Part shown: one piece after another, positions 1 through 43,280 of the stretch
How the letters are laid out: each line of letters begins with the position of its first letter
Numbering within the stretch: the stretch's first letter is position 1
Assembly (NCBI GenBank): GCA_013286315.1
Contig: JABDFX010000014.1
Span: 1-43,280, forward strand
DNA: 43,280 nucleotides
Direction of reading: 5' to 3'
From: Bacteroidota bacterium
GTDB taxonomy: Bacteria; Bacteroidota; Bacteroidia; Chitinophagales; Chitinophagaceae
The notes under the pieces: generated by a model
What the model was told of the DNA's origin: nothing
What the model saw: the letters and a program-made list of their open reading frames with translations, nothing else
The model's database searches: none
Program-made: the position numbers and the translations under genes

Positions 1-30
1 TAAGGTACTTAGTAAATAACGGTCATCGGC

Positions 31-65
31 CCGTCAACCGTCAACCGCCAACCGCCAACCGCCAA
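31..65. repeat. Heptanucleotide tandem array, copy 1
   Basis: Five consecutive 7-bp units are visible: CCGTCAA twice, then CCGCCAA three times. The array lies 3' of the VOC gene that ends at 68. The same five units in the same order recur at 3718-3752. It is noncoding here and its function is unknown. Confidence 0.9.
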
Positions 66-67
66 CT

Positions 68-571
68 CTACTTCGGCTCCCACAATTGAATTTTATTTCC
101 TTCAATATCTAAAATATGGACAAATTTTCCATAATCAGAATCTTCAATTTTATCCACGATCGTTACGTTTTCTTTTTTCAAGTCTTCAACCAATGCTTCT
201 AAATTCTCAACTCTGTAGTTTATCATAAAGTCCTTTGTTGAAGGCTCAAAATATTTTGTGCTTTCTTTAAAAGGATTCCACTGGGTAAGTCCCTTTTTAT
301 TACTGTCATCAATTTCCCGCCATTCAAAGCTTGTTCCATAAGGAGTTGTGTCAAACCCAAGATGTGTTTTATACCATTCATTAATGGCTTTCGGGTCTTT
401 GGCTTTGAAGAAAATACCTCCTATACCGGTTACTTTTTTCATTTTTGAATTTTTTTTGTTGGATATGATTGTCTTAAAGGTGAAACCAAATAGAAACGAA
501 GTAGCAATGAGCATCAGGGTCCATGGCATCCTTTTCATTGTAGATAAGATTGGTTTTTTAAATTTAATCAT
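68..571 (-). CDS. VOC (glyoxalase/bleomycin-resistance fold) family protein
   Basis: A single VOC module is seen, with GGIFFKAKDP near residue 51, a WY helix (EWYKTHLGF) and a C-terminal GNKIQLWEP strand. Members of this superfamily bind a divalent metal or small ligand and act as isomerases, dioxygenases or resistance proteins; the substrate here cannot be read from sequence. Residues 1-43 form an extension with a hydrophobic stretch (about residues 16-32). Translation may instead begin at the internal Met44 (position 442, MKKVTGIGG), which would give a normal ~124-aa cytoplasmic VOC protein. If the upstream start is used, the protein would be membrane-tethered. It is transcribed away from the membrane protein at 602-1285, with both genes on the minus strand. 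Confidence 0.8.
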   Translation of the reverse strand: MIKFKKPILSTMKRMPWTLMLIATSFLFGFTFKTIISNKKNSKMKKVTGIGGIFFKAKDPKAINEWYKTHLGFDTTPYGTSFEWREIDDSNKKGLTQWNPFKESTKYFEPSTKDFMINYRVENLEALVEDLKKENVTIVDKIEDSDYGKFVHILDIEGNKIQLWEPK

Positions 572-601
572 TTTAAAACTAGCAGCAGGGTAGCCAAAAA
601 A

Positions 602-1285
602 TTACCGGATAGATTTGCCGGTTCGGATCCTGACTATGAAACCAGTCGAATATAGAATATAAGTCAACACACTGATCATATTGAAAATGGTCTCGATATG
701 ATCGAATACAATACGGGTAGTTTTGCGATTCGCCTTACTTATATTGTCCATGAAACTAATCAGTGCAAATATGGGGAAAATGAGAACAACATTAAAGAGA
801 ATGCCGGATACGAGCCAAAAACTGGTTAACCTGCTCAGGGATTGCGCTTCTGTTTTTTGAAATAATTCAAAAAAATAATAAATACAAAAAACAACCGTAA
901 TCACTGTTCCAACGGTAAAGTTGATTGGGTTAAACAGCTCATTCCCATGGATCAGTAAATTGATAACTGCAAAAACTGCGAACGCCAGAGTTACATAGTA
1001 AATGCGTTTTTTCACATTCGTGTTTACAATGACGCTCCTTATCACAAAAAAATAAAATGCGAACTCTGCAATACCACCCGTGTTCGGTATGATGTTATTG
1101 TGTATTCCAAGGGGCGAAGTATATTCAATGACCAAATCTTCCATCATCAATAAAAAAAGATAGAGCGGGAATAATCGGAGATAAAGTGGAACAGGCTTCT
1201 GCGCAAATACGGACAAGCTGATTAAAAATATGGACAACTGGATAAAATCGCCTGTGGAAAACTTCATATTTCCAAATATCGTCAA
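602..1285 (-). CDS. Multi-pass integral membrane protein, unknown function
   Basis: I do not recognise the family. The 227-aa sequence is almost entirely hydrophobic helices, about seven predicted, separated by short charged loops. It starts MTIFGNMKFSTGDF and ends with a basic tail (RIRTGKSIR) expected in the cytoplasm. No catalytic motif stands out. The stop lies 30 bp from the start of the downstream VOC gene on the same strand, so the two may be co-transcribed. Its promoter would lie in the 1286-1411 gap shared with divergent tex. Confidence 0.75.
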   Translation of the reverse strand: MTIFGNMKFSTGDFIQLSIFLISLSVFAQKPVPLYLRLFPLYLFLLMMEDLVIEYTSPLGIHNNIIPNTGGIAEFAFYFFVIRSVIVNTNVKKRIYYVTLAFAVFAVINLLIHGNELFNPINFTVGTVITVVFCIYYFFELFQKTEAQSLSRLTSFWLVSGILFNVVLIFPIFALISFMDNISKANRKTTRIVFDHIETIFNMISVLTYILYSTGFIVRIRTGKSIR

Positions 1286-1387
1286 AGTTCCAGTTTGTAA
1301 AAAACCTTCCTGGGGGAAGTCGTTCAGCCTAAGTGGAATTCCAGAGATCTAAACGCCAGCTTTATATATTCACAGGTAATTTTAAAA

Positions 1388-1419
1388 TTGGTTCTTTATA
1401 CCGGCAGGACTTAGTTTTG
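1388..1419 (+). promoter_or_regulatory. Candidate Bacteroidota-type promoter for tex
   Basis: A TTG at 1388-1390 and TAGTTTTG at 1412-1419 match the known Bacteroidota sigma-ABfr pattern (TTG, ~19-21 bp, TAnnTTTG). The -7 box ends 4 bp before the tex ATG, so the message would be leaderless or nearly so. Confidence 0.6.
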
Positions 1420-1423
1420 CGGA

Positions 1424-3682
1424 ATGAATTCATTTGCTCCGCAGATAGCTGAAAAACTAAAGATCCGATCCATCCAGGCAGATACCGTATTGTCATTACT
1501 CGCTGAAGGGGCAACCATTCCTTTTATTGCACGTTATCGCAAGGATAAAACGGGCGCCCTGGATGAGGTTGTCATCCAGCAGATCCATGATGAGTTTAAA
1601 ACACTCAAGGCATTTACAGAAAGAAAAACAGCGATCGAAAAATCCATTTCTGAACAGGGTAAGATGACAGAAACCCTGCAAAAGAAACTCAACGACGCCC
1701 TGACCCTCGCCGAACTGGAAGATATCTACCTGCCTTTCAAACCCAGACGCAGAACAAAAGCGCAGGCCGCCCGTGAAAAAGGACTGGAGCCATTGGCATT
1801 GCTCATTCTGGAACAGAAGCCTCTGAAGCTCCAGGAAACAGCTGAAGCATTTGTAAAGGATGAGATCAAAACGGCTGAAGAAGCATTGCAGGGCGCGAGG
1901 GATATTATTGCCGAAATCGTCAACGAAGAAGAATCCGTTCGCGCGCGCATTCGAAAACTTTTTCATGAAACAGGCAGGGTAGAAAGTAAAGTTCTGTCAG
2001 GTAAGGAAACAGATGCCGCCAAGTTCAAAGACTATTTTGAATTCTCTGAAAAAATTGCAACTATTCCTTCTCACCGGATCCTGGCCGTGCTGCGCGGATT
2101 TATGGAAGGGTTTCTGCGGATGGACATTTCACCTTCGGAAGACGAAGCAATATTGATATTGGAAGATCAGTTCATACATAGTTCAGACGATTCTTCTGCG
2201 GAAATAAAAAAAGCCATTAAAGACTGCTGGCGTCGTCTGTTACAGCCAGGCATGGAAAGTGAATTCCGGATGGCTTTGAAAACAAAGGCCGATGAAGAAG
2301 CGATCACTGTTTTTGCAGAGAACCTGCGACAATTATTATTAAGCTCTCCGCTCGGCAGTAAAAGAATTCTGGCCATTGATCCCGGATATCGCACTGGTTG
2401 CAAAGTGGTTTGTCTCGATGAACAGGGTGATCTGCAAAAGACAGATCTCATTTTTGTTCATGAAGCGGCCAGAGCAGCTGAGGCAGAAATGAAAATCCGT
2501 TCGCTGGTAGAGAAATATAAAATCGAAGCCTTTGCAATTGGAGATGGTACCGCCGGAAGAGAAACGGAGCAGTTCGTAAAAAAACTCGCTCTTGGTCTGC
2601 CTGTATTTTTGGTGAATGAAGATGGTGCTTCAGTATATTCTGCTTCTGAAATAGCGAGAGAAGAATTTCCTGACCAGGATATTACAATACGCGGTTCAGT
2701 AAGTATCGGCCGCCGACTGATGGATCCGCTGGCAGAACTGGTAAAGATAGATCCGAAAAGTATCGGGGTAGGACAGTATCAGCACGATGTAAATCAGGTC
2801 AGACTCAAAGAAAGACTGGATCAAACGGTTGTCAGTTGTGTGAATGCGGTAGGAGTAAACCTGAACACAGCCGGCAAAAAATTATTAAGTTATGTGAGCG
2901 GAATCGGTGATACACTGTCAGAGAATATTGTAAAACACAGAAACGAAATCGGAAAATTTACTGATCGCAAACAATTGCTGAAAGTTCCCAGAATGGGTGA
3001 AAAGGCCTTTGAGCAATCTGCCGGTTTCCTGAGAATCCACCAGGGTAAAAATCCGTTGGATGAAAGTGCGGTATATCCGGAAGCCTACCCGGTGGTTGAG
3101 AAAATCGCCCTGGATCTGGGAGTGGATCTTACATCTCTGATCGGTAAAGAGGATCTGATCACAAAAGTGGAAGTCAGGAAATATATTAGTGAAAATGTTG
3201 GTGAACATACGATTCGTGATATATTAAATGAACTACGAAAACCCGGACTGGATCCGAGAACAGAACTGGAACAATTTGAATTTGCGAATATTTATAAAAT
3301 AGAAGATGTTCAGGTGGGTATGATTGTGCCGGGTGTAGTCACGAATATTACGCGGTTCGGTGCCTTTGTTGATATCGGTGTGAAGCAGGATGGACTGGTA
3401 CACGTGAGTGAAATCGCGCACCGTTATATTAGTGACCCCAATGAAATATTAAAACTCAATGATAAGGTTCTGGTGAAAGTGACGGAGGTGGATGTTTTAC
3501 GGAAACGGATTGCCCTGTCGATAAAACAAGCCTCCGTTAAGCCCAACGCCCAACGCGAAACGCTTAACGCAAAACCAAAGATCGGAAATTGGAAGCCGGC
3601 TGTTGCTAAAGAAAAAAATAAAAAGCCAATGACTTCTATGGAAGATGCGCTGGCTGCTTTAAAGATGAAATTCAAAAATTAA
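1424..3682 (+). CDS. tex: Tex-family RNA-binding transcription accessory protein
   Basis: At 752 aa this is typical of Tex (YhgF). It has the N-terminal helical Tex region (IPFIARYRKDKTGALDE), a YqgF/RNase-H-like domain from about residue 320 (ILAIDPGYRTGCK), helix-hairpin-helix repeats at about 475-540 (GVNLNTAGKKLLSYVSGIG) and a C-terminal S1 domain at about 628-700 (GVVTNITRFGAFVDIG). Tex is a conserved cytoplasmic nucleic-acid-binding protein linked to transcription and RNA metabolism. The tail after S1 (about residues 705-752) is low-complexity and contains a short stretch, KPNAQRETLNAKP, encoded by CCAACGC-like repeats that resemble the intergenic heptamers nearby. A repeat may therefore have expanded into the 3' end of the gene. 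Confidence 0.97.
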   Translation: MNSFAPQIAEKLKIRSIQADTVLSLLAEGATIPFIARYRKDKTGALDEVVIQQIHDEFKTLKAFTERKTAIEKSISEQGKMTETLQKKLNDALTLAELEDIYLPFKPRRRTKAQAAREKGLEPLALLILEQKPLKLQETAEAFVKDEIKTAEEALQGARDIIAEIVNEEESVRARIRKLFHETGRVESKVLSGKETDAAKFKDYFEFSEKIATIPSHRILAVLRGFMEGFLRMDISPSEDEAILILEDQFIHSSDDSSAEIKKAIKDCWRRLLQPGMESEFRMALKTKADEEAITVFAENLRQLLLSSPLGSKRILAIDPGYRTGCKVVCLDEQGDLQKTDLIFVHEAARAAEAEMKIRSLVEKYKIEAFAIGDGTAGRETEQFVKKLALGLPVFLVNEDGASVYSASEIAREEFPDQDITIRGSVSIGRRLMDPLAELVKIDPKSIGVGQYQHDVNQVRLKERLDQTVVSCVNAVGVNLNTAGKKLLSYVSGIGDTLSENIVKHRNEIGKFTDRKQLLKVPRMGEKAFEQSAGFLRIHQGKNPLDESAVYPEAYPVVEKIALDLGVDLTSLIGKEDLITKVEVRKYISENVGEHTIRDILNELRKPGLDPRTELEQFEFANIYKIEDVQVGMIVPGVVTNITRFGAFVDIGVKQDGLVHVSEIAHRYISDPNEILKLNDKVLVKVTEVDVLRKRIALSIKQASVKPNAQRETLNAKPKIGNWKPAVAKEKNKKPMTSMEDALAALKMKFKN

Positions 3683-3717
3683 CTTGTGCTGAGCTTTACA
3701 CCAGAAATCTGGAAGTA

Positions 3718-3752
3718 CCGTCAACCGTCAACCGCCAACCGCCAACCGCCAA
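3718..3752. repeat. Heptanucleotide tandem array, copy 2
   Basis: The unit order is identical to the array at 31-65: two CCGTCAA then three CCGCCAA. It fills the short gap between tex and the SDR gene and ends 6 bp before a TATCTTTG box, so it occupies the position where a -33 element would be expected. Confidence 0.9.
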
Positions 3753-3758
3753 CCGTCC

Positions 3759-3766
3759 TATCTTTG
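3759..3766 (+). promoter_or_regulatory. Candidate -7 box of the SDR gene
   Basis: TATCTTTG is an exact match to the Bacteroidota TAnnTTTG -7 consensus, 7 bp upstream of the ATG at 3774. No clear -33 TTG is present; the repeat array lies there instead. Confidence 0.5.
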
Positions 3767-3773
3767 TATCCAA

Positions 3774-4568
3774 ATGTTCAGTATGGATATTTCACTAAAA
3801 GGAAAAACGGCCGTCATCTGCGGAAGCTCACAAGGCATTGGACTGGCAACGGCGAAGGAACTGGCGGTCAATGGTGCGAATTGTATTTTGATGGCGCGTA
3901 ATCAGGAAGCATTGCAAAAAGCCATTGGACTATTAGCGGTAAGAGGAGATCAGTACCATCAATGGATAGCGGCAGATTTCGCCGATAACCGTTCAGTAGA
4001 AGAAGCGATTAAAAATATTGTAAGCAAACAACAGGTAGAGATCCTGATCAACAATACGGGCGGACCGAAAGCCGGACCTATCCTCGAAGCATCTACTGAG
4101 GCATTTGAACAGGCATTCAGTCAGCATCTGATCAATAATCAGATTCTTGTCAAAGCGGTTGTTCCGGGCATGAGGGAAGCCAAATACGGACGAATCATAA
4201 ATATAATTTCAACCTCCGTAAAAACACCCCTGGCAAACCTGGGTGTCTCTAATACTATCCGGCTGGCCGTGGCTTCCTGGGCCAAGACCCTGGCAAATGA
4301 AATCGGGCAATTTAATATTACTGTCAATAATATTCTTCCCGGACTAACCCAAACCCAAAGACTGGATGAGCTGGTGAAACATACAGCTGACGCCGTGAAA
4401 AAAGAACAAGCGTCCATTGAGTCTCAATTGAAAGAAAGTGTTCCTATGAAACGATTCGGAATTCCGGAAGAGATTGCAAACGTAATTGCATTCCTTGCTT
4501 CTCCGGCTGCTTCCTATGTAAATGGCATCAACATCGCGGTGGATGGCGGCCGCACGCCCGCATTATAA
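3774..4568 (+). CDS. SDR-family oxidoreductase with non-canonical active site
   Basis: Rossmann-fold short-chain dehydrogenase, 264 aa. The cofactor motif CGSSQGIG (about residues 16-23) and NNTGG (about residues 90-94) are present, as is the C-terminal NGINIAVDGGRT typical of 3-oxoacyl-ACP-reductase-like SDRs. The usual catalytic YxxxK is not seen: the segment after the Ser (ISTSVKTPLANLGVSNTIR) has no Tyr/Lys at those places, as in a known subgroup annotated FabG-like. It may use another mechanism or be a binding protein. Translation could start at 3774 or at the internal ATG at 3783 (MDISLKG), which is a more standard SDR start. It converges on the VOC gene with a 1-bp gap. Confidence 0.9.
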   Translation: MFSMDISLKGKTAVICGSSQGIGLATAKELAVNGANCILMARNQEALQKAIGLLAVRGDQYHQWIAADFADNRSVEEAIKNIVSKQQVEILINNTGGPKAGPILEASTEAFEQAFSQHLINNQILVKAVVPGMREAKYGRIINIISTSVKTPLANLGVSNTIRLAVASWAKTLANEIGQFNITVNNILPGLTQTQRLDELVKHTADAVKKEQASIESQLKESVPMKRFGIPEEIANVIAFLASPAASYVNGINIAVDGGRTPAL

Positions 4569-4569
4569 T

Positions 4570-4971
4570 TTAATTTTGTTTGAAGGGTTGCAAAACACCA
4601 AAGATATTTCCCTCCGGATCTTTGCGGTAGGCCAGTAAGCCGACACCCGGGACTTCCATTTTCTCCAGTGCGACTGTTCCACCGGCTTTTGCAATTTTTT
4701 CTAAAGTCTCATCAATATTTTCCACTTCAATCGTGCATACAAATGCGTTTACCGGTTCACCCCCTTTAGGGGCCTCGCCATGTCTTGGGGTGATTCCGCC
4801 ATTAATACCATTCCATTGGCTATCGGCTGTGTTCTGCCCGGTTTCAACTACCCGGTAATTACCCATTTGCGGACCCATATCCGTGATAGTCCATCCAAAA
4901 ACTTCCTGATAAAATTTCTGCGTCCTGTCGAGATTTTTTGCATGAATTTCAAAATGCACAACCCTGTTCAT
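4570..4971 (-). CDS. VOC family protein (glyoxalase-like)
   Basis: This 133-aa single-module VOC protein opens VVHFEIHAKNLDRTQKFYQEVFGW and closes with DPEGNIFGVLQP, the paired beta-alpha-beta-beta-beta signatures of the fold. It includes the loop GGITPRHG seen in small CFP-30-like/PhnB-like VOC proteins. It is probably cytoplasmic; no substrate can be assigned. The gene is convergent with the SDR gene and lies upstream of nothing on its own strand except the GNAT gene, whose stop is 37 bp from this start. Confidence 0.9.
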   Translation of the reverse strand: MNRVVHFEIHAKNLDRTQKFYQEVFGWTITDMGPQMGNYRVVETGQNTADSQWNGINGGITPRHGEAPKGGEPVNAFVCTIEVENIDETLEKIAKAGGTVALEKMEVPGVGLLAYRKDPEGNIFGVLQPFKQN

Positions 4972-5008
4972 AAAATTTTTAATTTATGGAGATAAATAAT
5001 TATTAAAT

Positions 5009-5503
5009 TTAAATCAATTTCATTTCGTAGAGCCAGTACATGAGCCCGTAATGTTCGTCCAGCAGACGGATTTTTTTAAATCCGAGTTTTTCATAAATAT
5101 GTCGCGCATCATACATGATTTCGGCTGAATGCAGACTGATCATCGTTTCTCCCGTTTCCTTAGCTCTATACATGCAAAGTCGTGTCAGTGCCTGTGCGAT
5201 TCCTTTTCCGCCTGCGTCGGGATGCACACCCACCATGCGTATATAACTTGTTTCTGCAGAATATACCTTGGTTGGATTTCCGCTTGGTACCAGGAATGCC
5301 ATGCCCAGTAGCCGTCCGTTTTCTTCACAAACTAATGCATGGCAGTCGCGCACCAGTAATGGAAAAGTCTGATCAGATTTTAAAAGCGTCTCCATCTTTG
5401 CCCAGTTTTCCGGTGTAAGATTTTTCTTCAAACGACCATAGGATGCAAGAGCCAGTTCCTCAAGCGCAGGCAGGTCTTTCTGATCGGCGACCCGGTAAGT
5501 CAT
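5009..5503 (-). CDS. GNAT-family N-acetyltransferase
   Basis: 164 aa with acetyl-CoA motif A visible as VGVHPDAGGKGIAQAL (Q/RxxGxG/A type) followed by a helix rich in charged residues, and a C-terminal IYEKLGFKKIR typical of GNAT motif B. GNAT enzymes transfer acetyl from acetyl-CoA to an amine acceptor; the acceptor is not predictable. It is followed 37 bp downstream on the same strand by a VOC gene and preceded 33 bp upstream by the MgtC-like gene, so a three-gene minus-strand unit is possible. Confidence 0.92.
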   Translation of the reverse strand: MTYRVADQKDLPALEELALASYGRLKKNLTPENWAKMETLLKSDQTFPLLVRDCHALVCEENGRLLGMAFLVPSGNPTKVYSAETSYIRMVGVHPDAGGKGIAQALTRLCMYRAKETGETMISLHSAEIMYDARHIYEKLGFKKIRLLDEHYGLMYWLYEMKLI

Positions 5504-5536
5504 ACAATAGATTCTGAAAGTTTTGTATTATTTTTT

Positions 5537-6172
5537 TCAATATTCAAAACGACTGATCTCCGGATCGTGCAAGATCTCATTGATAAAATCGAGGTGGTTT
5601 TGTTTGGATCCCCTGACATACCATTCGCCTGATATGGTATCACCTTCCTTCACTTCACGGGCTCTTTTAAATTTCAGGTGATGGGCATGAAAACATTGTT
5701 CAAATTTACCCATGGTTTCTTCTTTGAAATCGGTTTGAATCTTATAATTTCTTGTCTGGTTGAGGTGATCTATCCAGTTTTCCGCCAGACCGAAAATAAA
5801 AAGCATGATAAGAATCAGGACACAGGCAATCACGGACACCCATTCATAACCTGCGCCAATGCCCATGCCCAATGCGGCGGTTACCCAGATCATGGCGGCT
5901 GTGGTGATCCCGTTTACACCAATGTCCCCTTTGAATATTACACCGGCGCCAACGAAACCGATACCGGTGGCTATATTTGAAGCAATGCGGTCGGGATTAC
6001 TTCCGGCCCCGATCAATTCCGAAAAAACGGTGAAGAGGGCAGAACCCAGGCAGATCAGCGTGAGCGTTCGAAAGCCGGCAGATTTACTGCGGTATTCTCT
6101 TTCGGCGCCGATCACGCCCCCGATAACAATGGAAAGCAGCAGTTTGAGGATGATATCATGCGGCAGGTTCAT
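5537..6172 (-). CDS. MgtC/SapB family inner-membrane protein
   Basis: 211 aa. The N-terminal MgtC signature is clear: IVIGGVIGAEREYRSKSAG, then FRTLTLICLGSALFTV and GIGFVGAGVIFKG. About four or five TM helices span residues 5-130, followed by a cytoplasmic C-terminal domain of about 75 residues. MgtC proteins are linked to magnesium limitation and modulation of the F-type ATPase in pathogens; in free-living Bacteroidota the role is less clear. The length fits the family. Confidence 0.93.
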   Translation of the reverse strand: MNLPHDIILKLLLSIVIGGVIGAEREYRSKSAGFRTLTLICLGSALFTVFSELIGAGSNPDRIASNIATGIGFVGAGVIFKGDIGVNGITTAAMIWVTAALGMGIGAGYEWVSVIACVLILIMLFIFGLAENWIDHLNQTRNYKIQTDFKEETMGKFEQCFHAHHLKFKRAREVKEGDTISGEWYVRGSKQNHLDFINEILHDPEISRFEY

Positions 6173-6266
6173 GGATTTTTGTACTTTGTCCTCCTAAGTT
6201 AATTAAGTTTGATAAATAGGAGCGGGATGGTTAAAAGGTTCATCCGGCCAGAAGACGAAAGAAATA

Positions 6267-6923
6267 ATGAATCTCTATTTCATCAGCGGACTGGGTGCAG
6301 ACAAAAGGATATTTCAAAACCTGGTTCTCCCGGAAGTTTTTAAAATATACCACATAGAATGGATGGCCGTTTCAGAAAACGAGTCCATGGAATCTTATTG
6401 CAGGCGGTTGAGCAGTCAGATCAACCAGCAGGAACCCTTTAGTCTGGTGGGTCTTTCTTTTGGAGGCGTGATCGCTATTGAGTTGTCAAAATTTCTTTCT
6501 CCGGTACAGACGGTGTTGATCTCCAGTTATTGTTTTAAAAAAGAAGTTCCCTGGTTTTATATTCTTCTGGGCGAATCCGGGATCTATAAAATTTTACGAC
6601 CACGCATGCTGTTAAGGCCGAATAATATCGCCTTTCGCCTTTTCGGTGCATATAAACCCGAGATCAAAAACCTGCTGAAGAATATTTTTGAGGACACAGA
6701 TCCCGATTTTTTTGAATGGGCTATCCGGCAATTGTTTTCCTGGGACAATCACTGGGAACCGCCAAACCTCCTCCGGATACATGGAACGGCAGATAAAATT
6801 CTGCCATATAAAAAGATAATGAAGGCGATTCCGGTGAAAGACGGCGAGCACCTGATGGTATACAGTAAATCAGCGATTGTAAGCCAGATATTGACGGAAC
6901 ATCTGCAGATTATTCAGGCATAA
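6267..6923 (+). CDS. Alpha/beta-hydrolase fold protein
   Basis: 218 aa. An oxyanion/N-terminal strand (YFISGLGADKRIF) is followed by the nucleophile elbow GLSFGG with Ser64, an Asp in HGTADKILP and a His in DGEHLMV, giving the expected Ser-Asp-His triad in order. No signal peptide is seen, so it is probably a cytoplasmic esterase-like enzyme of unknown substrate. It is the last chromosomal gene before the tRNA that hosts the island. Confidence 0.9.
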   Translation: MNLYFISGLGADKRIFQNLVLPEVFKIYHIEWMAVSENESMESYCRRLSSQINQQEPFSLVGLSFGGVIAIELSKFLSPVQTVLISSYCFKKEVPWFYILLGESGIYKILRPRMLLRPNNIAFRLFGAYKPEIKNLLKNIFEDTDPDFFEWAIRQLFSWDNHWEPPNLLRIHGTADKILPYKKIMKAIPVKDGEHLMVYSKSAIVSQILTEHLQIIQA

Positions 6924-6962
6924 TAACAATATCCGGAATCGCTTTTAATAGGCTCAAATCCT

Positions 6963-6970
6963 TACATTTG
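6963..6970 (+). promoter_or_regulatory. Candidate -7 promoter box of tRNA-Leu
   Basis: TACATTTG matches TAnnTTTG and lies 23 bp upstream of the mature tRNA 5' end at 6994, a plausible spacing for a short 5' leader. Confidence 0.5.
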
Positions 6971-6993
6971 CATCCCAATAATCTGAACTTTCA

Positions 6994-7077
6994 GCCCGGA
7001 TGGCGGAATTGGTAGACGCGCCAGACTCAAAATCTGGTTATCGCAAGGTAGTGCAGGTTCGATTCCTGTTCCGGGCA
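6994..7077 (+). tRNA. tRNA-Leu (anticodon CAA)
   Basis: An 84-nt class II tRNA. The acceptor arm GCCCGGA (6994-7000) pairs with TCCGGGC (7070-7076), with A as discriminator. The anticodon arm CCAGA/TCTGG encloses a CTCAAAA loop with anticodon CAA at 7028-7030. A long variable arm (GGTTATCGCAAGGTAG) and the T arm GGTTCGATTCC are present. CCA is not fully encoded (CCT follows). The 3' end is the island's integration site: bases 7061-7077 are part of the 21-bp direct repeat. Confidence 0.97.
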
Positions 7078-7081
7078 CCTG
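7061..7081 (+). repeat. attL direct repeat (21 bp)
   Basis: The repeat begins GATTCCTG and ends GGGCACCTG. It overlaps the last 17 bases of tRNA-Leu, so integration restores an intact tRNA. It is identical to 27453-27473, and identity stops at both edges. Confidence 0.95.
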
Positions 7082-7205
7082 GTTATCAATGAGTTGTAAA
7101 GTAATCTAAGACTACTTAACTACAGAGATTAGATTTGCACGGATTTGATACCTCAAGAATAACAGTTAATAGAATTTGATTTTCTCACAATCAAATCTAT
7201 TAAAA

Positions 7206-8441
7206 ATGGCTAAGATTTCATTCATTCTCGACACAAGAAGACCTACCAATTCTGGTACGTTTCCAATCAAATTAAGAGTTGCAAATCAAGGAATCAGAAA
7301 GTATTACAAACTGGATTCTAAACAGAGTTCTGTTACTGAACAGGAATGGAAGTTAATCAGCAGTAATGTTCCACCAAAGCAGTACAGTAAGTTGTTAGCT
7401 GATATGAAGATTCAGGAAGCTAATGCTCTGAGTATAATCAGAACAATACCGTTCTTCACCTTTGCAGAATTTGACAGTAAGCTGAATCCTGAGAAGTATC
7501 AGCTACAAGTTCAGGCTACTGTTAAAGCTGTAGTAAGGAACACCGTAACGCTTAAGAAGCTGTTTACTGATTACATTGACAACCTTTACAAAGAAGAACG
7601 TTTAGGTTATGCTGGAGGCTTTGAAACTACCTGGAGGAATCTTATCAGGTATAACAGTGACAAGGAACCGAATATCCAGGATATTACTGTAGACTTCCTT
7701 AAAGGTTTCCAGCATTCGTTTACCAGTGCTGGTAAGAGCTTAACCACTGTAGGAATACAACTCAGGAACCTGAGAACTATCATCAATATAGCGAAGGAGA
7801 AAGACCTAGTTCCAGACTATCCATTCGGTAAGAGAAAGTACCAGATACCAGTAGGAGGCAATATCAAGAAAGCAGTGAGTATTGACTGTATTGAGAAGCT
7901 GTACAAGCTGAATGATATGACTTCAAAGGAAACCATTGCCAGGGATTTATTCTACTTCAGCTACTTGTGCAATGGTATGAACCTGAAGGATATTCTCTAC
8001 CTGAAACATGATAACATAGCTGACAGTACTATCAGCTTCAGAAGAGCTAAGACCATCAGGAAGAATAACAAACCTATTGAGATACCCATTACAGAACGTA
8101 TCCAGACTATCATTGACCGCTATAGTAAACCAGGAACTAAACTACTCTTCCCATTCATTGACCCTACACTGACAGCATATCAGCAAAGGAACAGGTTAAA
8201 GGTTATGACTAAGCTGGTTAATGAGGGACTTGGAACCATCAGCAGCACCCTGAAACTGCCAAAGAAGATAACCACGTACACAGCAAGACATACATTCTCA
8301 ACTGTATTACAACGTTCAGGAGCGCCTATCAGCTTCATCAGTGAGGCTCTTGGTCATAGTAACCTGACCACTACTCAGAACTATCTAGCAGGATTTGATA
8401 TACAGGCTAAGAAAGATTGGGCTAGACATTTAGTACGCTGA
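7206..8441 (+). CDS. Tyrosine site-specific integrase of the island
   Basis: 411 aa from the ATG at 7206 (MAKISFILDTRR). An in-frame TTG at 7176 exists, but the related leader at 27530-27610 keeps only the ATG GC(T/A) AA(G/A) start, which supports 7206. The protein has an N-terminal arm-binding region, a SAM-like core-binding domain (about 120-220) and a C-terminal catalytic domain with YTARHTFSTVL (box II Arg/His), LGHSNLTTTQNYL (His and nucleophile Tyr). The box I Arg position reads CNGMNLKDI, with Asn where many integrases have Arg; this may be a subfamily trait. It catalyses island integration and excision at tRNA-Leu. A terminator follows at 8478. Confidence 0.95.
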   Translation: MAKISFILDTRRPTNSGTFPIKLRVANQGIRKYYKLDSKQSSVTEQEWKLISSNVPPKQYSKLLADMKIQEANALSIIRTIPFFTFAEFDSKLNPEKYQLQVQATVKAVVRNTVTLKKLFTDYIDNLYKEERLGYAGGFETTWRNLIRYNSDKEPNIQDITVDFLKGFQHSFTSAGKSLTTVGIQLRNLRTIINIAKEKDLVPDYPFGKRKYQIPVGGNIKKAVSIDCIEKLYKLNDMTSKETIARDLFYFSYLCNGMNLKDILYLKHDNIADSTISFRRAKTIRKNNKPIEIPITERIQTIIDRYSKPGTKLLFPFIDPTLTAYQQRNRLKVMTKLVNEGLGTISSTLKLPKKITTYTARHTFSTVLQRSGAPISFISEALGHSNLTTTQNYLAGFDIQAKKDWARHLVR

Positions 8442-8477
8442 TATTTATATCTGATTCCTTGGTTGTTCTATTCTTTC

Positions 8478-8503
8478 AGCCCTCTATATCGGAGGGCTTT
8501 TTT
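8478..8503 (+). terminator. Rho-independent terminator of integrase
   Basis: Stem AGCCCTC (8478-8484) pairs with GAGGGCT (8492-8498) around a 7-nt loop and is followed by a run of six T. It lies 36 bp after the integrase stop and separates it from the convergent minus-strand gene. Confidence 0.9.
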
Positions 8504-8537
8504 GTTTCCGCAATATTTGTTCCAGTATAAGTTTGGT

Positions 8538-9047
8538 TTAATGATTAACTGTATCCACTACAATAGGAGGGAATGCCTTTTTGAATGAATCTGGGTTTAT
8601 TTTTTTACCGGTTGTATCAATTTTAACCGTTCTTATAAATGGTGGAGGGTCTGAGTGATATGGATTACAGGTGTAATACAGTGTAGCAATAACGATGAAC
8701 AGTGTTGCAATTCCAATAGCCACTAGTATTTTAGTACCATTATTAACGCTGCTAGATTCAAGGGACTGTTTAGACTGCCACTTTTTAAATTCTTCTTCGT
8801 CACTTTTCTCCTTTAAAAGGCTTTTCAACCTTACTTTTCCATGATTGTTAAGTTCAAAGTAGTAGCTATAAACTCCATAAATACTATCAAAAGTCTGACT
8901 GAAAACACCCTCACCTTGTAACCTTGTAAATGTAGTTTCATAGTCAGCCCAATCAGGAAACAGAGTTGAAAATTTTACCATTTCAATCTTCCCTGTTTCA
9001 TTCATCTTACTGAGTATATCCAGTTCCAGTTTCTCTTCATGCTTCAT
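8538..9047 (-). CDS. Winged-helix-like, single-TM small protein of the Ub-like island
   Basis: I do not recognise a family. In the 169 aa, residues 5-80 are compatible with a winged-helix-like fold (helices LELDILSKMN and TTFTRLQGEGVF, then a hairpin YGVYSYYFELNNHG). A charged linker follows, one strong TM helix at about 106-125 (KILVAIGIATLFIVIATLYY) and a 44-residue Pro-rich tail expected outside the cytoplasm. The arrangement resembles a one-component membrane-bound regulator, which is inference. It is the last minus-strand gene after the coiled-coil protein, separated by about 260 bp containing several palindromes. Confidence 0.7.
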   Translation of the reverse strand: MKHEEKLELDILSKMNETGKIEMVKFSTLFPDWADYETTFTRLQGEGVFSQTFDSIYGVYSYYFELNNHGKVRLKSLLKEKSDEEEFKKWQSKQSLESSSVNNGTKILVAIGIATLFIVIATLYYTCNPYHSDPPPFIRTVKIDTTGKKINPDSFKKAFPPIVVDTVNH

Positions 9048-9110
9048 ACTTCAAATTTAGTGGTTCATTAAACCACACCCTATAAGTGGAAACCATTAGA
9101 CGGTAAAAGG

Positions 9111-9158
9111 TCGGTATACCGATTCTATTAGAATCATTTCTGAGGCTATTTTTAGCCT
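9111..9158. promoter_or_regulatory. Cluster of palindromes upstream of the 8538-9047 gene
   Basis: In the gene-free stretch 9048-9306 there is a perfect 12-bp palindrome TCGGTATACCGA (9111-9122). It runs into a near-palindrome GATTCTATTAGAATC (9121-9135) and then a hairpin AGGCTA-TTTT-TAGCCT (9143-9158). The cluster could hold operators for the minus-strand gene or a transcript end of the gene at 9307. Nothing else is recognised in this stretch. Confidence 0.45.
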
Positions 9159-9306
9159 GTTTTAGCATCTGGTAGTATTTCTGATAGTACAGATTTATAT
9201 ATCGGAGACCCTTCTAGTGGAGCATTAGCACGTATCAGTGGCACTGCCAAATTTAACCAAGTTAATTATTGTAGCATCTTGTACCGTTTAAAAAGTAATC
9301 CAATCC

Positions 9307-10842
9307 TTAATTCAGGAATTTTATTTGATCCTCCAGCCGCTTCTTTTTATACTTCTTATAGACAGCGTATCCACTGGCAATTAATAATACTACGGCAAGA
9401 ATGGTAACGGGAATTATTGGAAACTTGTTTGGGGAACATTCAATTTGATTAAGTTGCTGGCCAGCTTCTTTCATGTTTTCCTTTATCTTTGGTAACTGGT
9501 CGTTTTCCAGTTCGCCTATGCTATTGTCAATTATTTCGAGCGTACTAACTTTTAACACATTCCTAAACTCAGTCAGCTTTGATTTATAGTGAGCCTTAGC
9601 ATCAGCAATCCCAGATTCCAAGCTTTTTATAGAGTCAACTTCATTGTCATAAAGACTCAACAGACTATCGCAGATATGGGTACCTTGGGTTTGGACTTTG
9701 GTTTGTATTTTTATTTTCTCTTCCAGAAGGTTTATTCCTGAAGCAATAAATTGTATTTTATCTTCCAAATTTTGCAAATCAGGAATAACACTCCGGTATA
9801 TTTTACCCTCTACCGTTTCATCAAGCTGCTTCATACTAATCTTAGGATTGTTTTTTAAACTTCGAATCAAGGGATCAGCATTTGATACTAAGCTATATTG
9901 AATGTTGATTAAGGCATTCACCTTTTGTTTTGCATCTTTAGCCACTCCCAAAAACATTTCAGAGTTATTATACTTTCTATAGATACTTAGGTTAACAGCA
10001 CTCACAAAATTGTTAAATGCTAGAATTTGTGACGCTACAGTTTTTTTAAACCCGTCGATATTCTTGTCCGAAGAAATAATTCTTTCTCTCAGTTTCAGTA
10101 AAGGCTGTACATTGTCTGCGGCCGTGGCCTGCAATGAAGCATCAATTTGTTTTAACTCATTAATTGCCGCATCAACTTGTGGCCCGAGCCCTTTGTCAAA
10201 ATCAGGTTGTTTATCTTTCATTATCTCAAAATCTTTTTGTTCTTTTACTTGTTTTTCCTTAATTAATTTATTTTCCTCTGCCATTGTAATGCTATCACGC
10301 TCTCTGGATTTAGACTTTATCACTAACGGGGAAATCGAATCGATTAAAGGATGGACTATTCCTTCAGTTACACTTGTCAATGGTAAGGCCACATGTAGCT
10401 CTTTGGAAAGTTTTTTAAAGATATTCTTGTTAAAAGAAAATGTAATAGTAATTTCCAATACCTTATTTATAACAGAATCAAAGTGGATTAATATCGATGC
10501 AGATTGGTTTTCGAAAAATTTTTTTTTGTTTTCAATCGATATTTCAATTACAGGATTTTGCACACCTTCAACAACAAGATATTCTAGGTTAAGTCTGCTT
10601 GTAACTTTATCCGGTGCCTTTACTTGTTTTTCGTTTTTATCAAGAACATCAATTTTTTTCGTAAACATAAATATTCTGTGATCCACTTGGGCAAACTTCG
10701 CTGCAAAAAAGAAAACGCAACGCATGCTGTCTTTATCTGCTATCAATATGGAGACGGGCTTGCATTCGATATATTTGATTTGTCCGGATACACACAAATA
10801 ATTTATCAGTAAGAAAACAAAAATTAGTGATTTGTTTTTCAT
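9307..10842 (-). CDS. Periplasmic coiled-coil protein with C-terminal membrane anchor
   Basis: 511 aa, family not recognised. A signal peptide is clear (KSLIFVFLLINYLCVSGQ). Residues ~24-165 look like a beta-rich domain, followed by a long helical coiled-coil region (~180-465). One TM helix (about 474-494, IPVTILAVVLLIASGYAVY) and a basic tail KKYKKKR follow, so the tail should be cytoplasmic. The gene lies 74 bp downstream of the E2 gene on the same strand and is probably co-transcribed. The beta-domain-plus-TM layout parallels the JAMM protein at 17321. It may be a periplasmic sensor or scaffold for the conjugation machinery, but that is inference. Confidence 0.75.
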   Translation of the reverse strand: MKNKSLIFVFLLINYLCVSGQIKYIECKPVSILIADKDSMRCVFFFAAKFAQVDHRIFMFTKKIDVLDKNEKQVKAPDKVTSRLNLEYLVVEGVQNPVIEISIENKKKFFENQSASILIHFDSVINKVLEITITFSFNKNIFKKLSKELHVALPLTSVTEGIVHPLIDSISPLVIKSKSRERDSITMAEENKLIKEKQVKEQKDFEIMKDKQPDFDKGLGPQVDAAINELKQIDASLQATAADNVQPLLKLRERIISSDKNIDGFKKTVASQILAFNNFVSAVNLSIYRKYNNSEMFLGVAKDAKQKVNALINIQYSLVSNADPLIRSLKNNPKISMKQLDETVEGKIYRSVIPDLQNLEDKIQFIASGINLLEEKIKIQTKVQTQGTHICDSLLSLYDNEVDSIKSLESGIADAKAHYKSKLTEFRNVLKVSTLEIIDNSIGELENDQLPKIKENMKEAGQQLNQIECSPNKFPIIPVTILAVVLLIASGYAVYKKYKKKRLEDQIKFLN

Positions 10843-10916
10843 AATAAAGGGGTGATTAATTAAGGAAGGAGGGATGAAAAACCAACATAATTATTCTAAG
10901 GACGCAGAAAACAAGA

Positions 10917-11690
10917 CTAAAAAAGTAGAATTATTTTTCCGTCATTTTTTAATTCAATTGTATAGGCAAGTATCAACTCTTTCAGGCTGGTGGCATCTTT
11001 CAATATCGACAGGTCTTTATATCTTTCCGTAAACATTTTCATCAGCCGGTTCGGATCAACGTCATCTTCTTCGACTATCACCGGGTCAGCGCAGATATTC
11101 AATACCTCATCCATAAAATCAATCACCAACTCTTCAATGTCAATTTTTCCATCTTCATTTACTTTAACCGCACCATCTGCATTTGCTGCAAGCAAGGCCT
11201 CTATAAATCCTTTAGGTTCGCCATATTCTCTTACCCAAGATGCAACTTCCAAATCGTCCGGATAGGGCGGCGCATTTTCTGCCCAGTAATTCCTGTACAA
11301 TAAAATATCTTTCAACCTCAATAGCAGGTTAAACATTGTTTCATTGCCTATTCCGTCTTGGTTGGAACATACATGGCCTTTACCGGGCTCAAAATATTTT
11401 ATATTGGGGTGCCAGATATCTGTTAATGCAGTAATAGCTGCGGGAAATGTCGGGTAATTATTGCTTAAATCAATTCTTATTATATGTTTGTTCCCAAATA
11501 TGGGGGTGTTGTCTTTATTAATTCCAATAAAAGTCCGTAGCTTAAACGTAATATCATATATCTCGGGAATGTCTGTGCCAATCATCGGTTTATGAACTGC
11601 GAAGGAAATAGTGTTACTGTTTTTACACAGATCCTCAATAGCACGCTTTTCATTTAACAGTCGCTGTGATCTTCCGTCGAAAGTTGCCAT
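10917..11690 (-). CDS. E2-like ubiquitin-conjugating enzyme (UBC fold)
   Basis: 257 aa. The UBC core is recognisable in order: strands with FGNKHIIRIDL, the YPTFPA turn (79-84, cf. eukaryotic YPxxPP), HPN at residues 94-96, then GHVCSN with the presumed catalytic Cys108, followed by the helix NLLLRLKDILLYRNYW and a Pro-rich PPYPDD. His-Pro-Asn ~12 residues before the Cys is the classic E2 active-site layout. Residues ~170-257 are an extra acidic C-terminal domain without a clear match. The enzyme would take a thioester-linked Ubl from the E1 at 16105. It is transcribed divergently from the plus-strand run with only 63 bp between starts, which implies joint control. Confidence 0.88.
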   Translation of the reverse strand: MATFDGRSQRLLNEKRAIEDLCKNSNTISFAVHKPMIGTDIPEIYDITFKLRTFIGINKDNTPIFGNKHIIRIDLSNNYPTFPAAITALTDIWHPNIKYFEPGKGHVCSNQDGIGNETMFNLLLRLKDILLYRNYWAENAPPYPDDLEVASWVREYGEPKGFIEALLAANADGAVKVNEDGKIDIEELVIDFMDEVLNICADPVIVEEDDVDPNRLMKMFTERYKDLSILKDATSLKELILAYTIELKNDGKIILLF

Positions 11691-11753
11691 GGATCATTTT
11701 TTTGTTTAACTAATTTAAAAAAAATTATATATATTTCACAACAAAACTATTTA
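11691..11753. promoter_or_regulatory. Divergent control region between the E2 gene and the plus-strand operon
   Basis: This 63-bp, extremely AT-rich gap holds both start regions. On the minus strand TAGTTTTG (complement of 11742-11749) matches TAnnTTTG for the E2 unit. On the plus strand TATATTTC (11730-11737) matches the -7 box with one mismatch. Their overlap suggests coordinated or mutually exclusive expression. Confidence 0.45.
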
Positions 11754-13697
11754 ATGCCAGCCGCAACTGCTACATCATCCTCTTTAACTAAAGAAGCGTC
11801 AGGTGTACAAACACCAAATATCGCATCCGGCTATTCAATGTTGGCAAAGTCATATATTAATGCAGTAAAATCGAAATTCTTTGGCTTAAGGGCATACGAA
11901 AAAAACATCGGTATGCTGAATTGGATTACGGCACAACTCCAAATACTCAATAATTTTTTTCCAGTGGATATTTATTATAATGCTTCGGCAACTGATAGTA
12001 CCGCTTTTCTAATGAATAATATTTTTCCCTCTCTAAATGGATGTAAAACAACAAAATTCAAAATCTTTCCTATACCTACTTCTTATACAAATGAAAACTA
12101 TATAAATCCTGATGGCATGGGCTCTGCTTTTATGTTTGTTACGAAGAAGTATGAATTGAACAGGATTATTGAACAGTACACAGAAATTGAGTCTCGGTAT
12201 ATCTCGCTTACTATTATTGCATCTTTTAAAACCACGCGTCGGGACATTCTCGCCCCGAAAATCCCTTTTCAAATAATTCAGGTAAAAGATACCGATTTAT
12301 ACAATAAAGAATTGACCAATCGTTTTTTACGACACATAACAGAACAAAATACTATCGGTTACACAAATACAATGATTGCCGTTTTGTGGCAAAAATTCAT
12401 TGCATTGCTGTTTAAAATTGATGGAGAAATTGACCTGGATATTTTGAATCTTGAAGCAACGCTAAAAGTAATATCGGCGAACAAACCCTCACTAAGCAGT
12501 TCATCAAACAGTTCTTTTCTGTCTACGAAATCTGTATTGGAAAGATATATTAAAGATACTGCGGCAGATTTTCAAAAAAGAACAAATGCAAGGGTAGATG
12601 AATATTACAATTCGGATACCGGAATGCTAGTTAAACGACTTAACGAAGCGATAGAAAACCTCACAGAATCTTCGCTTGTGATACAAAATTCCCACAAAAA
12701 AGATGTTAAAGAAGTATTATTAAACCAAACAGAAATCCCAAAATTTCAATCAGAAGTTGACAATTCACTCGATAGAGAATTCAACCAAAAAATTGTGCCC
12801 GATATTAAAAATGTGTTTACAAGTATTTACATTGATATTAACAGAGACTTAGTAAAAAAGAACTTAGTTGAACTATCAACAACAGCGGTGGAGATTAATC
12901 TCAACAGAAAACTAAGCCGGCTTGGTTTTGATAAAAGTATTGTAAGCGATTATATATCTGAGATATCATATATCGGTAAAGTGGGTGTTTATCCTAAAAT
13001 AAAGTCATTACGCGAAGGAGCATTTCAATTGTTGATTTTTGTGATGATGCTGAACTTTCTCAATCCTTCTTTTAAGTCAAGAAATGTACTATATACCCAT
13101 CCTAAAGGTGAAAGTAAAGATTTAACACATACAACGCCTGTGACCGAATGGCGGGAAATTAAACCTACCCTGCTGGGAAAGGTTCTTTACTTTGCAGAAG
13201 GATATGGCACGCTAAAAGATGAAAATTCAGAACCACCTGACATCTTAAACACAGATCAAATTGATCTGATTGAAACAACTCCTACCAGGTTTATCGGCAG
13301 AGGATCTTCAATTGGAATGGTAATAGCCGTTATATTGATGGCACTGTCGTATATTGAATACCAAGAGTCCCTGAAAAAATATGCAGCCGATGAAGAGGAA
13401 AGGAACTTAAGAAATATTAAAAATGAACTTAAATCTAACACGAAAAGGATTTTACAAGGCGTAAACAAAAATATCAAGGATTTTGTAAACGAATCCTTTA
13501 CCGATTTGCAAAATGACTTAATAAGAGCACTAGATCTTGTTAAGAGTTATTCTGATGAACGAGACCAAGAATATATGTTGCGTACCGGAGAAAATTCAAA
13601 CAACAACAAATATTTAAAGGTAAAATTACTGGAACTTGAAGCATTTAAGAAGGTGAACCGCGCAAAGATTGATGAATTTCAGAAATTTAGATCTTAA
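11754..13697 (+). CDS. Large helical membrane protein, first gene of the Ub-like operon
   Basis: 647 aa, not recognised. There is no signal peptide and the N terminus is Ser/Thr/Ala-rich. Long helical stretches cover about 255-420. A weak hydrophobic segment lies at ~422-437 (FQLLIFVMMLNFL), a stronger TM at ~517-536 (SSIGMVIAVILMALSYIEY), and the last 110 residues are highly charged and helical. This late-TM, long-helix arrangement is loosely like dynamin-like or stalk proteins, but no P-loop (GxxxxGKS/T) is present, so GTPase activity is not supported. As first gene of the plus-strand run, it may be a membrane platform or substrate for the modification system. Confidence 0.7.
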   Translation: MPAATATSSSLTKEASGVQTPNIASGYSMLAKSYINAVKSKFFGLRAYEKNIGMLNWITAQLQILNNFFPVDIYYNASATDSTAFLMNNIFPSLNGCKTTKFKIFPIPTSYTNENYINPDGMGSAFMFVTKKYELNRIIEQYTEIESRYISLTIIASFKTTRRDILAPKIPFQIIQVKDTDLYNKELTNRFLRHITEQNTIGYTNTMIAVLWQKFIALLFKIDGEIDLDILNLEATLKVISANKPSLSSSSNSSFLSTKSVLERYIKDTAADFQKRTNARVDEYYNSDTGMLVKRLNEAIENLTESSLVIQNSHKKDVKEVLLNQTEIPKFQSEVDNSLDREFNQKIVPDIKNVFTSIYIDINRDLVKKNLVELSTTAVEINLNRKLSRLGFDKSIVSDYISEISYIGKVGVYPKIKSLREGAFQLLIFVMMLNFLNPSFKSRNVLYTHPKGESKDLTHTTPVTEWREIKPTLLGKVLYFAEGYGTLKDENSEPPDILNTDQIDLIETTPTRFIGRGSSIGMVIAVILMALSYIEYQESLKKYAADEEERNLRNIKNELKSNTKRILQGVNKNIKDFVNESFTDLQNDLIRALDLVKSYSDERDQEYMLRTGENSNNNKYLKVKLLELEAFKKVNRAKIDEFQKFRS

Positions 13698-13836
13698 AGC
13701 TATTCGGCCTACTAGGGGCAAAAGAAACAAATACAGCTGCAGTAAAAACGCTTTGTAAATAAATACAACCTTCGAAATCCTTCGCTTGAATTCTGGTTAT
13801 TAATTTTTACAAGCCTTACCAAATTCAAACCACATT

Positions 13837-15408
13837 ATGAAACTACTGAGCATATTTATTGATGCGGAAAAGATAAACTCTTTTCTAACCGATTCGTTAA
13901 CTAATGATACTATGCCAGTCTATGATATTAACGACAGATCGAGTGTTACCTATCCCTGTGCTATCCACATCAATGAAAATTATGCAGCTTTAGGAAGATA
14001 TGCAAACTGTATTGCATTAGGTATCAACGGAAATATACAACCTCTTAAAGACTATTCTGAAAATAGTACTAACCTCAATTATTATGAAAGGAATTTTTTG
14101 CAGGTCTTTTTTGAAAATCCATTTTTTTCAACAAATTATGTATCTAACCAATCCTGCTTTGCGTTGCTAATCAAAAAAATAGTTTTTGACGCTTACTACG
14201 TTTCCAATTTTACCGAGATCGATCGCATTCTATTTATACCAACGGTCCGTTTTAGTGATGTAATAGAGCGTTTTATTAGGGAGTCTTACCTACTTTTCAA
14301 TTCAGACATTCCATATGAAATTTTATCGTTTGAAAACTTGTTGGATTATTTGTCGCTCGATACCCGACAGCCGAAAAGTATTTTTGATAGCATCACAAGT
14401 GTCAGTTTTTTTGAGCAGACATTTTTAATCAAATCAGACAATGGAATAAATCATCTTGCTGGAATATTAGATTATGGCACAGGTAACTTTAAGAAGAAAA
14501 TCATCGGGCTTATTCTTTCATCATTAGGGCTGCAAAAGGTAAAATTGAGCCAGATAGATGAATTAAGACTGGACAATGCCTTTTCGGATATAATGGTCTT
14601 CTTTGGAAACCGCGCCGCCGCAAACAACTTCTGCATTCCGGTAGAAATTAACAATTGCATCCATTTTATAAATTTCAACAACAATTTGCCTACTGAAGCT
14701 ATTACCGGAGAGATTGACTTTTTCTTGCGACAAATAACTAAAAGTGTTACTTCCAAACTGCCACGTATGGTAATTTATAACGACATTTTTCAATCAAATT
14801 ATATAAAGCAGATGGCTGAGCAACAAATTAACCGCATATCTCCGGTAGATATCACGTGCGAGGCAATAGACGGGTTAAAAGATTTTATCTCCCCTGCACT
14901 TTATAATTTAAGCAGTTTTTACGAATCGAAAATAAAAATAAACGAAACGGCCAGCCTTGTTGGAAAAGATTATTACATAACCATTTACGACCAAAAAAAT
15001 GACTCAAAAGGTAGGGTTAAATTATTTGACAAAAACCTCAAAATTCCGGCTTATTACAGCGCCATCGTACAGGGCCGTTTTATACAGCAAGACAGAATTT
15101 ATTTTGAAATCATTGAGAAAGGGAAAGAAAATTTGGAAAATATATTTTTACGTGTTATTATCGTTATATCTAATGAAATGGATTTCGGCGAAAATCTGAC
15201 GCTCAGTCTGCGATTTTTCTTAGGAGGAGACCGGAAGATCCGGGTTGAAGCAGTCGAGAACTTCAGTGGCAAAAAGGCGGAGGTCAATTATATTTATAAT
15301 GAAACTACTAATTTTGCTTTGTTAAAGCAATCCAAAGTAGTAGCTGATTTTAAGATCCTCAATAATTACATGGACAAGAAGAAAGAGATGTCCGTTAGTA
15401 TACTTTAA
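13837..15408 (+). CDS. Divergent Hsp70/actin-fold protein
   Basis: 523 aa. The order of elements follows Hsp70. There is an N-terminal strand (KLLSIFIDA), and VTYPCAIHINENYAALGRYA resembles the Hsp70 segment with PSVV...VG..A. IDRILFIPTVRFSDVIERF resembles the VTVPA region, and GILDYGTGNF (about 209-218) the DLGGGTFD phosphate-2 strand. PRMVIYNDIFQSNYIKQM resembles the VLVGGSTRIP segment, and CEAIDGLKDFISPAL the adenosine-motif helix. Residues ~370-487 resemble the SBD-beta sandwich (LKIPAYYSA...IYFEIIEKG...RKIRVEA). Phosphate-1 glycines are missing, so ATPase activity may be lost. It could act as a chaperone or substrate adaptor for the ligase system. The assignment is inferred by eye; a 139-bp gap precedes it. 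Confidence 0.55.
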   Translation: MKLLSIFIDAEKINSFLTDSLTNDTMPVYDINDRSSVTYPCAIHINENYAALGRYANCIALGINGNIQPLKDYSENSTNLNYYERNFLQVFFENPFFSTNYVSNQSCFALLIKKIVFDAYYVSNFTEIDRILFIPTVRFSDVIERFIRESYLLFNSDIPYEILSFENLLDYLSLDTRQPKSIFDSITSVSFFEQTFLIKSDNGINHLAGILDYGTGNFKKKIIGLILSSLGLQKVKLSQIDELRLDNAFSDIMVFFGNRAAANNFCIPVEINNCIHFINFNNNLPTEAITGEIDFFLRQITKSVTSKLPRMVIYNDIFQSNYIKQMAEQQINRISPVDITCEAIDGLKDFISPALYNLSSFYESKIKINETASLVGKDYYITIYDQKNDSKGRVKLFDKNLKIPAYYSAIVQGRFIQQDRIYFEIIEKGKENLENIFLRVIIVISNEMDFGENLTLSLRFFLGGDRKIRVEAVENFSGKKAEVNYIYNETTNFALLKQSKVVADFKILNNYMDKKKEMSVSIL

Positions 15409-15416
15409 TTATTTTT

Positions 15417-15683
15417 ATGACTAGTCCGGTAATGAATACCCAAGACGCAATTAGCCACTTGCGTTATCCCAATCCGTTGCCATCCAAAGTAGATTTTAGA
15501 ATTATAAAAGAATCTTACTTCAGAAACGTCATTGCATTTACGGACGCTGGCCATAACGAAGTTTCTGACTTGGTGGAGGAATCTTATAATTTTTTGTGTC
15601 TACCGCGTATCCTTACAGTTTCCGATACTGATATTTTGCAACATATCACTGATACTGAGCCGCCTGGAATCATATTTTTATAA
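15417..15683 (+). CDS. Small 88-aa protein between Hsp70-like and Ubl genes
   Basis: Unrecognised. It starts 8 bp after the Hsp70-like stop and ends 17 bp before the Ubl start, so it is embedded in the operon and probably real. The sequence is compact and mixed alpha/beta in appearance (VDFRIIKESYFRNVIAF, VEESYNFLCLPRIL, DILQHITDTEPPG), with no Cys pair, TM or signal peptide. There is no C-terminal Gly-Gly, so it is not an obvious second modifier. It could be an adaptor for the Ubl or the Hsp70-like protein. Confidence 0.65.
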   Translation: MTSPVMNTQDAISHLRYPNPLPSKVDFRIIKESYFRNVIAFTDAGHNEVSDLVEESYNFLCLPRILTVSDTDILQHITDTEPPGIIFL

Positions 15684-15700
15684 ACCTTAAACCTTAAGTT

Positions 15701-15979
15701 ATGGCAACTATAAAACTTACACTTTTCGATTCTTCAAATAATGCCAAACATGAGATGGAACTCCCCGACTCCATTACTGGGGATCAGATTATTAAAGCAA
15801 TGATTGACCGCGGAAAATTAAATCGCACCGATGACAGTGGCAATCCTATAGTATATGAACTTGTGGCAGGAAAAAGAGAAGCTAGTTTGGGCAAAAAAAT
15901 CACGACCAAGTCGCTTAAAGATGCCGGAGTTCAAAATGGTGATCAACTGATCGTGCGATCTACAATAATTGCAGCTTAA
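15701..15979 (+). CDS. Ubiquitin-like protein with Ala-Ala C terminus
   Basis: 92 aa with a beta-grasp pattern: strand 1 (TIKLTLFD), strand 2 (HEMELPDSI), helix (TGDQIIKAMIDRGKL), strand VYELVAGKRE, then SLKDAGVQNGDQLIVRSTIIAA. The last 11 residues align without gaps to the TLHLVLRLRGG tail of ubiquitin, putting Ala91-Ala92 exactly where ubiquitin has Gly75-Gly76. It resembles YukD-type and other bacterial Ubls. Position next to E1 and JAMM genes supports a modifier role, but the missing Gly-Gly makes the chemistry uncertain. The stop codon follows directly, so no peptidase maturation is needed. Confidence 0.85.
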   Translation: MATIKLTLFDSSNNAKHEMELPDSITGDQIIKAMIDRGKLNRTDDSGNPIVYELVAGKREASLGKKITTKSLKDAGVQNGDQLIVRSTIIAA

Positions 15980-16104
15980 ATATTGTTCCATAATCGTTTC
16001 ATGTTTGAATCGCGTTTACCCACAGGAATGGCTTCTTAGAATTGCCGACTTATTTAACATTCAGTAGATTTCTTTCAATTTGTTTGAAATTAAAAGAATA
16101 ATAA

Positions 16105-17328
16105 GTGTTTATTCAAACTCCAGAACCTTCAGATATTGCTGCAGACGGTAGGTACACCAGACTGGAAATGATTAAGACTCTCAATTTTGAGAAGATCCGT
16201 CACGCAAAAGTAATGGTGATCGGTGCGGGTGCCGTTGGAAATGAAGTAATAAAAAACCTCGCACTTTTTGGAGTTGGCAATATTTATATAGTTGATTTTG
16301 ACAACATTGAAAAATCCAACTTAACCCGTGCTGTTCTCTTTCGCGAAAGGGACACTAAAAAAAAATCATACAAATCTATTGTAGCTGCAAAACGTGCCAA
16401 TGAAATAAACCCAGATTGCAATATCATCGCCCGCAATGCTGATATAGTATACGATATTGGCTTGGGTGTTTTCAGACAAATGGATGCAGTCATTTGCTGT
16501 ATTGACAGCCGCTTTGGTAGATTGATGATCAACCGCTATTGTTACTGGCTCAATAAATCCTGGATAAACTGCGGTATACTTGATGCAGAAGGAATCTGTA
16601 CTGTATATAAACCAGGCGTAAATGATTATGAGTCTGAGCTCAGCGATTTTGCCTGGAAAAATATACGATTCCGCTTGGGCTGTCCTGATATAGCAAGAAC
16701 TTTTTTTGAAGAAGGTAGTACCCCTACCACGCCTATATCTGCTTCTATAATTGGCGCTGTGCAGGTGTCTGAAGCCCTAAAAATTATTCACGGATATGAT
16801 GAGCAATTACTAGCCGGCTTCGAATTCAGGTTTGACCTGAGAAAAAATGAATTCTTTCTTACCGAGGGAACAGAAATAAAAGCTGACAGCGAAAGCCATA
16901 AAAGGATGGAATATATTCAGATGACAAACCTTTCATCTGCATCTACGATATCTCAACTGAAAGATTATATTGCCCGTGAGACAGATAATATCAACTATGA
17001 AGTAGTTTTAAGAAATCCTGTGGTTACAAAAGTACAACGAGAAATAGACGGCAAAACTTTTAAGACACTGGTGAAAGAATCAGGCCTCGCCCAATATCTT
17101 GACAAGAAGAAGATGCGCGACTGTGACAGCGATCACTTACACAACAGGATCTTTATAAAGGAAAAAACAACGGTTTTAACCGCACAAACACCACTAGATA
17201 AATTCAGTTTAAAATCTATCGGCGTTCCTGACTTGGACATACTGGAAGTGAGAACGGAAACAAAGGGAACCTTATATATTGAACTAACTGCGGATTCCTC
17301 AAAATATTTTAATCAGTCGTATGACTAA
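16105..17328 (+). CDS. E1-like (ThiF/MoeB-family) Ubl-activating enzyme
   Basis: 407 aa from a GTG start; an alternative ATG lies at 16168 (MIKTLNFEK). The adenylation domain is complete: GAGAVG (40-45), VDFDNIEKSNLTR (63-75), Arg80 and Lys86-90, and the Mg-binding Asp134 in CCIDSR. It would adenylate the Ubl C terminus with ATP. After it comes LGCPDIAR (Cys193) and EGSTPTTPISA (203-213); the crossover-loop position often holding the catalytic Cys just before the TP/TTP motif is Ser205, so Cys193 is the nearest candidate. The C-terminal ~140 residues are unassigned; residues ~355-395 (PLDKFSLKSIGVPDLDIL) look beta-grasp-like and could parallel the E1 ubiquitin-fold domain that recruits E2. 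No CxxC zinc ribbon is seen. It overlaps the JAMM gene by 8 bp. Confidence 0.92.
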   Translation: MFIQTPEPSDIAADGRYTRLEMIKTLNFEKIRHAKVMVIGAGAVGNEVIKNLALFGVGNIYIVDFDNIEKSNLTRAVLFRERDTKKKSYKSIVAAKRANEINPDCNIIARNADIVYDIGLGVFRQMDAVICCIDSRFGRLMINRYCYWLNKSWINCGILDAEGICTVYKPGVNDYESELSDFAWKNIRFRLGCPDIARTFFEEGSTPTTPISASIIGAVQVSEALKIIHGYDEQLLAGFEFRFDLRKNEFFLTEGTEIKADSESHKRMEYIQMTNLSSASTISQLKDYIARETDNINYEVVLRNPVVTKVQREIDGKTFKTLVKESGLAQYLDKKKMRDCDSDHLHNRIFIKEKTTVLTAQTPLDKFSLKSIGVPDLDILEVRTETKGTLYIELTADSSKYFNQSYD

Positions 17329-19006
17329 AATTTTGCTATTCTTAGCTACACTTTGTTGTCTTACATGTTTCTCATCATTAGGAAACGGCAACAGAAAATT
17401 TATTTTCGACGCTGATAGTTTTAAAGAAACAAAGAATGGTATAAACGTGCGGCTTACTCACTTGCCAAAAAAATTTAACATTTCAAAAATTGAAAAGATA
17501 ACTGTCTATCAAATTTCAAGTAACACTCTTAATTTCTGTGCGTCAAAATATCACGTCGACCCCAGTGAGCCAGATAATGCCATCCTGATCACCTTTAAAC
17601 TGGCTAACAGGACTTCAGATAATGATGACTATGAATTTAAACTTGTAGTCAACTATGACGGCAAAAGATATACATCACTAAGAAAAGATGTTTCAATTAC
17701 ATTTCAAGAAAAAGAGAATAAAGAAGCAAACACTGTGGCGAAAAAATCGCAGATAGAAAAAAACAACCAAAATATAACTTCCGACACACGAGGCACTCCA
17801 CAACATGCGGCAGATTCACCAGTTAATAGAAATTTTGAAAAAATATATGCTGACACTGTTCATGACGGAGAGTGCCTATTCCTAAAGGCCGTGTTTCTGG
17901 CAAATGAAATACATGCCCTTACCAAAAAAGATGTAGAAATTAAACAGGGAGGAAATACTCTAACAAATTTTAGTATAACAGTTGAATCAATCCATTATAA
18001 TAAAGCCAACAATTCCTTTATTTGTATATTTAAGCCAATAGACAAATTCGAGCTGCTGTTTACTATAACTATTCTTACCAACAAAAAAAAGTATTTTACC
18101 GATGCCAGCAATTTTAGAAATATAAAATTTGATAACCCTACCTGCAGAAAAGCAGCCGAAATTCCTGCCGCGGTTGACATTCCAACAACTACCAGTTCAA
18201 ATATATACCAATATATTTTTTATACCTGTCTACTAATTGGAATATTGGTGATAGCTAGAATTGCTTATGTTTATTTTAATAAAAAAAAGAGCATTACCAC
18301 AAGCAATCCTGACCACAACCAAAATTTTAATAACGGCGTGGCCGACGAAAATATACCGGCTGATGCGCAGATAACCTTTTTGGACGATTTTGCCCTCCTA
18401 CAGGTTGACAAAAAACAAACCGCTAGCAATCTTTCGCCAGTTTTATTAGATGGCCATAAAGAATTAATCAACCTCGATCAGTATTTTACTAATACCTCTG
18501 TAGCAATCGTGTATATCAGCGAGGAGGCCGCAAGGGATGTTTTTCTGCTTTTATTTGATTCGGTCAAAACGAGGCCTGCGCCTGAAGTGGGGGGATTCCT
18601 GATGGGCAGAATTCAAACGAATGTCTCTGATGCAAAAAAACTGGATGTAATTATTGACAAATTTATTAAAGATGGAACGCCCAATTACCAAGATAATTTT
18701 ACGATTACTTTCAGTGCTCAAATAAGCGTTGATGAGCTGGATTATTTGAACAACACACCCGGAAGCCTGAAAGTTGGTTGGTTGCATACACACCCCGGTC
18801 ACGGGATATTTCTTTCCGAACCTGATCTAAAAACACATCTGCAGGCATTCCCTTTTCCTTACCAGATTGCAATTGTAATTGAAAGTTATGACGAATTTAA
18901 AACTGGCGTATTTAGCTATAAACTTACAGAGAAAGAAATAAACAATAGCAAGGATAAAAATGAAACCAATTTTAAAAGCTGGACTAATTTAATTTATGTC
19001 AAATAA
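17321..19006 (+). CDS. Membrane-anchored JAMM/MPN+ isopeptidase (deubiquitinase-like)
   Basis: 561 aa. A signal peptide (residues 1-~22) is followed by a periplasmic region of two beta-rich domains (~25-130 and ~175-270), one TM helix at about 297-318 with a basic stop (NKKKS), then a cytoplasmic JAB/MPN domain (~390-535). The zinc-site motif is intact: Glu422 in PEVGGFLMG, His489 and His491 in GWLHTHP, Ser499 and Asp502 in LSEPD, i.e. HxHP-x6-SxxD. JAMM enzymes cut isopeptide or C-terminal Ubl bonds. The start overlaps the E1 stop (ATGACTAA), implying translational coupling. A periplasmic sensor fused to a deconjugase is unusual and suggests that deconjugation responds to an envelope signal. 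Confidence 0.92.
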   Translation: MTKILLFLATLCCLTCFSSLGNGNRKFIFDADSFKETKNGINVRLTHLPKKFNISKIEKITVYQISSNTLNFCASKYHVDPSEPDNAILITFKLANRTSDNDDYEFKLVVNYDGKRYTSLRKDVSITFQEKENKEANTVAKKSQIEKNNQNITSDTRGTPQHAADSPVNRNFEKIYADTVHDGECLFLKAVFLANEIHALTKKDVEIKQGGNTLTNFSITVESIHYNKANNSFICIFKPIDKFELLFTITILTNKKKYFTDASNFRNIKFDNPTCRKAAEIPAAVDIPTTTSSNIYQYIFYTCLLIGILVIARIAYVYFNKKKSITTSNPDHNQNFNNGVADENIPADAQITFLDDFALLQVDKKQTASNLSPVLLDGHKELINLDQYFTNTSVAIVYISEEAARDVFLLLFDSVKTRPAPEVGGFLMGRIQTNVSDAKKLDVIIDKFIKDGTPNYQDNFTITFSAQISVDELDYLNNTPGSLKVGWLHTHPGHGIFLSEPDLKTHLQAFPFPYQIAIVIESYDEFKTGVFSYKLTEKEINNSKDKNETNFKSWTNLIYVK

Positions 19007-19012
19007 TAAGTT

Positions 19013-21508
19013 ATGAATTATAAAGGTCTTTTACTTGTTTGGTCATTGCTAGTATTGGAACCTTCTTTACTTTTTTGCCAAACCTTACAAAATAAGAAAG
19101 AGATAACAATTAACCAGATTGTTCCCGCAGAAGACAGCGGCTATATAAATGTATATTTTGATCTTCCTAACGATCCGGAATTGCGCGATAAAATTGATTT
19201 GTTTCGCAGCGGTCTTCATGTGAAAGAAGTAGTCAATGGACGAACCTATGATATAGATGATGCTCATTTACAGGTTCTGTCAGTTGATGTGAATGATGGA
19301 ATATCTGAAAACATTAGTTCAAATCCGACGAGCAAAACATCTTCCTATCAGGAGAAAAATATTATATTGGTTTATCTTGACAGAAGCGGCTCCATGTCCA
19401 CGCAAATGTTGGAGGAAGTATTCATTTCGTTTAAAAAACTTCTCCGTCTAGCTAAGGCAACAAAGAGCCCTTTGTACTTTGGTACTTTTGATAGCTATGT
19501 TTCGCTTCCACAATACAAATTAAACCTTGACGGAGAGCCGGAGGAATACGTTTTTACCGATATACAACCAGGTGGTAAAGAGTACAGTTTTGCTGAATTC
19601 AAGAATCTCTTTGACAAAAAAAATGAAAACGAGACAACATATGATACAGATCTGTATGGCGCGTTAGAGATTGGTACCGAATATTTAAACAATGAAGATG
19701 TAATTCCAGCCCTGAAGGACTTTACAGGCAAGAAAGTATTTATCTTGTTTACGGATGGACGATTTGACATAAACGAGACAAAGTATTTGCATAAAAAAAA
19801 GCCTCTGGCTGTAGAAAGACATTTAACTGACGGGTTTGGTCAAGAAAAGGTATTGAATGCATTAAAATCAATAGATAAGTCCATTGCCATATATCCCATA
19901 GCCTATGGAGTTGAAGCAGATCAAAAATTTCTAACTGCAGTCTGCGACCATACACCTAACGCTACCGATAAAGTCTTTACGGCTAATGTTTCCGGTCTTA
20001 ACGATATTTTTAATCAGATAGCCAAAGAAGCCAAATCAAAATATGTTATCCGCTATGCGCCGGAAAACAAGGTTTTTAAGGGAGAAAAGCGAATTTTCAA
20101 ATTAAGTTCTGTTATTGAAGGTCAGATATTCAGAGAAGATGATAACCAGAAAGAGTATTCTTATGCTGATCCCTTTAACATAAAAGAATTTGTTCGTATC
20201 TGGCCAAACAACGATAACCCGGAAACCCATTCCATCTCTAAGTTCTTATACATTGTCATTCCGGTGTGTATATTTCTTTTGATTGCGTTTGCAGCATTGC
20301 TTATATACCCAGCTTTTTACACGTCTTCGTTTAAGTCAAAATATTTCATAATATATAATAACCCATCGGATGGTTCCGAAACGTGTTCTTATTGTAGTAA
20401 CCCTTTTGTAACAGGAGATATTATCGTAAATAAATGCGCTCATAAAATACATGCCGAATGCTGGAAAGATAACAACAATTCATGCGTCATGTATGCAAGG
20501 GGAAAATGCAAAGAAGGCAAACAAGAGATATCAGGTGTTCTTAACCTAATTAAAAATCCATTTAAAGTAGATGCTATTGGCAACGGACTTGCAGGCGCCA
20601 CAGGTGGCATCATTGCCGGGTTGGCCACCAAATTGTTTATTGATAAAATACTGACCTTTTCCTTTTTCAGTTCTTTTGAAAAATCGGCTTTTATCAGTAA
20701 GTCAACAATATCATTTGGGTTAAGCGGACTTTTTCTAGGCTTTTTCATCTCCATGAGTATTGGTATATTCAAAAACCGTTTTCATAAGGGCTTTAAAAAT
20801 CTGATAAAACCAGTTCTCTTTATACCGGTACTTACAGGGATTGCCTGTCTTATAATAAACGTCCTTATATTCTCATTTACTCAACGCTATTTCAACATCC
20901 CATATTTAAGTTCCATTTTAATTTGGGTCATATTTGGGGTAACCGTTGCTTCTTTACTTGCATTAGTAAGTGACATGAATTATAAAAATGCCATTATAGG
21001 TGGCGCCATCGGTGGCATTATTGGGGGTATGCTTGTAGAAATACTTCCACTGGTTATTCCACCCGGTTATAGATCGGTTTCCGACATCGTTGCAAAAATG
21101 TTCTTGGGTGGCGCCTTGTCCATGGTACTATCAATCGTGATCAATAAACTTGAAGACTGTTATCTGAAAGTAGTCAGCGGCAACTACAATTCAGACAAGC
21201 CATTTTACATAAGCAAATGGCTTAACCGTTCAGATCTCGGATATGTGCTTATTGGTTCAAATGGAAAAGAATCACAGGTAGCCCTGGCATTTGATACATC
21301 GGATCAAATCTCTCCTACCCATTGCAAAATAACAAAAAAGTTACAGGCATATAATATCGAGAACGTTTCAGATAATAAAGACCTGTTGGTTAATAACAGG
21401 TATGTATACAGGGGTAACCCTGCGTGGTTAAATAACGGAGATTCCATTCGACTTGGAAAAACCACTTTAAGATTTGAATTAAAAAGAAATTTAAATAATA
21501 AAAATTAA
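19013..21508 (+). CDS. Periplasmic vWA - cytoplasmic RING-like - multi-TM - FHA-like protein (candidate E3 ligase)
   Basis: 831 aa. A signal peptide (1-~23) leads to a vWA domain (~115-340) with the MIDAS motif DRSGS (Asp123, Ser125, Ser127), Thr208/209 and TDG (247-249). TM1 is at ~409-436. Then a Cys/His module: C458-x2-C461-x13-C475-x-H477-x2-H480-x2-C483-x7-C491-x7-C499, the RING-H2 order except that the last pair is x7 instead of x2. Six further helices follow (~521-712), then an FHA-like domain (~740-824) with SPTH (767-770) and NNGDSIRLG; the canonical GR is GS. Even TM counting puts both RING and FHA in the cytoplasm. With E1, E2, Ubl and JAMM next to it, an E3 role is the natural reading. 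The start lies 6 bp after the JAMM stop. Confidence 0.82.
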   Translation: MNYKGLLLVWSLLVLEPSLLFCQTLQNKKEITINQIVPAEDSGYINVYFDLPNDPELRDKIDLFRSGLHVKEVVNGRTYDIDDAHLQVLSVDVNDGISENISSNPTSKTSSYQEKNIILVYLDRSGSMSTQMLEEVFISFKKLLRLAKATKSPLYFGTFDSYVSLPQYKLNLDGEPEEYVFTDIQPGGKEYSFAEFKNLFDKKNENETTYDTDLYGALEIGTEYLNNEDVIPALKDFTGKKVFILFTDGRFDINETKYLHKKKPLAVERHLTDGFGQEKVLNALKSIDKSIAIYPIAYGVEADQKFLTAVCDHTPNATDKVFTANVSGLNDIFNQIAKEAKSKYVIRYAPENKVFKGEKRIFKLSSVIEGQIFREDDNQKEYSYADPFNIKEFVRIWPNNDNPETHSISKFLYIVIPVCIFLLIAFAALLIYPAFYTSSFKSKYFIIYNNPSDGSETCSYCSNPFVTGDIIVNKCAHKIHAECWKDNNNSCVMYARGKCKEGKQEISGVLNLIKNPFKVDAIGNGLAGATGGIIAGLATKLFIDKILTFSFFSSFEKSAFISKSTISFGLSGLFLGFFISMSIGIFKNRFHKGFKNLIKPVLFIPVLTGIACLIINVLIFSFTQRYFNIPYLSSILIWVIFGVTVASLLALVSDMNYKNAIIGGAIGGIIGGMLVEILPLVIPPGYRSVSDIVAKMFLGGALSMVLSIVINKLEDCYLKVVSGNYNSDKPFYISKWLNRSDLGYVLIGSNGKESQVALAFDTSDQISPTHCKITKKLQAYNIENVSDNKDLLVNNRYVYRGNPAWLNNGDSIRLGKTTLRFELKRNLNNKN

Positions 21509-21513
21509 ATGTT

Positions 21514-22929
21514 ATGGCGACAAAATCTCTTGAGGAAATGCACCAGGAAGCCGATGTATTAACTAACGAAAACAAAGAACTGCAAGCCCAATCTGAAAAA
21601 TTACAAGGGGAGATGCAGCAATTTTACGATCATGCTCATGAGCTTACTGAAGAAATCAAAGTATTTCGTGATCAGACACAACATTTACACGACGAGTCAC
21701 ATGCTTTTCATGATCAGGCGCAGCACCTGCACGATGCATCGCAAACAATTCACGATGAAACACAAAACCTGCACAATGAATCGCAAACGCTCCATGACCA
21801 GACACAACAACTGCATGATGAATCGCAAACACTCCATGACCAGACACAACAGTTTCATGACGAAGCTCAAGTACTTCATGATCAGACCCAGCATGCATCT
21901 GAAGATGCCGGTCACATGCATGATCACCTATCTCAATTACACGATCACACGGGTCAATTGCACGACCATGCCAATCAACTGCACGATCAAACATCGCAAT
22001 TGCATGACCATACTAGCCAACTACACGATCATGCCGCACAATTACATGATCATACCACCCAACTGAACGACCAAACCGGTCAGTTGCATGATCACACCGC
22101 GCAATTGCATGATCACACTGCACAATTACACGATCACACAAGCCAATTGCACGACCATACCAACCAGCTGATGGATCATACGAATCAGCTTCACGATCAT
22201 ACCAATGAGCTGCATACACACACGGGAGAAATGCATGACCATTCTGTGCAATTACATGATCACATTATACAGCTGGCCAACAATACCCTGCAACTGCACG
22301 ACCAAACCTCATCCCTACATGATCAGACGCAAACCCTGCACGATCAGAGTGAGCAACTGACTTCTGCCATTACCGAATTAAATACAACGTCCGAAGGGCT
22401 TACCAAGGAAACACAGCAATATAACACCGAAAGCCACCAACTCCTGATTGATACACAGAACGCCAATCAGCAGACACATGCCTTGCAAGCTGATACACAA
22501 ACGGTCAACGCTACTTCTCATCAATTACAACAGGATATAGAAGGCCTCAAGCAAAATGGCCAACAATTGGTAGAGAATATCCATAGCCTGGAACAAACGT
22601 CTAATCAGCTAAAAGATCACATTGAGGGATTATTTGGAGAAAGCAAAGATTTGAAAGAAAATATTGCTGGCGTCCTGGATGACTCAAAACAGCTGCACAC
22701 CAACATTACGGACTTGTTGAATAATGCTAAAAACTTTGTGTCGAATATTGAAGATGTATTCAGCAATGCAAAACATGTATTCGATGCAATTTCTGAAAAC
22801 AAAAGTAATGCAGAAAACATTGTGGGTGACATTAAGTCTGTATATGACACAGCGCATTCTGTTATGGAAGCCATTCAGGCAATACAAACCGCTGCAGAAG
22901 CAGTGGAAGCTGCATTGTTAGTGCCCTAA
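21514..22929 (+). CDS. His-rich heptad-repeat protein A
   Basis: 471 aa, cytoplasmic (no signal peptide or TM). From about residue 40 to 290 it is an almost uninterrupted run of 7-residue repeats. Early ones read LHDExQT/LHDQTQ-like and central ones LHDHTxQ. Residues ~290-471 keep a helical 7-residue rhythm without His (e.g. NITDLLNNAKNF). One Leu per heptad with His at two fixed positions suggests a very long helix or coiled coil with lines of histidines that could bind metal or respond to pH. The C-terminal part resembles that of the protein at 23753, so the two are paralogues. It starts 5 bp after the E3-like gene. Function is unknown; a filament or scaffold is inferred. Confidence 0.85.
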   Translation: MATKSLEEMHQEADVLTNENKELQAQSEKLQGEMQQFYDHAHELTEEIKVFRDQTQHLHDESHAFHDQAQHLHDASQTIHDETQNLHNESQTLHDQTQQLHDESQTLHDQTQQFHDEAQVLHDQTQHASEDAGHMHDHLSQLHDHTGQLHDHANQLHDQTSQLHDHTSQLHDHAAQLHDHTTQLNDQTGQLHDHTAQLHDHTAQLHDHTSQLHDHTNQLMDHTNQLHDHTNELHTHTGEMHDHSVQLHDHIIQLANNTLQLHDQTSSLHDQTQTLHDQSEQLTSAITELNTTSEGLTKETQQYNTESHQLLIDTQNANQQTHALQADTQTVNATSHQLQQDIEGLKQNGQQLVENIHSLEQTSNQLKDHIEGLFGESKDLKENIAGVLDDSKQLHTNITDLLNNAKNFVSNIEDVFSNAKHVFDAISENKSNAENIVGDIKSVYDTAHSVMEAIQAIQTAAEAVEAALLVP

Positions 22930-22933
22930 TAAA

Positions 22934-23725
22934 ATGAATATGATTGTGACCGAACTATTGGATTATAACCTGTTCATGCTTATGAATCCTGGTATTTGCT
23001 TTCATCCCGGCGGTTTGCTGGCAACTTACAAAGTAACTAGAAATGTTCCCGGAATTTCTAAAGAATCGGGCATTCTTGATTTCGGTAGCGGTAACGGCCT
23101 ATCACTTTTCTTTTTACAAAAAATGGGATTCAAAAAATTATATGGTTACGATGTAAATGCCCAACTTATTGAAAAGGCAAAAAAACGCTTTGGCGCCAAT
23201 CGTGAAATATTATTTTATGACGCTTTGACAGATTGGCACAACGCGACACCGGAAATATACTTGATGATGTTGGAAAGTATTTTCAGTTATATTAAGGAAA
23301 GTGATATGCTGGGCTTTACGACCCAGTTAAAAAAAGTAATGGCAATATCGGGCGCCAAGTATTTAAGTGTGATAGATTTTTATTGTATTGATCAGCCTTC
23401 CGAGGCTATGAAAAAGGAATTCAGGTACATCTTTAATTCAAACCAGTTAAGGACCAAACTAGAAGTTTGGCAGATAATAAATAGCTTAAGCCCAAATGGC
23501 AAAGTTGTATATCAGGAAGAATTAAAAATTGCTAATCAACCGGAGGTTGTATTCGGGAATAAAATTAACAATTATGATTACTTGAAAAACATTATTAAAG
23601 ACCATGTCGCATCTGTTGAGGAAGCCATAGAATACCAAAAAAAATACATCGGCCATATTTGCGCGTTTAATGACACTTTTTGTAAAAATTTTATATTCTT
23701 CAAAGCCGTCGTGGAGATCAATTAA
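22934..23725 (+). CDS. SAM-dependent class I methyltransferase
   Basis: 263 aa. Motif I is clear (GILDFGSGNGLSLFF, about residues 45-59), followed by the acidic motif II (LYGYDVNAQLIEKA) and ILFYDAL. The remainder fits the class I Rossmann methyltransferase fold. It starts 4 bp after one heptad-repeat gene and ends 27 bp before the other, so the three form a module. The substrate is unknown. Given the position, the Glu/Gln/His-rich repeat proteins are candidate protein substrates, by loose analogy to the CheR-MCP pair, though this is not a CheR sequence. Confidence 0.85.
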   Translation: MNMIVTELLDYNLFMLMNPGICFHPGGLLATYKVTRNVPGISKESGILDFGSGNGLSLFFLQKMGFKKLYGYDVNAQLIEKAKKRFGANREILFYDALTDWHNATPEIYLMMLESIFSYIKESDMLGFTTQLKKVMAISGAKYLSVIDFYCIDQPSEAMKKEFRYIFNSNQLRTKLEVWQIINSLSPNGKVVYQEELKIANQPEVVFGNKINNYDYLKNIIKDHVASVEEAIEYQKKYIGHICAFNDTFCKNFIFFKAVVEIN

Positions 23726-23752
23726 ACTGAAAAACATTCAAATGATAAATTT

Positions 23753-25216
23753 ATGATATCAACTGAAGCTTTTGCGCTACAAGCGCTTGCATTATCTGAC
23801 AGCTCGGCGGTCCTACATAAACAAAGTGATATACTGCAAAATGACATGCACCATTTTCATAGCGAAGCGCAACAACTAACAGAAAAAACAAAGTCTTTTC
23901 ACGATCAGGCACAACAGCTAAGCGAGGAAAGTCATACATTTCGAGACCAGTCGCATAGTCTACAGGAGGAAGGCCGAACACTGCACGATCAAACCCAACA
24001 TTTAAATGAAGAATCACGTGCATTTCATGATCAAACACATGGTTTGCATGAGGAGGCGCAAGTTTTTCGTGATCGAACCCAACATCTTAACCAGGAAACC
24101 AGCACCTTACTTGGTCAGACACAACACCTGAAAGAAGAAACTAATCAGCTGCACGATATTATCAGTAACCTTAATAATCATGCTACTCAAATTCACGACC
24201 ATACCGGTCTGCTGATTGACCAGACTGGACAACTGCACGATCAAACCAGCCATTTACACGACCATACAGCGCAGCTGCACGACCATACATCACAGCTGCA
24301 CGACCATACATCACAGCTGCACGACCATACATCACAGCTGCACGACCATACGGCGCAGCTGCACGACCATACATCACAGCTGCACGACCATACATCACAG
24401 CTGCACGACCATACAAGCGAAATGGCTGAACATGTATTGCAGCTGCACAACCATACTGGCCAGTTACACGAGCATACCGGACAGTTAGAGGTTCATATTG
24501 GTCAGTTACATGACCATGCTGCAGAATTAGAGAATCAATCCGTACAATTGCACGAACACACACAGCAGTTAAAGACACAGACAGACTCAATTCTACAGAA
24601 TATTCAAGCGTTGCATACGAGAAGCACAGAGATCACCAATTCAATCACTACTTTTAATACCACTTCAGAAAACCTTACCAGCGAAACGAAGAATACCTAT
24701 GAGCAAACACAAAACACATTAAATAATACCCAAGATTTAAACACGCAAACGCATGTACTGAACGACGATATCAACAAGGTACAGCAAGCCGCAGATGTTT
24801 TGATAAGCGATATCAATTCATTAAAAGAAAATGGAACGGAGGTTACAAATATTACCAACAACCTGCACCAGCATTCCGACGAATTGAATGGCCATATCAA
24901 TGATTTATTGGGAAGCAGTAAGGAGCTGAAAACTAATATAGAGGATCTAGCAAATGATGCAAAAAATATGGAAACGGACATCATTGAAATATTGGGCAAT
25001 GCAAAAAAATCAGGTGAAAGTATAGGGGATATTTACGATCACTCAAAAGATTTATTAAATTTTATACAAGGACACAAAGGAAGCGCCGACAGCGCCCTAG
25101 ACGATATTCAGTCAATTTTAACTAATACTCAGTCTATTTTTACCGTCCTACAAACCTTGGCTGCTTCTATTAAAGCATTGGAAGCTGTTAAAGCAGCCAC
25201 ATTTGGGTTAGGTTAA
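23753..25216 (+). CDS. His-rich heptad-repeat protein B
   Basis: 487 aa, paralogue of the protein at 21514. The N-terminal repeats alternate FHDQ/LHEE-type heptads. Residues ~140-235 are nearly pure LHDHT(S/A)Q repeats, and residues ~290-487 are non-His heptads (e.g. DIIEILGNAKKSGESI) matching the paralogue's tail. No signal peptide or TM is seen; the last ~20 residues (IKALEAVKAATFGLG) are hydrophobic and may cap the helix bundle. The central repeats are almost identical at DNA level (see 24272-24418), so repeat number probably varies between strains. It is the last gene of the plus-strand run. Confidence 0.85.
   Translation: MISTEAFALQALALSDSSAVLHKQSDILQNDMHHFHSEAQQLTEKTKSFHDQAQQLSEESHTFRDQSHSLQEEGRTLHDQTQHLNEESRAFHDQTHGLHEEAQVFRDRTQHLNQETSTLLGQTQHLKEETNQLHDIISNLNNHATQIHDHTGLLIDQTGQLHDQTSHLHDHTAQLHDHTSQLHDHTSQLHDHTSQLHDHTAQLHDHTSQLHDHTSQLHDHTSEMAEHVLQLHNHTGQLHEHTGQLEVHIGQLHDHAAELENQSVQLHEHTQQLKTQTDSILQNIQALHTRSTEITNSITTFNTTSENLTSETKNTYEQTQNTLNNTQDLNTQTHVLNDDINKVQQAADVLISDINSLKENGTEVTNITNNLHQHSDELNGHINDLLGSSKELKTNIEDLANDAKNMETDIIEILGNAKKSGESIGDIYDHSKDLLNFIQGHKGSADSALDDIQSILTNTQSIFTVLQTLAASIKALEAVKAATFGLG
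24272..24418 (+). repeat. Coding 21-bp minisatellite
   Basis: Seven consecutive 21-bp units begin CAGCTGCACGACCATAC and differ only in the last four bases (ATCA, GGCG or AAGC). They are in frame (QLHDHTS/A). The near identity at synonymous positions indicates recent expansion or gene conversion rather than selection on protein alone. Confidence 0.92.
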
Positions 25217-25719
25217 GAAGATGTGTAATAAAAGATTGCGGTTTTAAATTGATACACTCCATTTTCCAATTGAACAATTTCCAAAATCCTAATATAAAAA
25301 TATATTAATTATAAATGGAGTCATCTGTCCGATAAAGCTTACGCATAACGATCAGTTAAAAGAGATGATATTAGGGATGAAAATATCAGAATCAATTCAA
25401 GTCAGAATTCTTTTAATTGCCAAAGAAGCCAAAATCCCTGTGTTTAAAATATTACCGTAAGAAAAAACTTTTGTCCTTAATAAGATTCAAATAAGCGGAT
25501 CATGATTATGCACAAGCTATATTGTAACTGAACAAAATTAAATAAAGAACTCTTTGAAGCACTTGAATAAAACAAACGTGTCAGTTGTATTTCCAGATAT
25601 ATCCGCCTTGACTAAAAAAATCTGCTATTCCTACAATAAATTTATTGATGTGATTACTAAGAATGAGATACATATCGAAATATTAAACGATCAAACGACC
25701 ATCGAAAATTATTTTGTAA
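25217..25719. other. Gene-poor stretch with possible decayed ORFs
   Basis: About 500 bp after the last operon gene. I see no full gene. A short open frame at 25563-25730 (TTG start, 55 aa, NKTNVSVVFPDISALTKKI...) looks protein-like but has no recognised family. Another fragment near 25346-25453 (THNDQLKEMILGMKISES...) ends early. An inverted repeat ACTCCATTT (25256-25264) / AAATGGAGT (25313-25321) is 48 bp apart. The stretch is probably degraded island cargo. Confidence 0.4.
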
Positions 25720-26171
25720 ATGAAGAGTGAGATTAAGCCTGTAGCTATTTTTTTTGCCCTCCTGGGCTTTGCGGTCAATTCCATTAATGCATTGCAAAGG
25801 AAGCATTTTTCGAAAATTGATATTGCTAAAATATTTGGCTTTGTCTAAAGCCTTTCGACCCCTTTAAGAAACGTTCTATTGCATGTATAACTCTCGAAGA
25901 AAGGGTCGCAAGAGAACGAGGAATGTACCCGGATGCCGGAACGGGTTGGGATATTCTTTTTATGATTTTCTATAACAAAAAATCCCTGGAGGGGTATCTC
26001 TTGTCAAATCAGCTGAGACATATTACAAGTGTGCCAGGAACATTTTTAGTATGTTGGGAACTAAGATTCAGAGGAGTAATCAACTATACTTCTGAAGGTT
26101 GGGAGATGCCCAGACAAGATCCGGTTTTAGTTTATGCTCTCGGAAACTGGATAGAGCTTTACTACGGGTGA
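25720..26171 (+). pseudogene. Frameshifted small gene of unknown function
   Basis: An ORF begins at 25720 with a signal-peptide-like MKSEIKPVAIFFALLGFAV and stops at 25846 (IFGFV*). From about 25833 the next frame is open (LKPFDPFKKRSIACITLEE) through the ATG at 25923 to the stop at 26171 (NWIELYYG). A single frameshift near 25833-25846 would join them into one protein of about 150 aa. Family not recognised. Alternatively the 82-aa ORF from 25923 is a separate gene. Confidence 0.45.
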
Positions 26172-26203
26172 TTATTTATCTTCGCCGTGTCAATAGAATT
26201 CCA

Positions 26204-26455
26204 ATGCGTAACCGGGCATTAAGATGGTCGCTTATAATTGTCGGGTCTATTTTGATCTTACTTGTCTTTTTGAATCCATCTATAAGTGATTTTAGAAACT
26301 TCGCTCGTCGTCCTGGAGATCCTAAAGGAACGGTTTATAGAAGAACCTCGAACTATTTTATATTCTCTTTCTTTTCTGAAGAATGGATAGACGAGAATGA
26401 ACAATCCGGTTCGTATTCCTACCTGGGTATAGCCGGAAATTTTTATGCGAGATAA
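26204..26455 (+). CDS. Small single-TM protein
   Basis: 83 aa from ATG 26204: a basic start (MRNRALRW), one strong TM helix (SLIIVGSILILLVFL), then NPSISDFRNFA and a polar tail rich in Tyr/Phe/Ser. The layout (short N-in TM anchor then Asn-Pro-x-x-x-x-Phe) is reminiscent of small DUF4359-type proteins, but I am not certain. It follows the frameshifted gene by 32 bp. Its role in the island is unknown. Confidence 0.5.
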   Translation: MRNRALRWSLIIVGSILILLVFLNPSISDFRNFARRPGDPKGTVYRRTSNYFIFSFFSEEWIDENEQSGSYSYLGIAGNFYAR

Positions 26456-26631
26456 GGGTTTCCATTTATTTGAATATTCTGGAGGCTTGAATTGATTTGT
26501 ATCCTGTCCACGATTCCCCTGTTCTTCCAAGCGCCCGGAGCGCTGCTTGTAGGGGTTGTAAGGTTCCCATTACAAACAGACACGGGCGTTAACTTTTTTA
26601 TATATTTGATAACCCCTAAAAAGATTACAAG

Positions 26632-27258
26632 ATGGAGGATTCATTAGATGATGAAAAAAAGAGACTTGAAATTCAAAAACTGCGGATCGAAAATAAAAAG
26701 GAATTTTCGTGGGCGCATCGTATTCACAAGATCTATATAACTTTTGCACCTGCCACTATCGCCCTTATTTCAGTTATGCTCACTGCTCAAATACTTGTAT
26801 CAGCAAATGTTTTTGATGTTAGCGGTAAGCGGATACAAAATCAGCAGGATAGTTTAAGCTTTAATAAAACGACATTTGAAAAATATAAGAACAAGATTAG
26901 GGACTCAACAAATATTTTAAACCTGCGTATAGATTCACTTACAGATGTAGAGAAAGATTTGAAAAGGCAAATTATTGTCGTTCAGGATGAAAAAGAGAAA
27001 AAATATGCAGAATTAACCGGCAAGCAGAAATTAGCGGTTGACCTTAATGCGGTCAGGAAAGATAGCGCGATACTTAAGGTGGAAAATGAAAAACTTCATA
27101 CCCAAGTAGTCGTGTTCTCCACAGGATATTTTGAACTTAAATCAGCCTCAAATGCTTTTTGCCTCGACTTTGAAAGGCTTACAAAAGATAATCCCTCGAT
27201 TGATTATCGCGGGATATATGTTGATTTTATAAAACTAAAAGGGCTGGCAAACAAATAA
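26632..27258 (+). CDS. Single-TM coiled-coil protein near attR
   Basis: 208 aa, family not recognised. A charged cytoplasmic N-terminal helix (MEDSLDDEKKRLEIQKLRIE) precedes one TM at ~36-58 (ITFAPATIALISVMLTAQIL). A long Lys/Asp/Glu-rich coiled coil (~65-165) and a short C-terminal domain follow. No enzyme motif is seen. The last 190 bp before attR hold nothing I can identify. It may be unrelated cargo of the island. Confidence 0.7.
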   Translation: MEDSLDDEKKRLEIQKLRIENKKEFSWAHRIHKIYITFAPATIALISVMLTAQILVSANVFDVSGKRIQNQQDSLSFNKTTFEKYKNKIRDSTNILNLRIDSLTDVEKDLKRQIIVVQDEKEKKYAELTGKQKLAVDLNAVRKDSAILKVENEKLHTQVVVFSTGYFELKSASNAFCLDFERLTKDNPSIDYRGIYVDFIKLKGLANK

Positions 27259-27452
27259 TTTGGTTTAACAAAATCTTTGGGGGATTATGTACCTCGAATG
27301 TATCTCGAAATGATGAAAACCGCGCTGGGCTTGAATACTTATTTTCGGTAAGCGAAAGTCAATATTAATTGACATCTTCGTTACTGTATTGTTACTCCCA
27401 ATAGATATGTTAGTGTAATCATTTGATAATCAAATGTTTATGTCGATAGGAT

Positions 27453-27473
27453 GATTCCTGTTCCGGGCACCTG
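27453..27473 (+). repeat. attR direct repeat (21 bp)
   Basis: Perfect copy of 7061-7081, here without the rest of a tRNA upstream, so it marks the distal end of the island. Confidence 0.95.
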
Positions 27474-27485
27474 AGAATGAATAAG

Positions 27486-27675
27486 CAGGTAGTATTCTTT
27501 GACGAGGAGACTACCTGATTTTCATTTGATGCCGATTTGACGCACTGACAAATTAGTAGTTAATAGACTGGATTAATTTACAATCAAAACACTATTAACG
27601 ATGGCAAAAGTTTTTATATTTCAATCAAAAATAATTTGTATTTTCAGTGAGTTAAGCTCAATATGGTTCCCCTAA
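27486..27675 (+). pseudogene. Remnant leader and start of a second integrase
   Basis: Immediately outside attR, an inverted repeat CAGGTAGT/ACTACCTG (27486-27493 / 27510-27517) is followed by a stretch that matches the leader of the active integrase. Shared blocks are GATTTGA, AGTTAATAGA, ACAATCAAA, CTATTAA and then ATGGC at 27601. The frame reads MAKVFIFQSK and stops at 27675, after which no integrase sequence follows. This is the scar of an older, related element at the same tRNA site. Confidence 0.75.
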
Positions 27676-27751
27676 ACCTTTTTCCTAAGTAAGTTTCCGT
27701 ACATCTTTATGCAAGACTGATAAGTGTTATGTCACTCTGAATTTATCAGCA

Positions 27752-27928
27752 ATGCAATCCCAGGACCGTCCATCTGAAATAGAAGCATTAGAACTGGAAT
27801 TAGCTCAAAAAGAAATCTTATTGGAAACGTTTCTTAATAAAAATGAAGTATTTCAAAAGGCAAAAGTGATCATTCACGAAATAGAAGAAATAAAAGACAG
27901 GCTTGAAAAACTAAAAAATAAGAAATAA
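27752..27928 (+). CDS. Small coiled-coil protein, family member 1
   Basis: 58 aa: MQSQDRPSEIEALELELAQK... ending DRLEKLKNKK. It is all-helical, highly charged and probably cytoplasmic. It aligns by eye with two other short proteins at 32228-32410 and 33056-33241. Shared features are an MQ-x-start, an EI-x-ALE-like helix, a mid-region LL...N, a basic KxI segment and a C-terminal RLEKL-like heptad. A terminator follows at 27974. Function is unknown. Confidence 0.65.
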   Translation: MQSQDRPSEIEALELELAQKEILLETFLNKNEVFQKAKVIIHEIEEIKDRLEKLKNKK

Positions 27929-27973
27929 AAAAGTGAAATAATTTTACCCGACCATAGAAGCCTATGCAAAACC

Positions 27974-28006
27974 AGCCTTATTGCTAAACCGTGATAGGGC
28001 TTTTTT
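27974..28006 (+). terminator. Rho-independent terminator
   Basis: AGCCTTATT (27974-27982) pairs with GATAGGGCT (27993-28001, two G-U pairs) and is followed by six T. It lies 45 bp after the 58-aa gene. Confidence 0.8.
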
Positions 28007-28075
28007 AATTTCATTTCCTAATCCAGAATCCTTTTCTCCATTATGCAGCTGTTATATTAATTCAACTTGTACTGG

Positions 28076-29395
28076 CTAATTTCCGTAAGGGAAATGGATA
28101 CTAAAAGTACTGCCCTTACCGTATTGAGATTGAACGGCGATCCTTATATCGTGATATTGAGCAATGCTTTTAACGATGGAAAGTCCTAATCCGTATCCTT
28201 CGTCTGCTTTCCTACCCGCTTTTTTAAACCGGTCGAATATGGTTTCCAGTTCATGTGCGGGAATACCAATTCCCGCATCCTTTATATGAATAATATATGA
28301 TTTCCCCTGAATAATCTGATCTGTGATTTCAATCTCTCCTTCTTCCTGATTATATCTGATTGCATTGTTTATCAGGTTATAGATGAGCTGAAAAATCAGA
28401 TCCCGGTTGACACGCGTCAGTACAATGGAATGGGAAAGCGATTGCACAATACGGATTTTTCGTAATTCAATACGATCTTTTAGTTCATTCACTACTTCTT
28501 CCAGCAGCACATACGGTTTTATCTGATCTGTTTTCACATACTGGTCATTTTCAATACGTGAAATCAATAAAAGAGATCGTACAATTTTTTTCAACCGGTT
28601 CAGGATAGTCAGCATACTGACCACTTTTTCCCGGGAAGTTTCACTAAGTTCCTGATCCATCATCACATTCTCCATTTTATTCTGAAGAATGCTTATGGGC
28701 GTCATCAGTTCATGGGAAGCATTGGATGTAAATTCCCGTTCCTTTTCAAATGTTTCCTTAATCTTGGAAGCGAGGTTGGTCAATGATTGGTCAAGATATT
28801 TAAAGTCGGTAGTGGAGGTTTTTACCGGCGAAATAGTTTCTTTAAAGGGAAATTTTCTATTCAGAATTTTGGAAGTTATAATCAGATTCAAAGGCCGGAG
28901 TAAGAGACGGGTAAACAACAGATCGAGAATGAGTGTGAAAAAAATTAACCCTGCCAATGTGTATAATGCAACTTTTTGCAACGGGCGATTGTACTGATCG
29001 ATCGTAGAAACCGTCTTACCTATTTCCAGCAGGTAGTTTTTATTTTTGTATTCAAATGTATAATCCAGCAGCCTGTAGGTTAAGGTATCGTTTTCCACTA
29101 TCCGGCTATCCGTGAATATGGTATCAACGGGGGCATGGCCATTGGAAGATTCCAGTGCTATGAATTCCTCTTTCAAAAGGGTATAACTTCCATAACTGGA
29201 ATCGCCTTCAAAATAGTAGTCAATGCCCCTTTTCTGGATATTATCCAATACCTTCTTTTTTTGTTCCTGAAGATTGTGATTGGTGTATTGGGAAGTAACG
29301 TCTTTCACGATGCCTGGCAGAAGCCATATAAAAAGCAGAACGATGACTGTTTTTGATAGTGTGGTGTAGAGGGTTATTTTACTTAAGAGCTTCAC
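28076..29395 (-). CDS. Sensor histidine kinase
   Basis: 439 aa. Two TM helices (~12-30 and ~141-165) flank a periplasmic sensor of ~110 residues. A linker with HAMP-like character is followed by the HisKA domain with the phospho-acceptor His228 in SHELMTPISIL. The HATPase_c domain has the N box NLINNAIRYN, the G1 box DAGIGIP, the F box IFDRF and the G2 box GYGLGLSIV. It is complete and probably active. Its start is 2 bp after the stop of the response regulator on the same strand, so they form a two-component pair. The signal is unknown. Confidence 0.96.
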   Translation of the reverse strand: MKLLSKITLYTTLSKTVIVLLFIWLLPGIVKDVTSQYTNHNLQEQKKKVLDNIQKRGIDYYFEGDSSYGSYTLLKEEFIALESSNGHAPVDTIFTDSRIVENDTLTYRLLDYTFEYKNKNYLLEIGKTVSTIDQYNRPLQKVALYTLAGLIFFTLILDLLFTRLLLRPLNLIITSKILNRKFPFKETISPVKTSTTDFKYLDQSLTNLASKIKETFEKEREFTSNASHELMTPISILQNKMENVMMDQELSETSREKVVSMLTILNRLKKIVRSLLLISRIENDQYVKTDQIKPYVLLEEVVNELKDRIELRKIRIVQSLSHSIVLTRVNRDLIFQLIYNLINNAIRYNQEEGEIEITDQIIQGKSYIIHIKDAGIGIPAHELETIFDRFKKAGRKADEGYGLGLSIVKSIAQYHDIRIAVQSQYGKGSTFSIHFPYGN

Positions 29396-29397
29396 GT

Positions 29398-30072
29398 TCA
29401 GATTTTAATTTTATAGCCGGTTCCGCGAACAGTCTGCAGCCAGTCCACGGAGGCGAATGCCATCATTTTTTTCCTGATATTTTTTATATGTACATCAATA
29501 AAATTAGAGTCATAGTCATCGTCTGAAAAATCTCCCCAGACATGGTCGCTGAGTTGAGCGCGGGTAAGCGGCCTGTTTTTATGCAGCATCAGATAACTCA
29601 GCAGGTCGAATTCCCTGCGCGACAATTCAATCTCCTCCCCATTAAACAGGACCATGCGTTTATTCAGATCTATGATAAAATCACCCAGCGGCGCAACTGA
29701 ATCGTTCAGCCCGGATTTTCTGCGTGATATGGCCTGCATCCTGGATTGCAATTCAAGTAATGAGAACGGCTTCGGGAGATAATCGTCCGCTCCCAAATCC
29801 AGGCCTTTTATCCGGTCTTCCAAATCTCCCCGCGCAGTAAGAATGATATAAGAAGCCTCCGGACAATTTTTTTTGGCATCCTTCAAGACTTCCAGGCCGT
29901 CCAGATCGGGGAGTCCGAGATCCAGCAATATAAAATCAAAAGGATGATCTGACATTATTTGACGGGCCTGCTTTCCGGTAAAGGCCAGATCACACAGGTA
30001 TCCGGCCTTTTTTAAAAAAAACTCCATTTCCAGCGCCATGGATTTTTCGTCTTCTACAATCAGTACGTTCAT
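29398..30072 (-). CDS. OmpR/PhoB-type response regulator
   Basis: 224 aa. The receiver domain has the acidic pair in IVEDEK, the phospho-acceptor Asp51 in LLDLGLPDLDG, Thr in ILTARGD and Lys in YLPKPFS. The C-terminal winged helix (~128-222) has SRREFDLLSYLMLH and the recognition region NFIDVHIKNIRKKM, then VRGTGYKI. It is phosphorylated by the adjacent kinase and should bind DNA, possibly at the upstream OMP and low-complexity genes with which it is arrayed. The start lies 5 bp after the OMP-like gene's stop. Confidence 0.97.
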   Translation of the reverse strand: MNVLIVEDEKSMALEMEFFLKKAGYLCDLAFTGKQARQIMSDHPFDFILLDLGLPDLDGLEVLKDAKKNCPEASYIILTARGDLEDRIKGLDLGADDYLPKPFSLLELQSRMQAISRRKSGLNDSVAPLGDFIIDLNKRMVLFNGEEIELSRREFDLLSYLMLHKNRPLTRAQLSDHVWGDFSDDDYDSNFIDVHIKNIRKKMMAFASVDWLQTVRGTGYKIKI

Positions 30073-30077
30073 GATCT

Positions 30078-30941
30078 TCAGAATTGATAATAAAAACTTG
30101 CACTGAAAAATGAATTCAACTGTCCCGGTCCGCTTTCTGCTTTATTACTCAGGAGGGAAAGCTGATAATTTATTTCAATCATATACCCGGCCCTGCTATA
30201 GGCGAGCGGACAATTAAAATTGTATGATAATATACTAAACTGTGTGGTTGTGACTGTCTGGGAAACCTCAGAATTCTGCTGGCCGGTCAGTGGAGGCAAA
30301 ATTATTCCCAACAGGCTGTCCTGTAGTTTTTTTTCAATCAGATAGGTTTGATAAAAATGCTGCGTGCCTGCGGTAACAGCTACCGTCGGTGTGATGGTAA
30401 TAATATCCTTTTCTGTGAGATGACCCAGATTAATCTGTTTGCCCGTTCCCGCTGTAGCAAAGAAGTCGTTGGATTTCCCAAAGGCGTAGTCTGCAGTTAA
30501 TTTGGAACTTAGAAAGTTTTCATAGGTCAGGGTGGCGCTGACATTGTCCGGATTGGAAGCCTGTAACAGAGGTGAATAGGAAGGGTAGAATGTATGACTG
30601 TAACTAATGTCCGCTGAGAGCCTTTTACTAATAGTGAATTCAAATCCGGCTCTGAGATTCTCTGCTGACACTGTGTTAATGGTATCCTTCAAGAGTCTGT
30701 ACGCGAGGCCCGAAAAATAGATGCCGGAACGAAAGCGATAGGTGGCCGACGCCGCTACATAGGGAATGTTTTCTTCAGCTTTCTGCCCATAGTAGTCCGC
30801 ATTGTTGCAATAGGTAGCCCCCAGTGTGAGGGTGGATTTTTTTGCCAGACTATCCGTCGTATCCGCTCCGGTGCTATCCGTTTGTCCTGAGCAATGCAGG
30901 CTCCATAAGCCTGCAGAGATCAGAAGGATGATTAGTTTCAT
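30078..30941 (-). CDS. Outer-membrane beta-barrel-like protein
   Basis: 287 aa with a signal peptide (KLIILLISAGLWSLHCSGQ). It contains alternating amphipathic strands such as GIYFSGLAYRLL and ISADISYSHTFY-like segments, and ends in an aromatic strand SFFSASFYYQF with a terminal Phe, the usual outer-membrane assembly signal. It may form a small porin or an inert barrel. It is directly upstream of the two-component system and could be part of the same stress or signal pathway. No specific family is recognised. Confidence 0.75.
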   Translation of the reverse strand: MKLIILLISAGLWSLHCSGQTDSTGADTTDSLAKKSTLTLGATYCNNADYYGQKAEENIPYVAASATYRFRSGIYFSGLAYRLLKDTINTVSAENLRAGFEFTISKRLSADISYSHTFYPSYSPLLQASNPDNVSATLTYENFLSSKLTADYAFGKSNDFFATAGTGKQINLGHLTEKDIITITPTVAVTAGTQHFYQTYLIEKKLQDSLLGIILPPLTGQQNSEVSQTVTTTQFSILSYNFNCPLAYSRAGYMIEINYQLSLLSNKAESGPGQLNSFFSASFYYQF

Positions 30942-30959
30942 AAGGGATAATTTTTTTCT

Positions 30960-31289
30960 CTAATGTATTTTTATAGTAGGTTTTATGATCGTTGGTTTAA
31001 TCACTTTTATTGGTTTTATGGTCTTTACAGTAGATGGGACACTGATGGGTACTGCCTGCTTTTTTGATTTCGGAACCTCCTTGATAACAGCCGGCTGTTT
31101 ATTTTCAGTCGTATTTTCCTGGACTGTTTTATTCTGAGGCAGGGAATCGCACATGGAACCCACCGTCTCTACGTCCTTTTTCAAAATGGATACAAGTATC
31201 GGTTTGCCTTTATCAGCTAAAGATGCCTCCGCTGTAAGTAAAACCGATCCAAGCAACAATATTTTGAAAGACCAATTCCCCGATATCAT
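30960..31289 (-). CDS. Small secreted Lys/Pro/Ile-rich protein
   Basis: 109 aa. Signal peptide-like start (SFKILLLGSVLLTAEASLA). The mature part is polar and ends with a short-period run of KPIKVIKPTIIKPTIKIH, a repetitive cationic tail. It is probably periplasmic, perhaps binding a polyanion or the wall. Unrecognised. It is 18 bp upstream of the OMP-like gene and so part of the same unit. Confidence 0.6.
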   Translation of the reverse strand: MISGNWSFKILLLGSVLLTAEASLADKGKPILVSILKKDVETVGSMCDSLPQNKTVQENTTENKQPAVIKEVPKSKKQAVPISVPSTVKTIKPIKVIKPTIIKPTIKIH

Positions 31290-31309
31290 TTTTTGACTGA
31301 ATTTGAATC

Positions 31310-31343
31310 AACAGGTTTTCAGCTGTCTTTCTGAAAACCTGTT
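31310..31343. repeat. Perfect 13-bp inverted repeat
   Basis: AACAGGTTTTCAG (31310-31322) and CTGAAAACCTGTT (31331-31343) form a strong hairpin with an 8-nt loop. On the plus strand it is followed by GTC and seven T, so it would work as a terminator for antisense transcripts. On the minus strand, the direction of the flanking genes, no T run follows. It could be an intercistronic attenuator or processing site. Confidence 0.7.
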
Positions 31344-31351
31344 GTCTTTTT

Positions 31352-32050
31352 TTATTTAATTTTTAACCCGGCATTTGTTTTAATCTGATTGTGCACCTTA
31401 ACCGAAACCGGCCGCGGTTTTATGGATTGTTTAATACCGCCGGCTGCTTTAACAGTTGTTGAAGAGCCTGCGCCCACACTGGTTTTTGCAGTTGTTTCCG
31501 CTTTATTCATATCCGTTTTCGTTTTACCGGCTGTTTCCGCTATGCTTTTGTCTGCCTCATTTTTCATGCTGGCAGTAGTTTTCAGGGATTCGTTTGTTTT
31601 AGTATACCCGGTTGCCTTTGCTTCTCCGCTGAGCACTTCTGCCTGTTTTTTTGCATCTGCAGAAGAGGCTTTTAGCCCCGTATTTAAAGACGCATCCTGG
31701 CTTAGTTTATTGTTCCCGGAGCCTGCATTTGCGCCCGAATTGGCCTGTAAAGAGGCATGGGCGCTGGTATTTCCTTCTGTTGCCCCCTGGTTTTTATCAA
31801 TAGCCGATTTTGCCTTTTTTTCGACGGAAGAACCCGTCTTTTTAACCTTCTTTTTTGCCGAAGTAACGGAATGGTCCACAGCCTCGGATTTTATCCCCGT
31901 GTTTGTATATGCCTGTACACTGGCATCGCTTCCATTTTTAATTGTTGCTGCCTGTACGGTTTCTGACTGAGTGGTTTTAGTATCAGCCTGCTGGCCAAAG
32001 CTGGCAGCTGATAATAACATGGCCGTTGCCATTAATAGATTCGTTTTCAT
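31352..32050 (-). CDS. Secreted low-complexity Ala/Lys/Thr/Ser-rich protein
   Basis: 232 aa with a signal peptide (MKTNLLMATAMLLSAASFGQ). The rest is biased to Ala, Lys, Thr, Ser, Gly and Gln with no hydrophobic core, so probably disordered. It resembles stress- or desiccation-related or surface-associated low-complexity proteins, but no family can be named. It has a basic tail (KPRPVSVKVHNQIKTNAG) like the next gene's cationic tail. It is the first gene of the minus-strand group leading to the two-component system. Confidence 0.7.
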   Translation of the reverse strand: MKTNLLMATAMLLSAASFGQQADTKTTQSETVQAATIKNGSDASVQAYTNTGIKSEAVDHSVTSAKKKVKKTGSSVEKKAKSAIDKNQGATEGNTSAHASLQANSGANAGSGNNKLSQDASLNTGLKASSADAKKQAEVLSGEAKATGYTKTNESLKTTASMKNEADKSIAETAGKTKTDMNKAETTAKTSVGAGSSTTVKAAGGIKQSIKPRPVSVKVHNQIKTNAGLKIK

Positions 32051-32227
32051 AAAGTTTTTTTAGAGTTGATGAATAAATAACAGGAACAAACATAGAACCC
32101 CAAGATGAAGGGAAGATGAAAATATACCGGGTATGATAACTATGCTTTATCTGGATAACATATGGGCGCTTGCACCCTAAGGGAGGTGTTTCTATTTTGC
32201 AGGAAGAAAGGTTTATGGGGAATTAAC

Positions 32228-32410
32228 TCAGGCTTCCCAGAGCCCCCGGATTTTATTTAGCCTTTCTGAAATTTCTTTCAGTTTCCGGTAAATGATTTTT
32301 TTGATTGTAAACTTTACATTCTTACTAATGGCCTTGTCAAGTAAATCGTTGTAGTGTTCAAATTGATACTGTAAGGAAGCAATATCTGTTTTTAATTCCG
32401 AGGTTTGCAT
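32228..32410 (-). CDS. Small coiled-coil protein, family member 2
   Basis: 60 aa from ATG 32410 (MQTSELKTDIASLQYQ...); a 69-aa start at 32437 is possible but less like the relatives. The core ISKNVKF..KKIIYRKLKEISERLNKIR matches the 33056-33241 protein closely and the 27752 protein more weakly. Cytoplasmic, all helical, function unknown. The gene stands alone between noncoding gaps of about 180 and 200 bp that show no other features. Confidence 0.6.
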   Translation of the reverse strand: MQTSELKTDIASLQYQFEHYNDLLDKAISKNVKFTIKKIIYRKLKEISERLNKIRGLWEA

Positions 32411-32611
32411 GACCGATAATTTTGAGTAATACATCAATTATCAACCTCAAAGATGTACTACGATGAATAGCAGGCGCAACTTCCCCTCAAAATATACCAT
32501 TTGTATGCCAAAAATTTTTTGCTGTTGTTTTCGGTGCTATCAATGATCAGACAAATAATACACTATCAACATTATACCAGTGAATATGCTCTTTAAAATA
32601 ACAGAGATCCA

Positions 32612-32845
32612 TCAGGCAATCGCAGGGACTAATTCTATCCCGTCATCTAAATCTTTATTCTCTTGCGTATCCATTGGAGGTTTTCTGGAATCAATTTCGT
32701 TTTGAAGTCGTAGTATGACGTCTCTGCATTCATCAAATCCATCAGATACGCCTCCCCACCTCATCATAAGAGTATATTTTGATGTGTAGTCAGCTAACAA
32801 ATCATAAAGTGCGGATAATTCCAGGTCTTTTAAGTCGGTAAGCAT
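32612..32845 (-). CDS. Small helical protein, unknown
   Basis: 77 aa: MLTDLKDLELSALYDLLADYTSKYT..., then GFDECRDVILRLQNEIDSRKPP. Helical and acidic, without TM or signal. The motif of a Tyr-Thr-x-x-Tyr-Thr helix followed by a C-R-D-V-I-x-x-L-Q-x-E-I helix looks like a small family common in Bacteroidota, but I cannot name it. It stands alone, and the ~200-bp gaps on both sides contain no recognised features. Confidence 0.55.
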   Translation of the reverse strand: MLTDLKDLELSALYDLLADYTSKYTLMMRWGGVSDGFDECRDVILRLQNEIDSRKPPMDTQENKDLDDGIELVPAIA

Positions 32846-33055
32846 CAGAAGTTAGTGTATTTAAGAATCTTAAATACCATCAAAAATTGTGCTAACGTAT
32901 TTTTACGATATTTTATAAGGATCACCAAAAATGATATTAGCAGACAGCATTTTACAATCCGTACCCGACGGACTTTCTGCTCTAATGTAGTAAGGCTTTT
33001 TTGTAAATACCATAGGAAATATGGTATGTATATGAAATACCAGGCAGTGATTTCG

Positions 33056-33241
33056 TTATTTTTTCGCTTCCAGTTTTCTTAATTGCTCTAATCTTTTGTT
33101 TATCGCTTTCAACTTCCTGTAGATAATCTTCGTTTTTAATAATTCCACATTGTCCGAAATAGCTGTGGCTAAAAGTCTTTTATAATGAAAACATTCAATC
33201 TCTAATGCAGCGATCTCTGCCTTTGGGTCCTGGGCTTGCAT
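33056..33241 (-). CDS. Small coiled-coil protein, family member 3
   Basis: 61 aa from ATG 33241 (MQAQDPKAEIAALEIE...). A longer open frame to 33409 exists, but its extra 56 residues do not resemble the relatives. Residues AISDNVELLKTKIIYRKLKAINKRLEQLR match the paralogue at 32228-32410. Function unknown. Three copies within 5.5 kb suggest local duplication. Confidence 0.6.
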   Translation of the reverse strand: MQAQDPKAEIAALEIECFHYKRLLATAISDNVELLKTKIIYRKLKAINKRLEQLRKLEAKK

Positions 33242-33464
33242 TGCTGATAAATTTGGAGTGAGACAACGCCTATCAATCTTAGAAAACAACGGGCAAGTGA
33301 CTGGCTGGTTTGAGGGATAAATATGGATCCAAAAATAATATTTATTTATCGTGTTGGTAAAATGTATGTCATTTACATACTCGCTTGTTAGTAAAATGTT
33401 ATTAAACAACTTCGTAAAATAGGAGGGGACTCTGATTTTGTAGTTATATAGAATAACTCAAATC

Positions 33465-33724
33465 TGAACTGCACTTTTTTCATCGAATGAACCAGTGAAA
33501 CCGCATTTTTTACGTGGAGCTTTTTAAATATTATGAAGGTGTACCTCTACCGTTTTGATTGAAATGTCAAGTGCTACGCTGATTTCTTTGGAGGAATGCC
33601 CGGCTTTAATCTGTTTGATGACTTCCAGTTCTCTTCCTTGAGGGACTGAACTGCTGAATGGATGTTGGAGGATTCGCAGGATGTTGAGGTCGGATATATA
33701 AATGACGCAAATTGAGATGGTCAA
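33465..33724 (-). pseudogene. LuxR-type HTH remnant with frameshift
   Basis: The frame reads QGRELEVIKQIKAGHSSKEI, then SVALDISIKTVEVHLHNI, the GerE/LuxR helix-turn-helix, and stops. One frame over, the domain continues KKLHVKNAVSLVHSMKK, so a single-base loss in the run after HNI (about 33529) breaks it. No receiver or sensor domain and no ATG precede it; the frame starts inside the end of the Nudix-like gene. It is a truncated regulator, not a working gene. Confidence 0.8.
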
Positions 33725-34497
33725 CTCAAAACCACCCCTTCTTTCAACGCTTTATCATAAGCCGCCTTTTCGAATTTGTATAAGTGAGGAGCGCGATGTG
33801 CGCCAATGCTTCGCTTTTCACTTAGCTTTTTTAATAGTCCCAGGGTGATCAGCTTTTTAGGGAAATTGCTGATGTCCAGTTTTTTCCCCAGTAGTGTTTC
33901 ATACAAACAGTGAATTTCAGACAGTGTAAACTTTTCAGGCAGCATATTATAACCGATCGGATAATGATATAAATGTATACGCATGGTTTGGAGTGCCTCC
34001 CTGATCATTTCTTTATGATCGAATTCTACCCTGGGAACGTGGTCAATATCAAACCATTTACATTCATCCGACATGAGATCGGGCTTGGGGACTGATTTTT
34101 CAAAATCCGTAATAGAGTAAAAACCAACAGAAATAGTCTGATCGATCAGCCAGTTTTTTTTCGTTATACGTATGCCGGTTTTTTCAAACCATTTTTCTTC
34201 ATCGAAGTCTTTAGTTTTTGCCCGGTCAGGATCACCAAAGGTCTTGAACTGTTGTAAAAACAGGTTACCAATACCTGTCCGTTCTTTTACAATCCGGTTA
34301 GCCGCTTTTACCAAAGTTTCCGTTCGTTTTATATATCCACCCGGCAGGCACCAGCCTTTGATAAACTTATTTTTGATTAACAGGATCTTTAGCTGTTGCC
34401 CGTGATATCCGAAAATGGCACAGTCGATGGACACATGCGGTACATAATGCAGGTGGCCGTTTAATATAAAATCTTTGATTTCTGCCTGAGTATACAT
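33721..34497 (-). CDS. Nudix-like (NrtR/AraR-type) transcriptional regulator
   Basis: 258 aa. An N-terminal Nudix domain is followed by a C-terminal winged helix (~175-255; FTLSEIHCLYETLLGKKLDISNF, then LITLGLLKKL). The Nudix box GX5EX7REUXEEXGU is eroded: Gly54 and Glu60 are kept, but the two Glu of RE and EE are Ile69 and Arg73 (RIVKER). Hydrolysis is therefore unlikely and the domain probably senses a ligand, as in the NrtR and Bacteroides AraR regulators. It is divergent from a sugar-oxidation operon, with two TTTAGT-type palindromes between them. Repression released by a sugar or sugar derivative is the inferred mechanism. Confidence 0.88.
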   Translation of the reverse strand: MYTQAEIKDFILNGHLHYVPHVSIDCAIFGYHGQQLKILLIKNKFIKGWCLPGGYIKRTETLVKAANRIVKERTGIGNLFLQQFKTFGDPDRAKTKDFDEEKWFEKTGIRITKKNWLIDQTISVGFYSITDFEKSVPKPDLMSDECKWFDIDHVPRVEFDHKEMIREALQTMRIHLYHYPIGYNMLPEKFTLSEIHCLYETLLGKKLDISNFPKKLITLGLLKKLSEKRSIGAHRAPHLYKFEKAAYDKALKEGVVLS

Positions 34498-34535
34498 TGT
34501 GCAAAAATAGTCAGACCGGGGTTATAAAAAATTTA

Positions 34536-34554
34536 TTTAGTAAATATTACAAAA
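34536..34554. promoter_or_regulatory. Candidate operator 1 of the Nudix-like regulator
   Basis: TTTAGT (34536-34541), a 7-bp AT spacer, and ACAAAA (34549-34554): an inverted repeat with one mismatch to TTTAGT-N7-ACTAAA. It lies 39 bp from the regulator start. Confidence 0.6.
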
Positions 34555-34577
34555 TAGAAATATTATGGATACCTTCA

Positions 34578-34596
34578 TTTAGTAGTTATCACTAAA
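34578..34596. promoter_or_regulatory. Candidate operator 2 of the Nudix-like regulator
   Basis: TTTAGT (34578-34583), a 7-bp spacer, and ACTAAA (34591-34596): a perfect 6-bp inverted repeat. Its start is 42 bp from operator 1, about four helical turns, so both sites face the same side of DNA. It lies 27 bp before the first gene of the operon. Confidence 0.75.
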
Positions 34597-34623
34597 TAGA
34601 CCGAAATCAAAAAAACTTTAACG

Positions 34624-35616
34624 ATGCATATGAACAGGAGAAATTTCATCCGTAACACGTCAGCAGCAGTAACCGGCATGGGTCTGGCTTCATCATTACC
34701 TGCATTTTTATACGGAAACAGCAGTAAAGAACTATTTTTTCAGATAGCGATATCACAATTCTCTTTTGCCACTGAGTTCTGGAACAAGACACTCGATCCG
34801 CTTGACTTCGCTGCCAAGTCAAAGGAACTGGATATCCGTGGACTGGATTATTGTTCGATGTTTTTTGCTGACAAAGCCAGGGACCAAACCTATTTAAATG
34901 AACTAAAAAAACGCGCTGCAGACGCAGGAAGTTATAATCTCCGCATCATGGTAGATGGGGAAGGCGTGTTGGGTGATCTCGATGAGACAAAACGTCTCAA
35001 AGCCGTGGAGAACCATTATAAATGGATGGACGCCGCGGCAGCATTGGGTTGTCCCATGATCCGGGTGAACGTGGAAGGAGAAGGCAATCCGAAGGATGTT
35101 GCCAAGGCAGCCGTTGACAGCCTGGGTCGTCTGATAGAATATGGGAAGAAACAACAAACAGATGTGATTGTGGAAAATCATGTGGGCATATCCTGCAATG
35201 GTGCCTGGCTGGCAGGTGTCATGAAAGAGTTAAATAATCCGCACGGTGGTACTCTGGCTGATTTTGGAAACTTTTGTATTAACCGCACCAAACCGGAAAC
35301 CTATGATATCGCGGGGTATATGAAAACAAAATGCCTGGAAGAATATGACCGGTATCTGGGCATCACGGAAATCATGCCTTTTGCAAAGGGCGTTCATGCA
35401 AAAACCCATCTCTTCGATAATAACGGTAATGATCTGGAAACGGATTTTTACAGGATGTTTAAGATCATAAAAAAATCCGGATACACGGGATGGGTCAGTA
35501 TTGAATATGAAGGCGGCTTAATGAAATCGTATAATAAAGACAGCCGGTACCTGGATGACTATGCAGGGGTTACAGCGACAAAGGCCCTGGTTGAAAAAGC
35601 GGGCAGCGAAGCCTGA
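34624..35616 (+). CDS. Tat-exported sugar isomerase/epimerase-like TIM-barrel protein
   Basis: 330 aa. A twin-arginine signal (NRRNFIRNTSAAVTG, then a hydrophobic stretch) is followed by a TIM barrel of the AP-endonuclease-2/xylose-isomerase-like type. Metal-ligand-like elements are VIVENHVGISCN, TLADFGNFC, KGVHAKTHLF and WVSIEYEGG, in the usual order. Members isomerise or epimerise sugars, keto-sugars or inositols. Export by Tat means it folds in the cytoplasm and acts in the periplasm, alongside the two following redox proteins. Confidence 0.88.
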   Translation: MHMNRRNFIRNTSAAVTGMGLASSLPAFLYGNSSKELFFQIAISQFSFATEFWNKTLDPLDFAAKSKELDIRGLDYCSMFFADKARDQTYLNELKKRAADAGSYNLRIMVDGEGVLGDLDETKRLKAVENHYKWMDAAAALGCPMIRVNVEGEGNPKDVAKAAVDSLGRLIEYGKKQQTDVIVENHVGISCNGAWLAGVMKELNNPHGGTLADFGNFCINRTKPETYDIAGYMKTKCLEEYDRYLGITEIMPFAKGVHAKTHLFDNNGNDLETDFYRMFKIIKKSGYTGWVSIEYEGGLMKSYNKDSRYLDDYAGVTATKALVEKAGSEA

Positions 35617-35642
35617 TCTCTCATTCTGATAATCCTTCAATC

Positions 35643-37391
35643 ATGCAGATAAAAAAATCTTCAACTGTTTATGATGTCGTCATTATCGGTTCGGGTGCAG
35701 GCGGTGGCATGGCGGGTTATGTTCTTGCCCACGCGGGTATTAAAGTGCTGATGCTGGAAGCCGGACCGTTTTTTGATCCCGCAGTCGATTCACAGCAATT
35801 AAAATGGTCCTACGATTCTCCGAGGCGGGGTGGAAATGCTACCAGGCCCATGGGGGATTTTGATGCGGCCTACGGAGGCTGGAAAATGGAAGGGGAGCCG
35901 TACACCCAAAAAGACGGATCTGAATTTCAGTGGTTCCGATCCCGAATGCTCGGCGGGAGAACTAATCACTGGTCAAGAATTTCTTTGCGCATGGGTCCCA
36001 AAGATTTTAAATGCAAAAGCAATTACGGTGTGGGTGACGACTGGCCCATCGAATACAATGAAATAAAACCTTACTACGACAAAGTAGACCGGCTGATCGG
36101 GGTGTATGGTTCGATGGAAGGTCTGGAGAATGATCCGGATGGCATATTTCTTCCGCCACCCAAACCACGTCTCAATGAATTGTTCGTTAAAAAAGCGGCC
36201 ACCGGTCTGGGCATTAAAGTCATTGCGGGACGTGGTTCTGTGCTGACTGAAGCGCTCCCTGGAAATGCTGACAGAAAAGCCTGTTTCTTTTGCGGACAGT
36301 GCAACCGCAGTTGTAAAATCTACGGTGATTTCTCTGCCTCTTCCTGTCTCGTAATACCTGCCATCAAAACTGGAAATCTGACTGTCATCACAGATGCCAT
36401 TGTTCGTGAAATATTAACGGACGATCAGGGCCTGGCAAATGGAGTTTCTTATGTGGGAAGGCTGGATATGCAGGAATATCAGGTCAATGCAAAAACAGTC
36501 ATCCTGGCTGCCAGTACTTGTGAGTCCGCAAGGATTCTGTTGAATTCAAAATCTGCACGCCATCCAAACGGTCTAGCCAACAGCAGCAATGTCGTTGGAA
36601 AATACCTGCATGATTCTACACAAGGTGGTGGTGTAGGCATACTTCCGCAGCTCATAGACAGAAAACGTTTTAATGAAGATGGTGTTGGCAGTCTTCATTT
36701 GTATGCGCCCTGGTGGCTTGACAATAAGAAACTGGATTTCCCCCGGGGATATCATCTCGAAATATTCGGTGGTATGTGGATGCCGGGCTATGGCGGTTAT
36801 TTTGGATTCGAAGGCTCTATTGTTCCCTTCCTCAATGGATTCCTGCCGGGAGCGGATGGAAAGATGAAGGACGGAGGTGGTTATGGTGAATCATTAAAAA
36901 ATGATTACCGTCGCTTTTATGGAACCATGGCGGGAGTAGGCTGTCATGGCGTGTCCACTGCGAGGGAAGATAATTACTGTGAGATAGATCCGGCAGTCGT
37001 TGATAAATATGGGATCCCCGTTTTGAAATTCAGATATAAATGGAATTCGGATGAAATTTATCAGGCCCGTCATATGGTGGAAACAGGTCAGGCCATCGTA
37101 AAAGAAATGGGCGCCATTTCCCTGGTTCCTCCTGCAGGCCCGGAAACAAATTATGGACTGGATAAACCGGGCAAGGGAATTCATGAAGTGGGCACAGTTC
37201 GTATGGGAAACGATCCGAAAAAGGCTCCCCTTAATAAATGGGGCCAGGCCCATGATTGCAAAAACCTTTTTGTTACCGATGGATCCGTATTTACACAACA
37301 GTCTGAAAAAAATCCAACATGGACAATTCTGGCTTTGTCCATGCGTACCGCAGAATATCTGATTGACCAGCGCAAAAAACAGAATGTTTAA
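35643..37391 (+). CDS. GMC-family FAD-dependent oxidoreductase
   Basis: 582 aa. The FAD Rossmann motif VVIIGSGAGGGMAGY (about residues 11-25) is followed by the Glu/Ala-Gly strand LMLEAG. The second GMC signature region has SRMLGGRTNHWSR. The C-terminal VGTVRMG...NLFVTDGSVFTQQ has the active-site His (IHEVGTVRMG) and the Asn-Pro of NPTWTILAL. A CFFCGQCNRSC cluster (~218-228) may bind an Fe-S centre, as in gluconate-2-dehydrogenase-like GMC enzymes. No own signal peptide is seen; it may be exported by partnering with a Tat-signal subunit. It is between the isomerase-like and the subunit-3-like genes and oxidises a sugar or polyol. Confidence 0.92.
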   Translation: MQIKKSSTVYDVVIIGSGAGGGMAGYVLAHAGIKVLMLEAGPFFDPAVDSQQLKWSYDSPRRGGNATRPMGDFDAAYGGWKMEGEPYTQKDGSEFQWFRSRMLGGRTNHWSRISLRMGPKDFKCKSNYGVGDDWPIEYNEIKPYYDKVDRLIGVYGSMEGLENDPDGIFLPPPKPRLNELFVKKAATGLGIKVIAGRGSVLTEALPGNADRKACFFCGQCNRSCKIYGDFSASSCLVIPAIKTGNLTVITDAIVREILTDDQGLANGVSYVGRLDMQEYQVNAKTVILAASTCESARILLNSKSARHPNGLANSSNVVGKYLHDSTQGGGVGILPQLIDRKRFNEDGVGSLHLYAPWWLDNKKLDFPRGYHLEIFGGMWMPGYGGYFGFEGSIVPFLNGFLPGADGKMKDGGGYGESLKNDYRRFYGTMAGVGCHGVSTAREDNYCEIDPAVVDKYGIPVLKFRYKWNSDEIYQARHMVETGQAIVKEMGAISLVPPAGPETNYGLDKPGKGIHEVGTVRMGNDPKKAPLNKWGQAHDCKNLFVTDGSVFTQQSEKNPTWTILALSMRTAEYLIDQRKKQNV

Positions 37392-37408
37392 TCTTATCAA
37401 TTCTCATC

Positions 37409-38032
37409 ATGAACAGAAGGGAAAGTTTAAAAACACTGGGCATCGGAACCTTATCGGCATCTGCTTTGCTCGCTTCCTGTAAAACAGATACGGAGAATAC
37501 AAAGGCTGCGAAAGAAACCGTTGCTGATAAAACCGGGAGACAGGAATTTGAAATCATCCGTGACAAATCTTTGCAAGCCAAAAAGTTTTTTGATCCCGTT
37601 GAAATGGCAGCCATCACTGTACTGGCCGACCTTATCATTCCCAAAGATGAACACAGTGGATCTGCATCGGATGCCGGAGTGCCGGATTTTATTGAATTCA
37701 TTGTAAAAGATGAGCCGGAACACCAGTTACTCATGAGAGGTGGTCTGCACTGGCTGAACCTCCAATGCATGAACCGGTATAATAACGGATTTAAAGATTG
37801 CAGTCTGCAACAACAAACAGAATTGCTCAATGAAATCGCTTACCCGGCGAAAGCGACCCCCATAATGAAACCCGGCGTAGCATTCTTCAACAAAATGCGT
37901 GATCTAACCGCCATCGGTTTCTTCACCAGCAAAATAGGTATCCAGGACCTGGGCTATAAGGGAAATTCTCCGGGGAAATGGGAAGGCGTGCCGAAGGATG
38001 TACTGGAAAAATATGGGTTAACTAATGTATGA
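37409..38032 (+). CDS. Gluconate 2-dehydrogenase subunit 3-like protein
   Basis: 207 aa. The N terminus NRRESLKTLGIGTLSASALLASC combines a Tat motif with a lipobox-like LLASC, so it may become an exported lipoprotein. The domain body matches gluconate 2-dehydrogenase subunit 3: VLADLIIPKDEHSGSASDAGVPDFIEF, then LLRGGLHWLN-like and GFFTSKIGIQDLGYKG. It is the small partner of the GMC enzyme (start 17 bp after its stop) and probably carries the complex to the periplasm by Tat hitch-hiking. Confidence 0.9.
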   Translation: MNRRESLKTLGIGTLSASALLASCKTDTENTKAAKETVADKTGRQEFEIIRDKSLQAKKFFDPVEMAAITVLADLIIPKDEHSGSASDAGVPDFIEFIVKDEPEHQLLMRGGLHWLNLQCMNRYNNGFKDCSLQQQTELLNEIAYPAKATPIMKPGVAFFNKMRDLTAIGFFTSKIGIQDLGYKGNSPGKWEGVPKDVLEKYGLTNV

Positions 38033-38124
38033 GCGACTATTTTTTAAACAATCATTGAACAGATTGGAAAAGTGGCGCATAATGGCAATCGGGTAAATCA
38101 AACTGTTTATCTTTATTTTTTAAT

Positions 38125-38258
38125 ACAAAGGGGTGCCTTTCGGGGAGAATGCAAACGTGGTTGTATTCCCGATGAAAAAAGGCTGAGAATATACCCATTG
38201 AAAGAAAATTCAAAGACTTCTTTCATATACCTGATCCGGATAATGCCGGCGTAGGAAC
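38125..38258 (+). promoter_or_regulatory. TPP (thi-box) riboswitch
   Basis: The conserved thi-box blocks are present in order: GGGGTGCC (38130-38137), a P3a-like stem CGGGGA...TCCCG, GGCTGAGAATATACCC (38182-38197), ACCTGATCCGGATAATGCC (38229-38247) and GGCGTAGGAA. It ends about 13 bp before the transporter ATG, so control is probably at translation initiation. Binding of thiamine pyrophosphate would switch the gene off. Confidence 0.95.
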
Positions 38259-38270
38259 AAAAGATAAAAT

Positions 38271-38891
38271 ATGAGTTTACATGAGTGGGGGGATTTGCTT
38301 CTGCATCAAATGAAAGGCACGGATGCGTTGCAATGGCTGGCTGTTATTTTAGGCGTCGCAGAAGTATTACTGGCGAAATCCAATAAAATATGGCTGTATC
38401 CAACAGGTATCGCCGGCACATTATTATCGATCTACATTTTATTACTTGCCGGCCTTTTTGCTGAAAGCCTGCTGAACGGATATTATGTAGCCATGAGTAT
38501 CTATGGCTGGTGGTATTGGATAAAAAAGAAAAACCAACCTCCCGTAGAGATCACTTATTGTACTCGCAGGGAATGGATCAGGGTCATATGGATTGTGGCT
38601 GGTGGTTTCTTCCTGCTTTTTATCCTGTTGAAATATTTTACTAACTCTTCCGTTCCGGTCTGGGACGCATGGGTTAGTGCGACTGCCTGGGCAGGTATGT
38701 GGCTGCTTGCCAAACGAAAAATTGAAAACTGGATATTACTCAACATATCAAATCTATTTGCTTTTCCACTATTAGTCTATAAAAAGTTGCCGCTTTTTGC
38801 AGCGCTTACTTTGTTTTTATTTGTGGTTGCCGTTTTCGGATATTTCGAATGGCGAAAAATAATTAGTCAGGGAAAACTGTCTTTAGTATGA
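38271..38891 (+). CDS. pnuT: PnuC-family thiamine transporter (PnuT type)
   Basis: 206 aa with about seven TM helices and the PnuC hallmarks: YPTGIAGTLLSIYILL, LNGYYVAMSIYGWWYW and the late FAFPLLVYKKLPLFA. PnuC proteins import nicotinamide riboside, but relatives behind TPP riboswitches (PnuT) import thiamine. The thi-box directly upstream gives the substrate. Length and topology are typical. The next gene overlaps the stop by 4 bp (ATGA). Confidence 0.93.
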   Translation: MSLHEWGDLLLHQMKGTDALQWLAVILGVAEVLLAKSNKIWLYPTGIAGTLLSIYILLLAGLFAESLLNGYYVAMSIYGWWYWIKKKNQPPVEITYCTRREWIRVIWIVAGGFFLLFILLKYFTNSSVPVWDAWVSATAWAGMWLLAKRKIENWILLNISNLFAFPLLVYKKLPLFAALTLFLFVVAVFGYFEWRKIISQGKLSLV

Positions 38892-39949
38892 ATACTATTT
38901 CCCATCCATCTGAATTTATCCCGGAAGAGTTGGTCGATATCATTAGGAAAACAGCCCATGAAGCAGAAAAATTAAAGCAATTGCATCCTTCGCAATTAAG
39001 AATAATTCATGAGCAAAAATGGTTTGAACTATTTGTGCCGAAAATATATGGCGGTCTTGAACTCAGCCTGCCTGAAGCATTGCGATTGGAAGAAGCCCTG
39101 GCATGGACGGACGGCTCTGTTGGGTGGACCGTGACACTTTGCGGTGGGGCCGGATGGTTTATTGGATTTCTTGAACCGGAAATTATTTCAGACGTTTTCA
39201 ATATTCATGCAACCTGCATCGCAGGAAGCGGAAAGGCCGCCGGTATTGCAAAGATGGTGGAAGACGGTTATGAGATAACAGGAATTTGGGACTACGCAAC
39301 AGGAGCTGATTATGCTACAGCATTTACTGCGAATTGTGTGGTGGCAGCTGGCGGAAATCAGGTGATTCAACCCTTCTTATTTTTAAGAGATGAAGTCAAG
39401 GTGCATGAAAACTGGAACAGCATGGGGATGATTGCCACCGGCAGTCACTCATTTGAAGTATCGAGGCTCCGGATAAAGAAAAACAGGGGCTTTCATATTG
39501 ACGGCCAATATGCGATGCTTCCGCAGCCAGTTTATCAATATCCCTTTCTTGCCTTTGCTGAAACGACACTAGCCGTCAACATTTCCGGCATGGGCGTGCG
39601 CTTTCTCGATCTGTGCGCAATATTATTCAGGCAGAAGGAAATCGACTATATCCAGCCGCATCTGGAAAATGCATCGAAGAAAATGGAGGATGCCAGGCAG
39701 CTGTTTTATGAAGTGGCACAAAATTCATGGCAAGAATGTTTAAATAATCGTTCTATCCCGTCCTTGTTGTTAAAAGATATTACTCTTACAAGTCGAAAGC
39801 TGTCAACTGCAGCCAGGCAGGTGGTAAATGATCTTTATCCGTGTTGCGGATTGGGGGCTGCTAATCCGGATACTGAGATGAACCGCATTTGGCGAAACAT
39901 TCACACTGCTAGTCAGCATAGTTTGCTGAATGGTTGTGCTGATATTTAA
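38888..39949 (+). CDS. Acyl-CoA dehydrogenase-fold flavoprotein coupled to pnuT
   Basis: 353 aa of acyl-CoA dehydrogenase/flavin monooxygenase fold: the N-terminal helical domain (ELFVPKIYGGLELSLPEALRLEE), a middle beta-domain (GYEITGIWDYATGADYATAF, WNSMGMIATGSHSFEVS) and a C-terminal helical bundle (AARQVVNDLYPCCGLGA). It looks closest to the group D monooxygenase or dehydrogenase branch, which uses reduced flavin. ATGA overlap with pnuT means that it is translationally coupled and so under the TPP riboswitch, which suggests a role in thiamine or thiazole/pyrimidine metabolism. This is inference from position. Confidence 0.85.
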   Translation: MNTISHPSEFIPEELVDIIRKTAHEAEKLKQLHPSQLRIIHEQKWFELFVPKIYGGLELSLPEALRLEEALAWTDGSVGWTVTLCGGAGWFIGFLEPEIISDVFNIHATCIAGSGKAAGIAKMVEDGYEITGIWDYATGADYATAFTANCVVAAGGNQVIQPFLFLRDEVKVHENWNSMGMIATGSHSFEVSRLRIKKNRGFHIDGQYAMLPQPVYQYPFLAFAETTLAVNISGMGVRFLDLCAILFRQKEIDYIQPHLENASKKMEDARQLFYEVAQNSWQECLNNRSIPSLLLKDITLTSRKLSTAARQVVNDLYPCCGLGAANPDTEMNRIWRNIHTASQHSLLNGCADI

Positions 39950-39974
39950 ATCGTATCCGTCGCCAGCGTCTTAA

Positions 39975-40402
39975 CCACATACCAGGGACAATGCTTTTAA
40001 TGCTACCCTGAATACTAATTTTGACGTAAGTATTGGTAAAATAAATATTGTCCGTCAGGTAATAGGCCGCGTCCTACTTAACCTTTGCAATAATGCTTTA
40101 TATGCGGTTTCTGAAATGAAAAAGCTGCAACCAGAAAGCTACGAGCCGACGATATCAGTAACCACGAAGAAGAATAATGGTATGGTTGAAATCAGGGTTA
40201 AAGACAATGGTAATGGGATCCCACAAAAAGTCATTGATAAAATCTACCAGCCCTTTTTACGACAAAGCCCATCGGGCAAGGAACGGGATTGGGTTTGTCA
40301 TTGAGTTATGATATCATTAAAGTACATGGAGGAGAAATTAAAGTGGAAACGAAGGAAGGAGAATTCGCTGAGTTTGTTGTTCAGCTGCCGATTCAAATTT
40401 AA
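39975..40402 (+). pseudogene. Histidine-kinase ATPase domain remnant
   Basis: The frame reads RVLLNLCNNALYAVSEMKK (N box), [17 protein letters not shown] (G1 box), QPF and then goes out of frame. One base is missing in the T run at about 40255-40259. Frame-corrected, it continues [20 protein letters not shown] (G2 box) and ends VVQLPIQI* at 40402. The dimerisation and sensor parts are absent. It is a truncated, frameshifted kinase. Confidence 0.88.
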
Positions 40403-40556
40403 GTGTAAGATCAACCGTTATCTATCGTTTATTTTTCGTAAGCTAAAGTAGTAACTATTACAATTTATGCGTCCGCAGTTTAAAAAAGGGGGCCTGGCGC
40501 CTTAAGAGAAAGCAGAGACAAACACGGTTTGAAACGGCCGGCAGGGCCCGGACGAT

Positions 40557-40600
40557 ATACAAGCGACTTACAAGCGGGATACAAGCGAGATACAGACGTA
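40557..40600. repeat. Four 11-bp tandem units
   Basis: Within the gene-free stretch 40403-40730, four 11-bp units occur: ATACAAGCGAC, TTACAAGCGGG, ATACAAGCGAG and ATACAGACGTA. The period is one helical turn. A short GAAGACTG duplication lies about 50 bp downstream (40653-40668). Nothing else is recognised in this stretch. Confidence 0.7.
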
Positions 40601-40730
40601 CTTTGGAAAGAATAAGTGCAAATCGAGCATCATTCACCATTAAGAAAGTGTGGAAGACTGGAAGACTGGAAATGCATCATTAAAAGGCATAAGAATTGAT
40701 AGCCCAAACTATTAAATCAATCACTATTTT

Positions 40731-41072
40731 ATGAAAGAGTATTTATTCTTCTTCAGAGGCGGTCTCGATTTTTCACAAGCTCAACCCGAACAATTGCAAC
40801 AGGTATTGATGAATTGGAAAAACTGGACGGAGGAACTTACAAAAAAAGGAATATATGGCGGAGGTGATCGTGTAACAAGAAATGATGCAGCCTTTGTCCA
40901 GGGTAAAGGCAAACAGGTTATTGCAGGACCTTATGCCGCAAATAATGAGATGATCGGCGGTTATATCAAAATCAAGGCCGATAACCTGCGGCAGGCCATT
41001 GAAATTTCAAAGAGCTGTCCAATTTTTAATTTTGATGGAAATATTGAAATAAGGGAAGTGGCGAAAACGTAG
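40731..41072 (+). CDS. YciI-family (YCII-related) protein
   Basis: 113 aa with the ferredoxin-like YCII fold: an N-terminal strand KEYLFFFRGG, helix NWKNWTEELTKKGIY, GGDRVTRNDAAFVQG and VIAGPYAANNEMIGGYIKIKA. The fold includes DGPF-type proteins and PhnB-like small domains. A role as an enzyme or sigma-associated accessory is not determined. No signal peptide. It converges on a VOC gene. Confidence 0.88.
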   Translation: MKEYLFFFRGGLDFSQAQPEQLQQVLMNWKNWTEELTKKGIYGGGDRVTRNDAAFVQGKGKQVIAGPYAANNEMIGGYIKIKADNLRQAIEISKSCPIFNFDGNIEIREVAKT

Positions 41073-41133
41073 TCGAGCCGAAAAACTAATGCCTAAAACT
41101 CGTTTGGTTAACGGGAAACTGATAAATTGATTG

Positions 41134-41523
41134 CTATGGATTAGGACGTCCGAAAAATAAAACATACCCGTCGGCATCTGCCAATTCAAAACCCCTAAGA
41201 TTATCAGTATTGTCATGGATAGGCTTTTTAAATAAAACACCATTTGACTGGTATTCTTCAAACAACGCATCTGGTTCTGCAGTAGAAATGTATGCATCCC
41301 AGGGAGCCCATTCATGGCGTGTAGGATTAGGGACCGGTTTTATATCAGGAGCAATAGCCTTCAGCATAATGGAAATATTGTCGCGGCCAACAATCGCCCA
41401 ATAAGGATCATTATCCGGACCGATATGACGGACCTGGAATCCGAGTTTGTCGGTATAAAATGAAACCGAAGTCTTTACATTTGAAACAATAAAAAAAGGC
41501 GATATGAAGGTGAGGTTTGTCAT
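41134..41523 (-). CDS. VOC/bleomycin-resistance-like protein
   Basis: 129 aa VOC module: SPFFIVSNVKTSVSFYTDKLGF at the N terminus, then WAIVGRDNISIMLKA, and C-terminal LADADGYVLFFGRP with an Asp-Gly-Tyr at the usual ligand strand. Probably a metal- or ligand-binding small enzyme or resistance protein. It is convergent with the YciI-type gene, so the pair is similar in theme to the other VOC genes in the window. Confidence 0.9.
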   Translation of the reverse strand: MTNLTFISPFFIVSNVKTSVSFYTDKLGFQVRHIGPDNDPYWAIVGRDNISIMLKAIAPDIKPVPNPTRHEWAPWDAYISTAEPDALFEEYQSNGVLFKKPIHDNTDNLRGFELADADGYVLFFGRPNP

Positions 41524-42009
41524 TGTTTACATTTTATTTTTTGAGAAATGACCGACCGTATTTCAGGCAAATTTACACAGTGACGATGAGCAACTGCTGC
41601 ACGAATTGATATTAACCGGTAATCTCAATCACCCTGATCGGCGATTGCAGAGCATCCGGCATTCGTCGCCGGTAAATCTGAAAAACGATCATTTAAAACC
41701 GAAAATCGAAGCTTTTTGACGCTTCGCCGAATAGGTTATGGGAAGGATGGAATCCGTTGCATCTTTGTATTGTTGAAGCGCGCGAATGATCTTATGAAAG
41801 CTCAAAACCTAAAACTGAATCCTTTGAAATCTGAAAATAAATTGAACCCCTAAATCCTTATAAAAAGCCAAAGCCCAAAGTCCTAAATCCAAAACCGAAC
41901 GCCTAAATCCTGATCCCTGGAAAACGAAGAATCCAAATTCGAAAAAACCAACCGAATCCTGAGAAAATCCGAAGCAAAGTTTGATCTGTACGAAAAGTAT
42001 TATTGGACG
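41524..42009. other. Gene-free stretch with CCTAAATCC-like low-complexity repeats
   Basis: No gene is supported. CATCTTTG at about 41758 resembles a -7 box, but no ORF follows. From about 41805 to 41960 degenerate words recur (AACCTAAA, CCTAAATCC three times, CCAAA, CCGAA), similar in style to the other short intergenic repeats in the window. Confidence 0.5.
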
Positions 42010-42025
42010 GCCACCCCTGGGTGGC
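42010..42025 (-). terminator. Strong hairpin after the lipoprotein gene
   Basis: GCCACCC (42010-42016) pairs with GGGTGGC (42019-42025) around a 2-base loop. It lies 18 bp beyond the stop of the minus-strand gene at 42044. No long T run follows, so its strength as a terminator is uncertain. Confidence 0.5.
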
Positions 42026-42043
42026 TGTTCTCATTATAAGAGA

Positions 42044-42559
42044 TCAGCGTCCATGAACCTGATAGGACAGGGGATAGGCGTTCACAATCAAAGTGGGGTG
42101 TAGAGAATCATCAGGACGATGCAATTCAAATTTCCCGATATACATAAAATCGATATTCGTATCGGTGCCCTGCTTTAAACTTTTCATGAAATGGTAAAGG
42201 GAATCTTCCGCTTTGGGCATGGGCTTGCGAAATTCAGTAGATGATGTAAACTTCAGATTTTTTCCCGCATGGAACCTAGTATCGATTGTCAGATGGTTTA
42301 TGATTACGGAATCAACATGAACACGTATATGATTGAGATAATGCTTTAACAGAAACTTTTCCGTTTTTACCTTATAGATTGACATGACAGCATCTTTAGC
42401 CGTAGTGGATGTCGCTGATCCATAAGCATATTTAAAACTATCAACCAGGTTGCTTATCGCAGATTCCGTTCCGGTGTGATGTGATGCATCCTTCATTTTA
42501 TTTTTATGATCCGAACACCCCGCGGTAATAATGATTATTATGGCAAGAATCCTTTTCAT
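42044..42559 (-). CDS. Small lipoprotein, unknown function
   Basis: 171 aa. It has a lipoprotein signal (KRILAIIIIITAGC, lipobox ITAGC, Cys15) and a mature part with KFLLKHYLNHIRVHVDSVIINHLTID and a C-terminal strand-rich domain (DFMYIGKFELHRPD). Probably lipidated and facing the periplasm. Family not recognised. It is divergent from the secreted protein at 42621 with 61 bp between starts. Confidence 0.7.
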   Translation of the reverse strand: MKRILAIIIIITAGCSDHKNKMKDASHHTGTESAISNLVDSFKYAYGSATSTTAKDAVMSIYKVKTEKFLLKHYLNHIRVHVDSVIINHLTIDTRFHAGKNLKFTSSTEFRKPMPKAEDSLYHFMKSLKQGTDTNIDFMYIGKFELHRPDDSLHPTLIVNAYPLSYQVHGR

Positions 42560-42620
42560 CTATTAAAAGTTACGTTGAATATCGTGCCAGCCATGGCACG
42601 GATTTGGCAATTCTGAAAGC

Positions 42621-42980
42621 ATGAAACCGTTCGTCATCCTAATCATCAGTTTAATACTGGGCGGCAGTGCACATGCACAGCAATCGCAGGACTCGATCAT
42701 GATTACGATTTTCCTCAAACATCAGGAGGATAAAAATCTCGACTCGTTACAGATGATTCAGAAGAAAAACCATTTTGGTGAATTATTTCCGCCAAAATCC
42801 GCACGTGTTGTTTCCTGGTATGTGATGATGGGTATTGGACAGGTGGTCACGGTTAAAATTCCTGCCTCGGAACTTCGGACACTGAATTTGTCGATTGAGA
42901 AAGGCGCCTGGGGCGCTTTCAACACAGAGTTTTACCCGACGTATGACTACATGCCTGTTTGGAAATCCGCGCAGAAATAA
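42621..42980 (+). CDS. Small secreted protein, ferredoxin-like fold
   Basis: 119 aa with a signal peptide (KPFVILIISLILGGSAHAQ). The mature ~98 residues have the strand-helix pattern of muconolactone-isomerase-like or dimeric alpha-beta proteins (MITIFLKHQEDKNLDSL, WYVMMGIGQVVTVKI). The role is unknown; export to the periplasm is expected. It is divergent from the lipoprotein gene. Confidence 0.7.
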   Translation: MKPFVILIISLILGGSAHAQQSQDSIMITIFLKHQEDKNLDSLQMIQKKNHFGELFPPKSARVVSWYVMMGIGQVVTVKIPASELRTLNLSIEKGAWGAFNTEFYPTYDYMPVWKSAQK

Positions 42981-43009
42981 CTATTTATTGATCCTTTCGT
43001 GTTCTCCAT

Positions 43010-43280
43010 TTATTGCATCGCCATACTGCTACCGACTGTCGACGACAATACAATAGCCGTGACTTCAATATTGACATGCACACCGCGGGAGGACCCGGGA
43101 TTCCGAAAGACCAGAAAGCAGGAACCATCGAGAAAATCTTTTACCATGACAGCGCCTGAAACATAATGTTCACGGGAGTCATTCATCAGAAAACTGGCAG
43201 CCGGCCTCCTGTTGACATATTTTTTTACTTCGTGGGGATTTGTCATCAGGTAAACATCACAGACGCCCGTTCCGGCTGGA
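43010..43280 (-). CDS. Partial gene running off the window
   Basis: The minus-strand frame is open from the window edge (…GVCDVYLMTNPHEVKKYVNRRP…) to the stop at 43010, so at least 89 residues are coded. The ATG at 43246 may not be the real start. The sequence has an alternating polar pattern (MVKDFLDGSCFLVFRN, VNIEVTAIVLS) and no recognised motif. It converges with the 42621 gene. Confidence 0.5.
   Translation of the reverse strand, partial: PAGTGVCDVYLMTNPHEVKKYVNRRPAASFLMNDSREHYVSGAVMVKDFLDGSCFLVFRNPGSSRGVHVNIEVTAIVLSSTVGSSMAMQ

Follow-up and report, generated by a model that had tools for sequence, protein, structure and literature searches.

Bacterial ubiquitin-like protein (Ubl) systems that include a RING finger have been predicted previously, and such systems with YukD-like Ubls were reportedly described by Burroughs, Iyer and Aravind in 2011; the module analyzed here is a variant of that kind. 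Both have a YukD-like Ubl together with stand-alone E1, E2, JAB and RING components, and they may differ in that our RING finger lies inside a vWA/multi-TM/FHA protein and our JAMM domain has a transmembrane (TM) helix of its own. The Ubl, E1, E2, JAB and RING genes are adjacent and retain intact catalytic residues, as is expected of RING-containing prokaryotic Ubl conjugation systems, and a Chloroflexi relative (locus L104) encodes a Prok-RING_1 protein (9.4e-12). Operon types 6a-6e, of sporadic occurrence, likewise bring together genes for E1, JAB, E2 and a stand-alone Ubl, to which type 6e adds a zinc protein that is perhaps a treble-clef, and the excerpted text that describes them (Iyer 2006, PMC1779556) names no RING, vWA, FHA or membrane anchor, unlike the module described here. 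The FtsH-type vWA-MoxR ternary systems, as presented in excerpts of Kaur 2020 (PMC7159879), similarly place vWA, JAB, E1, RING E3 and Ubl in one operon, but there the Ubl is fused to an E2 and the operon also has MoxR and double FtsH ATPases; membership was rejected because the island ORFs scanned give no AAA match and because Ubl and E2 are separate.

Bacterial E1/E2/JAB-type conjugation is also shared with Bil, Bub and type II CBASS. The kinship with Bil proposed in the sequence-only reading does not hold, since Bil is described in excerpts of PMC11354881 as a four-gene Ubl/E2/JAB/E1 operon with a two-domain, ISG15-like BilA, whereas our Ubl is one YukD-like domain of 92 aa with no two-domain BilA, the E2 is of HPN type, and the operon holds a vWA/RING/FHA ligase gene and others. 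Type II CBASS, which uses the CD-NTase for tagging and has its gene next to an E1-E2 fusion and JAB, was rejected because E1 and E2 are separate genes and there is no CD-NTase match among the 10 proteins of each scan. Finally, the TssNQOPR complex of type VI secretion (T6SS-iii) resembles the cassette in having a multi-TM protein, a ubiquitin-like domain (TssN), a vWA (TssR) and a PKD domain (TssP) at the inner membrane, and differs from it in lacking E1, E2, RING and JAMM, as far as the excerpted account goes (PMC10781749).

The window, that is the whole 43,280-nt stretch analyzed (Bacteroidota bacterium, Chitinophagaceae; GCA_013286315.1, contig JABDFX010000014.1, positions 1-43,280, forward strand), carries the ubiquitin-like unit as cargo of a 20.4-kb island (7061-27473) that lies between 21-bp direct repeats matching the 3' end of a tRNA-Leu gene. 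The integration site is a tRNA-Leu(CAA) gene (6994..7079, plus strand; ARAGORN, Rfam), whose 3' end coincides with the left copy of the exact direct repeat (7061..7081, putative attL), the right copy lying at 27453..27473 (putative attR), and a tyrosine recombinase (integrase) is encoded at 7176..8441 on the plus strand (Phage_integrase 1.8e-14, SAM-like 1.9e-12). These features, a lower GC content, and the presence of the E2 in 0/393 other sampled genomes of the family bear out the suggestion that the unit is mobile. Its genes lie where they were first placed, but its boundaries were drawn too narrowly, as the island also takes in a gene at 9307..10842 (minus strand) and flanking cargo, including a protein of 169 aa for which a single TM helix is predicted and no Pfam match was obtained (8538..9047, minus) and a 208-aa protein with no convincing Pfam match (26632..27258, plus). 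Genomes G620 and G470 have the tRNA-Leu and left flank, and the window's integrase and cargo are unmatched in the stretches fetched from them. Neither offers a clean empty site; because the window's right flank does not adjoin the left flank and tRNA-Leu in either, island occupancy is inferred from the repeats. A phage origin was rejected, as a search of viral contigs with the E2 alignment gave no match.

All five core components are borne out. The E2 (10917..11690, minus strand) has a UBC fold with a Pfam UQ_con match just below cut-off (9.8e-6); its profile matches PDB E2s at 3e-10, and both H94-P95-N96 and Cys108 are kept in 78/78 aligned rows. The ThiF-type E1 (16105..17328, plus; ThiF 5e-47) has Arg80, Asp134 and Cys193, the latter two kept in 70/70. 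The Ubl (15701..15979, plus) matches YukD below cut-off (8.9e-4); relative L020 exceeds the cut-off (1.4e-9). It ends in ...STIIAA, that is in Ala-Ala with no terminal Gly, and thus departs from the Gly end, or end cleavable to Gly, that is common but does not strictly define such systems. Ala/Pro-Gly is found at or near the end of 59/64 Ubl ORFs, 18 of which have 1-5 residues beyond the Gly that a JAMM could trim, and two Ubl-like ORFs (L047, L055) match the Ubl profile and have no Gly. In CBASS conjugation, C-terminal Ala and Gly are both functional according to excerpts of PMC10097602. Three Cys, presumed to belong to a four-ligand zinc site and kept in 69/70 E1s, are missing from the window E1 as the sole exception, and the window system sits on a long branch; judging from these sequence features, the window copy could be decaying.

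Two proteins appear to anchor the module in the membrane, with signal peptides and TM helices predicted by hydropathy, in agreement with the anchoring proposed for JAMM and RING. The first (17321..19006, plus) has a signal peptide, an N-terminal domain, a TM helix (299-317) and a JAMM domain, whose assignment is supported by E422, the motif H489xH491P492-x6-S499xxD502 and a JAB match above cut-off (5.6e-5). The second (19013..21508, plus), a candidate membrane E3, runs vWA - TM - RING - multi-TM - FHA, and both the vWA and FHA folds were confirmed. What had been called a RING-like module is a RING-H2 finger (residues 458-499; 20384..20509, plus) with eight zinc ligands from C458 to C499, modeled there with pLDDT 80-95 and matching PDB RING fingers of E3s (best 3.2e-4); its match to Pfam Prok-RING_1 is weak (0.0082). 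The FHA is without its usual Arg. Hydropathy gives five TM helices after the RING, as against six long ones in the model; were the number odd, the FHA would lie outside.

Relatives of this module occur in many bacteria. All five core profiles are matched in 48/83 loci; the protein matching the vWA/RING/FHA profile has a RING or U-box-like region in 38 of these and no RING region in the other 10. Of the 43 named loci whose flanks are complete, 43 have JAB, 42 E1, 41 the vWA/RING/FHA profile and 37 a RING or U-box-like region. The window is the only one of the 48 complete loci with the set split across two strands. In Bacteroidota, vWA, FHA and RING form one conserved polypeptide, and the picture of a membrane-centred system with RING and JAMM stands there, but not in Chloroflexota, Acidobacteriota and Nitrospirota, where the matching protein is split and no RING finger is seen in it. 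Since 19/55 RING regions of the family depart from the eight-ligand pattern and none is seen in the protein of these non-Bacteroidota relatives, this RING is not required throughout.

What is new here is that the cassette turns up again and again amid genes of T6SS-iii, a weapon with which bacteria stab their neighbors. T6SS-iii genes occur in the flanks of 35/68 named relatives and on both sides in 18, an arrangement that is frequent in gut and rumen Bacteroidales, and many relatives have the cassette close to T6SS baseplate genes. TssG and TssK are adjacent with no TssN between them in 20/21 loci having both, an arrangement that bears on the origin of the Bacteroidota T6SS membrane complex, a question left open in the excerpted text of PMC10781749. 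The window ORFs scanned give no T6SS match and no T6SS genes flank its cassette; the host T6SS is on another contig. Other neighbors of relatives are nSTAND1, EAD11 and Ion_trans (ion channel), and a Portibacter cassette lies with an ion channel and an nSTAND ATPase.

We take as established the genes and their folds, the intactness of the active-site residues, the anchors as predictions, the co-occurrence of the core, the island and the neighbors. We consider it somewhat probable that the island encodes a complete module for Ubl ligation, reversible and embedded in the membrane, that connects to envelope machines differing by lineage, a reading in which activity, topology, substrates, sensing and output are inferred. 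The E1 would adenylate the Ubl C-terminus and take the Ubl onto Cys193, and the E2 would carry it on Cys108. The vWA/TM/FHA protein would keep the RING, as E3, on the inner side of the membrane, and the JAMM domain, held nearby by its TM helix, would trim or remove the Ubl. The vWA domain and the N-terminal domain of the JAMM protein, both presumably periplasmic, may signal envelope state to the enzymes, presumably cytosolic, perhaps with the 9307..10842 product, a 511-aa protein encoded behind E2 with a signal peptide and C-terminal TM helix, whose plan is like that of the SP/TM proteins between E2 and JAMM of relatives, a likeness of architecture. As output, the module would control or help assemble a machine associated with the envelope, and this machine would vary with lineage. 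Bacteroidales and Lewinella would use T6SS-iii for it, and Portibacter the ion channel with its nSTAND ATPase. In the window the role probably falls to the dynamin-like, coiled-coil and methyltransferase proteins that the operon also encodes, or else to the host T6SS in trans. If true, an E1-E2-RING-JAMM-Ubl cassette with inner-membrane ligase and protease and periplasmic domains would constitute bacterial transmembrane Ubl signaling, in contrast to CBASS and Bil, which have been investigated chiefly as phage defense.

An anti-phage island, with a module like CBASS Cap2/Cap3, Bil or Bub that tags a phage or host protein upon infection, is an unlikely but serious alternative. The match of the window E1 to CBASS E1-E2 models, the island location and the nSTAND, EAD11 and ion-channel neighbors speak for it, although neither CD-NTase nor two-domain BilA was found, the viral contigs are empty for the E2 alignment, and T6SS is the commonest context. 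That context is found in Bacteroidales and also in Lewinella relatives. The defense or stress role first suggested is still conjectural.

A second possibility, offered tentatively and with slightly less confidence than the anti-phage one, is that the family is a transmembrane Ubl ligase built into secretion machines that act on cell contact. In the T6SS-iii loci of Bacteroidales, the TssN/TssR membrane complex would be replaced by the vWA/RING/multi-TM/FHA protein and the TM-JAMM, together with their SP/TM partners and a Ubl that is free and can be ligated. The Ubl docking domain, a permanent part of TssN, would here be attached and removed enzymatically, and the window island would be a mobile, T6SS-free form serving other envelope machines or the host T6SS in trans. 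The idea that the cassette takes the place of TssN in every lineage was rejected for Lewinella, where both are present, and may hold for Bacteroidales.

It is rather unlikely that the Ubl is instead a structural docking part and not a conjugated tag, like the ubiquitin-like domains of EccD of T7SS and TssN of T6SS-iii, helping to build a membrane complex whose assembly E1, E2, RING and JAMM regulate, or in which they are secondary. The Ubl profile aligns with most of the length of the TssN C-terminal domain (hhalign E 1.1e-4, probability 57%; best of 30 column shuffles 0.16), and six genomes with a T6SS-nested cassette have TssC in 6/6 and TssN and TssR in 0/6; the latter two carry a ubiquitin-like and a vWA domain, respectively (PMC10781749). 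Docking, however, needs neither complete E1/E2 active sites nor a conserved Ala-Gly tail, seven Bacteroidales-side Ubls alone fail to match TssN (E 0.087), and in Neolewinella the cassette lies next to TssN. The L024 Ubl in this comparison is not a non-T6SS Ubl. Cassette parts give no homology match to TssR, and homology of the RING-protein and TssN TM regions was rejected, a value of 7.6e-4 in the full-length profile falling to 0.023 for the region alone, close to the 0.048 of an ion-channel control.

The vWA and FHA, the Hsp70-like and His-rich proteins and the methyltransferase were proposed as parts of the same unit, which is apt for vWA and FHA, being one polypeptide with the RING, and rests on linkage for the others. 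The genes beyond the core encode a 647-aa, weakly dynamin-like (LeoA-like) protein (11754..13697, plus; PADLOC LeoA 1e-5; TM 513-531), a 523-aa protein (13837..15408, plus), an 88-aa protein 8 bp behind it (15417..15683, plus), two His-rich coiled-coil proteins (21514..22929 and 23753..25216, plus) and, between these, a SAM-dependent methyltransferase-like protein (22934..23725, plus; Methyltransf_25 7.7e-7, as predicted). The two His-rich proteins do have the repeats ascribed to them, as heptads with a 21-bp DNA period, and resemble each other (phmmer 4e-103). The label 'Hsp70-like' for the 523-aa protein was not confirmed: Pfam and PDB phmmer give no match, BLASTP against SrfB of L026 gave no support, a single-sequence AlphaFold model has pLDDT 32, and hhalign against DnaK reaches 1% probability, in a stretch that falls in the substrate-binding part and is a hint only. 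That the dynamin-like, 523-aa, His-repeat and methyltransferase genes are unrelated passengers is fairly unlikely in our view. None has a convincing match in the relatives' loci, so that co-occurrence extends to the core and not to these genes, and the 523-aa gene is near-unique among 394 family genomes (its own and one weak, stop-broken match). The His-repeat and methyltransferase genes, however, are tied to the gene for the RING protein by gaps of 4-27 bp, gaps of 8-17 bp join the 523-aa gene to the Ubl, and swapped outputs would be expected to leave orphan output genes. A sulfur-carrier pathway (ThiS/MoaD-like) in place of conjugation is very improbable, as the E1 fold is common to ThiF and MoeB but in relatives the E1 is found together with JAB and an E2 of HPN type, and the operon ORFs scanned contain no rhodanese or cofactor gene.

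Plasmid searches found no relatives of the RING, dynamin-like and 523-aa proteins (the last also by tblastn). With no RING-protein match within the 18.7 kb fetched, a Crinalium plasmid carries a distant E1-Ubl-Ubl-E2-JAB set.

The Ubl unit opens with an E2 gene (10917-11690, minus strand), divergent from a plus-strand run with 63 bp between them. The run consists of a weakly dynamin-like gene (11754-13697), a gene labelled 'Hsp70-like' in the sequence-only reading (13837-15408), an 88-aa gene, the Ubl (15701-15979), E1 (16105-17328), the membrane JAMM protein (17321-19006), a vWA/TM/RING/multi-TM/FHA protein that is the candidate E3 and is referred to here as the RING protein (19013-21508), and finally two His-rich heptad-repeat coiled-coil proteins (21514-22929 and 23753-25216) separated by a methyltransferase gene; intergenic gaps are -8 to 139 bp. 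Matches above the Pfam cut-off are ThiF in E1 (5e-47), JAB in the JAMM protein (5.6e-5), FHA in the RING protein (1.7e-7) and the methyltransferase (7.7e-7), with UQ_con (9.8e-6), YukD (8.9e-4) and the RING models (0.0082 and weaker) below it. Most of these weak families exceed the cut-off in relatives, as for UQ_con (1.8e-7) and YukD (1.4e-9) in locus L020 and VWA_2 (1.6e-7) in locus L016. The two repeat proteins are built of LHDHTxQ units and are mutually similar, and the pair is possibly a metal- or pH-sensing rod.

Alignments of relatives bear out the E1, E2 and JAMM assignments made from the sequence. The His94-Pro95-Asn96 motif and Cys108 of E2 are invariant (78/78), and the JAMM protein keeps His489 and His491 in 72/74 rows, Pro492 in 74/74 and Asp502 in 74/75. 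Gly40, Gly42, Gly45, Asp64, Arg80, Lys90, Asp134 and Cys193 of E1 are present in all 70 rows, which makes Cys193 the likely candidate for its catalytic cysteine. The window E1 is the sole one of the 70 without the three cysteines of a Cys-x2-Cys / Cys-x2-His set, having Asp174, Ser177 and Ser262 in their place and retaining His265; the pattern suggests that a presumed structural zinc has been lost. In the JAMM protein, the catalytic domain is preceded by a predicted signal peptide and then a TM helix (299-317).

The RING protein is predicted to contain, in order, a signal peptide, vWA, a TM helix (413-431), the RING (458-499), more TM helices and, at the C-terminus, an FHA domain. Given a cytosolic RING and JAMM, the vWA and the JAMM N-terminal domain are predicted to face the periplasm; the helices following the RING number five by hydropathy and six long ones in the AlphaFold model, so the side of the membrane on which the FHA lies is ambiguous. 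The model (37 rows) has a mean pLDDT of 76, with 80-95 in the RING, and the top 50 structures that Foldseek lists are for the most part FHA or vWA structures and include no isolated RING. A 21-row RING profile matches solved E3 RINGs, the best being RCHY1 (3.2e-4). The alignment of the protein has 68 rows, of which 55 cover the RING region; in the other 13, mostly Chloroflexota, the match is confined to the FHA or vWA parts. The RING-H2 order of eight zinc ligands is found in 36 of the 55, including the window, L026 and all rows titled Bacteroidales or a Bacteroidales genus; the other 19, Saprospiraceae and Lewinella rows among them, depart from this pattern, mostly retain Cys475, Cys491 and Cys499, and look U-box-like. 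The vWA DxSxS metal site is present in the window, and Asp123 occurs in 54/54 rows with a residue there, both serines being variable. Phosphothreonine binding by FHA domains depends on a key arginine, which the window FHA lacks and which occurs in only 6/67 rows with a residue at that position.

An Ala-Gly or Pro-Gly tail is present in 59 of 64 Ubl ORFs (the window included), at the extreme end in 41 and with 1-5 residues beyond it in 18. The five exceptions are the window, whose IIAA end is in frame at the DNA level, one of two Crinalium Ubls, L047, L055, and L093, which has 11 residues beyond its IAG. Those at L047 (8058-8441, 127 aa; E 3.2e-19) and L055 (8623-9438, 271 aa; E 7.4e-15) are second or longer Ubl-like ORFs without an Ala-Gly end. 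For CBASS, sections of PMC10097602 report a C-terminal Gly or Ala across 1,583 aligned cGAS proteins, and a Gly-to-Ala change that lowered conjugation without abolishing it; because CBASS takes either residue, the Ala end of the window Ubl is compatible with activity.

A search with the E2 alignment gave 168 relatives in named genomes, 80 of which were retained, and the resulting 83 loci, some near-identical, comprise the window, 10 further regions and 72 named-genome loci (8 repeats of those regions having been dropped). Of the roughly ten-gene unit proposed from the sequence, the core five stand together, with all five profiles matched in 48/83 loci, but the remainder show no convincing co-occurrence: the dynamin-like, 'Hsp70-like' and 88-aa genes are unmatched in relatives' loci by single-sequence searches, which distant relatives could escape, and the methyltransferase and repeat protein 1 each have one marginal match (E 0.0098 and 0.0055). 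The complete loci are arranged on one strand in 47 of 48 cases, the window being the exception, and 38 have a RING or U-box-like region within the same protein; the ten that do not are from Chloroflexota (7), Acidobacteriota (2) and Nitrospirota (1). Among 43 named loci with full flanks (at least 8 kb before and at least 9 kb after E2), JAB is found in 43, E1 in 42, the vWA/RING/FHA profile in 41 (37 with a RING region) and the Ubl in 31, a count that may be low through removal of small Ubls by the ORF filter.

The claim that the unit is mobile is supported: an exact 21-bp repeat joins the tRNA-Leu 3' end (7061-7081) to 27453-27473, a tyrosine integrase (7176-8441) lies beside the tRNA-Leu copy, GC content is 0.368 within the island and 0.429 and 0.416 outside, and the only E2 match among 394 sampled family genomes is the window's own. 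Cargo between the integrase and the right repeat consists of the Ubl unit, 8538-9047, 9307-10842, 26632-27258 and small ORFs; integrase and cargo are unmatched in the stretches examined of two same-genus genomes that retain the tRNA and left flank. The RING protein is matched in 12/298 sampled order genomes, its own included, two of the 12 weakly. In the E1 tree the window groups with L026, L069 and Bacteroidales and not with its own order, a placement that is unsure because of its long branch and an SH-aLRT of 86-90.

Because the E1-E2-RING-JAMM set is intact and the Ubl tail is conserved in the family, the best reading is that the cassette would perform reversible Ubl ligation at the membrane. 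From the topology and the swapped neighbours we infer envelope sensing and an output; in the window, this output could run through the operon's own orphan genes or through the T6SS of the host. RING-bearing Ubl systems have been predicted previously, reportedly with YukD-like Ubls by Burroughs in 2011, and the cassette is a variant of this known type. Predicted E1/E2/JAB/Ubl operons were described earlier (in part of PMC1779556), Bil is summarised in a section of PMC11354881 and Bub is named in one of PMC13373217. The FtsH-type ternary systems outlined in part of PMC7159879 are also vWA-linked Ubl systems with a RING, but have other parts.

Genes of T6SS-iii are the usual cassette neighbours in Bacteroidales. 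Among 68 named E2-bearing loci, T6SS genes lie upstream in 26, TssG/TssK downstream in 27, both in 18 and either in 35; 32 of these 35 carry Bacteroidales in their titles. There are 40 Bacteroidales loci in total, and of the remaining eight, L046, L064 and L083 show T6SS genes without a labelled E2. The T6SS-iii-linked cassettes are mostly in gut and rumen Bacteroidales. At L042, ClpV-like, TssB (weak, 0.0068), TssC, Hcp, Hcp, VgrG and DUF4280 genes precede the cassette (Ubl, E2, two further genes, JAMM, RING, E1), which is followed by TssG-like, TssK-like, TssE-like (5.7e-6, just under the cut-off), a further gene, glucosaminidase, kinase, another gene, PP2C and Sel1; the protein kinase and PP2C phosphatase are found farther downstream at both L042 and L145. 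TssG and TssK of cassette loci were identified by comparing profiles with the T6SS proteins of the window genome itself (3e-21 and 5e-9), which themselves match Pfam TssG (1.8e-8) and TssK/VasE (2.1e-4, under the cut-off); Pfam TssG has no match in TssG of the cassette loci, and Pfam TssK matches weakly. Where a locus has both genes, they adjoin each other in 20 of 21 cases, at a distance of -3 to 78 bp. In the window genome, whose own T6SS-iii genes lie on contig C51 and have no linkage to the island, TssN sits between them. Whole-genome searches of six nested-cassette genomes, for which completeness is not given and in which a divergent TssN could escape, matched TssC in 6/6, TssN in 0/6 and TssR in 0/6. 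Speaking against a general replacement of TssN by the cassette is Neolewinella L032 (VgrG, TssE, TssF, TssN at 1.8e-10, TssK, M23, E1, Ubl, E2, a further gene, JAMM, RING), where the two coexist. In another genome (G031), with TssC and TssN unmatched, a TssR-family match (C65:128628-128870, 2.7e-17) lies ~16 kb beyond a Ubl cassette.

The T6SS-iii membrane complex has the same kinds of domain as the cassette: sections of PMC10781749 list TssN (TM and ubiquitin-like, EccD-like), TssQ, TssO, TssP (PKD) and TssR (vWA), describe TssN and TssP as near-ubiquitous, and know of no T6SS-independent locus with the TssNQOPR set. On the cassette side, PKD matches occur in L020 and L016. A Ubl profile of 17 rows aligns with a TssN profile of 12 sequences over the C-terminal domain of TssN (E 1.1e-4, probability 57%; best of 30 column shuffles, 0.16). 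The signal is carried by eight Ubls (window, L016, L017, L018, L020, L024, L026 and L029; 5.9e-5) and is absent from seven Bacteroidales-side Ubls alone (0.087); profile comparison gave no match of JAMM or c1 to TssN, or of cassette profiles to TssR. At most, Ubl and TssN would share a ubiquitin-like fold. A literature search, covering papers outside subscription, found no published report that places a Ubl cassette at a T6SS locus; ThiF, JAB, FHA, von Willebrand and RING are all absent as whole words from PMC4714493, which deals with the T6SS of Bacteroidales.

Other neighbours include an Ion_trans channel family in five loci (L016, L019, L022, L043 and L051), behind the RING gene in L016, an nSTAND1 family in four (L016, L019, L043 and L051), EAD11 in L018, and T9SS PorP/SprF and CHU_C in L020. 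In a Bacteroidales MAG (L026), SrfB (11382-13883, 1.5e-176), which we take to have an actin/Hsp70-like fold, lies two small genes downstream of the cassette. A cyanobacterial mobilizable plasmid (L002:8998-12481) encodes E1, two tandem YukD-like Ubls, E2 and JAB, and the stretch examined around them holds no RING-protein match. A Chloroflexi cassette has a Prok-RING_1 protein (L104:2035-2889, 9.4e-12) between E1 and E2, and a gene family related to it is present in 8 loci.
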